Below are positions 1-64,000 of a DNA stretch of 64,000 bases, piece by piece. How positions within the stretch are numbered: the first letter of the stretch is position 1; each line of letters starts with the position of its first letter. Position numbers and translations under genes: made by a program. The notes under the pieces are model-generated. The model was not told where the DNA came from, made no database searches, and saw only the letters and a list, made by a program, of their open reading frames with translations. The stretch is from Paraburkholderia sp. (lineage in GTDB: Bacteria; Pseudomonadota; Gammaproteobacteria; Burkholderiales; Burkholderiaceae): positions 53,098-117,097 of the forward strand of contig NZ_JAMXLH010000058.1 of the NCBI RefSeq assembly GCF_024281035.1. The letters are read 5' to 3'.

Positions 1-799
1 AGACGACGACCTCGAGACTGGACAGATCAGCCCCGGTTCGCCGCACATGGTCGACCAGGCGGTTAAGGATGGTCGGCGCGGCAAAAAAGCCCGGATGCCT
101 GTGCGCCGCGATGAGACCGGCCAGCTCGGCTGCGTCGAAGCCGCCCGAGAGCGGAATGACCTGGCTTGCACCGCCAGCGAGGTAAGGGATGACATAGAGT
201 CCCGAGCCATGGGACATCGGCGCCACGTGGATCAGGCTGTCGCCCGGCGTGATGCGGGCGACAGCGCCGGAATACGCCCGCGACATGGCGGCCAGGTTGC
301 CGTGCGAGAGCATGACGCCTTTAGGCTTGCCCGTCGTTCCACTGGTGTAAAAGAGCCATGCCATGGCATCGCCGTCGACGGTGGCCAACGGCATGCCCGG
401 CGTCGCAAACAGGCTGCGGTATTCCGTTGAGCCAACAACAATGGTCAGGGTGTCGGGGACGTTCTGGTCGCCGGTGACGAAACAGACGCGGGCGCCGCTA
501 TCCGCCACGATGTGGCGGATTTCGCTCTCGTGCAGCTTTGCATTGACCGGCACGGCGCAGAGACCGGCGTGCCAGATTGCGTACAGCAGTTCGACGTATT
601 GAGGGCAGTTCTTCATGACCAGCGCAACCCGGTCGCCGGCATTGAGCCCGAGTTGCTCGCGCAGGCCGTGGGCGCCACGTGCGGTGCGGTCGGCGAGTTC
701 GGCGAAGGTGGCGAACGCGTCGGCGCCGTGAAAGATTGCAACCCGGTCGGGGCTGGCCTTGGCCGCGAGAACGAGCGTGTGTGCGAGGTTGGGGTTCAT
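1..799 (-). CDS. AMP-forming acyl-CoA synthetase/ligase, N-terminal part (cut by window edge)
   Basis: Partial gene: 266 N-terminal residues are visible and the rest lies left of the window, so the ORF track misses it. It starts MNPNLAHTLV and carries the adenylate-forming P-loop motif YTSGTTGRPKG at about residues 151-161, diagnostic of the ANL superfamily that activates a carboxylic acid with ATP and CoA. It follows acxC on the same strand after 136 bp. Acetone carboxylase makes acetoacetate, so an acetoacetate- or short-chain-activating role is a reasonable inference. The substrate cannot be read from the visible half, and a long- or medium-chain fatty acid ligase is equally possible. Family assignment is firm, specificity is not. 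Confidence 0.85.
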   Translation of the reverse strand, partial: MNPNLAHTLVLAAKASPDRVAIFHGADAFATFAELADRTARGAHGLREQLGLNAGDRVALVMKNCPQYVELLYAIWHAGLCAVPVNAKLHESEIRHIVADSGARVCFVTGDQNVPDTLTIVVGSTEYRSLFATPGMPLATVDGDAMAWLFYTSGTTGKPKGVMLSHGNLAAMSRAYSGAVARITPGDSLIHVAPMSHGSGLYVIPYLAGGASQVIPLSGGFDAAELAGLIAAHRHPGFFAAPTILNRLVDHVRRTGADLSSLEVVV

Positions 800-898
800 G
801 TCCGGTCTTGTTTCGTGCGAGGAGCGTTCGGTGCACGCGGGCGGCAACATGCGGGCAAGCGTCGAGGTGCGCAAATCGCCGACGTCTTCGTCGCAACA

Positions 899-921
899 GG
901 GGGCAGGCAACGCCCGCCCCC
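899..921 (-). other. GC-rich hairpin between acxC and the ligase gene
   Basis: Ten-base arms (GGGGGCAGGC and GCCCGCCCCC, one mismatch) enclose a 3-base loop in the acxC-ligase gap. No T-run follows in the direction of transcription, so it is not a normal intrinsic terminator. It could reduce read-through or protect the upstream acx message. Confidence 0.35.
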
Positions 922-935
922 TCGCGCACGCGGCG

Positions 936-1445
936 CTAGTCCGCGGCCCGCTCCGGCACCGGCAGATTGACCCATTCCTTGTAGAACGCATCGATGTCCG
1001 GCTCGAAGTCATGAATCACCGGATACCACGGCGTCGGCGCCTCGACGTCGTGCATGACGCCGCACTGCGGGCAATAGTACTCACGATACACCTGCCACTG
1101 GGTGTCCGGGGCCATCAGCTTCGGATAGACCTCGGTCATGGACTCTTCCGTGTCGCGCACGTAGATGGCGGCATGCAGCTTCCAGTTCTCACGGTAGTCG
1201 CAGAAGGCGTGTCCGCAATCGCACTGCGTTACCCACTGCTTCGTTTTGGCCGACTGCACGATGTACAGATGCGGCCCGAGCGGCAGCACGATGCGGTCTG
1301 GAAAGCCGACCTTGGCCTGCAGCGCCGCGAGGTACTGCTCGAAGCGGCTGTCGTCCTTGGGCATCGACAGCATGCGGAAGGTGGTTTCCCAGTCCAGCGT
1401 GCCTTCGACGAGGTGGGCGACCTGTTCGTTGGTGTAGGTAGACAT
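936..1445 (-). CDS. acxC: acetone carboxylase, gamma subunit
   Basis: A 169-residue protein matching the usual size of the small subunit of acetone carboxylase, which with AcxA and AcxB carboxylates acetone to acetoacetate at the cost of ATP. Two cysteine/histidine-containing knots are visible (CDCGHAFCDY and YYCPQCG), consistent with the metal-binding character of this subunit. I start it at MSTYTNEQ rather than at the longer ORF of the track, because the extension (MDERGTRT...) is an out-of-frame shadow of acxB and the family starts here. It lies 23 bp after acxB and is the third gene of the acxABC operon. Confidence 0.9.
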   Translation of the reverse strand: MSTYTNEQVAHLVEGTLDWETTFRMLSMPKDDSRFEQYLAALQAKVGFPDRIVLPLGPHLYIVQSAKTKQWVTQCDCGHAFCDYRENWKLHAAIYVRDTEESMTEVYPKLMAPDTQWQVYREYYCPQCGVMHDVEAPTPWYPVIHDFEPDIDAFYKEWVNLPVPERAAD

Positions 1446-1468
1446 GTTTCGATTCCTCGATTCGGTGA

Positions 1469-3793
1469 TTACTCTTCGACCTGGACGACGGTGGTGACGT
1501 CGGGCAGAAGCGACAGGTCCATGCGGTGTTTCGAGCCATACGACGGCACGCCGAGTTCTTCCTCCAGCAGTTGCCAGTCGTCGGGCAAGCTCCAGAACGC
1601 CTTGAACTCGCGGGTGAATTTTTCGGACAGCGCGAAGCTCGTGGCGAACATGTGCTGCACCGGGAGGGCGGCATGCTTGCTCAGGATGCGTTCGCGTTCC
1701 TCTTTCATCCATTCGCGCGTCGGCAGCGAGCGGGCGAGGCGCTCCACGCGCATCTTGCCGCGGCGGTCCGCAGTCTTCGCGGCATCCACGGTGAACACGC
1801 CTTTCTCATCCTGTTCGAAGACGGCGCCATAGACCTTTTGCGCGTATTCCGGCAGCAGGAATTTCTGGTTGAGATCCGCCTCGATGGCCTTGGGATCGCG
1901 GTCGATCGGGTCGCCGAAGCCGGGGCCGCCGCGCAGATAGTTGAGGTAGAGGTCGTGATTGGCATAGCAGTCCTCAGTGGTGATGCACTGCTTGTCGCGC
2001 TTGATCTGCGCAGTGGCGTCTATGTGGCGCTCGTAATCGGGGTTGCCCGGATCGACGTCGCCGCCGAGCGGCAGGGAATCGCCGATCGCGATGCGCTCGG
2101 CGAGCCCCGTCTGGTGCGCCTCGAAGCGATAGCCGGTCGCGGACGGGTAGCCGCCCATCAGGCCCCAGTCGCTGTTCATGAAGCCGTTGCCCATGAAGAA
2201 CATGGTCCAGTCCTGCGCGTTCCAGACCATGCGCAGCGTCTCGAAGCCGCAGCCGCCGCGGTATTTGCCGTAGCCGCCGGAGTTGGACTTGACGTTGCGG
2301 CCGAGGTAGAGCAGCGGCTCGGCCATCTCCCAGATTTCGATGTCGCCCATGTCGCCTTCCGGATTCCAGATCGCGGCGGCGTGGTTGAGGCCGTCCTTGA
2401 TCGCGCAGGCGCCGGTACCGCAGGAGCTGGCCTCGAAGCTGTTGACCGCGTGGATCTCGCCGTCCTGGTTGATGCCGCCGCCTTGCAGCCAGTTCGACGT
2501 GTTGGCGTTGCCCGCGTTGACTTCTTCGAGGTAGCCGCGGCTGAAGTACGCCTGCGAGAGGCCGCGCCACAGCGCCGCCCAGCCGGAGACGAGGAAGTGC
2601 CAGGCATAGGCGTGGCCCGTGCGGCGATCGTCAGGGTTGCACCAGGTGCCCTTGGGAAGACGGAACTCGGTGGCGTAGTAGGCGCCGTCGTTGATGCGCT
2701 GCGTCGGCACGAGGGTCTGCGACATCATCACCCAGATGCCGGATGTGAAGGCCACCTGGTGCGCATTGAACGTGTGCCAGCCCCAGCGGCTCGCACCCTC
2801 GAAGTCGAGACGCCATTTGCCGTCCGGGCGGATGGTCATCTCGCACGGCGAGTGCATGATCGAGTCGAGCTTGGCGAAGGCGTTCGAGACCTGCACGTCC
2901 GGGTGCTTGTAGGGCACGTCGACGAAGGAGACCTTGCGATACTTGCCCGGCATGGTCATGGCCTTGATGCGGCTGACGAGGCCGCGGCGTCCCTCTTCGA
3001 TGACTTCGAACGCGAACTTCTCGTAAGCCTCGATGCCGTCGGCGCGGATCACGTCCTCCACGAGTTCGCGGATCATGTGGCAGCCGGCGATGCGGGTCTT
3101 TTCGTCGAGAATCCAGTACTTCGGCGTGCGAACGGAACGCTGCGACTCGTGCAGCCAGTCGCGCAGCGGTTCGTCGTTCACGCCGGTCTTGCGGCAGGTG
3201 ATCATGTAGCCGTCGCCGAAGCGCTGGGTCTGTCCGGTGGACATCGAGCCCGGCGTCACCGAGCCCGTGTCGATGACGTGCGTGACCCCGCCGACCCAGC
3301 CGATCAACCGGTCTTCCCAGAAAATCGGCACGATGGTGGCGATGTCGCAGGGGTGAACGTTGCCGATGGCGCAGTCGTTGGTCGTGAACATGTCGCCGGG
3401 GTTGATGCCGGGGTTGGCTTCCCAGTTGTTCTCGATCATGTACTTGATCGCCGCGCCCATCGTGCCGACGTGGATGATGATCCCCGTCGACGTGAGCACG
3501 CAGTCGCCCGCGGCGTTGTACAGCGTGAAGCAGAGTTCGCCCTCCTGCTCGACGATCGGGCTCGCGGCGATCTTCTTGGCGGTTTCGCGGGCATGCACGA
3601 GGCCGCCGCGCAGCTTCGAGAACAGCTTTTCGTAGCCGATCGGGTCGCTGTCGCGGAATGCCAGTTTGTCGAGGCCGTTGTAGTGTCCGGTGGCCTTCGT
3701 GCGCTCGATGATGCCGTCGCGATACTGCTTGAGCGTCTGGCCCGTCTTCAGCAGGTCGGCAAGACCGAGCTCCTTGTTGCTCAATACGTTCAT
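1469..3793 (-). CDS. acxB: acetone carboxylase, alpha subunit (HyuB/hydantoinase B family)
   Basis: A 774-residue protein of the hydantoinase B/oxoprolinase family and the right length for the roughly 85-kDa alpha subunit of acetone carboxylase. The segment NVHPCDIATI with a later THVIDTG (His147, Asp150, His172) sits where, as I recall, the manganese ligands lie in the Xanthobacter enzyme. The subunit carries the metal site that joins the activated acetone and bicarbonate intermediates. The start MNVLSNKE has the ribosome site AAGGAG just upstream, 11 bp after the acxA stop, so translation is tightly linked. The large plus-strand ORF opposite it (818 aa) is a GC-skew shadow. Confidence 0.93.
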   Translation of the reverse strand: MNVLSNKELGLADLLKTGQTLKQYRDGIIERTKATGHYNGLDKLAFRDSDPIGYEKLFSKLRGGLVHARETAKKIAASPIVEQEGELCFTLYNAAGDCVLTSTGIIIHVGTMGAAIKYMIENNWEANPGINPGDMFTTNDCAIGNVHPCDIATIVPIFWEDRLIGWVGGVTHVIDTGSVTPGSMSTGQTQRFGDGYMITCRKTGVNDEPLRDWLHESQRSVRTPKYWILDEKTRIAGCHMIRELVEDVIRADGIEAYEKFAFEVIEEGRRGLVSRIKAMTMPGKYRKVSFVDVPYKHPDVQVSNAFAKLDSIMHSPCEMTIRPDGKWRLDFEGASRWGWHTFNAHQVAFTSGIWVMMSQTLVPTQRINDGAYYATEFRLPKGTWCNPDDRRTGHAYAWHFLVSGWAALWRGLSQAYFSRGYLEEVNAGNANTSNWLQGGGINQDGEIHAVNSFEASSCGTGACAIKDGLNHAAAIWNPEGDMGDIEIWEMAEPLLYLGRNVKSNSGGYGKYRGGCGFETLRMVWNAQDWTMFFMGNGFMNSDWGLMGGYPSATGYRFEAHQTGLAERIAIGDSLPLGGDVDPGNPDYERHIDATAQIKRDKQCITTEDCYANHDLYLNYLRGGPGFGDPIDRDPKAIEADLNQKFLLPEYAQKVYGAVFEQDEKGVFTVDAAKTADRRGKMRVERLARSLPTREWMKEERERILSKHAALPVQHMFATSFALSEKFTREFKAFWSLPDDWQLLEEELGVPSYGSKHRMDLSLLPDVTTVVQVEE

Positions 3794-3804
3794 GGCTTGT
3801 CTCC

Positions 3805-5949
3805 TTACTTCGCTTCTTTAAGGTGGAACAGGCGGTGCTTGTCGACCGTCGTCTCGAAACCGTCCGGCACCACGAAGGTCGTGGCGTCCGATTCGATGAT
3901 GGCGGGGCCGACGATGTGGTTGCCTGCCTTCAGCGCCTCCATCTTCCAGAGCGCGGCATCGACCCACCGCTTGTGGCGATAGAAAGGACGGGTGCCGAGG
4001 AAGGCCTCCTTCGGCGGCGTCGGACCGGCGTCCGGATCTTCGGGCAGCACCGGCTTCTGGGTCACGACGGTGCCGCGCAGGATCGCGCCGGTGATCGAGA
4101 AGCCCAGTTCCGGCGAGCGGGCGGAGCTGGCATAAACCCGGCCGTAGGTGTTCTCGAACGCCTCGACGATCTGGTCCCAGTCGGCGGCGCTGGCGGCGCG
4201 GGTGACCGGCGAGACGATTTCGAGGTCGTTGAGCTGACCCATGTACTGCATCTTGTAGCCCGGGATCAGCAGCACGTCTTCGGCCTTGTAGCCGTTGAGG
4301 ACGAACTCGTCGATGACCTTGACGGCCAGTTCGCCCCACGCTTCCTGCAGGGTCTTGCAGGCGGTTTCCTTGTCCGCGGCCGGAGCGTGCTGGGCGACGC
4401 CGAGATCCACCGACTTGTCGTAGCGGTACTCGAAGTCGGCGCAGGCGCAGCCGAAGGCCGAGAAACCGGCTGCCCAGGCGGGCACGACGACGTCCTTGAA
4501 GCCGACGCCCCCGGTATAGCCGTAGGTGTGAACCGGGCCCGCGCCGCCGTATGAAAAGCAGGTGAACTCGGCCGGGTTGTAGCCTTTGGCGCTGATGTTG
4601 GCGCGCAGGTACTCGGACAGCGTCAGGTCGAGCAGTTCGATGACGCCCGCTGCGGCATCCTCGACGGACAGGCCGAGCGGATCGGCGATCTGCGCCTTGA
4701 TGTGCTGGCGCGCGCGTTCGACGTCGAGCTTGATCGCGCCGCCGAGGAAGTTCTGCGGGTTCAGATAGCCGAGCACGACGTGGCAATCGGACACGGAAAC
4801 CGTGTCGAGGCCGCTCTCCGGCCAGCAGGTGCCCACGCGGTAGCCCGCGCTGTCCGGGCCCAGCTTGATCGATTTGCTGTAGGGGTCGAGGCGGACGAAG
4901 CTGCCGGCGCCGGCGCCGACGGAATCCATCGCCACGAGCGGCAGCGAGAGCACGAGGCGGGCCATGTCGGGATCGGACTTGATCGCGAAGTTGCCCTTCG
5001 TGATCAGGGCCACGTCGAAGCTCGTGCCGCCGATGTCGGAGCAGGCGATGTTCTCGTCGCCGAGCGCCTCGCCCAGCAGCTTCGAGCCGATCACGCCGCC
5101 GATCGGGCCGGAGACGATGGTGCGCGCCAGCTCCTTGGCTTTCCAGCTGATCGTGCCGCCGTGCGTCGCCATCACGCGCAGGTCGAACCTTGCGCCGTGT
5201 TTCTTGAAGCGGTCGCTGACCTTTTTCAGCGTCTGACGCGAGGGCTCGGCGCCGTAGGCTTCGAGGATGGTGGTGTTCATGCGGTGGCTTTCCTTGCGCG
5301 ACGGGTAGTAGTCGACCGACGCGAAAACGGGGATGTCCACCTTCAGCTTCTTCAGTTCGTCCTTGACGACGTCGCGGGCGCGCAGCTCGCTCGCCTCGTT
5401 CTTGTGCGATTGCAGCAGGCAGATGACGATCGCCTGGGAGCCGGCCTCCACCAGTTCGCGCGTGACCGCGCGCACCTCGTCTTCGCGCAGCGGGATGACG
5501 ACCTTGCCCTGCACGTCGGTGCGCTCGGTGACGCCGCGCGTGCGCGAGACCGGCACGAGGGGTTCGTCGTAACGGTGCGTATTGAGGTGAATGCGGTCTT
5601 CGAGGGCGTAGCCGAGATAGCTTTGCAGCGCGCGGCCCATCGAATGGATCTGCTCGAAGCCGCGATTGCAGATCAGGCCGACGTCGAGGCCCTTGCGCAT
5701 CAGGATGCGGTTGAGCATGGCGGTGCCGGAATAGACGCAGGTCGCCAGTTCGGGGTAGACGTCGTCGACGGTCCGGCCCCAGTGGGTGAGGGCGTCCTGC
5801 GACGAGTTGAAGATGGCGAGCGATTCGTCGCCGGGATTGCTCTGCGCCTTGCCGACCACGAAACGGCCGTCCGAGCGGACGAAGAAGGTGTCGGTCATCG
5901 TGCCGCCGGCATCGATGCCCATCACCTGTACGGTGGATTGCTGCTGCAT
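3805..5949 (-). CDS. acxA: acetone carboxylase, beta subunit (HyuA/hydantoinase A family)
   Basis: A 714-residue hydantoinase A-type, ATP-binding subunit; the N-terminal phosphate loop GIDAGGTMTDTFF is typical. In the family it phosphorylates acetone and bicarbonate. I start it at MQQQSTVQV: AGGAGG lies at ideal distance upstream, and the sigma-54 promoter at 6004-6018 puts transcription initiation near 5993, inside the longer track ORF (MSDVGHPTM...), whose start would lie outside the transcript. It is the first gene of acxABC. Expression is expected to need acetone or a related ketone or alcohol and the divergently encoded AcoR-type activator. Confidence 0.93.
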   Translation of the reverse strand: MQQQSTVQVMGIDAGGTMTDTFFVRSDGRFVVGKAQSNPGDESLAIFNSSQDALTHWGRTVDDVYPELATCVYSGTAMLNRILMRKGLDVGLICNRGFEQIHSMGRALQSYLGYALEDRIHLNTHRYDEPLVPVSRTRGVTERTDVQGKVVIPLREDEVRAVTRELVEAGSQAIVICLLQSHKNEASELRARDVVKDELKKLKVDIPVFASVDYYPSRKESHRMNTTILEAYGAEPSRQTLKKVSDRFKKHGARFDLRVMATHGGTISWKAKELARTIVSGPIGGVIGSKLLGEALGDENIACSDIGGTSFDVALITKGNFAIKSDPDMARLVLSLPLVAMDSVGAGAGSFVRLDPYSKSIKLGPDSAGYRVGTCWPESGLDTVSVSDCHVVLGYLNPQNFLGGAIKLDVERARQHIKAQIADPLGLSVEDAAAGVIELLDLTLSEYLRANISAKGYNPAEFTCFSYGGAGPVHTYGYTGGVGFKDVVVPAWAAGFSAFGCACADFEYRYDKSVDLGVAQHAPAADKETACKTLQEAWGELAVKVIDEFVLNGYKAEDVLLIPGYKMQYMGQLNDLEIVSPVTRAASAADWDQIVEAFENTYGRVYASSARSPELGFSITGAILRGTVVTQKPVLPEDPDAGPTPPKEAFLGTRPFYRHKRWVDAALWKMEALKAGNHIVGPAIIESDATTFVVPDGFETTVDKHRLFHLKEAK

Positions 5950-6003
5950 ATTGCCTCCTGTCATTGCTCTGGTCATGGTGGGGTGTCCCACGTCTGACAT
6001 AGG

Positions 6004-6018
6004 GCAATGGGCATGCCA
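6004..6018 (-). promoter_or_regulatory. sigma-54 (RpoN) promoter of the acx operon
   Basis: Read on the minus strand the site is TGGCATGCCCATTGC, matching TGGCACG-N4-TTGC at all positions but one, with exact GG-N10-GC spacing. Predicted transcription start is about 12 bp beyond the GC, near 5993, giving a short leader to acxA at 5949. A sigma-54 promoter demands an AAA+ activator, and one (GAFTGA-bearing) is encoded divergently. Confidence 0.8.
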
Positions 6019-6145
6019 GGACGGGCCGGCGCTGGCGGGAGGACTTGATACGCGATTCGAATCAACGGGTTAGGGGGCAGTCCTGGACGCGCCGCCGGTC
6101 GCGCGCGGTTCGCCGTCGCCGTCCGGATTCCAGACGCTCACGCGC

Positions 6146-6168
6146 ACGTGTCCGGAAACCGGACACGT
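6146..6168. promoter_or_regulatory. candidate upstream activating sequence for the AcoR-type regulator
   Basis: A perfect inverted repeat with 10-base arms, ACGTGTCCGG and CCGGACACGT, and an AAA spacer. It lies about 130-145 bp upstream of the acx sigma-54 promoter, the usual distance for an enhancer-binding protein site. Binding by the divergent regulator is inferred from position and symmetry. Confidence 0.6.
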
Positions 6169-6222
6169 CCCGGCCTGGCTGCAGAGCCGCGCCCACGCCC
6201 ATCGCGCCTTGGCTGGGTATGG

Positions 6223-6237
6223 TTGCCCCTGGGGCAA
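6223..6237. promoter_or_regulatory. second dyad in the acx/acxR intergenic region
   Basis: Perfect 7-base arms TTGCCCC and GGGGCAA separated by one base. It could be a second activator site for acx or an autoregulatory site for the activator gene. It differs in sequence from the 6146-6168 dyad, so both may not bind the same protein. Confidence 0.35.
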
Positions 6238-6528
6238 TCCGGCGAATTTTCGCGTTAGAGTTAGCGGTGCCGCGGCAGCCCGGAGACAGGCAGCGGTAGC
6301 GGTCGGGGAGGGACGGCAGCGCATGTCCGCAAGCATCCGCCGCAATACGTCAGGCATGCTATTGAAGCCGCGATGCGAGCTTGAAACCGCTCGCGGCGCG
6401 GTTGTTCTCTCCCATCGGTCTAGTCACGGATGCTGCGTTCGAACCCGTTCGATCCTTCCGGCGGTGACGTTGGCCGGTTTTCAGACTGCACGGCGCAAGC
6501 CGTTCATGTAAACGAGATTGGCTGCTTG

Positions 6529-6560
6529 ATGATGATGCGACGCTCCAGTCGCCTCATCAT
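6529..6560 (+). promoter_or_regulatory. leader hairpin or operator just before the acx activator gene
   Basis: Thirteen-base arms (ATGATGATGCGAC and GTCGCCTCATCAT, one mismatch) around a 6-base loop end a few bases before the GAGGATGG ribosome site of the gene at 6578. As RNA it would form a stable hairpin next to the ribosome site; as DNA it is a large dyad suitable for autoregulation. Confidence 0.4.
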
Positions 6561-6577
6561 TTGAGGATGGTCGTCCC

Positions 6578-8593
6578 ATGCGGTTTTCTCATTGCGACTC
6601 TCTGATTCCCAACATCGGCGACGAACCCGTCGTGGCGTCGGCGTGGGAGCGCTTTGTGCAGGACAAGCCGCTCGCCGCGGGCGGTGTGCGCAAAGTCGTC
6701 CTTGCGTCCTGGCAGCGATGCCGTTCCGACGCTGTCGATCCGGGCACGCACTTCGCCCCCGGGGCCGCTGCCGAATATGTCCACCAGTTGCAGCGGCAAA
6801 ACCAGGATCTCTGCGATGCGGCCCGTCCCGCACTCGAAGATCTACGCGACATCCTGCGCGAATGCGGCACGCTCATCATGCTCGGCGACCGGGGCGGCAC
6901 GATACTTCAGCTCAACGGCGAAACCCGGGTGCGCAGCGTCGGCGAGGAGATCAACCTGGCCACCGGGGGCTGCTGGAACGAGGAAGTCATCGGCACCAAT
7001 GCCATCGGCACCGCCATCGCGATGGCGGCTCCGGTTCAGATCCATGCCAATGAGCACTTCTGCCTGGACGTCAAGCGCTGGACCTGCGCCGCAGCGCCCG
7101 TTTTCGATCCTTTTGACCGCACCTTGCTGGGCGTCGTGGATGTCTCCGGCGTCAAGGAAACGCTTCATGGGCACACGCTAGGCCTCGTGATGGCCGCCGC
7201 GAGGCAGATCGAGTGCGAACTGAGTCGCCGCGATACTGCGCTCCACGAGCGGCTTCTGACCCGGGCGATCGACAATTTCATCCGTTACGCCAGCGACTAC
7301 GTCGTGCTGGTCGACAGCCGGGGCCGCGTCGTGCGCATCAACGGCGATGCGCAGGCGATGCGCGATCTGTATGGCGTGCGATTGCCCGTACAGGTCGGCA
7401 GTCCATTGCCGGGGCTCGACCTTGCCCTGCCGGAGCTGAATCGGCGCAGCCAGTATCCGGCCTGGCTCCGCGCCGAATGGCTGCACCCGGTAACGGATCA
7501 CGACGGCATGCTGGGGACGATGCTCGTGATTCCGCTCGGAGCTGGCGGCAACAGGCGGACGGCGATCTCGCTGCCCCCGGCGGCGGTGACGATGCCCGCA
7601 GGCGACGATGCGTTTGGCAACATCATCGGCGAGAGCGAGGCGCTGGAGGCGACCAAGGCGCGCGCGCGCCGCATCGCCCGTCTGGATCTGCCCGTCCTGC
7701 TGCTCGGCGAAACCGGCGCCGGGAAGGAGCTTTTCGCGCGCGCTTTGCATCGGGCGGGGCATCGCGACGAAGGCCCGTTCATCGCCGTCAATTGCGGGGC
7801 GCTGACACGGGAACTGCTGGCCAGCGAACTGTTCGGTTATGCCGAAGGGGCGTTCACGGGCGCTCGCCGGGGCGGTCTGCCGGGCAAGTTCGAACAGGCG
7901 GACCGCGGCACCCTGTTTCTCGATGAAATCGGAGAAATGCCGCTGGATATGCAGCCTCATCTGCTGCGCGTTCTACAGGATGGCGTCGTGGTCCGCCTTG
8001 GCGATACGCGTGAGCGGCGCGTGTCGGTGCGTCTGATCGCAGCGACGAACCGGGATCTCGGCAAGGAAGTCGCGGCGGGACGTTTTCGTGAAGATCTGTA
8101 CCACCGTCTTTGCGTCGTCAGCCTGCAACTGCCGTCCCTGCGCGAGCGTCCTGCGGACATCGGGCCGATCATCGATCACCTGAACCGTGAGATGGCGCGC
8201 AAGTACGGCTGCGAGCCCAAGCGGCTCGATCCCGATGCGCGCGAGGCGCTTTTCGGCTATAGCTGGCCCGGCAACGTGCGCGAACTGCGCAACGTCTTCG
8301 AGGTGATGTTCGCGCTGACCGAAGGCAGCGTCATCGATACGTCGCTGCTCCCCCCGGCCATCGCGCAGACAGCCCACCTGTCGACCTCGACCGCCCTGCC
8401 CATTTCATCTGGAAACCTGAAGGAAATGGAGCGGCAGGCGATACGCGATGCGATCGCGAATGCTCATGGGAATATGTCCATGGCCGCCCGGGCGCTGGGG
8501 ATTTCGAGGAGCACGCTGTACGTCAAGCTTGCCGCGCTGCGTGCTCAACCTGAATCGCTGCTGAAAAACGAAAACCGCGACAGGGCGATCTGA
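6578..8593 (+). CDS. acxR: sigma-54-dependent AcoR-family activator, probable regulator of acetone carboxylase
   Basis: A 671-residue enhancer-binding protein. The N-terminal region (about 60-200) has the GAF-like sensor layout of AcoR/MimR/AcxR proteins, a PAS-like stretch follows to about 330, then an AAA+ module with Walker A GETGAGKE near 375 and the sigma-54 contact motif GAFTGA near 424, and a C-terminal Fis-type helix-turn-helix (SMAARALGISRSTLYVKL). There is no receiver domain, so it probably senses a small molecule directly. It is divergent from the acx operon, whose sigma-54 promoter and dyad lie between. The symbol acxR is given from context; the family call is firm and the effector is unknown. 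Confidence 0.85.
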   Translation: MRFSHCDSLIPNIGDEPVVASAWERFVQDKPLAAGGVRKVVLASWQRCRSDAVDPGTHFAPGAAAEYVHQLQRQNQDLCDAARPALEDLRDILRECGTLIMLGDRGGTILQLNGETRVRSVGEEINLATGGCWNEEVIGTNAIGTAIAMAAPVQIHANEHFCLDVKRWTCAAAPVFDPFDRTLLGVVDVSGVKETLHGHTLGLVMAAARQIECELSRRDTALHERLLTRAIDNFIRYASDYVVLVDSRGRVVRINGDAQAMRDLYGVRLPVQVGSPLPGLDLALPELNRRSQYPAWLRAEWLHPVTDHDGMLGTMLVIPLGAGGNRRTAISLPPAAVTMPAGDDAFGNIIGESEALEATKARARRIARLDLPVLLLGETGAGKELFARALHRAGHRDEGPFIAVNCGALTRELLASELFGYAEGAFTGARRGGLPGKFEQADRGTLFLDEIGEMPLDMQPHLLRVLQDGVVVRLGDTRERRVSVRLIAATNRDLGKEVAAGRFREDLYHRLCVVSLQLPSLRERPADIGPIIDHLNREMARKYGCEPKRLDPDAREALFGYSWPGNVRELRNVFEVMFALTEGSVIDTSLLPPAIAQTAHLSTSTALPISSGNLKEMERQAIRDAIANAHGNMSMAARALGISRSTLYVKLAALRAQPESLLKNENRDRAI

Positions 8594-8959
8594 TCCTCTT
8601 CGTGCCTGCATTTGACTGCGCACTCAACTTGACACTGCCCTTCCGGCTGGTTTCCCATTTGCGCTCCAGTGCGAATGGCAAGCCGGCCGTGTCATGCCGG
8701 GGAGCCGCGACGGGTCGTTGGCTGAAATCTCAGCCTGCGCCCTGCGCCAATTCTGAGTTTTCGGAGCGGTGAAAAATTTTCGTTCGGCGTTTCACAACTG
8801 AAATGTCGATAAATCAAGGGGTTGATCCGGTTTTCTCGGGTGCTCGAACGCTGGCACGATTGCTGCTAAGTAAGGCCCAGCGACTTTTTGGTCGCGCTGT
8901 TATTAAAAGCGCGCCGGAGACACGAAGCAATCCGGTAGCGAAAACGAAGGAGACATCCC
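8594..8959 (+). promoter_or_regulatory. intergenic control region of the 2-hydroxycarboxylate transporter
   Basis: These 366 bp hold no convincing gene. They contain a dyad GGCTGA-N4-TCAGCC (8720-8735), the sigma-54 promoter at 8852-8866 and a leader hairpin CGCGCT...AGCGCG (8893-8913) before the AAGGAG ribosome site. The dyad lies about 120 bp upstream of the promoter, a plausible distance for the DctD-like activator encoded downstream. Confidence 0.5.
8852..8866 (+). promoter_or_regulatory. sigma-54 (RpoN) promoter of the 2-hydroxycarboxylate transporter gene
   Basis: TGGCACGATTGCTGC matches the consensus TGGCACG-N4-TTGC with a single change (C for T) and exact GG-N10-GC spacing. Predicted transcription start is near 8878, about 80 bp before the GTG start of the transporter. 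Confidence 0.8.
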
Positions 8960-10339
8960 GTGCAGAACAGCGTATCCGCCTCCGCGGCAGCCCCCATCCC
9001 GTCCCAGGCAAACCCCGAGCCGTCCTCGACGCAGCAGACCCGCTTCTGGCCGGAAGGCTGGTGGAAGCTGATGGAAATCCGCATCGGCATCATTCCGTTG
9101 CCGATCTACGTGATCCTGTTCGCGCTGATCAGCGGCTTCGCTGTCACGGGCAAGGTGCCGGGTGAAATCTCGATGGCGATCGCGGTGCTCGCATTCTGCG
9201 GCTTCACGTGCGCCGAACTCGGCAAGCGCCTGCCGCTCCTGCGCAATATCGGCGCAGCCGCGATTCTCGCGACTTTCGTGCCTTCGGCGCTCGTGTACTA
9301 CCACGTGTTGCCCACGCCCGTGAAGCACCTCACCGTCGAGTTCACGAAGCAAACCAACTTCCTTTATCTCTTCATCGCGTCGATCATCGTCGGCAGCATT
9401 CTCAGCATGGACCGGCGCGTGCTGATTCAGGGCTTTCTGAAGATCTTCATCCCGCTTGCCGCGGGCACGGTTGCCGCGATGATCGTGGGCACCGCGGTCG
9501 GCGCGGCGCTCGGCCTCGGCGTCAAGCACACGCTGCTCTATATCGTCGTGCCGATCATGGCGGGCGGCGTGGGCGAAGGTGCGATTCCGCTCTCGGTCGG
9601 CTATTCGGAAATCATGCATGTGGCGCAGGGCGACCTGTTCGCGCAGGTGTTGCCGCCGGTGATGCTCGGCAGTCTCATCGCGATCCTTCTCTCCGGCATG
9701 CTCGACATGCTCGGCAAGCGCCTCCCGCACCTGACCGGCAATGGCCGCCTGCAAGTGGGCGCCACCGATGAACTGACCGCGTCGAACGACGAAATCCGCG
9801 GACACGTGGACGTCAGTCACATCGCCGCAGCCGGCATCACGGCAATCACGCTGTACCTGATCGGCTTGATGGCGAACAAGTTGTTCGGTCTTCCCGCGCC
9901 GGTTGCCATGCTGTTCCTCGCCGTGCTCGTGAAGCTTGCGCGTGCGGTTTCGCCGCCGCTGCAGGAAGGCGCGTTCGTCGTCTACAAATTCTTCTCGACC
10001 GCGGTGACTTACCCGCTGCTGTTCGCAATCGGCGTGGCGATGACACCGTGGGACAAGCTCATGGCCGCGTTCACGCTCGCCAACGTCGTGACCATCGCCG
10101 CGACCGTCGTGACGCTCATGGGCACGGGGTTCGTGGTGGGCCGCCTGATGAAGATGTACCCTGTCGACGTCGCAATCGTGAATGCCTGCCATAGCGGCCA
10201 GGGCGGCACGGGCGACGTGGCGATCCTCACCGCGGCGAACCGTATGCAACTGATGCCGTTCGCGCAGATCGCCACGCGCATTGGCGGGGCGATTGTCGTG
10301 ACCGTGACGCTGATCGTGCTCGCGCACTTCGGCGCATGA
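8960..10339 (+). CDS. 2-hydroxycarboxylate transporter family (CitS/MaeN-like) carboxylate symporter
   Basis: A 459-residue integral membrane protein with about 11 hydrophobic segments. Two family hallmarks are visible: GGVGEGAIPLSVGYSE in the middle and CHSGQGGTGDVAILTAANRM near the C-terminus, the GG-containing re-entrant loops of the 2HCT family, which cotransports citrate, malate or lactate with sodium or protons. The start is GTG at 8960 with AAGGAG eight bases upstream. It is preceded by a sigma-54 promoter and followed by a DctB/DctD-like pair, so it is probably their target. Citrate versus malate cannot be decided from sequence. Confidence 0.9.
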   Translation: MQNSVSASAAAPIPSQANPEPSSTQQTRFWPEGWWKLMEIRIGIIPLPIYVILFALISGFAVTGKVPGEISMAIAVLAFCGFTCAELGKRLPLLRNIGAAAILATFVPSALVYYHVLPTPVKHLTVEFTKQTNFLYLFIASIIVGSILSMDRRVLIQGFLKIFIPLAAGTVAAMIVGTAVGAALGLGVKHTLLYIVVPIMAGGVGEGAIPLSVGYSEIMHVAQGDLFAQVLPPVMLGSLIAILLSGMLDMLGKRLPHLTGNGRLQVGATDELTASNDEIRGHVDVSHIAAAGITAITLYLIGLMANKLFGLPAPVAMLFLAVLVKLARAVSPPLQEGAFVVYKFFSTAVTYPLLFAIGVAMTPWDKLMAAFTLANVVTIAATVVTLMGTGFVVGRLMKMYPVDVAIVNACHSGQGGTGDVAILTAANRMQLMPFAQIATRIGGAIVVTVTLIVLAHFGA

Positions 10340-10430
10340 TGTGCGTCGCCCGCCCCCTTGCGGCGGCGCATTCCACGTGAGACTTGCGCGTATCCCGCCG
10401 CCAGGCGGCGGACCATCGACGAGGGCGAAC

Positions 10431-12302
10431 GTGCACCAGCGTTACAAAGGCATTCCATGGTGGGGATGGGCGGCGGCGGCCGTGCTGTATGTCGTCGCGG
10501 CCGCCGTCGCAGTGGAGTTCGCGTGGAGCCGCGCGATCGACGTACTGGCCGACGTCGGCGCGCATCGGCTCGATTTCTACGCGGCGAGCCTGACGAGCGA
10601 GTTGGGACGCTTCGAGATGGTGCCCGCGCTCGTGGCGCGGCAGGGCAGCGTACGTGCTTTGCTGAAAGCGTCGCCCGGCGAAGCGCGCGCCTTGTTGCCC
10701 ACCGTCAATGCCTATCTCGAAGCGGTGAACCGTGACGTCGGCAGCGGCGCCGTGGACGTGATCGACGCGCACGGCACGGTGATCGCGGCGAGCAACTGGA
10801 ACCAGCCGCTCAGTTTTATCGGCACCAACGTGTCGTATCGCCCGTATTTCAAGGATGCGCTCGCGCAGGGGCGCGGCCGCTTCTTTGGCATCGGCACGAA
10901 CACCGGCATTCCAGGGCTGTACTTTGCGCATGCGATTAATGATGGCGACACGGCGATGGGGGCGGCGGCCGTGAAGGTCAGCGTCGACGCGCTCGAATCG
11001 GCGTGGCGCACGCCAGGCGAGGTCGCGCTCGTCGTGGATGGCAACGGCGTGATCGTGATCTCGACCGAGCGCCAATGGAAATTCACCGCCATGCGTGCGA
11101 TGACCGCGCAGCAACAGCGCGAGATCCAGGCGTCGCGACAGTACGCGGGCCGCGTCGTCGAGGCGCTGCCGTACCGGCATGGTGGCGACTGGAACGACGC
11201 CGCGTGGTTCGGCGTCTTTCCCGATCTGCGTCGCGCGGGCCGCACGGTCCGCTTTCTTGTGATGTCGCGTCCGGCGCCGCAGGGACACGACACGATCATG
11301 GTGCTGCTCGATACCGTCGGCGCGCGGCGGCAGCAGCGCATCGCGTTCGCATTCGTGACGGGCGTGTTCCTGATCGCCGCGCTCTATGCGTTGTACGCGG
11401 CACAGCGCCGCCGCGTGATCGTCGAGAAGCTCAAGGCGCAGGAGGCGCTGCGCCGCGCGAACGATCGACTGGAAACCACGGTTGCGCAGCGCACCGCCGC
11501 GCTCACGCAAGCAAACGCGCAAATGCAGCGCGAGATTGCCGAGCGCGAGCGCACCGAGCAGCGCCTGCGCGCAACGCAGCAGGAAGTCGTGCATGCGGGC
11601 AAGCTCGCGGTGATCGGTCAGATGGCGGCCGCGCTCACGCACGAGCTGAATCAGCCGCTCGTCGCGATCCGCACGCTCTGCGACAATGCCCGCACGTTCT
11701 TCGAGCGCGGCCAGAGCGCGCAGGCGAATGCCAATCTCGAGCGCGTAGGGCGCCTCGTGGACAGCATGGCCGTGCTGACCAGCGAGCTGAAGGCGTTCGC
11801 GCGCAAGCCGGACGTCGAGCTCGTGGCGGTGTCGCTCGGCGAGGCTGTTGCGCACGCACGGGTCATCTACGAATCCCGTATCCGCGACGAGGCGGTGCGC
11901 CTCGACGTTCGAATTGCGCCCGGCACGACCGTCTACGCGGAATCGAGCCAGCTGCAGCAGGTGATCGTCAACGTGCTGGGCAATGCGCTCGACGCCGTGT
12001 GCGGCGCCACCACACGCGTGATCGCAATGGAGGCGAGCGAGCCCGATGCGCAAGGCCGCCTGCGTTTTACGATCGACGACAGCGGCCCTGGCATCGCCCC
12101 GGACGTACTCGCCCACCTGTTCGAGCCGTTCGTTACGACAAAGCCCCGTGGGCAAGGTCTCGGACTGGGTCTCGCAATCACGTCGCGCATTGTCGAAGGC
12201 TTCGGCGCGAGGATTGCCGCCGCCAACCGCGAAGAAGGCGGGGCGCGCTTCACGATCGATTTCGCGGCTGCCGAGCCGCCAGGAACAGAGCATGAAAGAT
12301 GA
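10431..12302 (+). CDS. DctB-like sensor histidine kinase
   Basis: A sensor kinase of about 623 residues. A first transmembrane helix (WWGWAAAAVLYVVAAAVAV) is followed by a periplasmic domain of roughly 270 residues of double-Cache type, a second helix (FVTGVFLIAALYALYA), a coiled-coil linker, a HisKA domain with phosphoacceptor His404 in ALTHELNQPL, and an HATPase domain (NVLGNALDAV, GLGLGLAI). This is the DctB plan. I prefer the GTG at 10431, which has GAGGGCG upstream and leads directly into the first helix; the track start at 10341 has no ribosome site and a proline/glycine-rich prefix. It overlaps the response regulator by 11 bp. Confidence 0.87.
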   Translation: MHQRYKGIPWWGWAAAAVLYVVAAAVAVEFAWSRAIDVLADVGAHRLDFYAASLTSELGRFEMVPALVARQGSVRALLKASPGEARALLPTVNAYLEAVNRDVGSGAVDVIDAHGTVIAASNWNQPLSFIGTNVSYRPYFKDALAQGRGRFFGIGTNTGIPGLYFAHAINDGDTAMGAAAVKVSVDALESAWRTPGEVALVVDGNGVIVISTERQWKFTAMRAMTAQQQREIQASRQYAGRVVEALPYRHGGDWNDAAWFGVFPDLRRAGRTVRFLVMSRPAPQGHDTIMVLLDTVGARRQQRIAFAFVTGVFLIAALYALYAAQRRRVIVEKLKAQEALRRANDRLETTVAQRTAALTQANAQMQREIAERERTEQRLRATQQEVVHAGKLAVIGQMAAALTHELNQPLVAIRTLCDNARTFFERGQSAQANANLERVGRLVDSMAVLTSELKAFARKPDVELVAVSLGEAVAHARVIYESRIRDEAVRLDVRIAPGTTVYAESSQLQQVIVNVLGNALDAVCGATTRVIAMEASEPDAQGRLRFTIDDSGPGIAPDVLAHLFEPFVTTKPRGQGLGLGLAITSRIVEGFGARIAAANREEGGARFTIDFAAAEPPGTEHER

Positions 12303-13665
12303 AGTTCGGGTGCTGGTTGTCGAGGACGACGAAAACGTCCGCATTGGCGTGGAGCAGGCGGTCGCGCTGGCCGGCTTTCCGGTGAGCGCGTACGCTTTCG
12401 CCGCCGATGCCTATGCCGAAGTCGCGCCCGGCGCGCCGGTCGTGATCGTCTCGGACGTGCGCATGCCGGGCATCGACGGCCTGCAACTGCTCGACCACGT
12501 GATGTCCGTCGACGCGCAGATTCCGGTATTGCTGATCAGCGGCCACGCGGACATCTCCATGGCGGTCGGCGCGATGCGCGTCGGCGCCTACGATTTCATC
12601 GAAAAACCGTTTTCGTCCGACGTGATTGCGGGCCGCGTCGCCCGCGCAGTTGAAAAACGCCGCCTCACGCTCGAAGTGGAGGGGCTGCGCGCGTCGCTGC
12701 ACAACTGGCGGGGGATCGAGGCGCTGGTGCTCGGCAACTCGCCCGCGATGGCGGAAGTCCGCAAGAAAATCCTGCGCCTCGCAGACACTTCCGTGTCGGT
12801 GCTCATCACCGGCGAGACGGGCACGGGCAAGGAACTGATCGCACGCAGCCTGCACGATTTCAGCGCCCGGCGCGACGCGCATTTCGTTGCGCTGAACTGC
12901 GGCGGCCTCCCGGAGCAGGTGTTCGAGAGCGAGCTGTTCGGTCACGAGGCGGGCGCATTCACGGGCGCGATCAAAAAGCGCGTCGGCAAGATCGAGTGGG
13001 CGAATGGCGGCACGCTTTTTCTCGACGAAATCGAGACGATGTCGATCCCGCTTCAGGTCAAGATGCTGCGCGTGTTGCAGGAGCGCGTGGTCGAGCGGCT
13101 GGGCGCAAACGAGTTGATTCCCGTGGACTGCCGGTTCGTTGCCGCATCGAAGGCCGATCTCGTCGATCTGTCCGCCAAAGGCGGCTTCCGGGCCGACCTG
13201 CTGTATCGCCTGAACGTTGCGCAGATCGAGCTGCCGCCGCTGCGCGAGCGTCGCGAGGACGTGCCGCTGTTGTTCGAGCACTTCGTGCTCGCGGCCGCGC
13301 GCCGCTTTGGCACGGCTGCGCCAGTCGTGACTGCCGCGCAGATATCCGAACTGATGACGCACCCGTGGCCCGGCAACGTGCGCGAGTTGCAAAATGTCGC
13401 CGATCGCTTCGTGCTTGGGCTAACCGGCGACAGCCTGTTCTCCGCGCGCGCCATCTCGGCGGGAGGGGACACGCTTGCGGAGCAGCTTGCACACTTCGAG
13501 CAGATGCTGATCGAGACGACGCTGCAGCGCCATCACGGCAACGTCGCGGATGCGAGCGCCGAACTCGGGATGCCGCGAAAGACCCTTTACCACAAGCTGC
13601 GCCAGTTGAAGATCGCGGCCCGCGATTCGCATGGCGAAGAGAAGGACGGCGACAAAGAGGTCTGA
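12292..13665 (+). CDS. DctD-like sigma-54 response regulator (NtrC family)
   Basis: A 457-residue three-domain regulator: a receiver domain (1-120) with phosphoacceptor Asp55 in VIVSDVRMPG, an AAA+ domain with Walker A GETGTGKE and sigma-54 motif GAFTGA near 221, and a Fis-type helix-turn-helix (DASAELGMPRKTLYHKL). The start MKDEVRVLVV at 12292 overlaps the kinase stop (ATGAAAGATGA), so the pair is translationally coupled; the longer track ORF is shadow sequence. Its expected target is the sigma-54 promoter at 8852 upstream of the 2HCT transporter, making an uptake-sensing circuit in which the kinase reads the external carboxylate. Confidence 0.92.
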   Translation: MKDEVRVLVVEDDENVRIGVEQAVALAGFPVSAYAFAADAYAEVAPGAPVVIVSDVRMPGIDGLQLLDHVMSVDAQIPVLLISGHADISMAVGAMRVGAYDFIEKPFSSDVIAGRVARAVEKRRLTLEVEGLRASLHNWRGIEALVLGNSPAMAEVRKKILRLADTSVSVLITGETGTGKELIARSLHDFSARRDAHFVALNCGGLPEQVFESELFGHEAGAFTGAIKKRVGKIEWANGGTLFLDEIETMSIPLQVKMLRVLQERVVERLGANELIPVDCRFVAASKADLVDLSAKGGFRADLLYRLNVAQIELPPLRERREDVPLLFEHFVLAAARRFGTAAPVVTAAQISELMTHPWPGNVRELQNVADRFVLGLTGDSLFSARAISAGGDTLAEQLAHFEQMLIETTLQRHHGNVADASAELGMPRKTLYHKLRQLKIAARDSHGEEKDGDKEV

Positions 13666-14058
13666 GCACGCAAGCGGCGGATAGGGCTTCAGATGGGACC
13701 GGCGCGACCGGCCCTGCCTGGCGTCCCTTGAAAACCCGAATATCTGTTCGTGCCAGAAGAATCGTAGCTGATCGGGCCATTCGTATTGCGGTGAATGGTG
13801 ATCGATTAGGACGACAAAAAGTTATTTGGAAACCACGCTGTTTAGGGCGATCCGGGCAGCGCAAATGTCTGCCACAAGCGGTGCTGTTTCACCTGTGGCG
13901 CGTGCTGCCGGTCGTCATCACGCCGTTCGCCCGATCAGGGAAATCCCGCGTGCAAGAGGATTCCTCGTGAAAGCGGGGAGAAGGATTCGCACTTCTAGAA
14001 TCCTTCCATTAATACAGACGGGCGGCATTCTTCCGCCCCAACAGAAAGGAGACAATCG
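13666..14058 (+). promoter_or_regulatory. intergenic control region before the ABC importer operon
   Basis: No gene is supported in these 393 bp. The downstream part holds a perfect inverted repeat, GAAGGATTC and GAATCCTTC with a 9-base spacer (13980-14006), and a short GC hairpin GGGCGG...CCGCCC (14020-14038) just before the AAGGAG ribosome site of the binding-protein gene. The inverted repeat is a good operator candidate; the bound protein is unknown. Confidence 0.45.
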
Positions 14059-15072
14059 ATGCGACTGACCTTCCATACGCTGCGCCATATCACGCTCGCT
14101 TCCAGTCTGCTGTTCGGTATTGCGTCGCAGCACGCGATGGCCGATGAGGGCGGCAAGATCACGATCATGGTCGGCGGAATTACCAAACTCATTTATTTGC
14201 CGGCACGCCTGACCGAGCAGCTCGGCTATTTCAAGGACGAAGGGCTCGACGTCGAACTGCTGTCGCAGCCCGCTGGCGTCGATGCCGAAAATGAGTTGCT
14301 GGCCGGTGCGGTCCAGGCTGTTGTCGGTTTCTACGACCACACCATCGATCTGCAGACCAAGGGCAAGGAAGTGAAGGCGATTGTCGTGTTCGGGCAGGTG
14401 CCGGGCGAAGTCGAGATGGTCTCGACCAAAGCGGCCGACTCGATCAAGTCGATGGCCGACGTCAAGGGCAAAACGCTCGGGGTGACGGGTCTCGGCTCGT
14501 CGACGAGCTTTCTCACGCAATACCTTGCCGGTCAGCATGGCATTGCGTCGACGCAATATACGATGCTGCCGGTCGGTGCGGACGCAAGCTTTATTGCGGC
14601 GATCAAGCAAAGCCGCATCGACGCGGGCATGACGACCGAGCCCACCGTTTCCGCGCTAGAAAAGTCGGGCGAAGCGAAAGTGCTTGTCGACATGCGCTCC
14701 GTCGAAGGCACCCGTGCCGCGCTCGGCGGCACCTATCCGGCCTCGAGTCTCTACGTTCAGACGGCGTGGGCCGACACGCACAAGGCCGAGGCGGCCAGGC
14801 TCGCGCACGCATTTGCCCGCACGATGCAGTTTATCCACACGCATAGCGCGGAAGAAATCGCGGCGAAGATGCCCAACGACTATCAGAAAGACAAGACGCT
14901 CTACGTGAGCGCGCTGAAGGCTTCGCTGCCGATGTACACGTCGGACGGCAAGATGCCTGCGGACGGCCCGGCGACGGTGCTCAAGGTGTTGTCGTCGTTC
15001 AATCCGTCCGTCAAGGGCAAGCACGTCGATCTGTCCAGGACCTACACGAACGAATTCGTCAGCCCGAAATAA
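14059..15072 (+). CDS. ABC importer periplasmic binding protein, NMT1/SsuA-like
   Basis: A 337-residue exported protein with a Sec signal peptide ending near HAMADEGG. The mature part has the TauA/SsuA/THI5-like layout (YLPARLTEQLGYFKDEGLDVEL, then an AENELLAGAVQAVVGFYDH pocket region). Such proteins deliver sulfonates, nitrate, pyrimidine precursors or aromatic acids to an ABC permease. AAGGAG precedes the ATG. The ATPase and permease genes follow, completing the importer, and a two-component system and porin are downstream. The substrate is not deducible from the sequence; aliphatic or aromatic sulfonate or carboxylate are candidates. Confidence 0.85.
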   Translation: MRLTFHTLRHITLASSLLFGIASQHAMADEGGKITIMVGGITKLIYLPARLTEQLGYFKDEGLDVELLSQPAGVDAENELLAGAVQAVVGFYDHTIDLQTKGKEVKAIVVFGQVPGEVEMVSTKAADSIKSMADVKGKTLGVTGLGSSTSFLTQYLAGQHGIASTQYTMLPVGADASFIAAIKQSRIDAGMTTEPTVSALEKSGEAKVLVDMRSVEGTRAALGGTYPASSLYVQTAWADTHKAEAARLAHAFARTMQFIHTHSAEEIAAKMPNDYQKDKTLYVSALKASLPMYTSDGKMPADGPATVLKVLSSFNPSVKGKHVDLSRTYTNEFVSPK

Positions 15073-15177
15073 AACGGCCTGAGCCGGTCGCGCCAGCGTG
15101 GCCGGCGTTGCCATACGTTTTGTCATGCTTCATGTGTTGCGTTTTGCGGCATCGATCATCTAACGGAAGTGCCTCCA

Positions 15178-15975
15178 ATGAACCATGTTTCTTCTCAAGG
15201 CGCGCCGGCCATCGAGTTCCGCTCGGTGTCGTGTCGCTTCATTTCTCCCGACGGCAAGCCGACCGTTGCATTGCGCGATTTCAGCATGTCGGTCGCCCGC
15301 GGCGAATTCATCGCGATCGTCGGCCCCACGGGCTGCGGAAAGTCCACCACGCTCAGCATGATCACCGGGCTCCTCAAGCCCACGGCGGGCGAGGTGCGCG
15401 TGATGGGCGCGCCCGTAAGCGGCATTGATCCGCGCATCGGCTTCGTATTTCAGGCGGACGCGGTGTTTCCGTGGCGCTCGGTGCTCGACAACGTCGCAGC
15501 GGGGCCGCTGTTTCGGGGACGCTCGAAGTCGGCAGCCTACGACGAGGCACAAGGGTGGCTGCGTCGCGTGGGCCTGGAGAAATTCGGCAAGCACTATCCG
15601 CATCAGCTCTCGGGCGGCATGCGCAAGCGCGTGGCGCTCGCGCAGACCTTCATCAACAAGCCCGAAATTCTGCTGATGGACGAACCGTTTTCCGCGCTCG
15701 ACATGCAGACGCGCACGCTGATGCAGGACGAACTGCTGCAACTGTGGTCGGGCAATGCGGGCTCGGTGGTATTCGTCACGCACGATCTCGAGGAGGCGGT
15801 TGCGCTCGCGGACAGGGTGTTCGTGCTGACGGCGAGACCCGCAACGCTCAAGAAGGTTTACGAGATCGACCTGCCACGTCCGCGGATTACTTCCGAGGTG
15901 CGCTATGACCCGCACTTCATCGAGATCTCGCGCGATATCTGGCACGACCTGCGTGAGGAGGTCCAAATTGCCTAA
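15178..15975 (+). CDS. ABC importer ATPase (SsuB/TauB-like)
   Basis: A 265-residue nucleotide-binding subunit: Walker A GPTGCGKST, signature LSGGMRKRVALAQ, Walker B ILLMDEPFSALD and the switch histidine in VTHDLEEA are all present. It energises uptake of the ligand bound by the preceding periplasmic protein. I start at MNHVSSQG (15178), about 8 bases after GGAAG, although the GTG nine bases earlier in frame is possible. The 3' end overlaps the permease start by 8 bases, so the two are coupled. Confidence 0.92.
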   Translation: MNHVSSQGAPAIEFRSVSCRFISPDGKPTVALRDFSMSVARGEFIAIVGPTGCGKSTTLSMITGLLKPTAGEVRVMGAPVSGIDPRIGFVFQADAVFPWRSVLDNVAAGPLFRGRSKSAAYDEAQGWLRRVGLEKFGKHYPHQLSGGMRKRVALAQTFINKPEILLMDEPFSALDMQTRTLMQDELLQLWSGNAGSVVFVTHDLEEAVALADRVFVLTARPATLKKVYEIDLPRPRITSEVRYDPHFIEISRDIWHDLREEVQIA

Positions 15976-16861
15976 CTCGACAGTACAACGGAATACGCTC
16001 ATGGCCTCCCGGGAAAGCGCTTTGAACATGAATCTCGACTCCGCCTCGGAGAAGCAGATCGAACGGATGGCCCAACGCCGCCTGCGGCAACGGCGTGCGC
16101 TGATCATCGGCTTGCGGATTCTCGTGCTGGTCGTCGTGCTGGGCGGCTGGGAAATCTCCGGCCGCCTTAAATGGATCGATCCGTTCTTTTTCTCGATGCC
16201 GTCGCTGATTTTTCTGCAGATCGTCGACTGGTTCCAGAATGGCACGTCGCAAGGCCCGTTACTCGTGCAGGTCTGGGTGACGCTCGAAGAGACGCTGCTC
16301 GGTTTCCTGATCGGTTCGGTCGCCGGGGTGGTCTGCGGTGTCGTGCTCGGGCGCAACAAGTTGCTCGCGGACGTGTTCGACATCTACATCAAGATTGCCA
16401 ACTCGATTCCGCGCGTGGTGCTCGGCTCGGTGTTCGTGATCGCGCTCGGTCTTGGCATGGCCTCGAAGGTCGCGCTCGCGGTGGTCATGGTGTTTTTTGT
16501 CGTATTCGGCAATGCCTTTCAGGGCGTGCGTGAAGCCGACCGCTACATGATCGCGAATGCGCAGATTCTCGGCGCCTCGAAACGTCAGCTGACGACGTCA
16601 GTGGTCATCCCGTCCGCGCTCTCCTGGATTCTCGCCAGCTTGCACGTGAGCTTTGGCTTTGCGCTGGTCGGCGCAGTCGTCGGTGAATTCCTCGGTTCGA
16701 AGCAGGGCATCGGCCTGTTGATTTCGACGGCGCAGGGCGCTTTCAACGCAAGCGGTGTATTCGCGGCGATGATTGTCCTTGCCGTCGTCGCACTCACTAC
16801 CGATTATCTTCTGACCGCACTTGAAAAGCGCTTGCTGCGATGGAAGCCGGCGGCGTTCTAG
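15968..16861 (+). CDS. ABC importer permease (SsuC/TauC-like)
   Basis: About 297 residues with six predicted membrane spans and the BPD_transp_1 coupling-loop region (QGVREADRYMIANAQILGASKRQL, shortened here: EADRYMIANAQILGA). I choose the TTG at 15968 because AGGAGG lies seven bases upstream and it overlaps the ATPase stop; the track ORF starts far inside the ATPase gene. A methionine start further in (MASRESAL) is the alternative. It is the last gene of the binding protein-ATPase-permease operon. Confidence 0.87.
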   Translation: MPNSTVQRNTLMASRESALNMNLDSASEKQIERMAQRRLRQRRALIIGLRILVLVVVLGGWEISGRLKWIDPFFFSMPSLIFLQIVDWFQNGTSQGPLLVQVWVTLEETLLGFLIGSVAGVVCGVVLGRNKLLADVFDIYIKIANSIPRVVLGSVFVIALGLGMASKVALAVVMVFFVVFGNAFQGVREADRYMIANAQILGASKRQLTTSVVIPSALSWILASLHVSFGFALVGAVVGEFLGSKQGIGLLISTAQGAFNASGVFAAMIVLAVVALTTDYLLTALEKRLLRWKPAAF

Positions 16862-16882
16862 GGTATCCGGAACCGAAGATAA

Positions 16883-16910
16883 AACGTCTTTGCCCGCGGG
16901 CAAGGACGTT
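16883..16910. promoter_or_regulatory. 28-base near-perfect palindrome between permease and sensor kinase genes
   Basis: Arms AACGTCTTTGCCCG and CGGGCAAGGACGTT abut with no loop and differ at one pair. It fills most of the 75-bp gap. No T-run follows, so an operator or a regulatory RNA stem seems more likely than a terminator. Confidence 0.45.
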
Positions 16911-16936
16911 GTCGCATACATGTCGGAGAGCATGCA

Positions 16937-18307
16937 ATGTTGCTTAGCCTGCGCGCGCGCCTGCTCTTGTGGCTGCTTCTGCCGCTGGTGCTGTTTGTCC
17001 TCGTGACCGGCTGGATGTCCTACGATGCGGCGCGAGCGACAGCCGACCTGCTGCAGAACAATGCACTGCTGTCCTCCGCACGGACCATCATCGAAGATGT
17101 CGAGTGGACGAACGGCGCATTGACGGCGGACATTCCGCCGGCGGCTCTGGAGATTTTCGAGTCCCCGTATCGGGATCAGGTGTTCTACAAAGTCGTCGCC
17201 GACCGCGACAGGCTGCTGAGCGGCAATCCCGAACTGCCGGTGCCCGAGGGCCGCCGCCACTTTCCGGTGTTCTACGACACCTCGCTTGGCGGCGTGCCGA
17301 TTCGCGCCGTCGCTTACCAGCGCGAGCTTTACGATTCCGGCCGTGCGGAGCGGGTCACCGTGATCGTGGGCAAGACGCAGGCGTCGCGCCAAGCCATGCT
17401 GGAAGATCTCTGGCATCCGCAATTGATCCGCCAGTGGCTGATGCTGGTTCTCGTCATGGTGCTCGTGCCGTTCGGACTCACCGTGGAGTTGCGCCCGCTC
17501 ATGAAGCTAAAGGAAGATGTGGCCGATCGTGAGCCGATGGAACTCGAGCCGATCCGGGTGGATCATTTGCAATCCGAGCTGCGGCCCATTGTCGATGCGA
17601 TCAACCAATGCATCGCACGTCTGAAGGTACACGCGACGACCCAGCGCCAGTTCATTGCCGATGCCGCACATCAGTTGCGCACGCCACTGACGCTGCTCGA
17701 CACTCAGGTTCATTGCGCGAGCCAATGCGAATGCGACGATTCAGCGCTAACCGAAGCGTTGAGCGGCATCCGTCGCACCAGCAAGACCATGGCCGACATG
17801 ACGAACCAGCTGCTGCTGCTCGCCCAGGCGGAGTCCGTCTCGCTGTCGCGCAAGCGGGCCAAAGTCGATCTTTCCGCCGTGGTCTCGGGCGTGTTCGAGG
17901 AGCTTGTGGTCGCAGCGCTGCAACGTCAGATGGATCTTGGCGCGGAGCTTGGCGAGGGCATGTATGTCGAGGGCAACGAAAGTCTGCTCGGTGCGCTCGT
18001 GGCGAACCTCGTCGATAACGCTATCCGCTATACGCAGGAAGGGGGGCGCGTGACGGTGATTTGTCTTCACGAGGGCGACGATGTCGTGATGCGGGTGGTG
18101 GACAACGGCCCCGGCATACCGGCCGAAGCCTGCGCGCACGTATTCGAGCGTTTTTACCGTGTGTCCGACGATGCGGAGGGTTCGGGTCTCGGCCTCGCGA
18201 TCGTTCACCAGATCGCACATGGACACGGCGGCGCGGTTGCGATCATGCCGGGTCCCGGACGGGCGGGGCTCGTCGTCACGGTTCGCTTGCCCGCATGGCA
18301 CGACTGA
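16937..18307 (+). CDS. TctE-like sensor histidine kinase
   Basis: A 456-residue inner-membrane kinase. The first helix (residues 9-30) and second helix (about 163-183) bracket a periplasmic domain of about 130 residues of the 2CSK-N type found in TctE. The HisKA box has phosphoacceptor His245 in ADAAHQLRTPL, followed by an HATPase domain (NLVDNAIRYT, VVDNGPGIP, GSGLGLAI). It lies nine bases before an OmpR-type regulator and between an ABC importer and a porin, suggesting that it senses the substrate these take up. Its start follows GGAG at a suitable distance. Confidence 0.9.
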   Translation: MLLSLRARLLLWLLLPLVLFVLVTGWMSYDAARATADLLQNNALLSSARTIIEDVEWTNGALTADIPPAALEIFESPYRDQVFYKVVADRDRLLSGNPELPVPEGRRHFPVFYDTSLGGVPIRAVAYQRELYDSGRAERVTVIVGKTQASRQAMLEDLWHPQLIRQWLMLVLVMVLVPFGLTVELRPLMKLKEDVADREPMELEPIRVDHLQSELRPIVDAINQCIARLKVHATTQRQFIADAAHQLRTPLTLLDTQVHCASQCECDDSALTEALSGIRRTSKTMADMTNQLLLLAQAESVSLSRKRAKVDLSAVVSGVFEELVVAALQRQMDLGAELGEGMYVEGNESLLGALVANLVDNAIRYTQEGGRVTVICLHEGDDVVMRVVDNGPGIPAEACAHVFERFYRVSDDAEGSGLGLAIVHQIAHGHGGAVAIMPGPGRAGLVVTVRLPAWHD

Positions 18308-18316
18308 GGTAACGCA

Positions 18317-18991
18317 ATGAAGCTTTTGCTTGTCGAAGACAACATTGAACTCGCGCACTGGGTCGTCAACCTGCTGCGAGCCGAGAATTTTGCCGTTGAT
18401 TGCATGCCGGACGGCGAATCGGCGGACCTGGTGCTCAGCACGCAACGTTACGACGTCGTGCTGCTCGACATGCGCTTGCCGCGCATGAGCGGCAAGGACG
18501 TGCTGGCACGCTTGCGGCGGCGCCGCGATAACGTGCCCGTGCTGATGTTGACTGCGCACGGCTCGATCGATGACAAGGTCGATTGCTTCAGCGCGGGGGC
18601 CGACGATTACGTCGTCAAGCCATTCGACGGCCGCGAACTGGTCGCGCGCATCAAGGCGCTGATCCGCAGACAGTTGAGCGACAAGTCAGGCTGGCTCATG
18701 TGCGGCGATCTGCAATACATCTGCGACACGCGGGAATTTCACTGCAATGACGTACCGCTGAGCTTGCGTCGCCGCGAGCACGCCATCCTCGAGGCGCTGA
18801 TGCTCAAGCAAGGAAAAACGGTGTCGAAGAATACCCTCATGGATAGCGTGTTCGGATTGGACGAGGAGCCGAGCGCGGACGCCATCGACATCTACATCCA
18901 CCGTCTGCGCAAGCACCTTGCGGCGTCGAGCGCGCAGATCATGACGCTGCGCGGTCTTGGCTACATCCTGCGCGACAGGGGCGCAGCATAG
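18317..18991 (+). CDS. TctD-like OmpR-family response regulator
   Basis: A 224-residue regulator: receiver domain with Asp51 in VVLLDMRLP and a C-terminal winged helix (HRLRKHLAA...TLRGLGYILR). GAGGTAAC precedes the ATG. Partner of the preceding kinase. In TctDE-type systems the regulator controls a porin and a transport system for the same solute, which fits the porin immediately downstream and the ABC operon upstream. The perfect palindrome at 19018-19033 is a candidate binding site, although OmpR-type proteins more often bind direct repeats. Confidence 0.92.
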   Translation: MKLLLVEDNIELAHWVVNLLRAENFAVDCMPDGESADLVLSTQRYDVVLLDMRLPRMSGKDVLARLRRRRDNVPVLMLTAHGSIDDKVDCFSAGADDYVVKPFDGRELVARIKALIRRQLSDKSGWLMCGDLQYICDTREFHCNDVPLSLRRREHAILEALMLKQGKTVSKNTLMDSVFGLDEEPSADAIDIYIHRLRKHLAASSAQIMTLRGLGYILRDRGAA

Positions 18992-19017
18992 CGACGAGGC
19001 GCTTTCAATCGGCCGAG

Positions 19018-19033
19018 TAAGTGATATCACTTA
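19018..19033. promoter_or_regulatory. perfect 16-base palindrome in the porin promoter region
   Basis: TAAGTGATATCACTTA, fully symmetric, about 110 bp before the porin start and just after the response-regulator gene. The AT-rich symmetric sequence stands out from its GC-rich surroundings and looks like an operator for porin expression. Confidence 0.5.
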
Positions 19034-19142
19034 GTTGTGCGTATATGACGCGAAAGGAGCGTGAAGGATTGAGGTAACTAGCATTCATCTCATCCGTTTT
19101 GGCAGCGGACAAATCAGAAATTAAACGTAGCCTTCTGAGGAG

Positions 19143-20279
19143 ATGAACTTGAAACAGAAATACCTCGCGCTCGCTGTTGCCGCTGGCGCGTTCTCGGCAA
19201 GTGGCGCACACGCGCAATCGAGCGTCCAGCTTTATGGCCTTATCGATCTTTCCGCCGTCGCGTACACGACTAACGCCGACGCAGCCGGCAATCACGTGAT
19301 CGGCATGGGCCACGAAGGTGAGCCGTGGTTCAGCGGCAGCCGTTGGGGCTTGCGCGGCAAGGAGGATATCGGCGGCGGCTCGAAGATCGTCTTCGACCTG
19401 GAAAGCGAATTCGTCGCCGCGAACGGCGCTTCGGAAGATCCCGGTCAGATTTTCGACCGTGATGCCTGGGTCGGTATAGAGAACGCAACGATCGGCCAGT
19501 TGTCGGCCGGCTTCCGGGACACGATAGCGAAGGACTTTTCAGGTCTCTATGGCGATCCGTACACCAGCATGAGATTCTCGCCAGGAGAAGGTGCGTATAC
19601 GAACTCCAACAATTTCAAGCAACTGATTTTTTACTCGGCCGGCCCGACGGGTACGCGTAACGAGAACGGTATCCAGTGGCGCAAGCTTTTCAGCAACGGC
19701 ATCTATGCGGCCGCCGGCTATCAATTCAGCAACTCGACGCAGTTCGCCAACGGCTCGGGTTATCAGGGCGCGCTTGGCTGGAACGTCGGACCGGCCTCCA
19801 TCGGCGGTTTCTACAATCACACGAACAACGATGGTTTTACCGGTCAGACGTATTCGGTGGGCGGCACGTATCGCTTCGGCATGAGCCGCGTCAACGCCGG
19901 TTACTTCCATTACACGGGCAAACAAGGTGCGCTGCCGGAGCGCCAGGACAACGCATGGACGGTGTCGTTCAGGCTCGCGCCGCATGGCCCGCTGGACTAT
20001 GAACTCGGTTATCAACAGATGCATGTAAAGAATGCCGCCTACGACAGCGACGGCAACATTCCGAACGCCAACTCCGGCTTGTTCGATCCGGCGGCTACGA
20101 CGGTTCACAACGGCTATAAGGAAACGCTCTACGCCTCGACGTTCTATCACCTCACCAAACGCACCGAGGTGTATCTGGCAGCCGACTATATGAGGCTGCA
20201 CGGCGGTTATACGGTAGCCGGAACCTTTGGCCACAACAACCAGTTTGAGGTGGCGACGGGTATCCGCACGCGCTTCTGA
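19143..20279 (+). CDS. Gram-negative trimeric porin (Burkholderiales OmpC-like)
   Basis: A 378-residue outer-membrane porin. It has a signal peptide (LALAVAAGAFSASGAHAQ), the family opening SSVQLYGLIDLSAV, alternating beta-strand patterns throughout and a C-terminal phenylalanine (ATGIRTRF) as required for outer-membrane insertion. It probably forms the outer-membrane entry for the solute handled by the upstream ABC importer. Start choice: GAGGAG abuts the ATG at 19143, which is too close, so the TTG six bases later (MKQKYLAL...) may be the real initiator. An intrinsic terminator follows at 20336. Confidence 0.92.
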   Translation: MNLKQKYLALAVAAGAFSASGAHAQSSVQLYGLIDLSAVAYTTNADAAGNHVIGMGHEGEPWFSGSRWGLRGKEDIGGGSKIVFDLESEFVAANGASEDPGQIFDRDAWVGIENATIGQLSAGFRDTIAKDFSGLYGDPYTSMRFSPGEGAYTNSNNFKQLIFYSAGPTGTRNENGIQWRKLFSNGIYAAAGYQFSNSTQFANGSGYQGALGWNVGPASIGGFYNHTNNDGFTGQTYSVGGTYRFGMSRVNAGYFHYTGKQGALPERQDNAWTVSFRLAPHGPLDYELGYQQMHVKNAAYDSDGNIPNANSGLFDPAATTVHNGYKETLYASTFYHLTKRTEVYLAADYMRLHGGYTVAGTFGHNNQFEVATGIRTRF

Positions 20280-20335
20280 TTTACCGGTTCCCTATTTCCG
20301 CGTAGCCCCGCCTTCGCCTGACGTTCTCCCGCTTT

Positions 20336-20368
20336 GCGGCGGCGGATTTGCCCGCTCGCCGCTTTTTT
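20336..20368 (+). terminator. intrinsic terminator after the porin gene
   Basis: Arms GCGGCG and CGCCGC with a partly paired inner loop, followed directly by TTTTTT. It lies 57 bp after the porin stop. Confidence 0.75.
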
Positions 20369-20512
20369 CCCAGCGATGCATTATCCGATAACCGGCAGGT
20401 TGCGTCGGAAATGTGAAACGGTAGTGCGGTCAATGGGGTTATTCTTTCAATCTTGCACGAACCATACGACAATAGGCCGCCAAGAACGAGTAGCAGTTAA
20501 TTTATTTTTTAT

Positions 20513-20543
20513 CGCAGCAGTTGCTGCGTGCGTGGATCCACGC
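20513..20543. promoter_or_regulatory. two adjacent dyads at the start of the first MocR gene
   Basis: CGCAGCA-GT-TGCTGCG (20513-20528) is followed after one base by the perfect palindrome GCGTGGATCCACGC (20530-20543), ending three bases before the ATG. This placement at promoter and start suggests autoregulation. Confidence 0.45.
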
Positions 20544-20545
20544 CA

Positions 20546-22012
20546 ATGACGCGTTACAAAACCCTCGCACAAACGATGGCCAAGGAAATCCGCTCCGGGA
20601 ACATTCCGGCCGGAGCAAGGATGCCATCGTTGCGTCACGTGATTGCCCAGCACGGTGTGAGCCAGTCGACTGCGTCGCATGCGTATTACCTGTTGGAAGA
20701 GTGGGGGCTTGTGCGCGCTCAGGAACGCTCCGGCTACTACGTTACGCAGGGCGCGGGGATTGCGGTCGATGTCAAGCGCAAAGTGCGGCCAGATTTCGAA
20801 TCAGGAAAGTTCGAAATCAGTAATCACATTTTCTCGGTACTCGAAGCGGCGAAGCACCCGGGCATCGTGCCGCTGGGATCTGCATTTCCTTCGCCACATC
20901 TGTTCCCATTGCGGCGGCTCGCCAAATCACTTGCGCAGTCCACGAAACTGATCAGCCCGTGGAGCACCGTTGTGGACCTGCCTCCGGGCAATGAGCAGCT
21001 GCGGCGGCAAATCGCGCTCCGCTACATGGGAATTGGCATTGCCCAGCCAATGGATGAGATCGTTGTCACGAACGGCGCGCTCGAAGCGCTGAACCTGTGC
21101 CTGATGGCGGTGACGCGGCCCGGCGACGTCGTTGCGGTGGAAGCACCGGGTTTTTATGCCGCGTTGCAGGCGATCGAACGGCTCGATTTGCGTGCCGTGG
21201 AAATTCCAGTCGATCCTGTCACCGGTCTCGATCTCGATGCACTGGCGCGTGCGCTTGATACCCATCCGATCAAGGCGTGCTGGTTCATGACGAACTTTCA
21301 GAATCCGACTGGCGTCACGCTGTCGACGGAAAAGAAGAAGGCGCTGGTCGAGCTGCTTGCGCGCAACGACGTGCCCCTGATTGAAGACGACGTGTATGGG
21401 GAACTGCACTATCAGGCGGACTATCCGCTGCCGGCTCGGGCATTCGACCGTCACGGCCTGGTGATGCATTGCAGCTCGTTCTCCAAGACGCTTGCGCCGG
21501 GGTACCGGATCGGCTGGGCGGCAACCGGGCGATACACGCAGGAGGTCCAGCGGCTCAAGCTGATGACGACCCTCTCCGCGAGCATCCCTGCCCAGGCGGG
21601 CATTGCCGACTATCTGCAGCACGGCGGGTACGACCGCCATCTGCGCAAGGTACGCAGTGCCCTGAGCACGCAGCGCGATTTGATCCTGATCGCGATCCGT
21701 CGCTGGCTACCACAGGCGGTCGTGCGTTCGTATCCGGACGGCGGATACTTCGTGTGGCTGGAGTTCCCGGATGAAATTGATGCGATGACGTTGCACAGGC
21801 TCGCGATCGCCAAAGGAATCAGCATTACGCCTGGCGCCATCTTCTCGGCGAGCCGTGCTTTTCGCAACTGCATCCGGCTCAACTACGGTCATCCGTGGTC
21901 GACGCGGATCGAGGCGGCGATCCGCGAACTGGGCGAGCTTGTGCCCGCAGCCAGCGGGTCTGCCGCGACGATGCGGTCTGACAATGGCGCTCCCAACATC
22001 GACTCGAACTGA
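20546..22012 (+). CDS. MocR-family regulator (GntR helix-turn-helix fused to aminotransferase-like domain)
   Basis: A 488-residue fusion: an N-terminal GntR winged helix (about 1-75; MPSLRHVIAQHGVSQSTASH) and a fold-type I aminotransferase domain. The PLP lysine region is visible as CSSFSKTLAPGYRIGW, with NPTGVT and EDDVYGEL motifs. MocR proteins bind PLP and an amine or amino acid and use the domain as a sensor. I start at the ATG at 20546; the GTG at 20528 is alternative, and neither has a good ribosome site. The target is not evident: the upstream gene is a porin and the downstream gene a convergent MocR paralogue. Confidence 0.9.
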   Translation: MTRYKTLAQTMAKEIRSGNIPAGARMPSLRHVIAQHGVSQSTASHAYYLLEEWGLVRAQERSGYYVTQGAGIAVDVKRKVRPDFESGKFEISNHIFSVLEAAKHPGIVPLGSAFPSPHLFPLRRLAKSLAQSTKLISPWSTVVDLPPGNEQLRRQIALRYMGIGIAQPMDEIVVTNGALEALNLCLMAVTRPGDVVAVEAPGFYAALQAIERLDLRAVEIPVDPVTGLDLDALARALDTHPIKACWFMTNFQNPTGVTLSTEKKKALVELLARNDVPLIEDDVYGELHYQADYPLPARAFDRHGLVMHCSSFSKTLAPGYRIGWAATGRYTQEVQRLKLMTTLSASIPAQAGIADYLQHGGYDRHLRKVRSALSTQRDLILIAIRRWLPQAVVRSYPDGGYFVWLEFPDEIDAMTLHRLAIAKGISITPGAIFSASRAFRNCIRLNYGHPWSTRIEAAIRELGELVPAASGSAATMRSDNGAPNIDSN

Positions 22013-22071
22013 CGGCTGCGGCGGCTCATTTTTTCGTAAAGGCATAAAGCGCCGCGCCGTCGTTAACCTCG

Positions 22072-23475
22072 CTAGACGAGGATCCGCTGGTGGGCCAGAG
22101 AAGGCTGCGCAAGCAGTGCGGAAAGCCTTTTCAAAGCCGTGCCGAGCTGTGATCGGTCCGCACTGCCGCCAAGGGATATACGGACCGCATTGGGCGGATT
22201 CGCCCCACGGTGGAAGGCAGTCGATGGCGCAACGACGAGGCCTGCTTCCCTCGCCGATGCTGCGAGATCGTTCGGGGTCCAGTAGCTGGGGAGGATTTGC
22301 CAGACGTGAATGCCACGGCAAGGGGACTCGCTCGCTCTTCCGGTCAGCAACAGTGCAGCGAGGTCCTGACGCGCCTGCGCCTCCGCCTTGACGCCTGCGA
22401 GCACTTGCGCGGCCGAGCCATCGTGCACCCACTGCGTGACGAGCGCGCTTGTCAAAGACGTCGACATTAGCGAAAACGAGCGCAGTACGGTCAGAAAACC
22501 ATCCGCATCCCGCGAGTCGGGCAACACAAGGAACGCTGTGCGCAAACCGGGTGTCAGGCATTTCGACATTGTCGACAGGTAATACACCAGATCGGGCATC
22601 AGCGATGCGAATGGCGGCGGCGGATCATCCGCAAAGAGCCAGTACGGATCATCCTCAATAAGCTTCAAGTCGCAGCGCGCGGCAACCGCCAGAAGCTCGT
22701 GCCGCCGAGCTTCGGGTATCGTCGCTGCGGCGGGGTTCTGAAGCGTCGGATTCAGGTAGACAAGCCTTGCGTCATGCTGGCGGCAAGCCGCTTCCAGGGC
22801 GTCGGGACGCATGCCGTGCGTGTCCGCCGCGACAACTTCGACGCGGCGCCCCAGTTGTTCGGCGGCGAGTGGTAGACCCGGATAAACAAGTGGTTCGGTC
22901 AGGATCGCATCGCCTGGCTGGGTCAACGCGAGAATCAGTGCGGCCAGTGCTGCCTGCGTACCGGGACACGAGACGACGCGAGCACTGTCGACACACCCCA
23001 GCATCGGTTTCAGCCACTCTGCGCCGGCCTCGCGGTCCGCCTGGCTTCCGCCGCCGAGATGATAGGTCATCAGCAGATCGGTGTCGCTGCGCATCATGAC
23101 CTGTGAAATTCCGTTGCGCAGGAGACTTTTCAGATCCACGCCGGCAGGTGGCGGCGGAATGTTCATGCTCAAATCGATTCGTTGCGCAAACTCGGCCTTC
23201 GGCATTGCGATGAAGGTGCCCAGCGCGCCGCGCGCTTCGATCAAATGGCGTCGTCGCGCTTCATTGAAGCTTCGGGTGATGGTGGTGAGGTCGACGCCGA
23301 GCTGCGTCGCGAGTTGCCGCTGGGGTGGCAGGCGGTCCCCCGAATTCAGCATGCCGGCGCTGATTGCACGCTCCAGAAAACCGACGATTTGCAGATAGCG
23401 TGGACCATCGGCGTCCAGGAACGGTGACGCCCAGGAAGGAGGGGAGTCGGCGGGCACTTTATGGAGATTACGCAT
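22072..23475 (-). CDS. second MocR-family regulator (GntR/aminotransferase fusion)
   Basis: A 467-residue paralogue of the preceding gene in convergent orientation, the stop codons 59 bp apart. The GntR domain (RLPPQRQLATQLGVDLTTITRSF) precedes an aminotransferase domain with the PLP lysine in LSTMSKCLTPGLR and LIEDDPYWLF. I start at MRNLHKVPA (23475); a TTG start 21 bases upstream is possible. It is divergent from nosZ across 554 bp, and an imperfect direct repeat with 123-bp period lies immediately upstream, the type of site MocR proteins often bind. Whether it affects nosZ is unknown. Confidence 0.88.
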   Translation of the reverse strand: MRNLHKVPADSPPSWASPFLDADGPRYLQIVGFLERAISAGMLNSGDRLPPQRQLATQLGVDLTTITRSFNEARRRHLIEARGALGTFIAMPKAEFAQRIDLSMNIPPPPAGVDLKSLLRNGISQVMMRSDTDLLMTYHLGGGSQADREAGAEWLKPMLGCVDSARVVSCPGTQAALAALILALTQPGDAILTEPLVYPGLPLAAEQLGRRVEVVAADTHGMRPDALEAACRQHDARLVYLNPTLQNPAAATIPEARRHELLAVAARCDLKLIEDDPYWLFADDPPPPFASLMPDLVYYLSTMSKCLTPGLRTAFLVLPDSRDADGFLTVLRSFSLMSTSLTSALVTQWVHDGSAAQVLAGVKAEAQARQDLAALLLTGRASESPCRGIHVWQILPSYWTPNDLAASAREAGLVVAPSTAFHRGANPPNAVRISLGGSADRSQLGTALKRLSALLAQPSLAHQRILV

Positions 23476-23489
23476 CGTTCTTGATTGCA

Positions 23490-23673
23490 CAGGCAATGCC
23501 GCACTTTAGCACGCGTACTTAAGAGAAGTGGATGCGTACATATGGCGCTATTTCGAACCAGACTACGATGCGGCGAGATGACGCGCAAAAAGGGGGTATT
23601 GATGGCCTTGTATGGGCGATGTCTTACCTTAGCATTTGCACTTAATAAATGCGGGTACTTACATATGGCGCCC
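23490..23673. repeat. two-copy imperfect direct repeat upstream of the second MocR gene
   Basis: Segments of about 60 bp at 23490-23550 and 23613-23673 align with a 123-bp offset. The best-conserved part is the identical 12-mer TACATATGGCGC (23537 and 23660), preceded by TTAGCA...CACTTAA/GTACTTAA in both. Position suggests regulator binding sites rather than a mobile element. Confidence 0.45.
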
Positions 23674-24029
23674 TGCGTGCGGGTCATTCCGGCCGCAGGC
23701 TTGAAAAAAATCGCGGCTGCTTTCTGGTCGCACATCGGTTAATAGACAAGGCGTTCAAATCGTCAATGCGAGCATCGGTGTTTAGTAGTCCGATGGCAAA
23801 CCGTCTGGCCATGTGCAGGGTTTTTCATTCAAATCGCGAGGAAGCCATCAAAACAAAGCTTCAAACACCGAAGGGGTCGCCAAGCGGGATATTTTTTGCG
23901 ATGCAGCCGGAGTTTGTGAATTGACTCCGCAGTGCGGCGAGTTGCCTCGCAAGCGCGAGATATTTTTCTGATGCCGGAAGAAAACTGACGGTTGCGTGGC
24001 GTTGAAATGAATTGGTGAGTGAGATTGTC
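23674..24029 (+). promoter_or_regulatory. nosZ upstream region
   Basis: About 356 bp before nosZ. I see no clear FNR/NNR/DNR box (TTGAT-N4-ATCAA) and no sigma-54 promoter. GAGTGAG shortly before the ATG may serve as ribosome site. No gene is supported. Confidence 0.35.
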
Positions 24030-25985
24030 ATGACGAATGCAAAAGTAAAAACTGAAGAAACCGTAGTCCCGGGCCGTCGCCGGTTCCTGGCGTCGTCCGC
24101 TGTGGCGGGTCTCGCGGGCGCGAGCCTGTCGCTGGGCCTGGCCGGTTGCAACAAGAGCAGCGATGCTGCTTCCACGGCATCAGGTGCCGCGAGCGCGGCA
24201 AGCGGTGCGGATCCGCAGGCGAGCATCAACTGGGAAAAGTATGAAGTGCATCCCGGCAAGCTCGACGCGTACTACGGCATTTCGAGCGGTGGCCACTCCG
24301 GCGACGTGCGCATTCACGGCGTGCCGTCCGGCCGTGAAATCCGCCGTATCCCGGTGTTCAACGTCGACTGCATGTCCGGCTGGGGCATCACGAACGAATC
24401 GCGCGCGATCATCGGCACGAAGCCGAATGGCCAGCTGAACTACACCAATGGCGATAGCCATCACGTCCACGGCTCGTACACGGACGGCGTCTATGACGGC
24501 AAGTACATCTTCGTCAATGACAAGCTCAATGCCCGTATTGCGCGCGTGAGGCTCGACACGATGGAGTGCGACGCGATCACGCAACTGCCGAACGTGCAGG
24601 GGTACCATGGCAATTTCCCGGACAAGCGCGACCCGGTCGACGAGAAGATCAACTACACGACCCGCGTGTTCTGCGGCATGGAATTCCATATTCCGCAGCC
24701 GAACGACGGCCGCGATTTGAACGATCCGTCGAAGTACTTCTGCCTGTTTACCTGCGTCGACACGCAGACGATGCAGACGCGCTGGCAGATCAAGATCGAC
24801 GGCAACATCGACCTCGTCGCGACCTCGTACGACGGCAAGCTCGCGTGCTCGAACCAGTACAACACCGAGAACGGCGTCCACTATGAAGAGATGATGGCCG
24901 CCGAGCGCGATGCGTGCGTGTTCTTCAACATTGCGCGTATCGAAGAAGCCGTGAAGGCAGGCAAGTTCATCCACATCGGCGACTCGAAGGTGCCGGTCGT
25001 CGACGGCACGAAGGCCGGCAACACCGACCCGAAGACGGCGCTCGTCCTGTACGTGCCCGTTCCGAAGAACCCGCACGGCGTGAACGTTACGCCGGACGGC
25101 AAGTACTACGCGTGCTCCGGCAAGCTGTCGCCGACCGCCACCGTGATCCAGCACGATCTGGTGCTGAAGTGGTTCGAGGGTGGTCTGAAAGACCCGCGCG
25201 ACACGGTCGTCGCCGAGCCGGAGATCGGTCTTGGGCCGCTCCACACGGCCTTCGACGGCAAGGGCTTCATCTACACCACGCTCTTCCTTGACAGCCAGAT
25301 CGTCAAGTGGGATCTCGAAGCCGCGAAGAAGGCGTACCAGGGCGACAAGAACGCGAAGGTCGTGATCGACCGCATCGACGTTCACTACCAGCCGGGCCAC
25401 GGCTTCACGTCGATGGGCGAGACGAACCAGCCGGACGGTCAGTTTTTCCTCTCGGACAACAAGTTCTCGAAGGACCGCTACCTGCCCGTCGGCCCGCTGC
25501 ACCCGGACAGTTCGCAGCTGATCGACATCACCGGCGAGAAGATGGTGCTTGTCGCCGATCACCCGCTCTATCCGGAGCCGCACGATTCGATCATCGTTCG
25601 CCGCGACATCATCAAGACCCGGCAGATCTACAACCTGGACGACTTCCCGCTCGCGACGAAGAGCGTGAAGGACAACCGCATCGAGCGTAACGGCAAGAAG
25701 GTCACGATCCATCTGACCTCGCAGGCGCCGGCGTACGGTCTGCGTGAATGGACGGTGAAGAAAGGCGATGAGGTCACCATCATTCTCACGAACCTGGACA
25801 AGGTCGAAGATCTGACGCACGGTTTCGGGATCCCTTTCTACAACATCTCCTTCGTCGTGCATCCGCAGCAGACCCAGTCTGTCACGTTCATCGCTGACAA
25901 GCCGGGCGTGTACTGGTGTTACTGCCTGAACTTCTGCCACGCGCTGCACCTGGAAATGCGTTCCCGGATGATTGTCGAAAAGTAA
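24030..25985 (+). CDS. nosZ: nitrous-oxide reductase, predicted Tat-exported lipoprotein form
   Basis: A 651-residue NosZ that reduces N2O to N2 in the periplasm. The N-terminus has a twin-arginine motif (GRRRFLASS, 16-21) followed by a lipobox LAGC with Cys40 and a Ser/Ala-rich linker. The seven-bladed propeller carries the CuZ histidines (DSHHVHGS at 144-147, LGPLHTAFDG, HYQPGHGF, VGPLHPDS, EPHDSI). The C-terminal cupredoxin has the CuA ligands Cys632, Cys636, His640 and Met643 in CLNFCHALHLEM; the usual Trp between the cysteines is Asn. I start at the ATG at 24030, not the upstream TTG. No nosR, nosDFY or nosL lies beside it; a cytochrome c gene follows. Codon bias looks strong, as for an abundant protein. 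Confidence 0.95.
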   Translation: MTNAKVKTEETVVPGRRRFLASSAVAGLAGASLSLGLAGCNKSSDAASTASGAASAASGADPQASINWEKYEVHPGKLDAYYGISSGGHSGDVRIHGVPSGREIRRIPVFNVDCMSGWGITNESRAIIGTKPNGQLNYTNGDSHHVHGSYTDGVYDGKYIFVNDKLNARIARVRLDTMECDAITQLPNVQGYHGNFPDKRDPVDEKINYTTRVFCGMEFHIPQPNDGRDLNDPSKYFCLFTCVDTQTMQTRWQIKIDGNIDLVATSYDGKLACSNQYNTENGVHYEEMMAAERDACVFFNIARIEEAVKAGKFIHIGDSKVPVVDGTKAGNTDPKTALVLYVPVPKNPHGVNVTPDGKYYACSGKLSPTATVIQHDLVLKWFEGGLKDPRDTVVAEPEIGLGPLHTAFDGKGFIYTTLFLDSQIVKWDLEAAKKAYQGDKNAKVVIDRIDVHYQPGHGFTSMGETNQPDGQFFLSDNKFSKDRYLPVGPLHPDSSQLIDITGEKMVLVADHPLYPEPHDSIIVRRDIIKTRQIYNLDDFPLATKSVKDNRIERNGKKVTIHLTSQAPAYGLREWTVKKGDEVTIILTNLDKVEDLTHGFGIPFYNISFVVHPQQTQSVTFIADKPGVYWCYCLNFCHALHLEMRSRMIVEK

Positions 25986-26061
25986 CGCGTCAACGTGCAT
26001 ATCGTGCGAAGCAGGCTACGTGATCGGCGCCGAACCGTGGCGTAACGTCGCACGCTGATCG

Positions 26062-26083
26062 AACGGTTGCTTGTGCAACCGTT
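26062..26083 (+). other. hairpin between nosZ and the cytochrome gene
   Basis: Perfect 9-base arms AACGGTTGC and GCAACCGTT with a TTGT loop, 77 bp after nosZ. No T-run follows, so it may stabilise the nosZ message or weaken read-through rather than terminate. Confidence 0.4.
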
Positions 26084-26167
26084 GCGGGGCTGGACGCCTT
26101 CGTTTGCACCGCTACCCCGAGGGCGCGCAAACGGACGCATCTTGAAGATTATTAATGTGGGAGGACC

Positions 26168-26665
26168 ATGAAAACCCGTAACCTGATGCTTGTTGGACTT
26201 GGATTCGCACTGACCCTCGGTCTCTCGGCCTGCGGCAAGAGTGACGATGCTTCGCAATCGGCCAGCGCTGCTTCGGCCGCGGCGCCTGTCGCTTCCGTCG
26301 CGGTCGAGGCGTCCGCGTCGGCCGCAGCGCCCGCAGCGCCCGAAGCGGCAGCCGCCAGCGACGCGGCACCCGCTGCAGCTGTGGCGACTGCCGCAGCCGG
26401 TGGCGACGACGCGGCGGTTGGCGAGAAGACGTTCAAGGGCACCTGCTTTATGTGCCACCAGACCGGCGCTGCCGGCGCGCCGCTCTTCGGCAACAAGGCC
26501 GACTGGGCACCGCGTATCGCGAAGGGCAAGGACACGCTGTACAAGCACGCGCTGGAAGGCTTCACCGGCAACAACGGCACGATGCCCGCGCACGGCGGCA
26601 ACCCGAGCCTGAAGGACGATGAAGTCAAGGCGGCCGTCGATTACATGGTTGCGAAGGCGCAGTAA
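26168..26665 (+). CDS. lipoprotein mono-haem cytochrome c, probable electron donor to NosZ
   Basis: A 165-residue protein with a lipoprotein signal (LTLGLSAC, Cys22), an Ala/Ser/Pro-rich linker of about 60 residues, and a small class I cytochrome c domain with haem motif CFMCH (93-97) and a likely Met ligand in GTMPAHGG. GGAGG precedes the ATG. The linker composition mirrors that of NosZ, suggesting that both are tethered to the membrane and meet at the same height. A role in passing electrons to NosZ is inferred from adjacency; similar cytochromes serve other periplasmic enzymes. Confidence 0.88.
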   Translation: MKTRNLMLVGLGFALTLGLSACGKSDDASQSASAASAAAPVASVAVEASASAAAPAAPEAAAASDAAPAAAVATAAAGGDDAAVGEKTFKGTCFMCHQTGAAGAPLFGNKADWAPRIAKGKDTLYKHALEGFTGNNGTMPAHGGNPSLKDDEVKAAVDYMVAKAQ

Positions 26666-26873
26666 AACCGGCCACAGCACCGCGTTTCTGATCGGCTGGC
26701 GTACGACCAGGATGGGAAGGACGCGATGCAGTTGCGGGTCTCTGAAGAATCGAGAAAGCGCAAACGTCGGGTTATTCGATGAAAGGAGCCGTTCGCTAGC
26801 AGGGCGCAGCGTTCAGGGAAGGCCCGGCACAATGCGGTTTGATTTTGCGCATGTCCGACCGGTCCTGAACGTC

Positions 26874-26937
26874 AATCTGCTGCGGTGAACTTCTCATCGC
26901 CTGCTTCTAGACGCCATCTCGGCAAGGGCGGATCATA
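26874..26937. repeat. 64-bp direct repeat, copy 1
   Basis: Begins AATCTGCTGCGGTGAACTTC and matches copy 2 at 27150-27213 at about 58 of 64 positions. It lies in the non-coding stretch between the cytochrome gene and norC, with a structured segment and terminator between the copies. Confidence 0.8.
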
Positions 26938-26950
26938 AAGCCTATGAGTA

Positions 26951-27114
26951 TTGACTTCCGGGGTTCTTTCGCCGGAATGCTGCGGGATGACTGGGCGAGT
27001 GCCTGAATGGCCCCCCAGGCCCGCAGTGGTTGAAATTCTCACTCGTCCGTAGCGGCCTGTCCGTAAAACGGCAAGCCTTCGGCCCCGACACGCAAGCGTC
27101 GGGGCCGTTTTTTT
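26951..27114 (+). ncRNA. candidate structured non-coding RNA ending in an intrinsic terminator
   Basis: No ORF occupies this part, yet it contains nested stems TGCGGG/CCCGCA (26981-27025) and CTGGG/CCCAG (26991-27018) and ends in a strong terminator. A TTGACT hexamer at 26951 could be a -35 box, but I see no good -10. The terminator lies over 400 bp after the cytochrome stop, so a separate short transcript or a long regulated 3' leader is suggested. The segment is bracketed by the two 64-bp repeats. I do not recognise a known RNA family. Confidence 0.35.
27080..27114 (+). terminator. strong intrinsic terminator in the nosZ-norC gap
   Basis: Perfect 10-base arms CGGCCCCGAC and GTCGGGGCCG with an 8-base loop, followed by seven T. 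CCGTAA upstream (27061) and TTACGG downstream (27113) could form a competing outer stem. Confidence 0.9.
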
Positions 27115-27149
27115 ACGGCCGTAGCAAGAACGCCGGAGCCGTGGCTTTT

Positions 27150-27213
27150 AATCTGCTGCGGTGAATTTCTCATCGCCTGCTTCTAGACGCCGACTCGTCA
27201 AGAGCGGACCATA
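27150..27213. repeat. 64-bp direct repeat, copy 2
   Basis: Begins AATCTGCTGCGGTGAATTTC, about 90 percent identical to copy 1 at 26874-26937, 276 bp away in the same orientation. A GG-N10-GC sigma-54-like spacing (TGGC...CTGC) overlaps its left end but is weak. The remaining bases to norC hold no gene. Confidence 0.8.
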
Positions 27214-27423
27214 CCGGGGGTGCTCGCTGAAAAGCCGGGCTACCGTCAATCGTCCGTTATCCATCAACGCACCTCGATTTGCGACACGCTCGAGGCCCGA
27301 TTCAAGCAGCGGGCTGGCGCACAAAGAAACGCGTGCGGACGTACGCAAATAGTCTACTCGCTCGACTTCTGCCAGAGTCAGCCAAGGTGATACGTATTTA
27401 TCGTTATCCGGTTTATTAGTTTG

Positions 27424-27439
27424 CTTTTTTATAAAAAAG
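27424..27439 (+). promoter_or_regulatory. A/T palindrome abutting the norC ribosome site
   Basis: CTTTTTTATAAAAAAG, a perfect 16-base palindrome whose right end merges with the GGAGAGG ribosome site of norC. In RNA it could pair and expose or mask the site; in DNA it is a very AT-rich promoter-proximal element. Confidence 0.45.
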
Positions 27440-27449
27440 GAGAGGCTTC

Positions 27450-29425
<1,976 letters not shown>

Positions 29426-29456
29426 ACAGATGCGCTGATTCCGTGAGGAAAGGTGC

Positions 29457-29503
29457 CGGAGCCTGCGCAAGCGGGCTCCGTCGTCCGGTGCATTTCGATG
29501 CAC
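29457..29503 (+). other. two hairpins between norB and norE
   Basis: CGGAGCC...GGCTCCG (29457-29480) and GTGCAT-TTCG-ATGCAC (29488-29503), the second closed by an extra-stable UUCG-type tetraloop and followed by a pyrimidine-rich TTCCTTTCCTGATTTTT tract. They may act as a partial terminator or processing site that lowers norEFQD expression relative to norCB. Confidence 0.45.
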
Positions 29504-29632
29504 TTCCTTTCCTGATTTTTCCTCTTCAAGGAATCCCTTCACGCTGCCGTGTTACCCGGGTTGGGTGGAGAAATTTCTTCGGATTTTCCGATCATCAACC
29601 CGGACGGCAGCGCTAGCCTGATCCGTCAAACC

Positions 29633-30358
29633 ATGAGTTCCGCCGAGCGTTTTACTGCATCTTCCGATGCTGTTGCATCCGCATCCATCTCCGCCCAGGA
29701 TGCGCCTTCCGTGACAGCATCCGCCATTCCCGAAGCTACGCCGGATGACCGGTACTTGCCAGGCGATGTGGCCATGTGGTTCTTCATCGTGGCGGAACTG
29801 CTGGTATTCGCCTGCTTTTTCATTGCATATGGCTGGCATCGGGCGAGTGAGCCATCTGTGTTCACGCGCGGACAGGCGCAGTTGCACATCGGACTGGGCG
29901 CGTTCAATACCGTCGTGCTGATCCTCGGTGGGCTGTGCGCCGCCACGGCTGCGCAGCAGGCGCGTGCGGCGATTGCCGTGGCCGGCAACGGCACGCAAGC
30001 CACGGCGCGGGCACTCCGTCTGGCGCGGCGCGGCTTGCTGGCGGCATGTGCCTTTGGGCTGGTGTTCGTCGTGTGCAAGCTCACGGACTTCGGCCTGCTC
30101 TTCAAGGCGGGGCACGATGTGGACAGCGACGACTTCTGGATGTTCTATTTCTCGCTGACCTTCTTCCACTTCATGCACGTGCTGCTGGGCATGGTGATCC
30201 TGCTCTACGTGTACTGGCCATTGCGCAAGTTGACAGGCAAGGACGGCGCAGGCTGTACGGTTGAACAGGCACACGCCGTCGAATCGGGTGCTTCCTACTG
30301 GCACATGGTGGACATGGTGTGGCTGGTGCTGTTCGCGCTGGTGTACATCGCACGCTAG
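29633..30358 (+). CDS. norE: NorE-like cytochrome c oxidase subunit III family protein
   Basis: About 241 residues with five membrane helices and the COX3/NorE pattern (PGDVAMWFFIVAELLVFACFF, HMVDMVWLVLFALVYI). NorE supports full NO reductase activity but is not catalytic. The N-terminal 40 residues are Ser/Ala-rich and poorly conserved, so the start is uncertain: I use the ATG at 29633, while the GTG at 29549 gives a longer form. It sits between norB and norF. Confidence 0.85.
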   Translation: MSSAERFTASSDAVASASISAQDAPSVTASAIPEATPDDRYLPGDVAMWFFIVAELLVFACFFIAYGWHRASEPSVFTRGQAQLHIGLGAFNTVVLILGGLCAATAAQQARAAIAVAGNGTQATARALRLARRGLLAACAFGLVFVVCKLTDFGLLFKAGHDVDSDDFWMFYFSLTFFHFMHVLLGMVILLYVYWPLRKLTGKDGAGCTVEQAHAVESGASYWHMVDMVWLVLFALVYIAR

Positions 30359-30398
30359 GCATCGCACGCCAGGCATCGCATTCGATTTGAGGACTTGC

Positions 30399-30677
30399 AT
30401 GATGGATACCCCGATTCAATCCCGCACGTTTCATACGCTGCTCAAAGTAACGGGCGTGCTGCTGCTGTTGACGGTGGCGATGGCGTGGCTGACGGCACAC
30501 CCGGCAGTCGCCGGCCGCTGGCTGGGCGTGGGGGCGTTGGCGCTGGCGTGGGGCAAGTGTGTGCTGGTTGCCGACCACTTCATGGAACTGCGTCATGCAC
30601 CGATGCTGCCCCGGCTGGTGGTGCTGGGCTGGGCCACACTGGTGTGCGGCGGGCTGGCACTGAGCCTCCTGACATGA
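30399..30677 (+). CDS. norF: NorF-like small membrane protein (cytochrome oxidase subunit IV type)
   Basis: A 92-residue protein with three hydrophobic segments (TLLKVTGVLLLLTVAMAWL, WLGVGALALAWGKCVLV, LVVLGWATLVCGGLAL) and the conserved LVADHFMELRHAP stretch of the COX4/NorF family. ATGATG at 30399 follows GAGGA; the longer track ORF starts inside norE and is shadow. NorE and NorF are auxiliary to NO reductase. Confidence 0.82.
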   Translation: MMDTPIQSRTFHTLLKVTGVLLLLTVAMAWLTAHPAVAGRWLGVGALALAWGKCVLVADHFMELRHAPMLPRLVVLGWATLVCGGLALSLLT

Positions 30678-30840
30678 CGTTCCGGGAAAATCGAGGAGCC
30701 GCCTCTTTGCGATTTTTGCTGTGGTTCGGTTGCAGAGGGCCGTTTTTGCTGACCTTGAAATTGCCCGGCTGCAACGGATGAAGATTCACCTGTACTGACT
30801 TGTACTGATTGGGCGTGAAAAACGAGCAGGAAAGCAAAGC

Positions 30841-31674
30841 ATGAGAACCGAATACAGTTTTGCCTCTGGCGGAGGCGTGCAGGCCGGCGCCGATAGAAAA
30901 GTCCCGTACTACCAGCCTCAAGGGCAGGAGCGCGAGCTTTTCACGCAAGCCTGGCAGCAACAGCTGCCCGTGCTGATCAAAGGCCCCACCGGTTGCGGCA
31001 AGACCCGCTTTGTGGCGCATATGGCTGCGAGGCTGGGTGTGCCGCTCTTTACCGTGAGCTGCCACGACGACCTGACCGCCGCCGACCTGATCGGCCGCCA
31101 CCTCATCACCGCGGGCAGCACGGTGTGGGTGGATGGGCCGCTGACGCAGGCCGTGCGCGCAGGCGGCATCTGCTATCTCGACGAGGTTGTCGAGGCCCGC
31201 AAGGACACGACTGTCGTGCTGCATCCGCTGACCGACGATCGCCGCATCCTGCCGATCGAGCGCACGGGTGAGGTGTTGCAGGCCCCGCCCGGATTCATGC
31301 TGGTCGTCTCGTATAACCCGGGCTACCAGCACGTGCTCAAAACGCTGAAGCCCAGCACGCGCCAGCGTTTTGTGGCGATGACGTTCGATTTTCCGCGCCC
31401 CGAGGTGGAAGCCCCCGTGGTGGTGAACGAAAGCGGCGTGGCCTCCGGGATGGCCGAGCGCCTGGTGGGGCTGGCCAGCAGCATCCGTCGCCTGGCGGGC
31501 GTGGATCTGGACGAAGCCGTCAGCACGCGTCTGCTCGTCTACGCAGCCAAGCTTATTGCTGCCGGCATGGACCCGCGCGTGGCCTGCCGTTCGGCCGTCG
31601 TGGAGCCGCTATCGGACGAACCCGGGACGATCGCCGCGCTGATGGCGGTGGTGGATACGCAGTTCCCGGCGTAA
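30841..31674 (+). CDS. norQ: NorQ, MoxR-type AAA+ ATPase for NO reductase activation
   Basis: A 277-residue CbbQ/NirQ/NorQ ATPase with Walker A GPTGCGKT (48-55), a Walker B region ICYLDEVVEA and sensor PGFMLVVSYNPGYQ. It works with NorD to insert the non-haem iron of NorB or otherwise activate the enzyme. AGGAAAG precedes the ATG. The 163-bp gap after norF contains a short direct repeat TGTACTGA but no clear terminator. Confidence 0.94.
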   Translation: MRTEYSFASGGGVQAGADRKVPYYQPQGQERELFTQAWQQQLPVLIKGPTGCGKTRFVAHMAARLGVPLFTVSCHDDLTAADLIGRHLITAGSTVWVDGPLTQAVRAGGICYLDEVVEARKDTTVVLHPLTDDRRILPIERTGEVLQAPPGFMLVVSYNPGYQHVLKTLKPSTRQRFVAMTFDFPRPEVEAPVVVNESGVASGMAERLVGLASSIRRLAGVDLDEAVSTRLLVYAAKLIAAGMDPRVACRSAVVEPLSDEPGTIAALMAVVDTQFPA

Positions 31675-31708
31675 GCCAGGCGCAATATCGCACGAAAGAA
31701 AGCACTTC

Positions 31709-33646
31709 ATGGAAGATACCGTAGGCGGCTGGTGGGACGTGCTGATCCGCAAGGCGGCGTATCGCGGGCATCCGCGGGCTGCCGTGCAGCTGGCGGACAT
31801 CGACAAGCTCGCGCCCGTGTTTTTCCGCGCGATGGGCGGTGCGGCGGGCCTGGGGCTGCGTAGTACGGTTGGAACGGAGCACGCAGGCCGGCGCAGCCTG
31901 CTGGAGCGGATAGCGGGCACCAACACCACGCTGGAACTGACGTGGAGCGATGCCAGGTCCCTCTACTTGCCGGAGAAGATCGACCTCTTCCCGGACAAGG
32001 AGCGCAACAAACAACTCTATTTCTGGCTGCTGGCGTTGAGCGCCGAATACGCCACGCTATTTGCCGATGCGGAATTTGCCCAGGCCGACTGGCTCGAGCG
32101 CAACCGGATCGCCACCGTGCGCTGCCTGCGGGCGATGCCGGGGTTAGGGGAGATATACGCCCTGCTGGTGCGTGACTACATTCCGCTGCGCGGTGCGCTC
32201 TGGGATTTGTCGGCGCAGGAGCAGCAGATAGAAAAACACATCCGGCAAACGCTGCAGAACCCTGAAAACCCCGCCGCTGCGGAGATGACGGATGTGGTGG
32301 AAACGGCTGTGCAGGCCGGCTCATGCAGCAAGACACGCAGCAAGACACGCAAAAAGAGCGTCGGCATCACGCCCGTTCATCTCTGGATGCACCCCACACC
32401 GCCTGCGCATGCAGGGCAGGCCGCATCCGACGACGGTAGCGGGCGAGATGGCGAAAACGACCAGCACCGGTCCGAAGAGACCCGCAAGCGTCGCCGCTAC
32501 CGTGCGCAGAAGGCCGCGCCTGACGAGCGGCAAAACGGCCCGCTGATTGTCTTTCGCGCGGAATCCATCTTTACCTGGGATAACTATCTAAAGGTCAATC
32601 GCAGCGACGAAGACGACGGCGACAACGACACTCGCCCGGCGGACGACATGGACACGCTGAGCGTGGCGCGCGACACCAAAAAGCGGTCGTCGCGGCTGCG
32701 TTTCGATCTGGATCTGCCGGGTGCGGAGGCAGACGGCACGCCCATCGGGCCCGGCATCCTGGTACCGGAGTGGGATTTTCGCCAGCAGGTGCTCCTGCCG
32801 GACTACTGCGTGATCAAACCGATGCTGCCGCACGATGCGCGACCCTGCGAGATTCCGCAACACCTGATCCGGGCGACGCACCGCTTGCGGCGACAATTCC
32901 AGGCGCTGATGCCCCAGCGCAGCCGCCGTTTCGGGCAGGTGGACGGGCAGGATCTGGATCTGGATCGCGTAGTGCGCTTCTTTACGGACGTAAAGGCGGG
33001 TCAGGCGGAATCGAATGGCGGCCTGTACGTCGATCGGCCCCGTAGCGAGCGCAGTCTGGCGTGCCTGTTGCTGGCCGATGTGTCGCTCTCCACCGAGGCG
33101 TGGGTGGGCCGGGGCGAGCAGGCCAGCAGCGTCATCAACGTGATCCGCGACAGCCTGATGTTGTTTGCCGAAGCACTGCAGGCATCGGGCGACAGCTTTG
33201 GTCTGTACGGCTTCTCATCGCTGCGGCGCAAGGAAGTGCGGTTCCTGCTGCTCAAGGACTTCAGCGAACCGTACGATGCGACCACGCGGGGCCGCATTGC
33301 GGCGCTGCGCCCAGGCTTCTACACCCGCATCGGGGCGGCTATCCGCCACTCGACCCGTATCCTCAAGGAACAGCCCGCGCACAAGCGCCTGCTGCTGCTG
33401 GTGACGGACGGCAAGCCCAACGACCTGGATCACTACGAAGGCCGGTATGGTGTGGAAGACACCCGACAGGCCGTGATCGAGGCGCGCCAGGCGGGGTTGG
33501 TGCCGTTTTGCGTCACCATCGACCGCGAGGCGGGCGACTACCTGCCACACCTCTTTGGCAGCCACAACTACGTGGTCGTCCATGACGCAACGCGCCTGCC
33601 GCATGTGTTGACCAGACTTTATGCGGCGCTGTCGCAGAACGGGTGA
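31709..33646 (+). CDS. norD: NorD, von Willebrand factor A-domain activator of NO reductase
   Basis: A 645-residue protein with a C-terminal VWA domain whose metal-ion-dependent adhesion site DVSLS begins near residue 457 and continues with TDGKPND. The central region is acidic and low in complexity, typical for NorD. It forms an activation complex with NorQ. Thirty-four bases separate it from norQ. It is the last gene of the denitrification block; a broken LysR gene on the other strand follows within 100 bp. Confidence 0.93.
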   Translation: MEDTVGGWWDVLIRKAAYRGHPRAAVQLADIDKLAPVFFRAMGGAAGLGLRSTVGTEHAGRRSLLERIAGTNTTLELTWSDARSLYLPEKIDLFPDKERNKQLYFWLLALSAEYATLFADAEFAQADWLERNRIATVRCLRAMPGLGEIYALLVRDYIPLRGALWDLSAQEQQIEKHIRQTLQNPENPAAAEMTDVVETAVQAGSCSKTRSKTRKKSVGITPVHLWMHPTPPAHAGQAASDDGSGRDGENDQHRSEETRKRRRYRAQKAAPDERQNGPLIVFRAESIFTWDNYLKVNRSDEDDGDNDTRPADDMDTLSVARDTKKRSSRLRFDLDLPGAEADGTPIGPGILVPEWDFRQQVLLPDYCVIKPMLPHDARPCEIPQHLIRATHRLRRQFQALMPQRSRRFGQVDGQDLDLDRVVRFFTDVKAGQAESNGGLYVDRPRSERSLACLLLADVSLSTEAWVGRGEQASSVINVIRDSLMLFAEALQASGDSFGLYGFSSLRRKEVRFLLLKDFSEPYDATTRGRIAALRPGFYTRIGAAIRHSTRILKEQPAHKRLLLLVTDGKPNDLDHYEGRYGVEDTRQAVIEARQAGLVPFCVTIDREAGDYLPHLFGSHNYVVVHDATRLPHVLTRLYAALSQNG

Positions 33647-33734
33647 GGCGGCGGGTTTCGGGGTAGGAGCGGGGCGCAGGGGCGCACTTGATGGCGCTGC
33701 CGGACTCGATTGCAATCGAATGGCATTGTCGCGA

Positions 33735-34010
33735 CGATGCTAGTTGAACAGAAATTTGCCTTTACGTTCGGATTGGCACCGTCGAGATAAAGCATCTCCG
33801 GACTGGACACCATATCGGTCACGTAGTTCAGGAATGCATGATCGCGCAATTCCGAACTTTTCTCCGGGACGCGATGCCGTTCCAGGTATCCCGGCGTGCC
33901 GTACCGCCGAAGCTGATACGGTTGCAGGCCGACTACGCGGCTCTCGGCTTGATCTGCTGCGCGACGACAAAGACAGGTTTGAGAATCTGCCTGCCATGCA
34001 ACGTCGCGGG
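33735..34010 (-). pseudogene. LysR-family regulator remnant (frameshifted and 3'-truncated)
   Basis: On the minus strand one frame reads ESRVVGLQPYQLRRYGTPGY...LERH and later FLNYVTDMVSSPEMLYLDGA, ending FCSTSIVA, the pattern of a LysR effector-binding domain (compare SPAYLxRHG and SPELRYLDE...FRSTSIVA). The upstream part (PVFVVAQQ) continues only in another frame, and after STSIVA the similarity stops and a stop codon follows. No helix-turn-helix region is found. Limits are approximate. It lies between norD and the chloride transporter gene, so the nor block may have been joined to this site by a rearrangement. Confidence 0.5.
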
Positions 34011-34236
34011 CGTGCCGATGTCTGCCATAGATCGGACGTCGCGGCTCCTGTTCGCCTGTGATATCTGGCCGCCAGGCAGCGTGCCGGCTTCACGGGATTC
34101 GGGCATCCTCTTGCGCCTGCCGCGCAAGCGCTCGGGACATGCCGTTGCGCTCTTTCCCGTGAACTCACCCATTGCATCATAATGTGATATAAAGTGCGGA
34201 AGGGCGCCATCGTCTTCTCGCCCGGCAAGAGGAATC

Positions 34237-36051
34237 ATGAGCGATCACAAGGGCGATTTCGCTACCGATGTCCGGCTACTGCGCATTAGCGCCATCGCGG
34301 CCGCTGGCGGCGCGCTCAGCACCGTTGCGGCCGACTTCCTCCTGCACCTCATCCGCTTCTTCACGAACCTCTTTTTCTTCCAGACGCTATCCACGGCGAA
34401 TCGTTCTCCTGCGGAGAACGCGCTTGGCGTATTCGTCGTCGCGGCTCCCGTGATAGGTGGTCTGCTCGTGGGGTTGATCGCCCGGTTCGGCTCGGAACAG
34501 ATTCGCGGCCACGGCATACCCGAAGCCATCGAGGCCATTCTGTTCGGCAAGAGCCGGATGTCGCCGAAGGTTGCCGTGCTCAAGCCGCTTGCTTCTGCTA
34601 TCGCGATTGGCAGCGGCGGCCCGTTTGGAGCGGAAGGCCCAATCATCATGACGGGCGGCGCGATCGGCTCGCTCATCGCGCAGTTCTTTCATCTCTCGGG
34701 TGCGGAACGCAAGGCGCTGCTGGTGGCGGGCGCGGTAGCGGGCATGACCGCCGTGTTCGGCACGCCGGTCGCCGCCGTGCTGCTCGCCATCGAGCTGCTG
34801 CTGTTCGAATTGCGGCCGCGCAGCCTGTTGCCGGTCGCCATTGCCTGTGCCGTGGCAGGGTTCACGCGTCCGCTGCTACTGGGCAGTGGCCCGTTATTTC
34901 CGCTGCAAACCATGCCGCTCGGGACGGTCGGCATGGTGTCGTCGTGCATCGCGGGGTTGATCGCGGGTGCGTTGTCGTGGGGCCTCTCCACATGGCTCTA
35001 CAAGGTCGAAGACCTGTTCGGCAAGCTGCCGGTTCACTGGATGTGGTGGCCCGCGCTGGGCGCTATCGCAGTGGGCATAGGCGGGTATTTTCAGCCGCGC
35101 ACGCTCGGCGTCGGCTACGACGTGATCGGCGACCTCCTGCACGATCACCTCGCCATGCAGGTAGTTATCGGCATCGTCGTCGTCAAGGCCATCATCTGGG
35201 TGATTGCGCTGGCTTCGGGCACCTCGGGCGGCGTGCTGGCGCCGTTGCTGATGATGGGCGCCGGCGTGGGTGCGCTTGTCGGCCCGTACATGCCAGGCAG
35301 CGAGCCCGCGGTGTGGCCGCTCATCTTCATGGCGGCCGCGCTGGGCGGCATGATGCGCGCGCCGATCATGGCCGCAGTGTTTGCGTTCGAATTGACGGGC
35401 GACGTCAACGCCTTGCTTCCGTTGCTGGCCTCGGCTGCGGTCGCGTACGGCTTTACGGTGCTGCTCATGCGCCGCTCGATCCTGACCGAGAAAATTGCCC
35501 GCCACGGCTATCACATCTACCGCGAATACAGTATCGACCCGCTCGAGCGTCACTACGTCGAAGAGGTGATGACGAAAGGCGTTCAGACGATTGACGCACG
35601 CGTGACGGTGGGCGACGTGCTGCGCAGCCATTTCGGCACGCAGCAGAAGTTCCGCGCGTTTCCGGTCGTCGCCGACGGCGTGCTCGTGGGCATGGTCGAC
35701 CGGGCGTTGCTTGACAGCACGCCTTCGGGGAACGCCGATACGCCCGTCGGCGAGTTGTTCACGCAGGCGCGGCCCGAGATCGCACTGCCCGGCGAGACCT
35801 GCCGGAATGTGGCCGCGCGTCTTGCCATTACGGGCCTCGATCGCGTTCCCGTGGTCGACGACGAAAAGACCCGGCGCCTGCTCGGTATCGTTTCGCGGCA
35901 CGACCTGGTCAAGCCGTCGTTGTCGGTGTTCACAGAGGAGCGCGAGCGCGAACAGTTCCGGCGCGTGTGGGTTCCGCGCAGTACGCGCTACGCCCCGACC
36001 GGCAAGCAGCCGGGCACGACAACGGACGAGCCCGCCGACACAAAGCGCTGA
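34237..36051 (+). CDS. CLC-family chloride channel/transporter with CBS pair
   Basis: A 604-residue protein: a CLC membrane domain (about 15-425) with the selectivity segments GSGGPFGAEGPI, including the gating glutamate Glu133, and PVAAVLLAIELL, and a cytoplasmic region with two CBS motifs (about 440-575) that bind adenine nucleotides. The gating glutamate suggests proton-coupled exchange rather than a simple channel, by analogy with E. coli ClcA. AGAGGA precedes the ATG. No functional link to its neighbours is apparent. Confidence 0.92.
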   Translation: MSDHKGDFATDVRLLRISAIAAAGGALSTVAADFLLHLIRFFTNLFFFQTLSTANRSPAENALGVFVVAAPVIGGLLVGLIARFGSEQIRGHGIPEAIEAILFGKSRMSPKVAVLKPLASAIAIGSGGPFGAEGPIIMTGGAIGSLIAQFFHLSGAERKALLVAGAVAGMTAVFGTPVAAVLLAIELLLFELRPRSLLPVAIACAVAGFTRPLLLGSGPLFPLQTMPLGTVGMVSSCIAGLIAGALSWGLSTWLYKVEDLFGKLPVHWMWWPALGAIAVGIGGYFQPRTLGVGYDVIGDLLHDHLAMQVVIGIVVVKAIIWVIALASGTSGGVLAPLLMMGAGVGALVGPYMPGSEPAVWPLIFMAAALGGMMRAPIMAAVFAFELTGDVNALLPLLASAAVAYGFTVLLMRRSILTEKIARHGYHIYREYSIDPLERHYVEEVMTKGVQTIDARVTVGDVLRSHFGTQQKFRAFPVVADGVLVGMVDRALLDSTPSGNADTPVGELFTQARPEIALPGETCRNVAARLAITGLDRVPVVDDEKTRRLLGIVSRHDLVKPSLSVFTEEREREQFRRVWVPRSTRYAPTGKQPGTTTDEPADTKR

Positions 36052-36098
36052 AGGAAGCGTTGAACAACGCGCGCATATGGCCCGCAACGGAGAGATAG

Positions 36099-37061
36099 AT
36101 GCCTGAAAAGGAAAAGGCGCAGGGAAAAGCGAAACGCGGTATCGGCTCTTTCTTGAAATCGGTTGCGGCGAACGTGCTTTCCGAGCGTGACACGCATCTG
36201 GGCGGCGTGCCGAACGAATACTACGCCATGTGGCTGGACCCCAGAATGGTCTATTCGTGCGCATGGTTCGAAAGCGGCGAAGAAGACCTCGCTACCGCGC
36301 AGCTCAGGAAAATCGACCACGTACTCGCGAAAATCGGACTCCAGCCTGGTCACAGCCTGCTCGATGTCGACTGCGGGTGGGGCGCGCTGGTCATTCGGGC
36401 TGCTGAAAAATTCGGCGCACGTTGCGTGGGCATTACGATGTCGAAGAATCAGCTCGAATGGGCCAACGAGTGCGTGACGGCGGCGGGCCTTGCCGACCGT
36501 GTCGAAATCCGCTTGCAGACCTATGCCGATGTCGAAGGCCGTTTCGACCGGATCACGAGTCTCGGTATGTTCGAATGCGATGGCCGCAACGATCTGCAGG
36601 ACTACGTCACGGTATTGCAGCAGCACCTTGCGGCGGACGGCGTGCTAGTGACGCACGGGATCGTGTCCACGGCACCGGGCGGCATCGACTCGCGCTTCGG
36701 GCTGGACAATGGTGGGTACCTGGCGCGTTATCTCTTTCCCGACGACGACCTTCCGGACCTCGGCTACGCATTGACCGCCATGCGTGAAGGCGGGATCGAA
36801 GTGTCGAACATCCAGAACCTGCGGCGGCATTGCGTGAGGACGCTGCACTTGTGGGAGGCGAACTTCCGCACGAAGGAAGTCGCATTGCGGAAACTCGTGG
36901 ACGATCGCAAGTATCAAACCTGGTGCAAATATCTGCGCGACTGGGCTACTGCGTTCGAGCGCGACGAGGTGTCGATCTACGAGATCGTCGGGCGCAAAGT
37001 GGGCGCACGCGCGAGCGCGCTGCCCTGGCCCGGCGTGGGCAGTGTTCTGTCCCAGGAATAA
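36099..37061 (+). CDS. cyclopropane-fatty-acid synthase-like methyltransferase
   Basis: A 320-residue SAM-dependent methyltransferase of the CFA synthase/mycolic acid methylase family (YYAMWLDPRMVYSCAWF, GITMSKNQLEWAN, YLFPDDDLP, LRRHCVRTLHLWEANF). CFA synthases methylenate membrane phospholipid acyl chains. It lacks the N-terminal domain of full-length CFA synthase. SAM motif I reads LLDVDCGWGAL where the family normally has LDIGCGWGG, so the first glycine is Asp91, which may weaken SAM binding or mark a subfamily. It lies 47 bp after the CLC gene and may be cotranscribed. Confidence 0.85.
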   Translation: MPEKEKAQGKAKRGIGSFLKSVAANVLSERDTHLGGVPNEYYAMWLDPRMVYSCAWFESGEEDLATAQLRKIDHVLAKIGLQPGHSLLDVDCGWGALVIRAAEKFGARCVGITMSKNQLEWANECVTAAGLADRVEIRLQTYADVEGRFDRITSLGMFECDGRNDLQDYVTVLQQHLAADGVLVTHGIVSTAPGGIDSRFGLDNGGYLARYLFPDDDLPDLGYALTAMREGGIEVSNIQNLRRHCVRTLHLWEANFRTKEVALRKLVDDRKYQTWCKYLRDWATAFERDEVSIYEIVGRKVGARASALPWPGVGSVLSQE

Positions 37062-37455
37062 CTTTGCATAGAAGCCCGATATTCTCGATGATGGAATCGG
37101 CGGTCGCCGTCCACATGAACGGGCGTTTGTGCAGGTTGTACATAAGCATCCGAACGGGGCCGTAGTTCCGGACGTTGACGGGGGCGGCGAGAACGGCTAT
37201 CGAATGGGCCTGGCTTTCGAGGCTGCCAGCAGGTGCGGAACCTCAAGTAAACCAGGGCTTTCGTTTTCGTTGCCCAATCTCTTTCTCTGGGCGTAATTGG
37301 ACATAATGTAATTTATCGTCAATTTGAGTGTTACGGCTTTTTTGAAATGTCCGGTTCTGGCGTGCCACTTGATACGAGCCCTTAACGTAGGCATCGCATT
37401 GCACGCAGCACGAAACGCCGACTTCGCCGGCGCAATGTGCGGGCGTGAAAGCCGG
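37062..37455. other. intergenic stretch between convergent genes, no gene seen
   Basis: About 394 bp between the methyltransferase and the TPP enzyme, which converge. The middle (37285-37345) is unusually AT-rich for the window. Short GC dyads near 37420 might terminate transcription but have no T-run. No conserved ORF was recognised. Confidence 0.5.
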
Positions 37456-39105
37456 TTACGACGCTGAGCGTTTGAAAGACGGTGCAGGAATACCTTCGAT
37501 CATGATGTTCACGCATGCTGGCAGCTTCAAGCGCCGCGCGGCCTGCGCCTGTTCGATCGCGTCTTTCATGTCGTCTGCATGTTCGACAAACGCACCAGTT
37601 CCACCGAAAGCCTCCGTCACGCGATCATAGCGTACAGGTAGCAGTTCGCAGCCAATCAGCCGCTCTGGGCCATAACTTCGCAACTGGATCTGATACTCGG
37701 CGTTCCATCGCGCATCGTTGCCAACGACGGCCACGAAGGGTAATCCGTAGCGCACCGCGGTATCCATCTCCGCAGCATGAAATCCGAACGTCCCATCTCC
37801 CATCACGGCGACCACAGGCGAATCAGGGTGCGCTACGCGAGCCGCCAGCGCGAACGGAAGCGCGGCCCCGATCGCTCCTGCGACGCCATTGATCACGCGA
37901 TTGGGCGCCCGCAGGCAGGCTTGCGCCCACTGCCCGAATTCGCCGCCGTCCGCGACGAAAACCGCATCGGGATGGCTGTCGAGCAACGCCTGGAACGGCG
38001 CGAGCGCCTGCACAGGATGAACACGTTTTTCGAACGACGATGACGCCGTGCGCCATTGCTCGGGCCGCCATGCGATCGCTCTCTGCACATCGCGCGCCCA
38101 TCGTTCATCGAACCTGTGCACATTGCGGCAAGCGGTTGCGAGCATTTCGAGCGCAGGGAAGCTGTCTGCGACAGCGGTGCCGATCAGGCGCTCACCCACG
38201 GCGCGACGCGTCCGCGCGATTTCTTGCGGCTCCGGGTCGATCTGCAGGAAAGTGCAGCCGGGCGCGAAAGCGGGCGCTCTCCCGAATGCCAGCGTGAAAT
38301 CGAGCCGCTTGCCGAGCAGCATCACGCGGTCGGCCTGCGCGAGGACTTCGGCGAAAGCGCCGAGGCTCGGATCGTTGATGCCTCGCGGGCTCTCCATGCC
38401 AATGACCGGAACGCCAAGTGCCGCCGCAAGCGTATCTGTTCGTTTGCGTCCCGCGCGGGTCATGCACGCCGGCCCCGTGAGGATCAGCGGGCGCGACGCG
38501 TCGGCCAGGCTCGAGACCAGGCGCCTGAGCGTTGTATCGTCAAGCATTTGCCGCATCGGTAAAAAGCTCTCGGCATTGACTTCATCAGGCATGTGAGCGG
38601 AGCCTTCCAATACGTCCGTTGGAAGGCTCAGGTGTACAGGCCCGGGTCGCCCGGACTGCGCGACGCGCATCGCGTGGACGACCTCATCAACGAGGGTATG
38701 GGGATGCTGTGCCGTGGCCGCCATCTTGACCAATGGCGCGGCGACATCCGCCTGACGCATTTCCTGGAACGCACCCATGCCCAATTGATCGCGCGGACTA
38801 TGGCCCGATAGAAGCAGAACGGGCGATTCAGCCATTTGAGCGGTATACAGGGCCGAAACTGCGTTCGCGTGACCGGGACCGCCGGTCACCAACGCCACGC
38901 CGACCTGCCCTGTCAACCGCGCGTAGGCATCCGCCATATGCACGGCCGCAGCCTCATGACGCGTATGGAACAACGCAATTCCCGCGCCAATGCAAGCGTC
39001 GAACACCGGCATGATGTGGTTGCCCGACAGGGTGAAGATATGTTTCACCCCTGCCTTCGACAACGCCTTTACCAGCGCGTCAGCACCGCGGCATGCAATC
39101 GACAT
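37456..39105 (-). CDS. thiamine-diphosphate-dependent enzyme, acetolactate synthase-like
   Basis: A 549-residue three-domain TPP enzyme. The catalytic glutamate is Glu51 in FHTRHEAAAVHMADAYAR and the cofactor motif GDGTFGFH with the later GNDARWN lies near residue 445. It resembles acetolactate synthase large subunits, benzoylformate decarboxylases and 2-hydroxyacyl-CoA lyases without clearly matching one, and no regulatory small-subunit gene is near. It is divergent from tctBA, so it may act on the 2-oxo or 2-hydroxy acid derived from the imported carboxylate. GAGGAG precedes the ATG. Confidence 0.82.
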   Translation of the reverse strand: MSIACRGADALVKALSKAGVKHIFTLSGNHIMPVFDACIGAGIALFHTRHEAAAVHMADAYARLTGQVGVALVTGGPGHANAVSALYTAQMAESPVLLLSGHSPRDQLGMGAFQEMRQADVAAPLVKMAATAQHPHTLVDEVVHAMRVAQSGRPGPVHLSLPTDVLEGSAHMPDEVNAESFLPMRQMLDDTTLRRLVSSLADASRPLILTGPACMTRAGRKRTDTLAAALGVPVIGMESPRGINDPSLGAFAEVLAQADRVMLLGKRLDFTLAFGRAPAFAPGCTFLQIDPEPQEIARTRRAVGERLIGTAVADSFPALEMLATACRNVHRFDERWARDVQRAIAWRPEQWRTASSSFEKRVHPVQALAPFQALLDSHPDAVFVADGGEFGQWAQACLRAPNRVINGVAGAIGAALPFALAARVAHPDSPVVAVMGDGTFGFHAAEMDTAVRYGLPFVAVVGNDARWNAEYQIQLRSYGPERLIGCELLPVRYDRVTEAFGGTGAFVEHADDMKDAIEQAQAARRLKLPACVNIMIEGIPAPSFKRSAS

Positions 39106-39510
39106 TGCGATATCTCCTCTTCAAGACGTTTTGATTCCCGCATTTCATTGGTGTCGAGTGGATTATTCGCGCCCTCTATCGCGGTGAAAAGTCAGTATTT
39201 CTTGAAGTCAACGAAAGGATCGCTTCTTCTCGCACTCGACAATGAGCTGACACCCATGTTTTCCCTGATGGTGTTTTTAAGGCTAACACACTACATTGCA
39301 ACTCATACATATGAGTTGTATGACCGTATCAGGCAGACAACGCTTTCTGCGGACCCCGCGTCCGCACCGGAGACACAGCGGGACGCGTTACGCACTGCTG
39401 TTTTTCCTCGACCACACACGGGCCGGGCAACGCTGTCGGCTCCCGATCTCCAGATTTCATAAGCCGGGCCGCACTGCGGATATCGATTGCCCGGATGGCG
39501 GAGGTGTGCA
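39106..39510. promoter_or_regulatory. divergent promoter region between the TPP enzyme and tctB
   Basis: These 405 bp carry two outward promoters by gene layout. AT-rich stretches around 39250-39320 and the operator-like repeat at 39299-39318 stand out. The ORFs in the track here lack ribosome sites and look like chance frames. Confidence 0.5.
39299..39318. promoter_or_regulatory. operator-like inverted repeat in the divergent region
   Basis: Perfect 8-base arms CAACTCAT and ATGAGTTG with an ACAT spacer. Its symmetry, AT richness and position between divergent genes suggest a site for a GntR- or LysR-type regulator controlling both. Confidence 0.55.
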
Positions 39511-39984
39511 TTGAACCGCAGACTGGCTTTCAGCAAGGATTACTACTCTGGCGCACTGATGGTCGTGATTGGCCTGAGCGCCGCCTACGCCGGCACGACC
39601 TATGACGTTGGAACCCTGACGAACATGGGTGCGGGTTTCTTTCCCGTCGCTGTCGGCACGCTTCTGGCTTTTATCGGCATTTTGATTGCCATGTCGGCGA
39701 AAGATCTGCCCGCGCCTGCTCTCAGCACAACGGACGCGCATTCGCGCCTGCCTGACCTGCGTGGCGCCGTGTGCATTATCGCGGGCACGCTGGCCTTCAT
39801 CCTTCTCGGCAAATATGGCGGCCTGATTCCCGCTACGTTCGCGATCGTGTTCATTTCCGCGCTCGGTGACCGAACCAACACCCTGTTTCGCGCAGCCGCG
39901 TTGTCGATCGTCATGTGCGCGATCGCCCTCGTCGTTTTCTCATGGGCGCTAAAACTTCAGTTGGCGCCGTTTGCCTGGGGATAG
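39511..39984 (+). CDS. tctB: tripartite tricarboxylate transporter, small membrane subunit
   Basis: A 157-residue protein with four predicted membrane helices and the TctB pattern (YYSGALMVVIGLSAAYAG, NMGAGFFPVAVG). I start at the TTG at 39511 (MNRRLAF), which has GGAGG six bases upstream; the track start lies in the ribosome-site region. TctB forms the membrane complex with TctA, whose gene begins 8 bp later. Confidence 0.88.
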   Translation: MNRRLAFSKDYYSGALMVVIGLSAAYAGTTYDVGTLTNMGAGFFPVAVGTLLAFIGILIAMSAKDLPAPALSTTDAHSRLPDLRGAVCIIAGTLAFILLGKYGGLIPATFAIVFISALGDRTNTLFRAAALSIVMCAIALVVFSWALKLQLAPFAWG

Positions 39985-39992
39985 AGAGCAAC

Positions 39993-41552
39993 ATGATCCA
40001 ACAATCCTTGCACGACCTCTTTTACGGCTTCTCAGTTGCGCTTCAAGGCACCAACTTGATGTGGTCGTTTTTCGGTGTCCTCGTGGGCAACATGGTTGGC
40101 GTGTTGCCGGGCATGGGGGCGCTTTCGGCGATATCCATCCTGCTGCCGCTCACCTATGTCATGCACCCTGTCCCGGCAATTCTGATGCTCGCCGGCATTT
40201 TCTACGGATCGCAATACGGTGGTGCGATCGGCGCGATTCTGCTCAACCTTCCCTCTCACCCTCCCCATGCGATTACCTGCCTCGACGGGTATCCCATGGC
40301 GAAGGCAGGCCGAGGCGGCGCGGCACTCGGCATCACGATGTTGAGTTCGTTCTTCGCGGCATCGTTCGGCATCGTCCTGATGATTTTCGCTTCGCCATTG
40401 CTCACGGCGATGGCATTCAAATTCGGCCCGCCGGAAATTTTCTCGGTCATGTTGCTGGGTCTTCTCGCGGGCTCGACGATGTCGAGAGGCTCCGCGCTGA
40501 AAGGCATTGCCATGACGCTTTTCGGCCTGCTTTGCGGCATGGTTGGCACCGACGTCAATACGGGCACGTTTCGCTTCACGTTCGGCCTGACCGACATGAA
40601 CGACGGACTGGAACTGGTCGCTATCGCCATGGGGCTTTTTGGCGTCGCCGACTTTCTTTGCAACGTCAACAGAATGCAGGTATCAAACAAGTCGCTCAAC
40701 GTGCGCTTCAAGGATATGCGCCCGACGCGCGAAGAACTCAAAGCCACATTCTGGCCAATGACGCGCGGCACGGCCGTGGGTGCGCTGTTCGGCGCCATGC
40801 CGGGAACCGGCCCGACGATCACGACCTTCGTGGCCTACGCGCTTGAGCGCAAGCTCTCCAGAAATCCGCAGGCATTCGGAACGGGGGTGATTGCCGGCGT
40901 CGCGGCGCCCGAAGCGTCATCGCACTCGAAAACGCAAGTCGACTTCATCCCGACGATGAGCCTCGGCATCCCAGGCGACCCCGTCATGGCGTTAATTCTG
41001 GGCGCGCTCATTATTCAGGGCATTACACCCGGCCCACAGTTGATCTCTGAGCACCCCGATATCTTCTGGGGACTCATTGCGAGTTTCTGGATCGGGAATA
41101 TTCTGCTCGTTCTGCTGAATGTGCCGATGATAGGCGTGTGGATCAAATTGCTAAGGCTGCCGTACCGCTATCTCTTTCCTTCCGCGATGTTCTTTATTGC
41201 GGTCGGCGTGTTCAGCACCCAGAACAGCCTTTTCGAAGTGTGGCAGGTGCTCGCGTTTGGTCTCCTCGGTACCGTCTTCAATTACCTTGGTTTCTCGGTC
41301 GCGCCCATCCTGCTCGGGTTCGTCCTCGGGCCGATGATCGAAGAAAACTTTCGCCGCGCACTGCTCATTTCGCACGGGAATATATCGATTTTTATCAGTC
41401 ACCCCATCAGTTGCGGATTTCTCATCGCATCGCTATTGCTTCTGATATTCGTCACGCTGTCCGCACAACGAAACCGCCGTCGCGCGAACAAAACGGAACG
41501 CATGCACGAGGGCGGATCACGCGTCGAAATGCCGCGGACAAGCAGCGATTGA
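39993..41552 (+). CDS. tctA: tripartite tricarboxylate transporter, large membrane subunit
   Basis: A 519-residue protein with about 12 helices and the TctA signatures GVLPGMGALSAISILLPLT and GAMPGTGPTITTF, plus FYGSQYGGAIGAILLN. It is the channel-forming subunit of a sodium- or proton-driven importer that takes carboxylates from a TctC-type binding protein. AGAGAGCAAC precedes the ATG. The matching tctC is not in the usual place upstream but lies convergently 0.55 kb downstream. Confidence 0.94.
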   Translation: MIQQSLHDLFYGFSVALQGTNLMWSFFGVLVGNMVGVLPGMGALSAISILLPLTYVMHPVPAILMLAGIFYGSQYGGAIGAILLNLPSHPPHAITCLDGYPMAKAGRGGAALGITMLSSFFAASFGIVLMIFASPLLTAMAFKFGPPEIFSVMLLGLLAGSTMSRGSALKGIAMTLFGLLCGMVGTDVNTGTFRFTFGLTDMNDGLELVAIAMGLFGVADFLCNVNRMQVSNKSLNVRFKDMRPTREELKATFWPMTRGTAVGALFGAMPGTGPTITTFVAYALERKLSRNPQAFGTGVIAGVAAPEASSHSKTQVDFIPTMSLGIPGDPVMALILGALIIQGITPGPQLISEHPDIFWGLIASFWIGNILLVLLNVPMIGVWIKLLRLPYRYLFPSAMFFIAVGVFSTQNSLFEVWQVLAFGLLGTVFNYLGFSVAPILLGFVLGPMIEENFRRALLISHGNISIFISHPISCGFLIASLLLLIFVTLSAQRNRRRANKTERMHEGGSRVEMPRTSSD

Positions 41553-41748
41553 ACGGATACGCAATAGAGGACTCAACGCGCCCCAATTTTCTCAAGCACT
41601 ACGGACGTGAGAAGCTCAAAACGACGCGCATGTAGCCATGCTCATGCGCGTCGATGCATCTGGCGCATAACCGTCCAATAATCTGTTGCATGCAGGCCAT
41701 ATCCGGCACCGTTCGATTACCTGATCGCCGCAACGCGCGTACAATTCG

Positions 41749-41774
41749 GGTTATTACCTAACTGATAACCCGGT
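41749..41774. promoter_or_regulatory. inverted repeat at the start of a small ORF
   Basis: Perfect 8-base arms CGGGTTAT and ATAACCCG with a 10-base spacer, ending six bases before the GTG of the 54-codon ORF. A TACAAT hexamer lies at 41742. The layout resembles a repressor site at a promoter with a very short leader. Confidence 0.5.
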
Positions 41775-41779
41775 TGCTC

Positions 41780-41944
41780 GTGAATACCCCGTCCTCGCCC
41801 GTTCGCACTTCCTCCGATATCTTCCAACGAATTCAACGCCAGATCACCGCTGCAGCACGGTGGATCCTCGAGTTGCACGACGACGTCAGCGATCTGAAGA
41901 CCGCTGTTGATCGACGCTCGAATCGACGCTCGATCGCGTGCTAA
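41780..41944 (+). CDS. small ORF of 54 codons, unknown function
   Basis: Not in the ORF track. It reads MNTPSSPVRTSSDIFQRIQR..., continues through a helical part (AAARWILELHDDVSDLKTAVD) and ends RSIAC. It has no ribosome site, but a promoter-like hexamer and inverted repeat lie directly upstream and a strong terminator 57 bp downstream, forming a self-contained unit between tctA and tctC. The predicted amphipathic helix could mediate oligomerisation. It may equally be the conserved part of a small regulatory RNA. I do not recognise a family. Confidence 0.4.
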   Translation: MNTPSSPVRTSSDIFQRIQRQITAAARWILELHDDVSDLKTAVDRRSNRRSIAC

Positions 41945-42000
41945 CTTCGGTTGGGCTGCCGCGAGAGTGATGCGGCGTTGAAGATCAGACGATGAATTGA

Positions 42001-42036
42001 AAAGCCCGCCGCGATATTGTGAACCGGGCGGGCTTT
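42001..42036. terminator. bidirectional intrinsic terminator
   Basis: Perfect 10-base arms AAAGCCCGCC and GGCGGGCTTT around a 16-base loop, with A-run before and T-run after, so it can work on both strands. It ends the plus-strand units (tctBA, small ORF) and the minus-strand operon ending with tctC. Confidence 0.85.
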
Positions 42037-42107
42037 AAGAACGATCAGATCAGGCTGGCATTTCTTTCATATCGGCCCAGCCGCCGGCCTCGCACCGGCG
42101 CTGCATT

Positions 42108-43103
42108 TCAATTCGCGCTGATATGGCTTGTGTTCACAACTTTTTGCCATTTCGCCGATTCAGTGGCAATCCTGCTCTCAAGTTGTTGAGGCGTGTCGCC
42201 CACTGCATCCATACCCAGCACGGCGAGGCGCTGGCGAGTATCGGGCTGGGCGAGAACCTTCACGGTGTCTTGCTGAATCTTCTGGATGACGTTCGCAGGC
42301 GTGCCAGCCGGCGCCACGAGTGCGAACCAGCCCGTTACATTGAATCCGGGCAGCCCGGCTTCCTCCACGGTCGGAATATCGGGCCATGCGCTTGAGCGAT
42401 GGTCACCGGTCACGGCAAGCACCTTGATCGTTTTGCCCTTCATGAACGGCAGCGCTGCCGCGATGTTGGGCAATACAACCTGTACGCGGTCCGCCATCAA
42501 ATCGTTCAGTGCAAGCACCTCGCCCTTATAGGGCACGTGAACCATGGGAATGCCCGCTGCACCCGCGAAGGCTGCATCGGCCATGTGGACCTGACTCCCG
42601 ATGCCGGCGGAACCAAAATTCAGCTTTGGATGTTGCGTTTTCCCGTATGCGATCAGCTCTTTCACATTCGAAATCGGCAGAGTCGGCGCCACCGCGACAA
42701 CCATCGGGTTGCTCGCAACCGTGGTGATATAGGTGAAGTCCTTGGCCGTGTACGGAAGTTTTTTATAAATGTACTGGTTGACGGTGAACATGCTCCCCGA
42801 TGCCAGCATCAACGTGTAACCGTCCGGCGCGGACTTCGCCTCGACCTCGGCGCCGATCATGCCGCCCGCACCGGGCCGATTGTCGATCACCACGGACTGC
42901 TTCCATAGCGTCCCCAATCCCTGGCCAATCGTGCGTGCCAGCACATCAGTCGAACCGCCCGCTGTAAAAGGTACGATGATCCGGATCGGCTGAGAAGGCC
43001 AGGCGTCTTCTGCATGAGCGACCGACTGCGCCTGAAAAACAGCGGAAAGTGCGGCAGCGAGCACGAGCCCGCGTCTGAGCGTGCGAATGATATGGGAGGG
43101 CAT
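42108..43103 (-). CDS. tctC: tripartite tricarboxylate transporter binding protein (Bug family)
   Basis: A 331-residue exported protein with signal peptide RGLVLAAALSAVFQAQSVAHAE and the Bug/TctC pattern WPSQPIRIIVPFTAGGSTDVLAR, DNRPGAGG and AAKSAPDGYTLM-like (EAKSAPDGYTLMLA). It captures a di- or tricarboxylate in the periplasm. I start at MPSHIIRTLRR (43103) with GGAGA upstream, not at the track start. It is the last gene of the minus-strand dicarboxylate operon, 110 bp after the SdhA-like gene, and the probable partner of the convergent TctBA. Betaproteobacteria often carry many orphan copies, so pairing is inferred. Confidence 0.9.
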   Translation of the reverse strand: MPSHIIRTLRRGLVLAAALSAVFQAQSVAHAEDAWPSQPIRIIVPFTAGGSTDVLARTIGQGLGTLWKQSVVIDNRPGAGGMIGAEVEAKSAPDGYTLMLASGSMFTVNQYIYKKLPYTAKDFTYITTVASNPMVVAVAPTLPISNVKELIAYGKTQHPKLNFGSAGIGSQVHMADAAFAGAAGIPMVHVPYKGEVLALNDLMADRVQVVLPNIAAALPFMKGKTIKVLAVTGDHRSSAWPDIPTVEEAGLPGFNVTGWFALVAPAGTPANVIQKIQQDTVKVLAQPDTRQRLAVLGMDAVGDTPQQLESRIATESAKWQKVVNTSHISAN

Positions 43104-43213
43104 TGCATTGTCTCCGTTTAAAATAATGTGGATCGGCACGGGCGAAATTCCAGCTCGGCAGAAATGCAGTTTTCGGAAATGCGCGTGCAATGCGGCATCC
43201 CTCATTTAGCGAT

Positions 43214-44932
43214 CTACTCGCAAAGAATCGTCTCGCCCGGCCGTACCCGGCTAAACGTTACCGGCTCCTGTTTGATCTGAACTTCTCCTTCACTTTTGCG
43301 AATCGTCGTATAAGCCGACCTCTCCAGATCGCCGGCCTCGGGAAAATCCTCGCGGAAATGGGCTCCCCGCGAATTCTCGCGGGATATTGCCGCCTCGGTG
43401 ATGATCTGGCTAACCGAAATCAGGTTTTTCAAGTTGAGCCAGTCGTGCCACTGTGCGTTGAATGCGCGCGCGCCATCCACGACACCCGTCAACATCAGGC
43501 GATCGTTGAGTTCTCCCAGGACGTTCCGCGCCCGCAAGAGTCCATCGTGGTCGCGAATGATGCCGACATGCGTCCACATGCATTTGTAGAGCGACTCCCG
43601 AATCTCTTCGAGGTCTTTTCCGCTTTTTGAAAACGGTGATTCTGCAACCTCGATTGCGCCTTCGATGGCAAACGAATCGGGTTCTCGAAACTGGCCTTCC
43701 GCTTTCACCCACCTCGCCATGTTGTCGCCGGCAATTCCGCCGAATACCGTGGAATTCGCCACGCCGTTGCCACCCAGACGATTCGCGCCGTGCACGCCAC
43801 CCGTATCTTCGCCTGCGGCGAAGAGGCCATCCAGTTCGGTGCTGCAGTCGGTGCGAAACACGACACCGCCCATCATGTAGTGCGCGGTCGGCACCACTTC
43901 GACGAGCCCGCCCGCGAGATCGAACCCGCAGTCCGCGCAACGTTCCACCATGCCCTTGAACTGCTTTCTGACCTTGTCGGGACCGAGGTGGCCCATCTGG
44001 ATGTAAACGCCGCCATTGGGCGAGGTTCGCCCCGCGCGCATTTCGGAATAAATGCCGCGCGAAACGATATCGCGCGTTGCGCGCTCGCCGCGCTTGTCGT
44101 ATTTGTCCATGAACCGCTCTTTCGAGCCATTCAATAGATGCCCGCCCGCACCACGCAGCCCTTCTTCGAGCACGGTGCCGGTCATGCGTGTGTGACTGCC
44201 GGCAAGCAGCCCCGTGGGGTGAAACTGCACCATTTCCATATCGCGAAGCGTGAGTCCCGCGCGCAGCGCCATCGCGAGTCCGTCGCAGCTTTTATCCCCG
44301 GACGGCGTATGAAACTTGTACATCGTCGGGCCGCCGCCCGTCGCTAGCAGCACCGCCCTCGCCTGCACGAACACGAACTTGCCCGTCCGCATATCGATCA
44401 TCAAGACGCCCGCAATATGCTTGCCATCGGCTGTCTTGATCAGCTCGATCGCCCTGTGCTCTTCCAGGCGATGAATACCGCGACTCCACACCTGCTCGGC
44501 TAACCGGTTGATAATCTCGATTCCGGTCAGGTCGCCCTTGTGGACCGTCCGGTCGAACGTCTGGCCCGCGAACGCTTTCTGATGAATCGATCCGTCCGGA
44601 TTACGGTCAAAAAAACAGCCAAGCTCGTTTTCAAGCTCGCGTACGCGCTCGACGGCCGTACTCACGAGCGCCCACGCGAGATCCTGGTTGGACAGCCATT
44701 TACTTCCTTCAATCGTGTCCATGAAGTGACGTTCGACCGAATCGCCGGGAGCCAGCGCGACGTTATAGCCGCCCTGTACCATGCGCGTGCAGCCACATTT
44801 CCCCAGCAGCCCTTTCACTGCAACGGTGATCGAAAGATCCGGCGCCTGCTTGTGCGCGTGAAGCGCGGCAAACAGACCGGCGCCACCCGATCCGAGAATC
44901 AGGATATCCGTCTTGACGCGCCCAATATTCAT
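43214..44932 (-). CDS. SdhA/FrdA-like flavoprotein with Cys in place of the flavin-linking His
   Basis: A 572-residue flavoprotein of the succinate dehydrogenase/fumarate reductase family: FAD-binding GSGGAGLFAALHA (14-26), MVQFHPTGL, HGANRLGGNG and the C-terminal capping region. In SdhA and FrdA the FAD is bound covalently by the His of SHTVxAQGG; here the aligned segment is GCTRMVQGG, with Cys48. FAD may be non-covalent or cysteinyl-linked. E. coli FrdA mutants lacking this His keep fumarate reduction but lose succinate oxidation, so the reaction direction or substrate may differ. The start at 44932 overlaps the fumarase beta stop (ATGA). Partners are the SdhB-like and anchor genes upstream in the operon. 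Confidence 0.87.
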   Translation of the reverse strand: MNIGRVKTDILILGSGGAGLFAALHAHKQAPDLSITVAVKGLLGKCGCTRMVQGGYNVALAPGDSVERHFMDTIEGSKWLSNQDLAWALVSTAVERVRELENELGCFFDRNPDGSIHQKAFAGQTFDRTVHKGDLTGIEIINRLAEQVWSRGIHRLEEHRAIELIKTADGKHIAGVLMIDMRTGKFVFVQARAVLLATGGGPTMYKFHTPSGDKSCDGLAMALRAGLTLRDMEMVQFHPTGLLAGSHTRMTGTVLEEGLRGAGGHLLNGSKERFMDKYDKRGERATRDIVSRGIYSEMRAGRTSPNGGVYIQMGHLGPDKVRKQFKGMVERCADCGFDLAGGLVEVVPTAHYMMGGVVFRTDCSTELDGLFAAGEDTGGVHGANRLGGNGVANSTVFGGIAGDNMARWVKAEGQFREPDSFAIEGAIEVAESPFSKSGKDLEEIRESLYKCMWTHVGIIRDHDGLLRARNVLGELNDRLMLTGVVDGARAFNAQWHDWLNLKNLISVSQIITEAAISRENSRGAHFREDFPEAGDLERSAYTTIRKSEGEVQIKQEPVTFSRVRPGETILCE

Positions 44933-45543
44933 CTTGTTTGCACTCCCATACTTTTCAGAACATCGTCGCGCCGCGAGGCTGTGTCGCTCTTGACTTCGTC
45001 GTACAGGCTGCCACCGCAACTGTCCATAGCCACTAGCAGCGGACCGAAGCCCTTGATCCTGAATTTCCATAGCGACTCGGGATTGAGGTCGTCGAGATCG
45101 ACGGCTTCGATTTTCTCGATCCAGGTCGTTTCGAGCGCAGCCGTTCCGCCGATGATCGCCAGATATGCGCCGCCCAGATCCTGAAACGCCGCCTTCGATG
45201 CTTCGCGCAAGCCGCCCTTTCCAACGATCATGCGCACGCCATACTGTTCCATCAGCGGCCGCGTGAAGCGCTCCATGCGGTCCGATGTGGTTGTGCCAAT
45301 GCAGACCGGTTGATATCCCGCCGGGAATTCGTCGCTCGGCGCGACCTTGCGCACGTTGGGCGCCGTGTGAATGACCGCGTGCCCCCGAAGGTCGAATTCC
45401 GTCGTGCGCCCCTTGTCGAACAGATGAATCTGCGTCGCATCGCGGATACCGAAAAGCGTTTGATGCAATGTCACCGTATCGTTCACCCGCAGCTTGCGGA
45501 TCTGCGACTCGTCGACAGGTGTGAAAAGGTCATAGTGAGCCAT
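44929..45543 (-). CDS. class I fumarase/L-tartrate dehydratase family, beta subunit
   Basis: A 204-residue subunit of the iron-sulfur hydro-lyase family (TtdB/FumA C-terminal type), with GHAVIHTAPNVRKV and the active-site segment TTTSDRMERFTRPLMEQYGVRMIVGKGG. With the alpha subunit it adds or removes water from a dicarboxylate such as fumarate/malate, mesaconate or tartrate. The start at MAHYDLF (45543) comes one base after the alpha stop, and its own stop overlaps the flavoprotein start, so three genes are translationally coupled. Confidence 0.9.
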   Translation of the reverse strand: MAHYDLFTPVDESQIRKLRVNDTVTLHQTLFGIRDATQIHLFDKGRTTEFDLRGHAVIHTAPNVRKVAPSDEFPAGYQPVCIGTTTSDRMERFTRPLMEQYGVRMIVGKGGLREASKAAFQDLGGAYLAIIGGTAALETTWIEKIEAVDLDDLNPESLWKFRIKGFGPLLVAMDSCGGSLYDEVKSDTASRRDDVLKSMGVQTR

Positions 45544-45544
45544 T

Positions 45545-46420
45545 TCAGAATCCGTAAGTGAGACCGTCTGTGGTAAGCCGAGCCTTCGCACGTCGCGCGG
45601 AATGACATTGCATGTTGACCGCGATGGGATTCATCGTGATGTGCGTCGACGCCAGTTCGATATGCACCGCAAACGCCGTGCTATCTCCGCCTAACCCTTG
45701 CGGTCCGACGCCGAGGCGATTCACCGCCTCAGTGAGTTCGCGTTCGAGGTCGGCGCCCGCAGCGTCCGTGCAGGTGGTGCCAAGCGCGCGCGTAGCGGCA
45801 CGCTTGGCCAGCGCAATCGACAGATCGGACGTGCCGCCAAGGCCGACGCCCACGATAGTCGGCGGACAAGTCTTGCCGCCGGCGGAGATAACGCAATCGA
45901 CGACAAACATCTTGATCGCATCAATGCCCTCGGCCGGAACGGCCATCTTCAGAAATGAATTGTTCTCCGAGCCGCTTCCTTTCGGCACCATCTCGATGGT
46001 CGCGGTCTCGTTTTCGTCGGTGAAGTCGACGTGAATAACCGGAACCTCGATGCCGCACGACGTGTGGTTGTTCTTGCGTGTAAGCGGATGCACGACAGAC
46101 GAACGCAGCGGGTGCTCCCTCGTGGCGCGCTCACACCCTTTGCGGATGGCGGCCTTCAACGCAAATCCGTCGAACTCGACATTCCGGCCAAGCACAACGT
46201 TGTAAATGGGGATGCCCGTATCCTGGCAAAGCAGGTTTTCCGTATTTTCCGCCACGCGAATATTGGTCCGCATCGTCTCCAGGACCCGCTGCGCTACCGG
46301 TGACGTTTCGGTAGCCGAAAGTCTTTCAATGCCGTCTTTCACGTCGGGCGGAAGCAACTTGAGGGCGCGAATATACAGCTCTTTCGAGGCTTCCTCGACG
46401 ACGTCAAGGTCTAGTTTCAT
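45545..46420 (-). CDS. class I fumarase/L-tartrate dehydratase family, alpha subunit
   Basis: A 291-residue [4Fe-4S] subunit. The candidate cluster cysteines are Cys65 in LLCQDTGIPIY, Cys122 in TSCGIEV and Cys185 in GGKTCPPTIVGVG, with PKGSGSENNSF between them. The two-subunit arrangement is that of TtdAB and of split class I fumarases. Being encoded with SDH-like subunits and dicarboxylate transporters, fumarate hydratase is the first guess, but mesaconate or tartrate activity is not excluded. Confidence 0.9.
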   Translation of the reverse strand: MKLDLDVVEEASKELYIRALKLLPPDVKDGIERLSATETSPVAQRVLETMRTNIRVAENTENLLCQDTGIPIYNVVLGRNVEFDGFALKAAIRKGCERATREHPLRSSVVHPLTRKNNHTSCGIEVPVIHVDFTDENETATIEMVPKGSGSENNSFLKMAVPAEGIDAIKMFVVDCVISAGGKTCPPTIVGVGLGGTSDLSIALAKRAATRALGTTCTDAAGADLERELTEAVNRLGVGPQGLGGDSTAFAVHIELASTHITMNPIAVNMQCHSARRAKARLTTDGLTYGF

Positions 46421-46490
46421 GGCCGTCTCTTTCCGAATGGCAAAACAGATTGTGAGTTTATGGCGTAGCCTGAATTCCCAAGGTGCGGTC

Positions 46491-46844
46491 CTAATGGATG
46501 AGCGCCAGCAGGAACGCGAGGCCCGTGCACGTGCTCGCCCCCAAACCGAAGGCGAGCCAGTTTTTTCTCAAGCCCGTCCACGGGAGGAATTCGATCAGCA
46601 AAAGACGAATGCCCCCCATCATGTGAAGCGAGAGCAGCACCACGAGTCCCCATTCGGCAAACCGGAAAAGCGGTTGGTCGGTCAAACGTAGAAAGCCATC
46701 GAGAGAAGCCTCTCCGTGAATGGCGCGCCCGAGCGCCCAGAAGTGAACCGGCAGAAACAAAGCCAGTGCGAGACCGGAAAGACGATGCACAAGAAAGGCC
46801 CACCAGGCAGGATGAGTACGGGCGCGATAGTCGTTCTTTCGCAT
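46491..46844 (-). CDS. succinate dehydrogenase/fumarate reductase-type membrane anchor (second subunit)
   Basis: A 117-residue protein with three predicted helices and the SdhC-like pattern FLVHRLSGLALALFLPVHFWALG, plus a second histidine in LSLHMMGGIRLL. Histidines in two helices could ligate haem b and the HR-SG region bind quinone. The ATG at 46844 overlaps the stop of the preceding anchor gene (TGATG). It and the next gene form a two-subunit anchor for the flavoprotein and iron-sulfur subunits. Confidence 0.82.
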   Translation of the reverse strand: MRKNDYRARTHPAWWAFLVHRLSGLALALFLPVHFWALGRAIHGEASLDGFLRLTDQPLFRFAEWGLVVLLSLHMMGGIRLLLIEFLPWTGLRKNWLAFGLGASTCTGLAFLLALIH

Positions 46845-47191
46845 CACGAGAAGACTCCATAGACAGCCCGCAGGCCCATCAGTGCGAGGGCGGCGGAAAA
46901 AGCCAGGAAAACGGCATGCGCGGACCTTCCCCGCCAGTGCAACCATTCCTCCGCGATTCTGAGTAGCCCAACAGGCACATGTATCGCGCACGCAATCACG
47001 AAGACGGCATAAAAGGCGCCAAACGGCAGATTGCCGCGCGTGCGGCCGAGAATGGCCGATGCGCTCAAGCCGCTATGGACCGCGTAGATAATGACGCCCA
47101 GATGAACGAACACGCAGAGCGCGAGCACAGTCGCGCTCACGCGCTGCCAGTACCAGAGACGAGCCTGAGTGCGAAGAGACATGGCTTGCAT
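46844..47191 (-). CDS. succinate dehydrogenase/fumarate reductase-type membrane anchor (first subunit)
   Basis: A 115-residue protein with three helices (ATVLALCVFVHLGVIIYAV, FYAVFVIACAIHVPVGLL, AVFLAFSAALALMGLRAVY). Histidines in helices one and two are candidate haem ligands, so with the next subunit up to two haems are possible (type A layout). The start MQAMSLRTQ overlaps the iron-sulfur gene stop by one base (TAATG); the longer track ORF is shadow. Confidence 0.8.
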   Translation of the reverse strand: MQAMSLRTQARLWYWQRVSATVLALCVFVHLGVIIYAVHSGLSASAILGRTRGNLPFGAFYAVFVIACAIHVPVGLLRIAEEWLHWRGRSAHAVFLAFSAALALMGLRAVYGVFS

Positions 47192-47907
47192 TACAGGCCT
47201 CCTTCGCGCGCGGCTTTTATCGTCATCCGCTTGAGGCCGGCAATACCTGCCGTCGGCGAAAGATGCTTGGGACAACGTTCGGCACACGCCCCCTGGGTGT
47301 GGCACGAGTGACAACCCGCATCGCCCGCGACCGCCCGCAGGCGTTCGAGCGTTTGCGTGTCGCGTTCGTCGTTGACGAGCGTCCATGCGCGGTTCAGCGC
47401 GGCGGGACCCAGATAGTCGGGGCGCCAGGTCACCACGTCGCATGAGGAATAACACACGCCGCAACCGATACACTCGATCCCCGCGTCGACCGCCTTGCGT
47501 TGGACGCTATCGGGACTCACCCTGGCGAAGTCATCCTGACGTGTACGGCTTCCCGAGAACTGCCCCTTTGCCTGGCTCCACTTGTCGAAGAACGGGCTCA
47601 TGTCGGTCACGAGATCCTTGATGACCGGGAGGTTCGACAGCGGGGCAATTTCCAGCTCGTTGTTCAGCGCGACTTTCGATACGTGCGTGCGACACGTCCA
47701 GCGCGCCTTGCCGTTGACGTTCATCGCACAGGATCCGCACATGCCCACGCGGCACGCGAACCGGTATGCAAGGTCGGGCTGGAGTTGCCGCTGAATGAAA
47801 GTCACGACGTCCAACACCGTCTGACTCGCGTAACGCGGTACGTCATAGGTCGTGAGCCCCTCGGTAGCGCTTCTCCAGACTTTTACTCGAAGTTTTTCGG
47901 TATCCAC
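47191..47907 (-). CDS. SdhB/FrdB-like iron-sulfur subunit
   Basis: About 238 residues with the three cluster motifs of complex II: [2Fe-2S] CRVGMCGSC with C72 (52-72), [4Fe-4S] CIGCGVCYSSC (146-156) and a third Cys set CHSCHTQGACAERCP. It relays electrons between the flavoprotein and the quinone site in the anchors. I use the GTG at 47907 (MDTEKLRVKV) because family members begin about there; GAGAGG lies just upstream. It opens the coupled run of SDH and fumarase genes, 114 bp after the symporter gene. Confidence 0.88.
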   Translation of the reverse strand: MDTEKLRVKVWRSATEGLTTYDVPRYASQTVLDVVTFIQRQLQPDLAYRFACRVGMCGSCAMNVNGKARWTCRTHVSKVALNNELEIAPLSNLPVIKDLVTDMSPFFDKWSQAKGQFSGSRTRQDDFARVSPDSVQRKAVDAGIECIGCGVCYSSCDVVTWRPDYLGPAALNRAWTLVNDERDTQTLERLRAVAGDAGCHSCHTQGACAERCPKHLSPTAGIAGLKRMTIKAAREGGL

Positions 47908-48021
47908 ATGGCCTCTCGAATAGCTGCTGAAACAGTACGATTGAACAGGTTGATACATCGATTGTTCAGCAATTCTTCAACAGGAAAAATCGAATAATTC
48001 TGGCGTTCAGGTAAAGTTTTC

Positions 48022-49296
48022 CTATGTCTCGGTGCGCACCCGCTCAAGCTTTAGTACGGTGGCCATCTGAGCGTTGTCGCGCTCTTTTTCGAGCCCCGAG
48101 ACAACGAGCGTGGCAACCGCATTCCCGATCATGTTCGTGACGGCCCGCACTTCGGAAATGAACCGGTCCACGCCGAGAATGAGCGCCGCGCCTTCAATTG
48201 GGATATGTTTGAACGCCGTGAGCGTGGCAAGCAGCGTGACGAATCCGGCGCCCGACACACCGGCCGCGCCTTTCGAGCTGATCATCGACAGCACCATCAG
48301 CGCGATCTGGTCTCCCCAGGACAGCGGCACGTTGTAGGCCTGGGCGATGAACATCGCACAGATGACCTGAGCGACACAGGTGCCGTCGAGATTGAAGGAG
48401 TAGCCCATCGGCATCACGATGCCGACAACCTGCTTCGGACACCCCATCCTTTCGAGCTTGCGGATCAATTGTGGGAATACGGATTCTGACGACGTCGTGG
48501 CGAGGACGAGAAGAATTTCCCCCTTCAAATGATTGAGTAATCGAAGCAGGCTAAAACCGCTCATGCGGCAAATGGTTCCCAGCACGACGACGAGAAAAAA
48601 GATCGTCGCCGCGTAGATCGTCACGAGCAGCATGCCGAGCGAATTCAACGCGGACAGCCCATATTTTCCGACCGCGAAGCCCATCGCCCCCAATGCGCCG
48701 AGTGGCGCGAGCTTCATGATGAAACCGACAATCTTGAACAGCACTTCCGACACCGACTCGAAGAACGTCAGGGCCGGCTGCCCCTTCTCGCCGACATAGG
48801 ACAATCCCACCGCGAACAGGCAGGCAATGACAACGATCTGAAGCATGTCGCCCGAGGCGAAGGGACTCAGGAAGCTCGAAGGAATGATGTTGAGAAGAAA
48901 CGCCGTGAGGCCGCCGCCGTGATGGATATCCGACTGATATTGCGCCAGCACATGAACGTCGACGTTGCCTGGCTGGATATTCATCCCGACACCCGGCCCG
49001 ATCAGGTTCACCATCAACATTCCGATGAGCAAGGCCAGCGTGGTCACCACCTCGAAATAGATGATGGTCTTGCCCGCGATGCGGCCCAACGTACGCATTT
49101 CGCCGATCTGCGAGGCGCCGCATACGATCGTGGTGAAGATCAACGGCGGCGTAATCATCTTGATCAGCCGGATGAACACGTCGGATAGCGGCTTCAGTGA
49201 TTGGGCGAACGCCGGAAAAAAGTGACCGGCGGCGACCCCGATCAGGATGGCAATCAGGACCTGAACATAAATGTGCTTGCAAAGGCAACGCAACAT
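48022..49296 (-). CDS. dctA: DctA-like C4-dicarboxylate:cation symporter (DAACS family)
   Basis: A 424-residue symporter with eight helices and two re-entrant loops; signatures IPMGYSFNLDGT (here MPMGYSFNLDGT), MISSKGAAGVSGAGFVTL and the N-terminal PLSDVFIRLIKMI. DctA imports succinate, fumarate and malate. GGAGACACC precedes the ATG. It is encoded with SDH-like and fumarase genes, which supports a C4-dicarboxylate as the operon substrate. A paralogue lies at 53266-54606. Confidence 0.93.
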   Translation of the reverse strand: MLRCLCKHIYVQVLIAILIGVAAGHFFPAFAQSLKPLSDVFIRLIKMITPPLIFTTIVCGASQIGEMRTLGRIAGKTIIYFEVVTTLALLIGMLMVNLIGPGVGMNIQPGNVDVHVLAQYQSDIHHGGGLTAFLLNIIPSSFLSPFASGDMLQIVVIACLFAVGLSYVGEKGQPALTFFESVSEVLFKIVGFIMKLAPLGALGAMGFAVGKYGLSALNSLGMLLVTIYAATIFFLVVVLGTICRMSGFSLLRLLNHLKGEILLVLATTSSESVFPQLIRKLERMGCPKQVVGIVMPMGYSFNLDGTCVAQVICAMFIAQAYNVPLSWGDQIALMVLSMISSKGAAGVSGAGFVTLLATLTAFKHIPIEGAALILGVDRFISEVRAVTNMIGNAVATLVVSGLEKERDNAQMATVLKLERVRTET

Positions 49297-49379
49297 GGTG
49301 TCTCCCTATTCTCACCCCGCATCGCGTGCGTGCGACTTCGGTGAGTAAGCGGCTCCAGCAGGCTTTGCGACGAGATAGC

Positions 49380-50171
49380 CTAACCGAACAAAACAGGCAC
49401 TGAACGAATGATCAAGTTAGCCGCCGCGGCGATGAGTACGCTCCAGAGGAGCGTCAGGACACGCGGCGCCGAAATGACGCTGCGTAACCTCGCCCCCACG
49501 AACAACCCCATCGCGCCACAAGGCAACATAAAGCTGGCGAGCGGCAGGACAGCGGGGTTTTTATAGAGCCCGGAAGCGGTGAAGAGAATGAGCCGGGCGA
49601 CAGCCGTTGCGGTAAGCAGCGTGCTGATCGTGGCGCGTCTCTGGTCGGGATCGCGCAATCGGCCGGCCAGATAAATTGTATAGACGGGGCCGCCGGTGCC
49701 GAACACTGCAGTCAGGCATCCGCCAAAAAAACCCAACGGGAGCGCCCAGCGCCCGCCGATCTCGCGAAATTCGCCCCGGGAACTGACCCTCCAGAGCGAG
49801 TAGGTCAGCAGGCACACGCCCAGAAGGAGTTCGAGCGGTTTCTCCGGTACGGAAACCAGCACACTGACGCCCAGCAGTAGGCCAATGCACAACCATGGCC
49901 CGAGCCGTGTCAATTCCCGCATCTGAACAGACTTAAGGTTGCGCATGCCAACGAGCATTCCGGCTACGAGGTCCAGCACCAGCATCACCGGTGTCGCCGT
50001 GCGCAAAGGGACCAGTTGTGTCAGCAACGGGATGGCAACGATGGACGAACCGAAACCCGTCAGTCCGTACACCAGATACGCAATCGCCACGACGCCTCCC
50101 GCCACTGCGATCGAACTGACACCCATTCCAATCGCACAAGCAGCGATTTGCGCATTCAACCAGGCTGTCAT
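49380..50171 (-). CDS. TSUP (TauE/SafE) family membrane transporter
   Basis: A 263-residue protein with about eight helices and the TSUP repeats (LVYGLTGFGSSIVAIPLLTQL and GFFGGCLTAVFGTGGPVYTIYL). Members export sulfite, sulfoacetate or other organic anions. I start at MTAWLNAQ (50171); the track ORF runs through the promoter region. It is the first gene after the divergent LysR and heads the dicarboxylate operon, but the sulfolactate module nearby would also need a sulfite exporter. Confidence 0.87.
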   Translation of the reverse strand: MTAWLNAQIAACAIGMGVSSIAVAGGVVAIAYLVYGLTGFGSSIVAIPLLTQLVPLRTATPVMLVLDLVAGMLVGMRNLKSVQMRELTRLGPWLCIGLLLGVSVLVSVPEKPLELLLGVCLLTYSLWRVSSRGEFREIGGRWALPLGFFGGCLTAVFGTGGPVYTIYLAGRLRDPDQRRATISTLLTATAVARLILFTASGLYKNPAVLPLASFMLPCGAMGLFVGARLRSVISAPRVLTLLWSVLIAAAANLIIRSVPVLFG

Positions 50172-50305
50172 TGGGAAGGGCCTCGGTGCGACTTTCGGCG
50201 TTGTGGAGCGGTCGCGCGGCACGCCTGTTGCGCTGTCCCTGAATTTCGGCCGCACTGCCGCGTCCATTTTCGCGTGCGGCTTGATAAAGATAAACCCAAT
50301 AATGG

Positions 50306-50325
50306 TTTTCCTGACACCAGGAAAA
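50306..50325. promoter_or_regulatory. operator-like inverted repeat between TSUP and LysR genes
   Basis: Perfect 8-base arms TTTTCCTG and CAGGAAAA with an ACAC spacer, 39 bp before the LysR start and about 135 bp before the TSUP start. This is where a LysR regulator would bind to control itself and the divergent operon. Confidence 0.6.
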
Positions 50326-50363
50326 ACTTTAAGTTGCGTATCATTTCGGGTATCGAATCGATC

Positions 50364-51266
50364 ATGCCTTCTCCGCAAACGCGAGCAATGCCGTCCATTC
50401 GCACCCTCAAAATATTTCTCTGCGTCGCTCAAAGCGGAACCTTTGCCGCCGCCGGCAACAAGGTCGGCCTCACCGCTGCCGCCATCGGCCTTCAGATCCG
50501 CTCGCTCGAATGCGACCTCAACGTTCAGCTTTTTGACCGCAACGCCAGAGCCGCCGTACTCAATCCGGTTGGCCGCGCGCTCATTCCGGAGATCGAAGAA
50601 ATCGTTCGCCGGTATGAGCTTCTGGAAAACGCCGTCGGCGGCGGCGAAATGTCCGGAACGGTCGTGACAGGCGCACTCGTTTCCGCGCTGATGGGTTCAT
50701 TCGCGGATGCCTTATGGTCGATACGCCGCCAGCATCCCCGCCTCGATGTACGTCTGCTTGCGGGCCTGTCCAGCGATTTCGCGCGCCAGGTCGAAGTCGG
50801 CGAACTCGATGCGGCGGTCGTCACGCAATCGCCGCACCCGTTGTCGTCCACGCTCCTTTGGACGCCGCTCTATTCAGAGCCGATGATCCTCATCATGCCC
50901 ACCGCCCCCCACTTCGATTTACCGCCGGTACAGGATGAAATACTCCGCGATGCGCCCTTCATGCGCTTCGACCGCAGCACGTGGACCGGTCATCTCGTGC
51001 AGAACGTGCTCGATCAATGCAAGATCGAAGTCAACGAGGCCATGGAACTGAACTCCGTCGAGGCAATCATCGCGCTCGTGCGTCAGGGTTTTGGCATTTC
51101 GATTGTGCCCAAACTCGCGAACGTCGATTTCGATAACGATCGCGCGATCAGCGTCATGCCCCTCGATGGCGTCGACGTGCGGCGCCACGTTGGGCTGCTC
51201 GAACGCGTCAGGCACAGCCGCACGGCGTTCACAGACGCGATCAAAAGCTACTTTGCCGCGGTGTAA
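50364..51266 (+). CDS. LysR-family transcriptional regulator
   Basis: A 300-residue regulator with an N-terminal helix-turn-helix (about 10-68; VAQSGTFAAAGNKVGLTAAAIGLQI) and an effector-binding domain. The track ORF adds 116 shadow residues; MPSPQTRAM at 50364 gives the family length, and MPSIRTLKIF at 50388 is the alternative. It is divergent from the TSUP-dctA-sdh-fum operon, the classic LysR arrangement, and is probably its regulator. The stop lies 25 bp from that of the convergent comC-like gene. Confidence 0.9.
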   Translation: MPSPQTRAMPSIRTLKIFLCVAQSGTFAAAGNKVGLTAAAIGLQIRSLECDLNVQLFDRNARAAVLNPVGRALIPEIEEIVRRYELLENAVGGGEMSGTVVTGALVSALMGSFADALWSIRRQHPRLDVRLLAGLSSDFARQVEVGELDAAVVTQSPHPLSSTLLWTPLYSEPMILIMPTAPHFDLPPVQDEILRDAPFMRFDRSTWTGHLVQNVLDQCKIEVNEAMELNSVEAIIALVRQGFGISIVPKLANVDFDNDRAISVMPLDGVDVRRHVGLLERVRHSRTAFTDAIKSYFAAV

Positions 51267-51291
51267 CGCAACCGGCGTGCGCCGAACGCGG

Positions 51292-52293
51292 TCATCCCGC
51301 CAGCGCTCGCAACTGATTGAGCAAGGCGTCTGGAATGTCTATGCCGTCGCGCGCCGCAGCATCCGCGAGATCGAGCCGCCGCTGTCCAGGCAATCGCACG
51401 TCGGCGTCCTGCAGCATCGCTTCGATCAACGCCTCGACCCGCGAAAGATAGACGGCGTTACCCGCTAACGCACCCGGATCGATCGCCCAGAACAGGTGGC
51501 CCACGCGCGACTTTTCGCCCTCTTCGGTCAGGAACGAACCAGCCTCGTAGCCGAAGTTCGCTCCGGCCAGCGCCGCCGCCAGCAATTCGACCATCAGTGC
51601 GAGCATCGCCCCTTTAGCCCCGCCAAACGGCAGCATCATGCCTTCGAGCGCGGCCTTCGCATCGGTCGTCGGCCTGCCGTCGCGCGATGTCGCCCACCCC
51701 TCGGGAATCGGCTTGCCTTCACGAGCCGCCACCATGATCTTGCCGCGCGCGACGTTCGACAACGACAGGTCGATCATCAGCGGCTTGCCGTCGCGGCGCG
51801 GAAACACGGCCGCCACAGGATTGGTGCCGAAGACGGGATGCCGGCCACCCCACGCTGGCATCGCAGCGGGCGTATTGCTGAACGCGAGCCCCACCATTGC
51901 GGCCGCACCAACCGGCTCCAGATGCCAGGCGCCCGCGCCGAGGTGATGGCTGCGCTTCACGCTGACGACCGCGCTGCCGTGTTCGCGCGCGCGCTTCACG
52001 AGCGTCTCGATGGCGAGTTCGCAGGCGGGATACGCCATGCCGTCTCCCGCATCGATCAGGACGGCCGCGTTGCGCGACTCGACGATCACCGGTTTGGCCT
52101 TCGCATCGACACGGCCGTTGCGCAACTGCGCGATATACATCGGCAAGCGCGCGACACCGTGCGAAGACAAGCCGCGTTCGTCGGCATAGACGAGTGCGCG
52201 CGCAGTCGCCGCCGCCGTGTGCGACGTGGCGCCCGCGGCCAGCATCGTGCGTGTGGCGAGATCGTAAAGATCGCCGGACGAAATCCGCGTCAT
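51292..52293 (-). CDS. Ldh/YiaK-family 2-hydroxyacid dehydrogenase, ComC-like sulfolactate dehydrogenase
   Basis: A 333-residue NAD(P)-dependent oxidoreductase of the malate/L-lactate/sulfolactate dehydrogenase family (RGLSSHGVARLPMY, SHHLGAGAWH, NPVAAVFPRR, PFGGAKGAML). In known sulfolactate degraders ComC ((R)-specific) together with SlcC ((S)-specific) interconverts the enantiomers through sulfopyruvate. The start MTRISSGD (52293) overlaps the stop of the slcC-like gene. With SuyAB-like genes upstream a sulfolactate role is likely, though malate- or ureidoglycolate-type substrates are possible for the family. Confidence 0.85.
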   Translation of the reverse strand: MTRISSGDLYDLATRTMLAAGATSHTAAATARALVYADERGLSSHGVARLPMYIAQLRNGRVDAKAKPVIVESRNAAVLIDAGDGMAYPACELAIETLVKRAREHGSAVVSVKRSHHLGAGAWHLEPVGAAAMVGLAFSNTPAAMPAWGGRHPVFGTNPVAAVFPRRDGKPLMIDLSLSNVARGKIMVAAREGKPIPEGWATSRDGRPTTDAKAALEGMMLPFGGAKGAMLALMVELLAAALAGANFGYEAGSFLTEEGEKSRVGHLFWAIDPGALAGNAVYLSRVEALIEAMLQDADVRLPGQRRLDLADAAARDGIDIPDALLNQLRALAG

Positions 52294-52294
52294 G

Positions 52295-53269
52295 TCAAAG
52301 TTGCCTCGTTGTCGTTGAGTCATGCTCGCCCGCGAGCAGCGCATCCATCACGCGCGACGCGACCAGCGTGCTGACGCGTTCGTTCGATTGCACGGTCAAG
52401 CCCGCTATATGCGGCGTGAGAATCAGGTTCGGCACGCCCGCAAGCGGCGAACCCGCTTTGAGCGGTTCGTCGGCGAACACATCGAGCGCGGCGCCGCCAA
52501 CGCGGCCCTGTTTCAGCGCATCGGCCAGTGCGCTTTCGTCGATCACGCCGCCTCGTGACGTATTGATCACGACGGCGTGCGGTTTGAGCAGCTTCAGTTG
52601 CGCCGGGCCCAGCAGATTGCGCGTGCTCTCGACGAGCGGCACGTGAACGGTCATGACGTCCGCCGCGCGCAGCGCGTCGTCGAACGACATGCCCCGTGCA
52701 CCCGTCTCCTGCCAGCAGTCCGCATCCGCGGGAATCTGCGGATCGTAGCCCACGATCTGCATGCCGATGCCGTGCGCGCGCTGCGCGACGAGCCGCCCGA
52801 TGCCGCCGAAGCCGATCACGGCCATCGTGCCGCCCGCCGCCTCGCGCCCGTTCGAGAGCGCCGTGCGCGGCCACTGCCCCTGCGCGACAGCCGCACTCGA
52901 CAGATAGGCGCCGCGCAGCAACATCAGCGACGTGGCAATCACATACTCGGCCACGGCCGCCGCGTTTGCGCCCGTTGCCGGAAACACCTGCACGCCGCGA
53001 TCCCTGCATGCGCCGAGCGCGATATTGTCCAGCCCGACACCGAGCCGCCCGACCACCGACAAACGCGGCGCGCCGTCCAGCAACGCAGCGGTGACCTGCG
53101 TGCGGTTGCGCACGATCAGCGCGTCGGCATCGGCCAGCAGTTCGTGCAGCCGGTCGGGTTCATCGACGAGCGACGCGTGCGCGTGCACGTCGAAATGACG
53201 CCGCAGGGAATCCACTGCCGCCGCGTCCATGAACTCGCTGATGACGATCTTCTTGCGGGCGGTTTTCAA
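52295..53269 (-). CDS. D-isomer-specific 2-hydroxyacid dehydrogenase, SlcC-like
   Basis: A 324-residue SerA-type dehydrogenase: Rossmann motif GFGGIGRL (153-160), catalytic arginine in NTSRGGVID and histidine in LTPHIAGLT. The start is a TTG that overlaps the stop of the transporter gene (ATTGA), with AGGA upstream, so translation is coupled. In Chromohalobacter-type sulfolactate catabolism SlcC oxidises (S)-sulfolactate to sulfopyruvate, and ComC, encoded next here too, reduces it to the (R) form for SuyAB. Confidence 0.86.
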   Translation of the reverse strand: MKTARKKIVISEFMDAAAVDSLRRHFDVHAHASLVDEPDRLHELLADADALIVRNRTQVTAALLDGAPRLSVVGRLGVGLDNIALGACRDRGVQVFPATGANAAAVAEYVIATSLMLLRGAYLSSAAVAQGQWPRTALSNGREAAGGTMAVIGFGGIGRLVAQRAHGIGMQIVGYDPQIPADADCWQETGARGMSFDDALRAADVMTVHVPLVESTRNLLGPAQLKLLKPHAVVINTSRGGVIDESALADALKQGRVGGAALDVFADEPLKAGSPLAGVPNLILTPHIAGLTVQSNERVSTLVASRVMDALLAGEHDSTTTRQL

Positions 53270-54606
53270 TTCGGGCGTTCCTGTGCGTAAGCGGGCGGCG
53301 TTCTTGCATCGACGCTATCGACCGGTTCGGACATCGCATCGTTCACGGCACGACGATCGCGCGGCGCGGCCAGCACCTTGCGCGCCGCCTCGGCGTCGAA
53401 CGCACCTTCCCAGCGTGCGACGACGATCGTCGCCACGGCATTGCCGATCATGTTCACGATCGCGCGAACCTCGTTGAGCACGCGGTCGATGCCGATAATC
53501 AGCGTGATGCCCGCAACAGGAATGATGTTGTGCGTGGAGAGCGTGGCCGTGAGTGCGACCAGCGCCGCGCCCGCTACGCCCGCGCCGCCCTTCGATGTGA
53601 GCAGGAGAACCGCGAGCAGGCCGAGTTGTTGCAGCAAAGACAGATGCGTATTCGTGGCCTGCGCGATGAAGAGCGAAGTCATCGTGAGATAGATGGCCGC
53701 GCCGTCGAGATTGAACGAATAGCCGGTCGGCAGCACGAGACCGACGACGGGCTTCGGGCAGCCGAGGCGTTCGAGCTTGTCCATCAGGCGCGGCAGCACC
53801 GATTCCGTGGTCGACGTGCCGAGCACGATAAGCAGCTCCTCGCGCAGATATCTGAGCAGCGGCCACAGGCCGACACCGGCCCAGCGGCTGATCGTGCCGA
53901 GCACGAGGACGATGAACAGGATGCTGGTGAGGTAGAAACACACGATCAGCAAGCCGAGTTGCTGCAGTGTGCCGATGCCGTACTTGCCGACCGTGAACGC
54001 CATCGCACCGAATGCACCGAGCGGCGCAAGCCGCATGATCATCTCGACGATGCGCATGAGCGCCTCGCCGCTCTGCTCGATGACGCGCGACAGGAAGCGG
54101 CTGCGGCGAGACATGATCGACAAGGCCACGCCGAACAACACCGAAAACAGCAGCACCTGCAGCAGGTTGCCGTGCGCGAACGCACCGACCACCGAGTTCG
54201 GCACGATTTCTTCAAGGAAACTTTGCGACGCCGCCACATGCGCTTCGCTCACGTAGTGGCTGACGGCCTGCGTATCGAGCGTGGCCGGATCGATATTGAG
54301 CCCGTCGCCCGGACGCAGCACGTTCGCCACGACCAGACCGATCACGAGCGCGAGCGTCGTCACGGCTTCGAAATAGACGAGCGTTTTGACGCCCACGCGC
54401 CCGACATGCTTGAGACTTTCCATCCGTGCGATTCCCAGCGACACGGTGCAGAAAATCACCAGCGTAATGAGCATTTTGATCAGGCGAATGAACGTGTCGC
54501 CCAATGGTTTCATTTCCACGCCGAAGTGCGGCCAGAAATAACCAACGAAGATACCGGCCGCAAGTCCGATCAGGACCTGGGCATAAAGATGTCTGAGCAC
54601 GCGCAA
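53266..54606 (-). CDS. DctA-like symporter of the sulfolactate module (DAACS family)
   Basis: A 446-residue paralogue of the DctA at 48022 (LPTGYSFNLDGAAIYL, LLTSKGGAGVAGAALVAL). Its leader matches that of the paralogue (GGAGACACCAT-TTGCG), but the ATG there is ATC here, so I place the start at the next codon, TTG at 54606, behind GGAGGAGACACC. The track ORF adds 52 shadow residues. It probably imports the substrate of the adjacent dehydrogenases and lyase, a C3 sulfonate or a C4-dicarboxylate analogue. The C-terminus is longer than usual and polar. Confidence 0.88.
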   Translation of the reverse strand: MRVLRHLYAQVLIGLAAGIFVGYFWPHFGVEMKPLGDTFIRLIKMLITLVIFCTVSLGIARMESLKHVGRVGVKTLVYFEAVTTLALVIGLVVANVLRPGDGLNIDPATLDTQAVSHYVSEAHVAASQSFLEEIVPNSVVGAFAHGNLLQVLLFSVLFGVALSIMSRRSRFLSRVIEQSGEALMRIVEMIMRLAPLGAFGAMAFTVGKYGIGTLQQLGLLIVCFYLTSILFIVLVLGTISRWAGVGLWPLLRYLREELLIVLGTSTTESVLPRLMDKLERLGCPKPVVGLVLPTGYSFNLDGAAIYLTMTSLFIAQATNTHLSLLQQLGLLAVLLLTSKGGAGVAGAALVALTATLSTHNIIPVAGITLIIGIDRVLNEVRAIVNMIGNAVATIVVARWEGAFDAEAARKVLAAPRDRRAVNDAMSEPVDSVDARTPPAYAQERPN

Positions 54607-54792
54607 GATGGTGTCTCCTCCACTCGCTGCTGCCTGATGAGACAGCTTCGTGCTCCGCGGCGCGGTCTTCCTGGGCGCTGGTCTTGCGACCACGCCTGCA
54701 TGGCCTTTTGCGCAGCGGTGCGCGAAGCTGTAGCGAAACTGCGTTCGCAAAGCCCGCTGCACGAGCGGGCTTCCGGGGTAATACCTGCGCGA

Positions 54793-55968
54793 TCAGGCGC
54801 TTTCGAACAGACGCGTGAGCACGAACTCGCGATGGCCCAGCGTTTCCGCCGAGGTCCAGCGGCCGTTCGCCGTCGCGAGCATCGCTTCGAGCAGCTTGTC
54901 GCCCGCCTGGTCGAGGTTCTGCTCACGCTGCAGCAGGCCCGATACGTCGACATCGATATGCTCGCTCATCGTGCGCACCGTGCGCGGGTTCGCGCAGATC
55001 TTGATCACCGGCAGGATGGGATTGCCGATCACGTTGCCTTGCCCCGTCGGGAAGAGGTGCACGGCAAAACCCGAAGCCGCGCAAAGCGTCACCATCTCCG
55101 CTGCCGCGGACGACGAATCCATGAACCACAACCCTGAATGCGTCGGCTCCTCAGCCTTGTCGAGCACGCCGTCCACGCGGCATTTCTTGCCGATCTTCTG
55201 GATGTTGCCGAGCGCTTTCTCCTCGATCGTCGTCAGGCCGCCCGCGATGTTGCCCTTCGTCGGCTGCGACTCGCAGAGGTCATCGGTCTTCCAGCGGTTA
55301 ATCATGTCCTGATAGCGGCCGAACATGAACTCGAATCGCTCGCGCACCTGATCGTTTGCACAGCGCGCCGATACGAGCTGTTCACCCCCTGTCAACTCGG
55401 ACGTCTCGCCGAACACGAGCGTCGTGCCCAGCCCGTAGAGCTTGTCGAACGCATTGCCGACCGTCGGGTTCGAGCCGCATCCCGACGTCGTATCCGACTC
55501 GCCGCACTTGGTGGACACCCACAGGTCGGAGATCGGACACTCTTCGCGATCGAGCGTCGTCGCCCACTGCACCATTTCCTTCGCTGCCTTGGAGGCGCGC
55601 AGGATCGTGTCGTGGTCGCCATGCAGTTCGATGCCGAAGCCCATCACCGGCTTGCCCGACTTCGCAATGCCGTCCACCACGCGCTTCGTCCAGCCTTCCT
55701 CGATGCCGATGACGATCACGCCGGCGACGTTCGGATTGCACCCCGCGCCGATCAACGTGCGGAAATGCAAATCGAGGTCCGCGCCGAACTGGAGGCGGCC
55801 GTACGGATGCGGCAGCGCCATGGTGCCTTTAATGTTGTTCTCGACCGCCTGCGCGGCGGCATTCGAAAGATCGTCGACGGGAAGAATGATGACGTGGTTA
55901 CGCACGCCGACGCGGCCGTTCGAGCGGCGATAGCCGCGGAAAGTGGTGTTCTGGTCAATCACGCTCAT
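54793..55968 (-). CDS. suyB: UxaA-family lyase large subunit, SuyB-like
   Basis: A 391-residue protein of the altronate/galactarate dehydratase C-terminal family ([53 protein letters not shown]). SuyB with SuyA cleaves (R)-sulfolactate to pyruvate and sulfite and depends on iron. The assignment to sulfo-lyase rather than sugar-acid dehydratase rests on size, the separate small SAF subunit and the neighbouring slcC/comC-like genes. The start has an AGAGAG site. The gap to suyA (107 bp) contains the repeated CCGGTGCGGGC. Confidence 0.82.
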
Positions 55969-56075
55969 GATGTCTCTCTGATTGGAAGGAGTTCAACGGG
56001 CAAGCTCAATCGCCGCCGCCGGCACGACCCGGTGCGGGCTGGTTCGGGCCGGCGGTGACCGGTGCGGGCCAGGGC

Positions 56076-56426
56076 TTACCAGCGCTTCGTCTTGATGTTG
56101 TGAACGTGAGCGTGCTCACCGGCCCTGATCGGGACCACCACCTTGCCGATATCGACGCCGTACTTGTAGACGGTGTCGCCCACGGCCATGTCCTTGAGCG
56201 CCACCTTGTGACCGATGGGAATGTCCTGCTTCGCCGCGACGACCACGATTTCGTCTTCGTCCATGATCCACGCGTTCAATTGCGTGCCCGCCTTGATGCC
56301 CTCGACGACCGCGACACCAACTGTGTCCTTGGCCTCGTGCAGCACGATGTGGATCGTCCTGCCTGCCGGATCGGCATGGGCCGCCGTTGAATCAGCCTGC
56401 TGCGATGCTTGAGCTGCCTGGCTCAT
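56076..56426 (-). CDS. suyA: UxaA-family lyase small subunit (SAF domain), SuyA-like
   Basis: A 116-residue SAF-domain protein (HEAKDTVGVAVVEGIKAGTQLNAW, DIPIGHKVALKDMAVGD, GEHAHVHNIKTKRW), the small subunit of the sulfolactate sulfo-lyase/altronate dehydratase type. I start at MSQAAQASQQ (56426) with GGAGACAC upstream; the track ORF extends into the promoter. It is the first gene of the module and divergent from the GntR regulator. Confidence 0.83.
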   Translation of the reverse strand: MSQAAQASQQADSTAAHADPAGRTIHIVLHEAKDTVGVAVVEGIKAGTQLNAWIMDEDEIVVVAAKQDIPIGHKVALKDMAVGDTVYKYGVDIGKVVVPIRAGEHAHVHNIKTKRW

Positions 56427-56492
56427 TTGAGTGTCTCCAGTTTTGTTCACGGGGGGGCTGGCGCGTGGGCCATGTTGCGAATAATAGTGACC

Positions 56493-56525
56493 ACATTCAT
56501 GCATGTCAACCATATCATCTATATG
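56493..56525. promoter_or_regulatory. dyads between suyA-like gene and GntR regulator
   Basis: Two AT-rich dyads, ACATTCATGCATGT (56493-56506, imperfect) and CATAT-N5-ATATG (56511-56525), lie in the 167-bp divergent gap and are likely operators for the GntR/UTRA protein. Confidence 0.4.
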
Positions 56526-56593
56526 TGTTAAACGAGCCAGATGAAGTAAGATCGTGACAAAGTCAGAAAAGCGCCGGAAAGGAGCACACCTCA

Positions 56594-57379
56594 ATGAACA
56601 CGTTGAAGAACGGCACGGCCCATGAAACGGGCGTCGCGGGCACGCCCATCATCGGGGGAACCCGATACAAGGAAGTGAAGAACGGGATCCTCGCCGCCCT
56701 GTCAGCGAAAGAATGGAAGGGCGGCGAAGCGATACCTTCCGAAAGGCGCTTGTCGGAACGCTTTGGCGTTTCCATCGGGACGCTGCGCAAGGCGATCGAC
56801 GAACTGGTGGCGGACAACATCCTCGTGCGCCATCAGGGACTCGGCACGTTTGTCGCGCAGCATCAGCGCGACCGGTACTTCTTCCGTTTCTTCCGGGTCG
56901 TGCGCCAGGACGGCGAGAAGACATATCCCACGGTGAGCCTCGTTTCTTTCATGAAAGGAAAGGCCTCGCGGGAAGTCGCGGCGATGCTTGGCATCGAGCC
57001 GCACGCGCGGGTTTACTCGTTCGTGAATCGCCTGGCGTTGCACGGCGAGCCCGTCATGATCGACAGCATCACGGTCGCCGAAGAGCGTTTTCCCGGGCTC
57101 AATGAAACGGCGCTGCGCGAGCGGCCCAGCACGCTTTACAACTTCTACCAGGACGCGTTCCACATCAATGTGGTCGAGACGGAAGAGCGATTGCGCGTCG
57201 CCGTGGCCAATGACGCAGAAAGTGCATTGCTCGAAGTGGCGCCGGGCACGCCGTTACTCGAAGTACGGCGCATTGCGTACTCTTATAACCAGGCGCCGGT
57301 CGAGGTGCGTATCTCGCGCGTGAATACTGCGCGCTATGAATACGTCGGCCCCTCTGCTTCGCATGAGGAGCCGATCTAG
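56594..57379 (+). CDS. GntR-family (HutC/UTRA) transcriptional regulator
   Basis: A 261-residue regulator: GntR winged helix (about 25-95; EAIPSERRLSERFGVSIGTLRKAIDELV) and a C-terminal UTRA ligand domain (about 110-250). It is divergent from the suyAB-like operon and most likely represses it until a pathway metabolite binds. GGAG precedes the ATG at suitable distance. The stop is 85 bp from that of the convergent hbd gene, with hairpins between. Confidence 0.9.
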   Translation: MNTLKNGTAHETGVAGTPIIGGTRYKEVKNGILAALSAKEWKGGEAIPSERRLSERFGVSIGTLRKAIDELVADNILVRHQGLGTFVAQHQRDRYFFRFFRVVRQDGEKTYPTVSLVSFMKGKASREVAAMLGIEPHARVYSFVNRLALHGEPVMIDSITVAEERFPGLNETALRERPSTLYNFYQDAFHINVVETEERLRVAVANDAESALLEVAPGTPLLEVRRIAYSYNQAPVEVRISRVNTARYEYVGPSASHEEPI

Positions 57380-57430
57380 TCGCTATCGTTATTTTTTGTG
57401 TAGATCCCGACTAGGGATAGCGTGTCCTGG

Positions 57431-57452
57431 GCAGGTCGAGCGCCGGACCTGC
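57431..57452. terminator. hairpin between convergent GntR and hbd genes
   Basis: Perfect 7-base arms GCAGGTC and GACCTGC with an 8-base loop. A second pairing CGCTATC/GATAGCG (57381-57422) lies beside it, with a T-run TTTTTT inside its loop. Probably the terminator region for both genes. Confidence 0.45.
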
Positions 57453-57464
57453 ATTGCTCACCAC

Positions 57465-58316
57465 TCATTCGTAGCGGTAGACGCCCTGACCCGTCTTGCG
57501 GCCGAGCCGGCCCGCCGCCACGAGTTCGCGCAGCAACGGACACGGACGATATTTCGCGTCGCCGAAGTCCTTCAGAAACACCTCCATCACGGACAGACAG
57601 ACGTCGAGCCCGACCAGGTCCGCGAGTGCGAGCGGGCCAATCGGGTGGTTCGCGCCGAGCTTCATGCCTGCGTCGATCTCCTCGGCGCTCGCCACGCCTT
57701 CGGCCAGCACGAAGAACGCCTCGTTGATCATCGGCACGAGGATCCGGTTAACGACGAATCCCGGCGAGTTCCGCACACCGATCGGCGACTTGTCGAAGCG
57801 TTGCGTGAGCGCGCGAATCACCTGGACGGTGGCGTCACTCGTTTGCAACCCGCGGATGATCTCCACGAGCGGCATGAGTGGCACCGGGTTGAAGAAATGC
57901 ATGCCGATGAAGCGCGATGCGTCGGCGAGCGTTGCCGCGAGGGCCGTGACCGAGATCGACGACGTGTTTGTCGCGATGATGGCATCGGGGCGGGCTACCG
58001 TCTCGATCTGCTTCAGGATCCGGTGCTTGAGTTCGACGTTTTCGGTCGCGGCTTCGATCACGAGATCGACGGCGGAAAGACGCTGATAGTCGGTCGAGGT
58101 CTCGATGCACGCGAGTGCGGCATTGCGCGTTGCTGCATCGAGTTTTTCCTTCGCCAACAACCGTCCGAGGCTAACTTCGATCGCCGCGACACCTTTCTTC
58201 AGTGCCGCGTCGGTCACATCGATCAGAACGACTTTCAGTCCGGCGACGGCGGCAGTCTGCGCAATCCCATTGCCCATCGTGCCCGCGCCGACGATCCCTA
58301 CCGTTTTAATTTCCAT
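57465..58316 (-). CDS. 3-hydroxybutyryl-CoA/3-hydroxyacyl-CoA dehydrogenase
   Basis: A 283-residue NAD-dependent dehydrogenase (Hbd/PaaH type) with the Rossmann motif VGIVGAGTMGNGIAQ and the C-terminal segment FVVNRILVPMINEAFFVLAEG. It oxidises 3-hydroxyacyl-CoA to 3-oxoacyl-CoA. I start at MEIKTVGIV (58316), the family start. It follows the thiolase gene by 37 bp on the same strand, so the last two steps of beta-oxidation or acetoacetyl-CoA metabolism are encoded together. Confidence 0.93.
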   Translation of the reverse strand: MEIKTVGIVGAGTMGNGIAQTAAVAGLKVVLIDVTDAALKKGVAAIEVSLGRLLAKEKLDAATRNAALACIETSTDYQRLSAVDLVIEAATENVELKHRILKQIETVARPDAIIATNTSSISVTALAATLADASRFIGMHFFNPVPLMPLVEIIRGLQTSDATVQVIRALTQRFDKSPIGVRNSPGFVVNRILVPMINEAFFVLAEGVASAEEIDAGMKLGANHPIGPLALADLVGLDVCLSVMEVFLKDFGDAKYRPCPLLRELVAAGRLGRKTGQGVYRYE

Positions 58317-58353
58317 GTTCGCGTTTCGTTGCAATCGCTATGTTGCGTGCCAC

Positions 58354-59541
58354 TTATTGAAGGTTTTCGAAGATCGCTGCGATGCCCTGTCCGCCGCCGA
58401 TGCACATTGTCACGAGCGCGTGGCGAGCGTGAATGCGCTGCAACTCTGCGAGCGCCTTCACGGTGATCAGCGCGCCAGTCGCGCCGATCGGATGGCCGAG
58501 CGAGATACCGGAGCCGTTCGGATTCACTTTGGCGGGATCGAGCCCCAGCTCCTGCGTTACCGCGCAGGCCTGCGCCGCGAATGCCTCATTCGCTTCGATC
58601 ACGTCGATGTCGCCGATCGCGAGCCCGGCACGTTCGAGCGCGATGCGCGTGGCGGGCACGGGACCGATGCCCATGTAGCGCGGATCGACGCCCGCATGCG
58701 CGTATGACACGAGCCGCGCGAGCGGCTTGAGCCCGCGCGCCTCAGCCGTCTTGCGTTCCATCAGCAGGACAGCCGCCGCCGCATCGTTGAGCCCGGATGC
58801 GTTGCCAGCCGTCACCGTGCCCTGCTCTTTCTGGAACACGGGGCGCATCCCCGCGAGTTCGGCCAGGGTGACGTCCGCGCGTACATGCTCATCGGTATCG
58901 AAGACGACTTCCTTCCCTTTCACCCTCCGGGTCAGCGGAACGATCTGCTCCTTGAAGCGGCCTTCGGCGATCGCACGCGCGGCACGACGGTGCGATTCGA
59001 TTGCGAGCGCATCCTGTTGCTCGCGCGTAATGCCGTATTTCTGCGCGACGTTCTCCGCCGTGACGCCCATGTGCATCGACTCGAACGGATCGTGCAGTGC
59101 GCCCAGCATCATGTCGATCAGGCGCGCGTCGCCCATGCGCGCGCCGAAGCGCGCATCGGGCGTGATGTACGGAGCCCGGCTCATGCTCTCCGCACCGGCG
59201 CCGATCGCAACATCGGCGTCGCCGAGCAGGATCGTCTGCGCGGCGGACACGATGGCCTGCAGGCCCGATCCGCAGAGCCGGTTCACATTGAAGGCCGGCG
59301 TCGCTTCGGGCACGCCGCCGTTCAGCGCGGCGACGCGGGACAGATAGAGATCTTTCGGTTCCGTTGCGATGACGTTGCCGAACACGACGTGACCGACTTC
59401 ATTACCCGCCACCTGCGCGCGCGCGAGCACTTCACGCACGACGATCGAGCCGAGTTCGGTCGGTGCGAAGTCCTTCAGGCTGCCGCCGAACTTTCCGATG
59501 GCGGTACGCACACCGCCGACTACAACGACTTCTCTCTGCAT
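58354..59541 (-). CDS. thiolase (acetyl-CoA acetyltransferase, BktB-like)
   Basis: A 395-residue thiolase with all catalytic residues: Cys90 in NRLCGSGLQ, His350 in GHPIGATGA and Cys380 in CIGGGQG. It cleaves or forms 3-oxoacyl-CoA; acetoacetyl-CoA or beta-ketovaleryl-CoA are likely substrates. With the following dehydrogenase and nearby ETF-QO it belongs to fatty-acid or short-chain acyl-CoA oxidation. Confidence 0.95.
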   Translation of the reverse strand: MQREVVVVGGVRTAIGKFGGSLKDFAPTELGSIVVREVLARAQVAGNEVGHVVFGNVIATEPKDLYLSRVAALNGGVPEATPAFNVNRLCGSGLQAIVSAAQTILLGDADVAIGAGAESMSRAPYITPDARFGARMGDARLIDMMLGALHDPFESMHMGVTAENVAQKYGITREQQDALAIESHRRAARAIAEGRFKEQIVPLTRRVKGKEVVFDTDEHVRADVTLAELAGMRPVFQKEQGTVTAGNASGLNDAAAAVLLMERKTAEARGLKPLARLVSYAHAGVDPRYMGIGPVPATRIALERAGLAIGDIDVIEANEAFAAQACAVTQELGLDPAKVNPNGSGISLGHPIGATGALITVKALAELQRIHARHALVTMCIGGGQGIAAIFENLQ

Positions 59542-59599
59542 GGTTTGTCCTTCGGTTGGTTGCCGGAGCGCCCTGATAACAGGCGCATGCTGCGGCGAA

Positions 59600-61273
59600 T
59601 TACATGTTCGGGTAGTTCGGACCGCCGCCGCCTTCGGGCGTGACCCATACGATGTTCTGCGTCGGGTCCTTGATATCGCAGGTCTTGCAGTGCACGCAGT
59701 TCTGCGCGTTGATCTGCAGACGGTCGCTGCCGTCGTCGTTCTTCACGAACTCGTACACCGCAGCCGGGCAGAAACGCGCCTCCGGGCCCGCATAGGTGCG
59801 CAGGTTCACGTTCACCGGCACGCCCGGGTCCTTCAACGTCAGGTGCGCGGGCTGGTTTTCCTCGTGGTTCGTATTGGAAATGAACACCGAGGACAGGCGG
59901 TCGAACGTGAGCTTGCCGTCGGGCTTCGGATACTCGATCGGCTTGCACTGCGACGCGGGCTTCAGCATCTCGTTGTCGCGATGCTGGTGATGCAGCGTCC
60001 AGGGCACCTTGCCGCCGAAGAGTTTCTGCTCGATACCGACCATCAGCGTGCCGAAATACAGGCCCTTGGCCATCCACTGCTTGAAGTTGCGCGCCTTGTA
60101 CAGCTCCTCGTGCAGCCACGACTGCCTGAACGCTTCGGGGTAAGCCGTGAGTTCGTCGTGCTGGCGGCCTGCCTGCACGGCTTCGAACGCCGCCTCGGCG
60201 GCCAGCATGCCGGTCTTGATCGCCGCGTGGCTGCCCTTGATGCGCGAGGCGTTCAGGAAGCCCGCATCGTCGCCCACCAGCGCGCCGCCGGGGAACGTGA
60301 GCTTCGGCAGCGACATCAGGCCGCCCGCCGTGAGTGCGCGCGCGCCGTACGAGACACGCTTGCCGCCTTCGAGGTACTTGCGGATCTTGGGGTGCGTCTT
60401 GTAGCGCTGGAACTCCTCGAACGGCGACAGGTACGGGTTCGTGTACGCGAGGCCGACGACAAAACCGACCATCACCTGGTTGTTGTCGATGTGATAGAGG
60501 AACGAGCCGCCATAGGTGTGGGCGTCGAGCGGCCAGCCTGCGGTGTGGACCACGAGTCCAGGCTGGTGCTTCGCCGGATCGATTTCCCACAGTTCCTTGA
60601 TGCCGATGCCGTAGACCTGCGGGTCCGCGTTCTCGCCGAGCTTGAGCTTTTCGGTGAGCTGCCGGCCCAGATGCCCGCGCGCGCCCTCGCAAAAGAGCGT
60701 GTACTTCGCGTGCAACTCCATGCCGAGCTGGAAGCTCCCGGTCGGCTCGCCATCCTTGCCGATGCCCATGTTGCCGGTGGCGACGCCCTTGACCGAGCCG
60801 TCTTCGTTGTAGAGGACTTCGGCGGCCGGGAAGCCCGGGAAGATTTCCACGCCGAGCGCCTCGGCCTGCTGGCCCAACCAGCGCGTGACGTTCGCGAGGC
60901 TGATGACGTAGTTGCCGTGGTTCTTGAAGTTGTCCGGCAATGCCCAGTTGGGCACCGCTTTCGCGCCGGTTTCCGATAGGAACAGGAAGCGGTCTTCCGT
61001 GACCTCGACGGTCACCGGCGCACCCTGTTCCTTCCAGTCGGGGATCAGTTCGCCGAGTGCGCGCGGGTCCATGACCGCGCCCGAGAGGATATGCGCCCCG
61101 ATTTCCGAGCCTTTTTCCAGGACGCACACGCCGATCTCGGCGCCTTTTTCCTGCGCCAGCTGCTTCAGGCGGATCGCTGCAGACAGGCCAGCCGGACCGC
61201 CGCCTACGATCACCACGTCGTATTCCATCGACTCGCGTGGGCCGTATTGCTCGATCAGATTTGTTGCAGTCAC
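59600..61273 (-). CDS. electron-transfer flavoprotein-ubiquinone oxidoreductase
   Basis: A 557-residue membrane-associated flavoprotein: FAD-binding VVIVGGGPAGLSAAIRLKQ at the N-terminus, quinone-binding middle region, and the C-terminal [4Fe-4S] site with CPAAVYEF and CVHCKTCDIKDP. It takes electrons from reduced ETF, made during acyl-CoA oxidation, to ubiquinone. The GTG at 61273 (MTATNLIEQYG) with GGGGAT upstream gives the usual family length; the track ORF is longer by shadow sequence. Confidence 0.95.
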   Translation of the reverse strand: MTATNLIEQYGPRESMEYDVVIVGGGPAGLSAAIRLKQLAQEKGAEIGVCVLEKGSEIGAHILSGAVMDPRALGELIPDWKEQGAPVTVEVTEDRFLFLSETGAKAVPNWALPDNFKNHGNYVISLANVTRWLGQQAEALGVEIFPGFPAAEVLYNEDGSVKGVATGNMGIGKDGEPTGSFQLGMELHAKYTLFCEGARGHLGRQLTEKLKLGENADPQVYGIGIKELWEIDPAKHQPGLVVHTAGWPLDAHTYGGSFLYHIDNNQVMVGFVVGLAYTNPYLSPFEEFQRYKTHPKIRKYLEGGKRVSYGARALTAGGLMSLPKLTFPGGALVGDDAGFLNASRIKGSHAAIKTGMLAAEAAFEAVQAGRQHDELTAYPEAFRQSWLHEELYKARNFKQWMAKGLYFGTLMVGIEQKLFGGKVPWTLHHQHRDNEMLKPASQCKPIEYPKPDGKLTFDRLSSVFISNTNHEENQPAHLTLKDPGVPVNVNLRTYAGPEARFCPAAVYEFVKNDDGSDRLQINAQNCVHCKTCDIKDPTQNIVWVTPEGGGGPNYPNM

Positions 61274-61289
61274 CGTGCCATCCCCTGCG

Positions 61290-61424
61290 TCAGAACTGGT
61301 CTTCGATCGGGGCCAGTGCGCCCTTGTTGTCATGTGCTGCGCCGAGGACTGATTCGAACGCGCCTGCACACGGCAGGATCTGCGTCGCGAAGCAATGCGC
61401 CATCGCCGCCAACCAAACGAGAAC
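61290..61424 (-). pseudogene. possible acyl-CoA dehydrogenase C-terminal remnant
   Basis: On the minus strand the end of the 93-aa ORF reads AAMAHCFATQILPCAGAF... and ends ALAPIEDQF, resembling the last helix of Burkholderiales acyl-CoA dehydrogenases (ARFFADHxLPQA...DEDQF). No catalytic part precedes it. An acyl-CoA dehydrogenase gene often follows etfA in related bacteria, so this may be what is left after deletion or insertion. The remaining bases up to the chemoreceptor gene (61425-61614) hold nothing recognisable. Confidence 0.4.
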
Positions 61425-61614
61425 GATGGTAGCTGCGATCGATCCAGATTCCCGTGGCGAAACCGGACCATCTAGTGACAATTTCGGCCACGCGATAAGG
61501 ATCGGGCAACGGACGTCGCCTCGGTTCCTGTGCGGCCGGAACGCGTCGCGTCCACCCCATCGTCGCCGCATTTTTCAATCCGTTGCTCGTGCAATTGATC
61601 AATGTCTACCTTCA

Positions 61615-63213
61615 CTACTGTTGCGCGAATACACCGTCCGTTCGCGAACGAACCTCGAATACGGCAATCGCATGCCGCTGGGCGGCCACCTGCTCCTTTA
61701 GCGAGGCTGCCGCTTCCGCAGCCTGCCGAACGACCGCCGCATTCCTGCGAATTGCCTGCCCCATGCGGCTCACCGCTTCGTTGACCTGCCCGATTCCCCC
61801 AAGCTGCTCTTCTGAAGCATCGAAGATGTTGCCGTTGATTTCGACCACACGTTTGATTGCCCCCCGGACCTCCGTCATGGCCTGCACGACGCGGTCTGCA
61901 TTCTCCGCCCCACCTAAAACGGCGTCAGACGAGGTTCGGATCAGAACCTTGATCTCCTTCGCCGCGATAGCTGCACGCTGTGCGAGGCTGCGGACTTCTC
62001 CGGCGACAACCGCGAAACCCCACCCGTGCTCGCCTGCACGCGCTGCCTCGACGGCTGCATTCAGCGCCAGAATGTTGGTCTGAAAAGCGATTCCTTCGAT
62101 AAGCGCCGTAATTTCCACGATCTTGTCCGAGCTTGCGAAGATGTCGTCCATCGTGACTCTCATCTGCTCGACCTCCGCCATGCTGGTATCGGCCGCGAGC
62201 GACGTCGTATTCGCAAACTCCGCTGCGCGGCGAACATGATCCGAATTGCGTTGAACCGACAAGATCAGTTCGCCCATGCTTGACGCTGTTTCTTCGAGCG
62301 ATGCAGTCTGCCGTGCCGCGCCAGCCGAGAGGTCGACACTGCCATCGGCGATCCGGCTCGATGCGTTCAAAATCGCGTCGCTCGAACCCTTGATGGTCTG
62401 AACCGTCCTGGCAAGATGTCTATCCATAACCTGTAGCGCCTGGAGCAACTGCCCGAACTCGCCTCGCAAGCTGATCCCCTCGGCTTCACCGAGCCGGCCT
62501 TCGGCGATTTTCCGGGCGACGCCAAGTGCAGCCTTCAACGGCGTCGTAATCGCCCATAGCAGCCAGGCGGACGCCGCGAATGCCACAGCAATGCCAAGAA
62601 CAATTGCGCCAAGCACCGTCCATCGCAATGTATTGAATGTCGCATTGCCACGTTCGGCCAACTGTCGCGCCTGCATTGCGCTCGACGCGACGTCGCGATC
62701 GATTGCGCGGGACACCGCATCGCCGGTCTCTGTGAGTTCATCGATCGAGAAGGCCGCCATATCTGAATTTCCGACACGAAGCACCGAAACGATATCGTCC
62801 GACTGGGTCCGGAAAATCGCGAGTTCTTTCGCTACCTGATCGGCAAGCCGGCGCTCGTCGGGCGCGGTAATTTTCGCGGGGTAATAGTCATGCCAGGCGA
62901 GATCGAGCTTCCGCTGTTCTTCGCCGATGCTTTCAACGAGTTCCGCAGCATTGTCCTGCCCATGCAGTGCCTGGATGTAACGCATCTGAAGACGGATCTT
63001 TAGAGCCGCCGCCTGCACGGCCGTTAGATCCTCGATTGGCACTGTGCTCGACGAATACATGCTGCCCATATCCGCACTGAGCCGGGCGAGGCCACGAAGG
63101 CCCATCAGACCAATAGATGCCATCAGTGCGACGCAAACACCAAGCGCCAGCATGATCTTGAACCGGATCGTGCCCGTAAATGCGCTCACTCTGCCATTAC
63201 GTATAAATTCCAT
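61615..63213 (-). CDS. methyl-accepting chemotaxis protein (Tar-like, four-helix-bundle sensor)
   Basis: A 532-residue transducer: first helix (about 18-40), periplasmic 4HB ligand domain to about 190, second helix ([22 protein letters not shown]), HAMP, and a cytoplasmic signalling domain with the hairpin tip [22 protein letters not shown] (shortened: [20 protein letters not shown]). There is no C-terminal NWETF-type CheR tether. It interrupts the beta-oxidation genes, between the acyl-CoA dehydrogenase remnant and etfA. The ligand is unknown. Confidence 0.93.
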
Positions 63214-63419
63214 ACGGAGCTTTCACCTTGTCGACAGGCGTCCTGGCTATCCGTTGATTTCACCGATGGCGTCCACGCTATTTAGCGTGAACACGGCTCG
63301 CCCTCGCCGGGAATGGACGGGGCCAGCGCAGTCCGGGAGAACGCGCGCCGACGGCAGCCATCGCCCACCCGACGAGGGTTTTAGACACACTTCAACGGCT
63401 GTTTCAAACCGGCCGCAGT

Positions 63420-64000
63420 CTAGTCGCTCAGTGCATCGACAAGCGCCGGGACCGTTGAGAACAGATCGCCCACGAGGCCGTAATCGGCGACGCTGAAAAT
63501 CGGCGCTTCTTCGTCCTTGTTGATCGCAACGATGACCTTCGAGTCCTTCATGCCCGCGAGGTGCTGGATCGCACCCGAGATGCCCACCGCGATATACAGC
63601 TGCGGCGCGACGATCTTGCCGGTCTGGCCGACCTGGTAGTCGTTCGGCACGTAGCCCGCATCCACCGCCGCACGTGAAGCGCCCAGTGCTGCGCTGAGCT
63701 TGTCCGCCAGCGGCTCGAGTACCTTCGTGTAGTTCTCGCCGCTGCCCAGACCGCGGCCGCCCGAGACGATGATCTTTGCGTTGGTCAGTTCCGGACGGTC
63801 GAGCTTCGTGACTTCACGGCTCACGAACTGCGACAGGCCGCTATCGGCTGCTGCATCGATTTTCTCGACCGCCGCGCTGCCGCCTTCTGCAGCAACGGCG
63901 TCGAACGCCGTCATGCGAACCGTGATGACCTTGATGGGATCGGCCGACTGAACCGTTGCGATTGCATTGCCCGCGTAGATCGGGCGCTCGAACGTGTCGG
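63420..64000 (-). CDS. etfA: electron-transfer flavoprotein alpha subunit, C-terminal part (cut by window edge)
   Basis: The C-terminal 193 residues of EtfA; the N-terminus lies beyond the right edge. The FAD-binding domain is complete, with [33 protein letters not shown] and the signature [23 protein letters not shown] collects electrons from acyl-CoA dehydrogenases for the ETF-QO at 59600. The track ORF begins at an internal Met; reading in frame continues upstream ([18 protein letters not shown]) to the edge. Confidence 0.95.

Follow-up and report, generated by a model that had tools for sequence, protein, structure and literature searches.

We analysed a window of 64,000 nucleotides (the whole stretch of DNA examined) from Paraburkholderia sp., contig NZ_JAMXLH010000058.1. 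Its minus strand carries an open reading frame (43214-44932) whose 572-amino-acid product is a flavoprotein of the complex II type. The features around it are as follows.

37456-39105, minus strand: thiamine diphosphate (ThDP)-dependent enzyme, a recurrent neighbour
39487-41552, plus strand: TctB-TctA tripartite tricarboxylate transporter permease genes
42108-43205, minus strand: TctC-type solute-binding protein (real start probably inside)
43214-44932, minus strand: SdhA-like flavoprotein with Cys48, proposed 3-sulfopropionate dehydrogenase subunit (from the open reading frame, Pfam and alignments)
44786-44794, minus strand: codons of G47-C48-T49, in or beside the histidyl-FAD position (Cys48 codon, 44789-44791)
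44929-45543, minus strand: fumarase class I/TtdB-type beta subunit, proposed sulfoacrylate hydratase
45545-46420, minus strand: fumarase class I/TtdA-type alpha subunit, proposed sulfoacrylate hydratase
46491-46844, minus strand: SdhC-type cytochrome b membrane anchor, two His invariant in relatives
46844-47191, minus strand: second membrane anchor, SdhD-type, two His invariant in relatives
47191-47907, minus strand: SdhB-type iron-sulfur subunit
48022-49296, minus strand: DctA-type symporter, candidate substrate importer
49380-50432, minus strand: TauE/SafE-type transporter, candidate sulfite exporter (real start inside the longest open reading frame)
50364-51266, plus strand: LysR regulator, frequently divergent from the operon
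51292-52344, minus strand: Ldh_2 family dehydrogenase, ComC-like (best curated match L-sulfolactate dehydrogenase, under the cut-off)
52295-53269, minus strand: 2-hydroxyacid dehydrogenase, SlcC-like by context
53266-54762, minus strand: second DctA-type symporter
54793-55968, minus strand: SuyB, (R)-sulfolactate sulfo-lyase large subunit
56076-56426, minus strand: SuyA, sulfolactate sulfo-lyase small subunit, SAF domain
56594-57379, plus strand: GntR/UTRA regulator, divergent from suyAB

On the minus strand the genes run dctA, sdhB, two anchors, fumarase alpha, fumarase beta, sdhA-like and tctC, with an operon order of sdhB-C-D-fumA-fumB-sdhA in which the fumarase beta stop codon overlaps the sdhA-like start. 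Profile matches to these neighbours confirmed, in make-up and in position, the complete complex II with two anchors given in a preliminary description of this DNA. The genome also has an ordinary sdhCDAB elsewhere (order sdhC-sdhD-sdhA-sdhB, flavin motif SHTVAAQGG), which sets the present complex apart from ordinary succinate dehydrogenase, and an ordinary NadB. The fumarase-like subunits retain the Cys-Gln-Asp, Arg, His, Thr-Thr-Ser-x-Arg and Lys motifs of two-subunit class I fumarase/L-tartrate dehydratase (7XKY), but the beta-subunit RDxAH is RDATQ here; RDATQ is largely conserved in the family and is a possible sign of a changed substrate. The two invariant His in each anchor (46491-47191) are enough for two haems, and the SdhB-like protein (47191-47907) has an additional Cys directly before its 3Fe-4S Cys motif, 96% conserved among relatives.

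The flavoprotein has both SdhA/FrdA domains (Pfam FAD_binding_2 and Succ_DH_flav_C), and together with SdhB and the membrane anchors this places the complex in the complex II (SQR/QFR) superfamily. The nearest PDB match to its AlphaFold model was Escherichia coli FrdA (TM ~0.8), with other complex II flavoproteins likewise similar. Compared with SdhA/FrdA (E. coli 1NEK and 1KF6), the fold, the subunits (A, B and two anchors), the catalytic His/Arg/Glu and the Fe-S ligands are common to both, but identity is only ~30 to 35%. In a maximum-likelihood tree, the 18 Cys48-type members tested formed a single clade (support, 100/100) outside the SdhA/FrdA clade; the SdhA, FrdA and SHSC types clustered separately from it (99/98), and NadB also stood apart. 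A sharp gap in identity was found in a plasmid collection, where family members were at least 46.6% identical and all other matches reached 35.6% at most. The top-scoring NCBIfam model was that of the thiol:fumarate reductase TfrA (NF004900), at 518 bits against a cut-off of 718; TfrAB is a soluble, two-subunit enzyme, whereas the flavoprotein here has SdhB and two membrane anchors as partners. Matches to NF004900 in Pseudomonadota fell mostly into the separate SHSC clade, in which the His is retained, and were set aside. L-Aspartate oxidase (NadB) is a homologous flavoprotein that likewise has no flavin His, and its FAD is non-covalent (PMC9557727); however, NadB is soluble and single-subunit, has GST/GAS in place of GCT and Thr/Ser in place of Glu256, and the flavoprotein did not group with it in the tree and scored under the nadB cut-offs.

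Conservation was assessed in 119 distinct relatives with at least 45% identity to the flavoprotein, Rhodococcus and haloarchaea included. Matches in tblastn whole-genome surveys were taken without selection for Cys; a scan of contigs for homologues used a GCT-type motif as one of its two search patterns and is therefore a biased sample. Two further homologues, from viral contigs, were added to the alignment.

The flavin loop reads KGLLGKCGCTRMVQGG, with the motif K40-GLLGKCGCTRMVQGG. Translation and alignments agree with the preliminary description that GCTRMVQGG occupies the site of the canonical SHTVxAQGG. Its placement of Cys48 at the covalent-flavin His position was confirmed to within one residue: the His is indeed missing, and Cys48 takes its place or adjoins it. 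Counting back from the common (Q/E)GG and Thr puts Cys48 on the histidyl-FAD His, as did phmmer and one MAFFT alignment. Compared with SdhA/FrdA the loop has one extra residue, and a second MAFFT run set the His over Gly47 with Cys48 as an insertion, so Cys48 is best described as at or next to the His position. Both AlphaFold models had pLDDT below 50 across the flavin loop (residues 42 to 55), with no ligand modelled. In place of the SHT whose His carries 8-alpha-histidyl-FAD in SdhA/FrdA, the flavoprotein has GCT, without a His ahead of the motif Thr, and Gly47, Cys48 and Thr49 are invariant in all 119 relatives. No other conserved His was found in the motif among these relatives that could take over the role. 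Since Cys48 is invariant while the second motif Cys, C46, can be replaced by Ser or Thr, Cys48 is not there by chance.

Six residues that by alignment to E. coli FrdA bind or reduce the dicarboxylate (H238, E257, R260, R287, H351 and R385) are each invariant (119/119), and E257, thus retained, corresponds to the proton-shuttle Glu. The change at A262 concerns the other Glu of RGEGG, which is Ala, Ser or Val in 118 of the 119. The FrdA Thr that contacts the far carboxylate, an assignment we take from the FrdA and flavocytochrome c structures, is replaced by Glu256 in all relatives, and the H238-E256 loop is longer than in SdhA/FrdA and has an invariant basic residue, R/K249. The catalytic residues are thus kept, and one end of the pocket is rebuilt. 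R249 might contact a sulfonate, which is a guess; a Glu in place of a carboxylate-binding Thr would be unexpected for sulfonate binding.

The genes suyA and suyB and those of the SlcC-like, ComC-like and TauE-type proteins all lie on one strand of the window with the flavoprotein gene, the sulfolactate set ~10 kb from it. The SuyB protein is of the UxaA type and 85% identical to the Cupriavidus pinatubonensis homologue, which adjoins hpsN/hpsO; the C. pinatubonensis hpsRNOUP-suyAB cluster belongs to a dihydroxypropanesulfonate route through sulfolactate (PMC11382572). The genome has no gene above the TIGR03457 cut-off for the sulfoacetaldehyde acetyltransferase Xsc (best, 316 against 676 bits). 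Relative to sulfolactate degradation as described in the literature covered (SlcC/ComC, SuyAB and a TauE-type exporter), the lower-pathway genes are all in the window, and the complex II and hydratase feeder module is extra. At 24012-33646, denitrification genes were recognised by sequence reading (nosZ-like, norB-like, norE/cytochrome-oxidase-III-like, norQ-like and norD-like).

These sulfolactate genes shift the reading from fumarate reductase to sulfonate breakdown. The preliminary description had offered a fumarate reductase, or action on another dicarboxylate. With SuyAB, sulfolactate dehydrogenase-like proteins, TauE, a fumarase-like hydratase and uptake systems as neighbours, fumarate reduction is probably not the function, and methylsuccinate and tartrate readings were dropped for the same reason; action on another acid fits best.

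Co-inheritance points the same way. Among 200 Burkholderiales genomes, SuyB was present in 28/28 flavoprotein carriers and 8/172 non-carriers (Fisher p = 2.5e-27), and by genus in 17/17 and 4/92 (p = 1.8e-16), p-values that are overstated because related species are not independent. Both genes lay within 20 kb of each other in 21 of the 28 carriers. The flavoprotein never occurred there without SuyB, and SuyB sometimes occurred without the flavoprotein, which fits a feeder upstream of SuyAB. In 37 loci with ~10 kb on each side, sdhB, fumA and fumB were each found in 36, SuyB in 27, a ComC-like gene in 25 and the ThDP enzyme in 17. Clustering of neighbours around homologues returned the UxaA-type pair, Ldh_2 and 2-hydroxyacid dehydrogenases, TauE-type transporters, TctC proteins and the ThDP enzyme. 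Strict co-inheritance with SuyB, the invariant Thr-to-Glu change in the pocket and the ordinary sdhCDAB in the genome all count against a fumarate reductase or second succinate dehydrogenase with non-covalent FAD recruited for general C4-acid metabolism. We regard that explanation as very unlikely, even with fumarase-like and DctA genes adjoining the operon and with non-covalent-FAD homologues known to reduce fumarate (PMC9557727).

The flavoprotein probably belongs to a four-subunit, membrane-bound, quinone-linked 3-sulfopropionate dehydrogenase. We infer the substrate, direction, stereochemistry and quinone coupling of this complex as follows. In 3-sulfopropionate (-O3S-CH2-CH2-COO-) a sulfonate stands where succinate has one of its carboxylates. 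The flavoprotein would desaturate this acid to 3-sulfoacrylate, and quinone would receive the electrons by way of the SdhB-type iron-sulfur clusters and both anchors. Water would then be added by the two-subunit fumarase-like enzyme, whose genes are co-transcribed, to give 3-sulfolactate. Replacing CH2-COO- by CH2-SO3- swaps two R/S priorities, so that, if fumarase stereochemistry is kept, the L product would be (2R)-sulfolactate, the enantiomer used by SuyAB. The ComC/SlcC-like dehydrogenases would interconvert the sulfolactate enantiomers, SuyAB would cleave sulfolactate to pyruvate and sulfite, and the TauE-type exporter would carry sulfite out. The whole route would copy succinate-fumarate-malate with one carboxylate as a sulfonate.

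The sulfonate context is equally strong for a different sulfonated acid, e.g., sulfosuccinate, whose product would then be shortened to sulfolactate or sulfopyruvate, possibly by the ThDP enzyme, which has no place in the simple route and yet occurs in 17 of the 37 loci. Its nearest NCBIfam models are 2-hydroxyacyl-CoA lyase and acetolactate synthase, all far under the cut-off. We consider such a substrate unlikely, because the ThDP enzyme is missing from the majority of the full-length loci, which still have Sdh, Fum and usually SuyAB, and because desaturation and hydration of 3-sulfopropionate would reach the SuyAB substrate directly, with no additional step.

The flavin bears on the direction of the 3-sulfopropionate reaction. 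Flavin potentials lie at about -50 to -90 mV where complex II has covalent FAD and ~90 to 150 mV lower in engineered non-covalent forms; homologues whose FAD is naturally non-covalent reduce fumarate only and cannot oxidise succinate, for which covalent flavin is considered to be required (PMC9557727). Loss of histidyl-FAD, by lowering the potential, would thus favour a sulfoacrylate reductase that converts sulfolactate to 3-sulfopropionate as an electron sink (PMC9557727); we judge this highly improbable, since the neighbours form a mineralising set (uptake, desulfonation and sulfite export) and several carriers come from genera that are normally cultured with oxygen. To act oxidatively in the absence of histidyl-FAD, the enzyme would need a raised flavin potential from another source, unless 3-sulfopropionate is easier to oxidise than succinate. 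A cysteinyl-FAD bond at Cys48 would be one device for raising the potential. Strict conservation of Cys48 is what 8-alpha-S-cysteinyl FAD, as raised in the preliminary description, predicts. The one-residue indel and the uncertain loop geometry speak against taking it for granted, as do the E. coli FrdA His44 mutants, Cys among them, in which FAD is non-covalent. Thioether (cysteinyl) FAD is not known from any other complex II family member. A 3-sulfopropionate-oxidising complex II with 8-alpha-S-cysteinyl FAD at Cys48, its thioether giving a high flavin potential, is a tentative and rather improbable proposal.

A thesis, as cited in PMC11489063, proposed the sequence 3-sulfopropionate, sulfoacrylate, sulfolactate for Roseovarius nubinhibens, and according to PMC11489063 (2024) no 3-sulfopropionate degradation had been published beyond that thesis. 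In the open-access papers covered, we found no enzyme described for 3-sulfopropionate oxidation, for sulfoacrylate or for SDH-like sulfonate use. Gut bacteria make 3-sulfopropionate from sulfoquinovose and dihydroxypropanesulfonate, soil bacteria make it from homotaurine, and Bilophila wadsworthia respires it to H2S (PMC11489063, PMC12890257). In homotaurine use, homologues of 4-aminobutyrate-pathway enzymes make it from 3-sulfopropionaldehyde (PMC11489063). During growth of Paracoccus wurundjeri on sulfofucose, proteomics showed a rise in a "fumarate and tartrate" cluster that includes a TauE homologue; the authors connected it with the Krebs cycle (PMC12421959). An operon that we found in Paracoccus matches that cluster in make-up, and the two may be the same Cys48 flavoprotein operon. 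If true, a gene set for 3-sulfopropionate breakdown would fill a step in the sulfur cycle, correct annotations such as "FAD-binding protein" and "fumarate hydratase," present a complex II running a sulfonate version of succinate-fumarate-malate and offer a natural test of histidyl-FAD substitutes in an oxidising complex II.

The link between the flavoprotein and SuyAB recurs in Rhodococcus (pRHL1), haloarchaea and Methylobacterium. In haloarchaea the flavoprotein still accompanies SuyAB and TauE; the cluster there has an ArgH-family lyase (fumarase/aspartase superfamily) in place of the two-subunit hydratase, and SdhB without adjoining anchors. The hydratase of Paracoccus, Sulfitobacter, Pseudorhizobium and Pseudomonas belongs to a distant type (26 to 38% identity). 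Hydro-lyases of varied origin beside the flavoprotein and sulfolactate lyase are what a desaturation-hydration pathway predicts. SuyB was not found within the stretch seen of some clusters (Sulfitobacter, Pseudorhizobium and Pseudomonas MPC6). The Pseudorhizobium NT-26 cluster has an additional succinate-semialdehyde dehydrogenase homologue, the enzyme type that would be expected to form 3-sulfopropionate from its aldehyde, and the Pseudomonas MPC6 cluster has an additional sulfite oxidase. In Sulfitobacter sp. THAF37, an annotated 3-sulfinopropanoyl-CoA desulfinase (locus L157, 24496-25668) lies ~11 kb from the operon and hints at a link to 3-sulfinopropionate/3-sulfopropionate supply.
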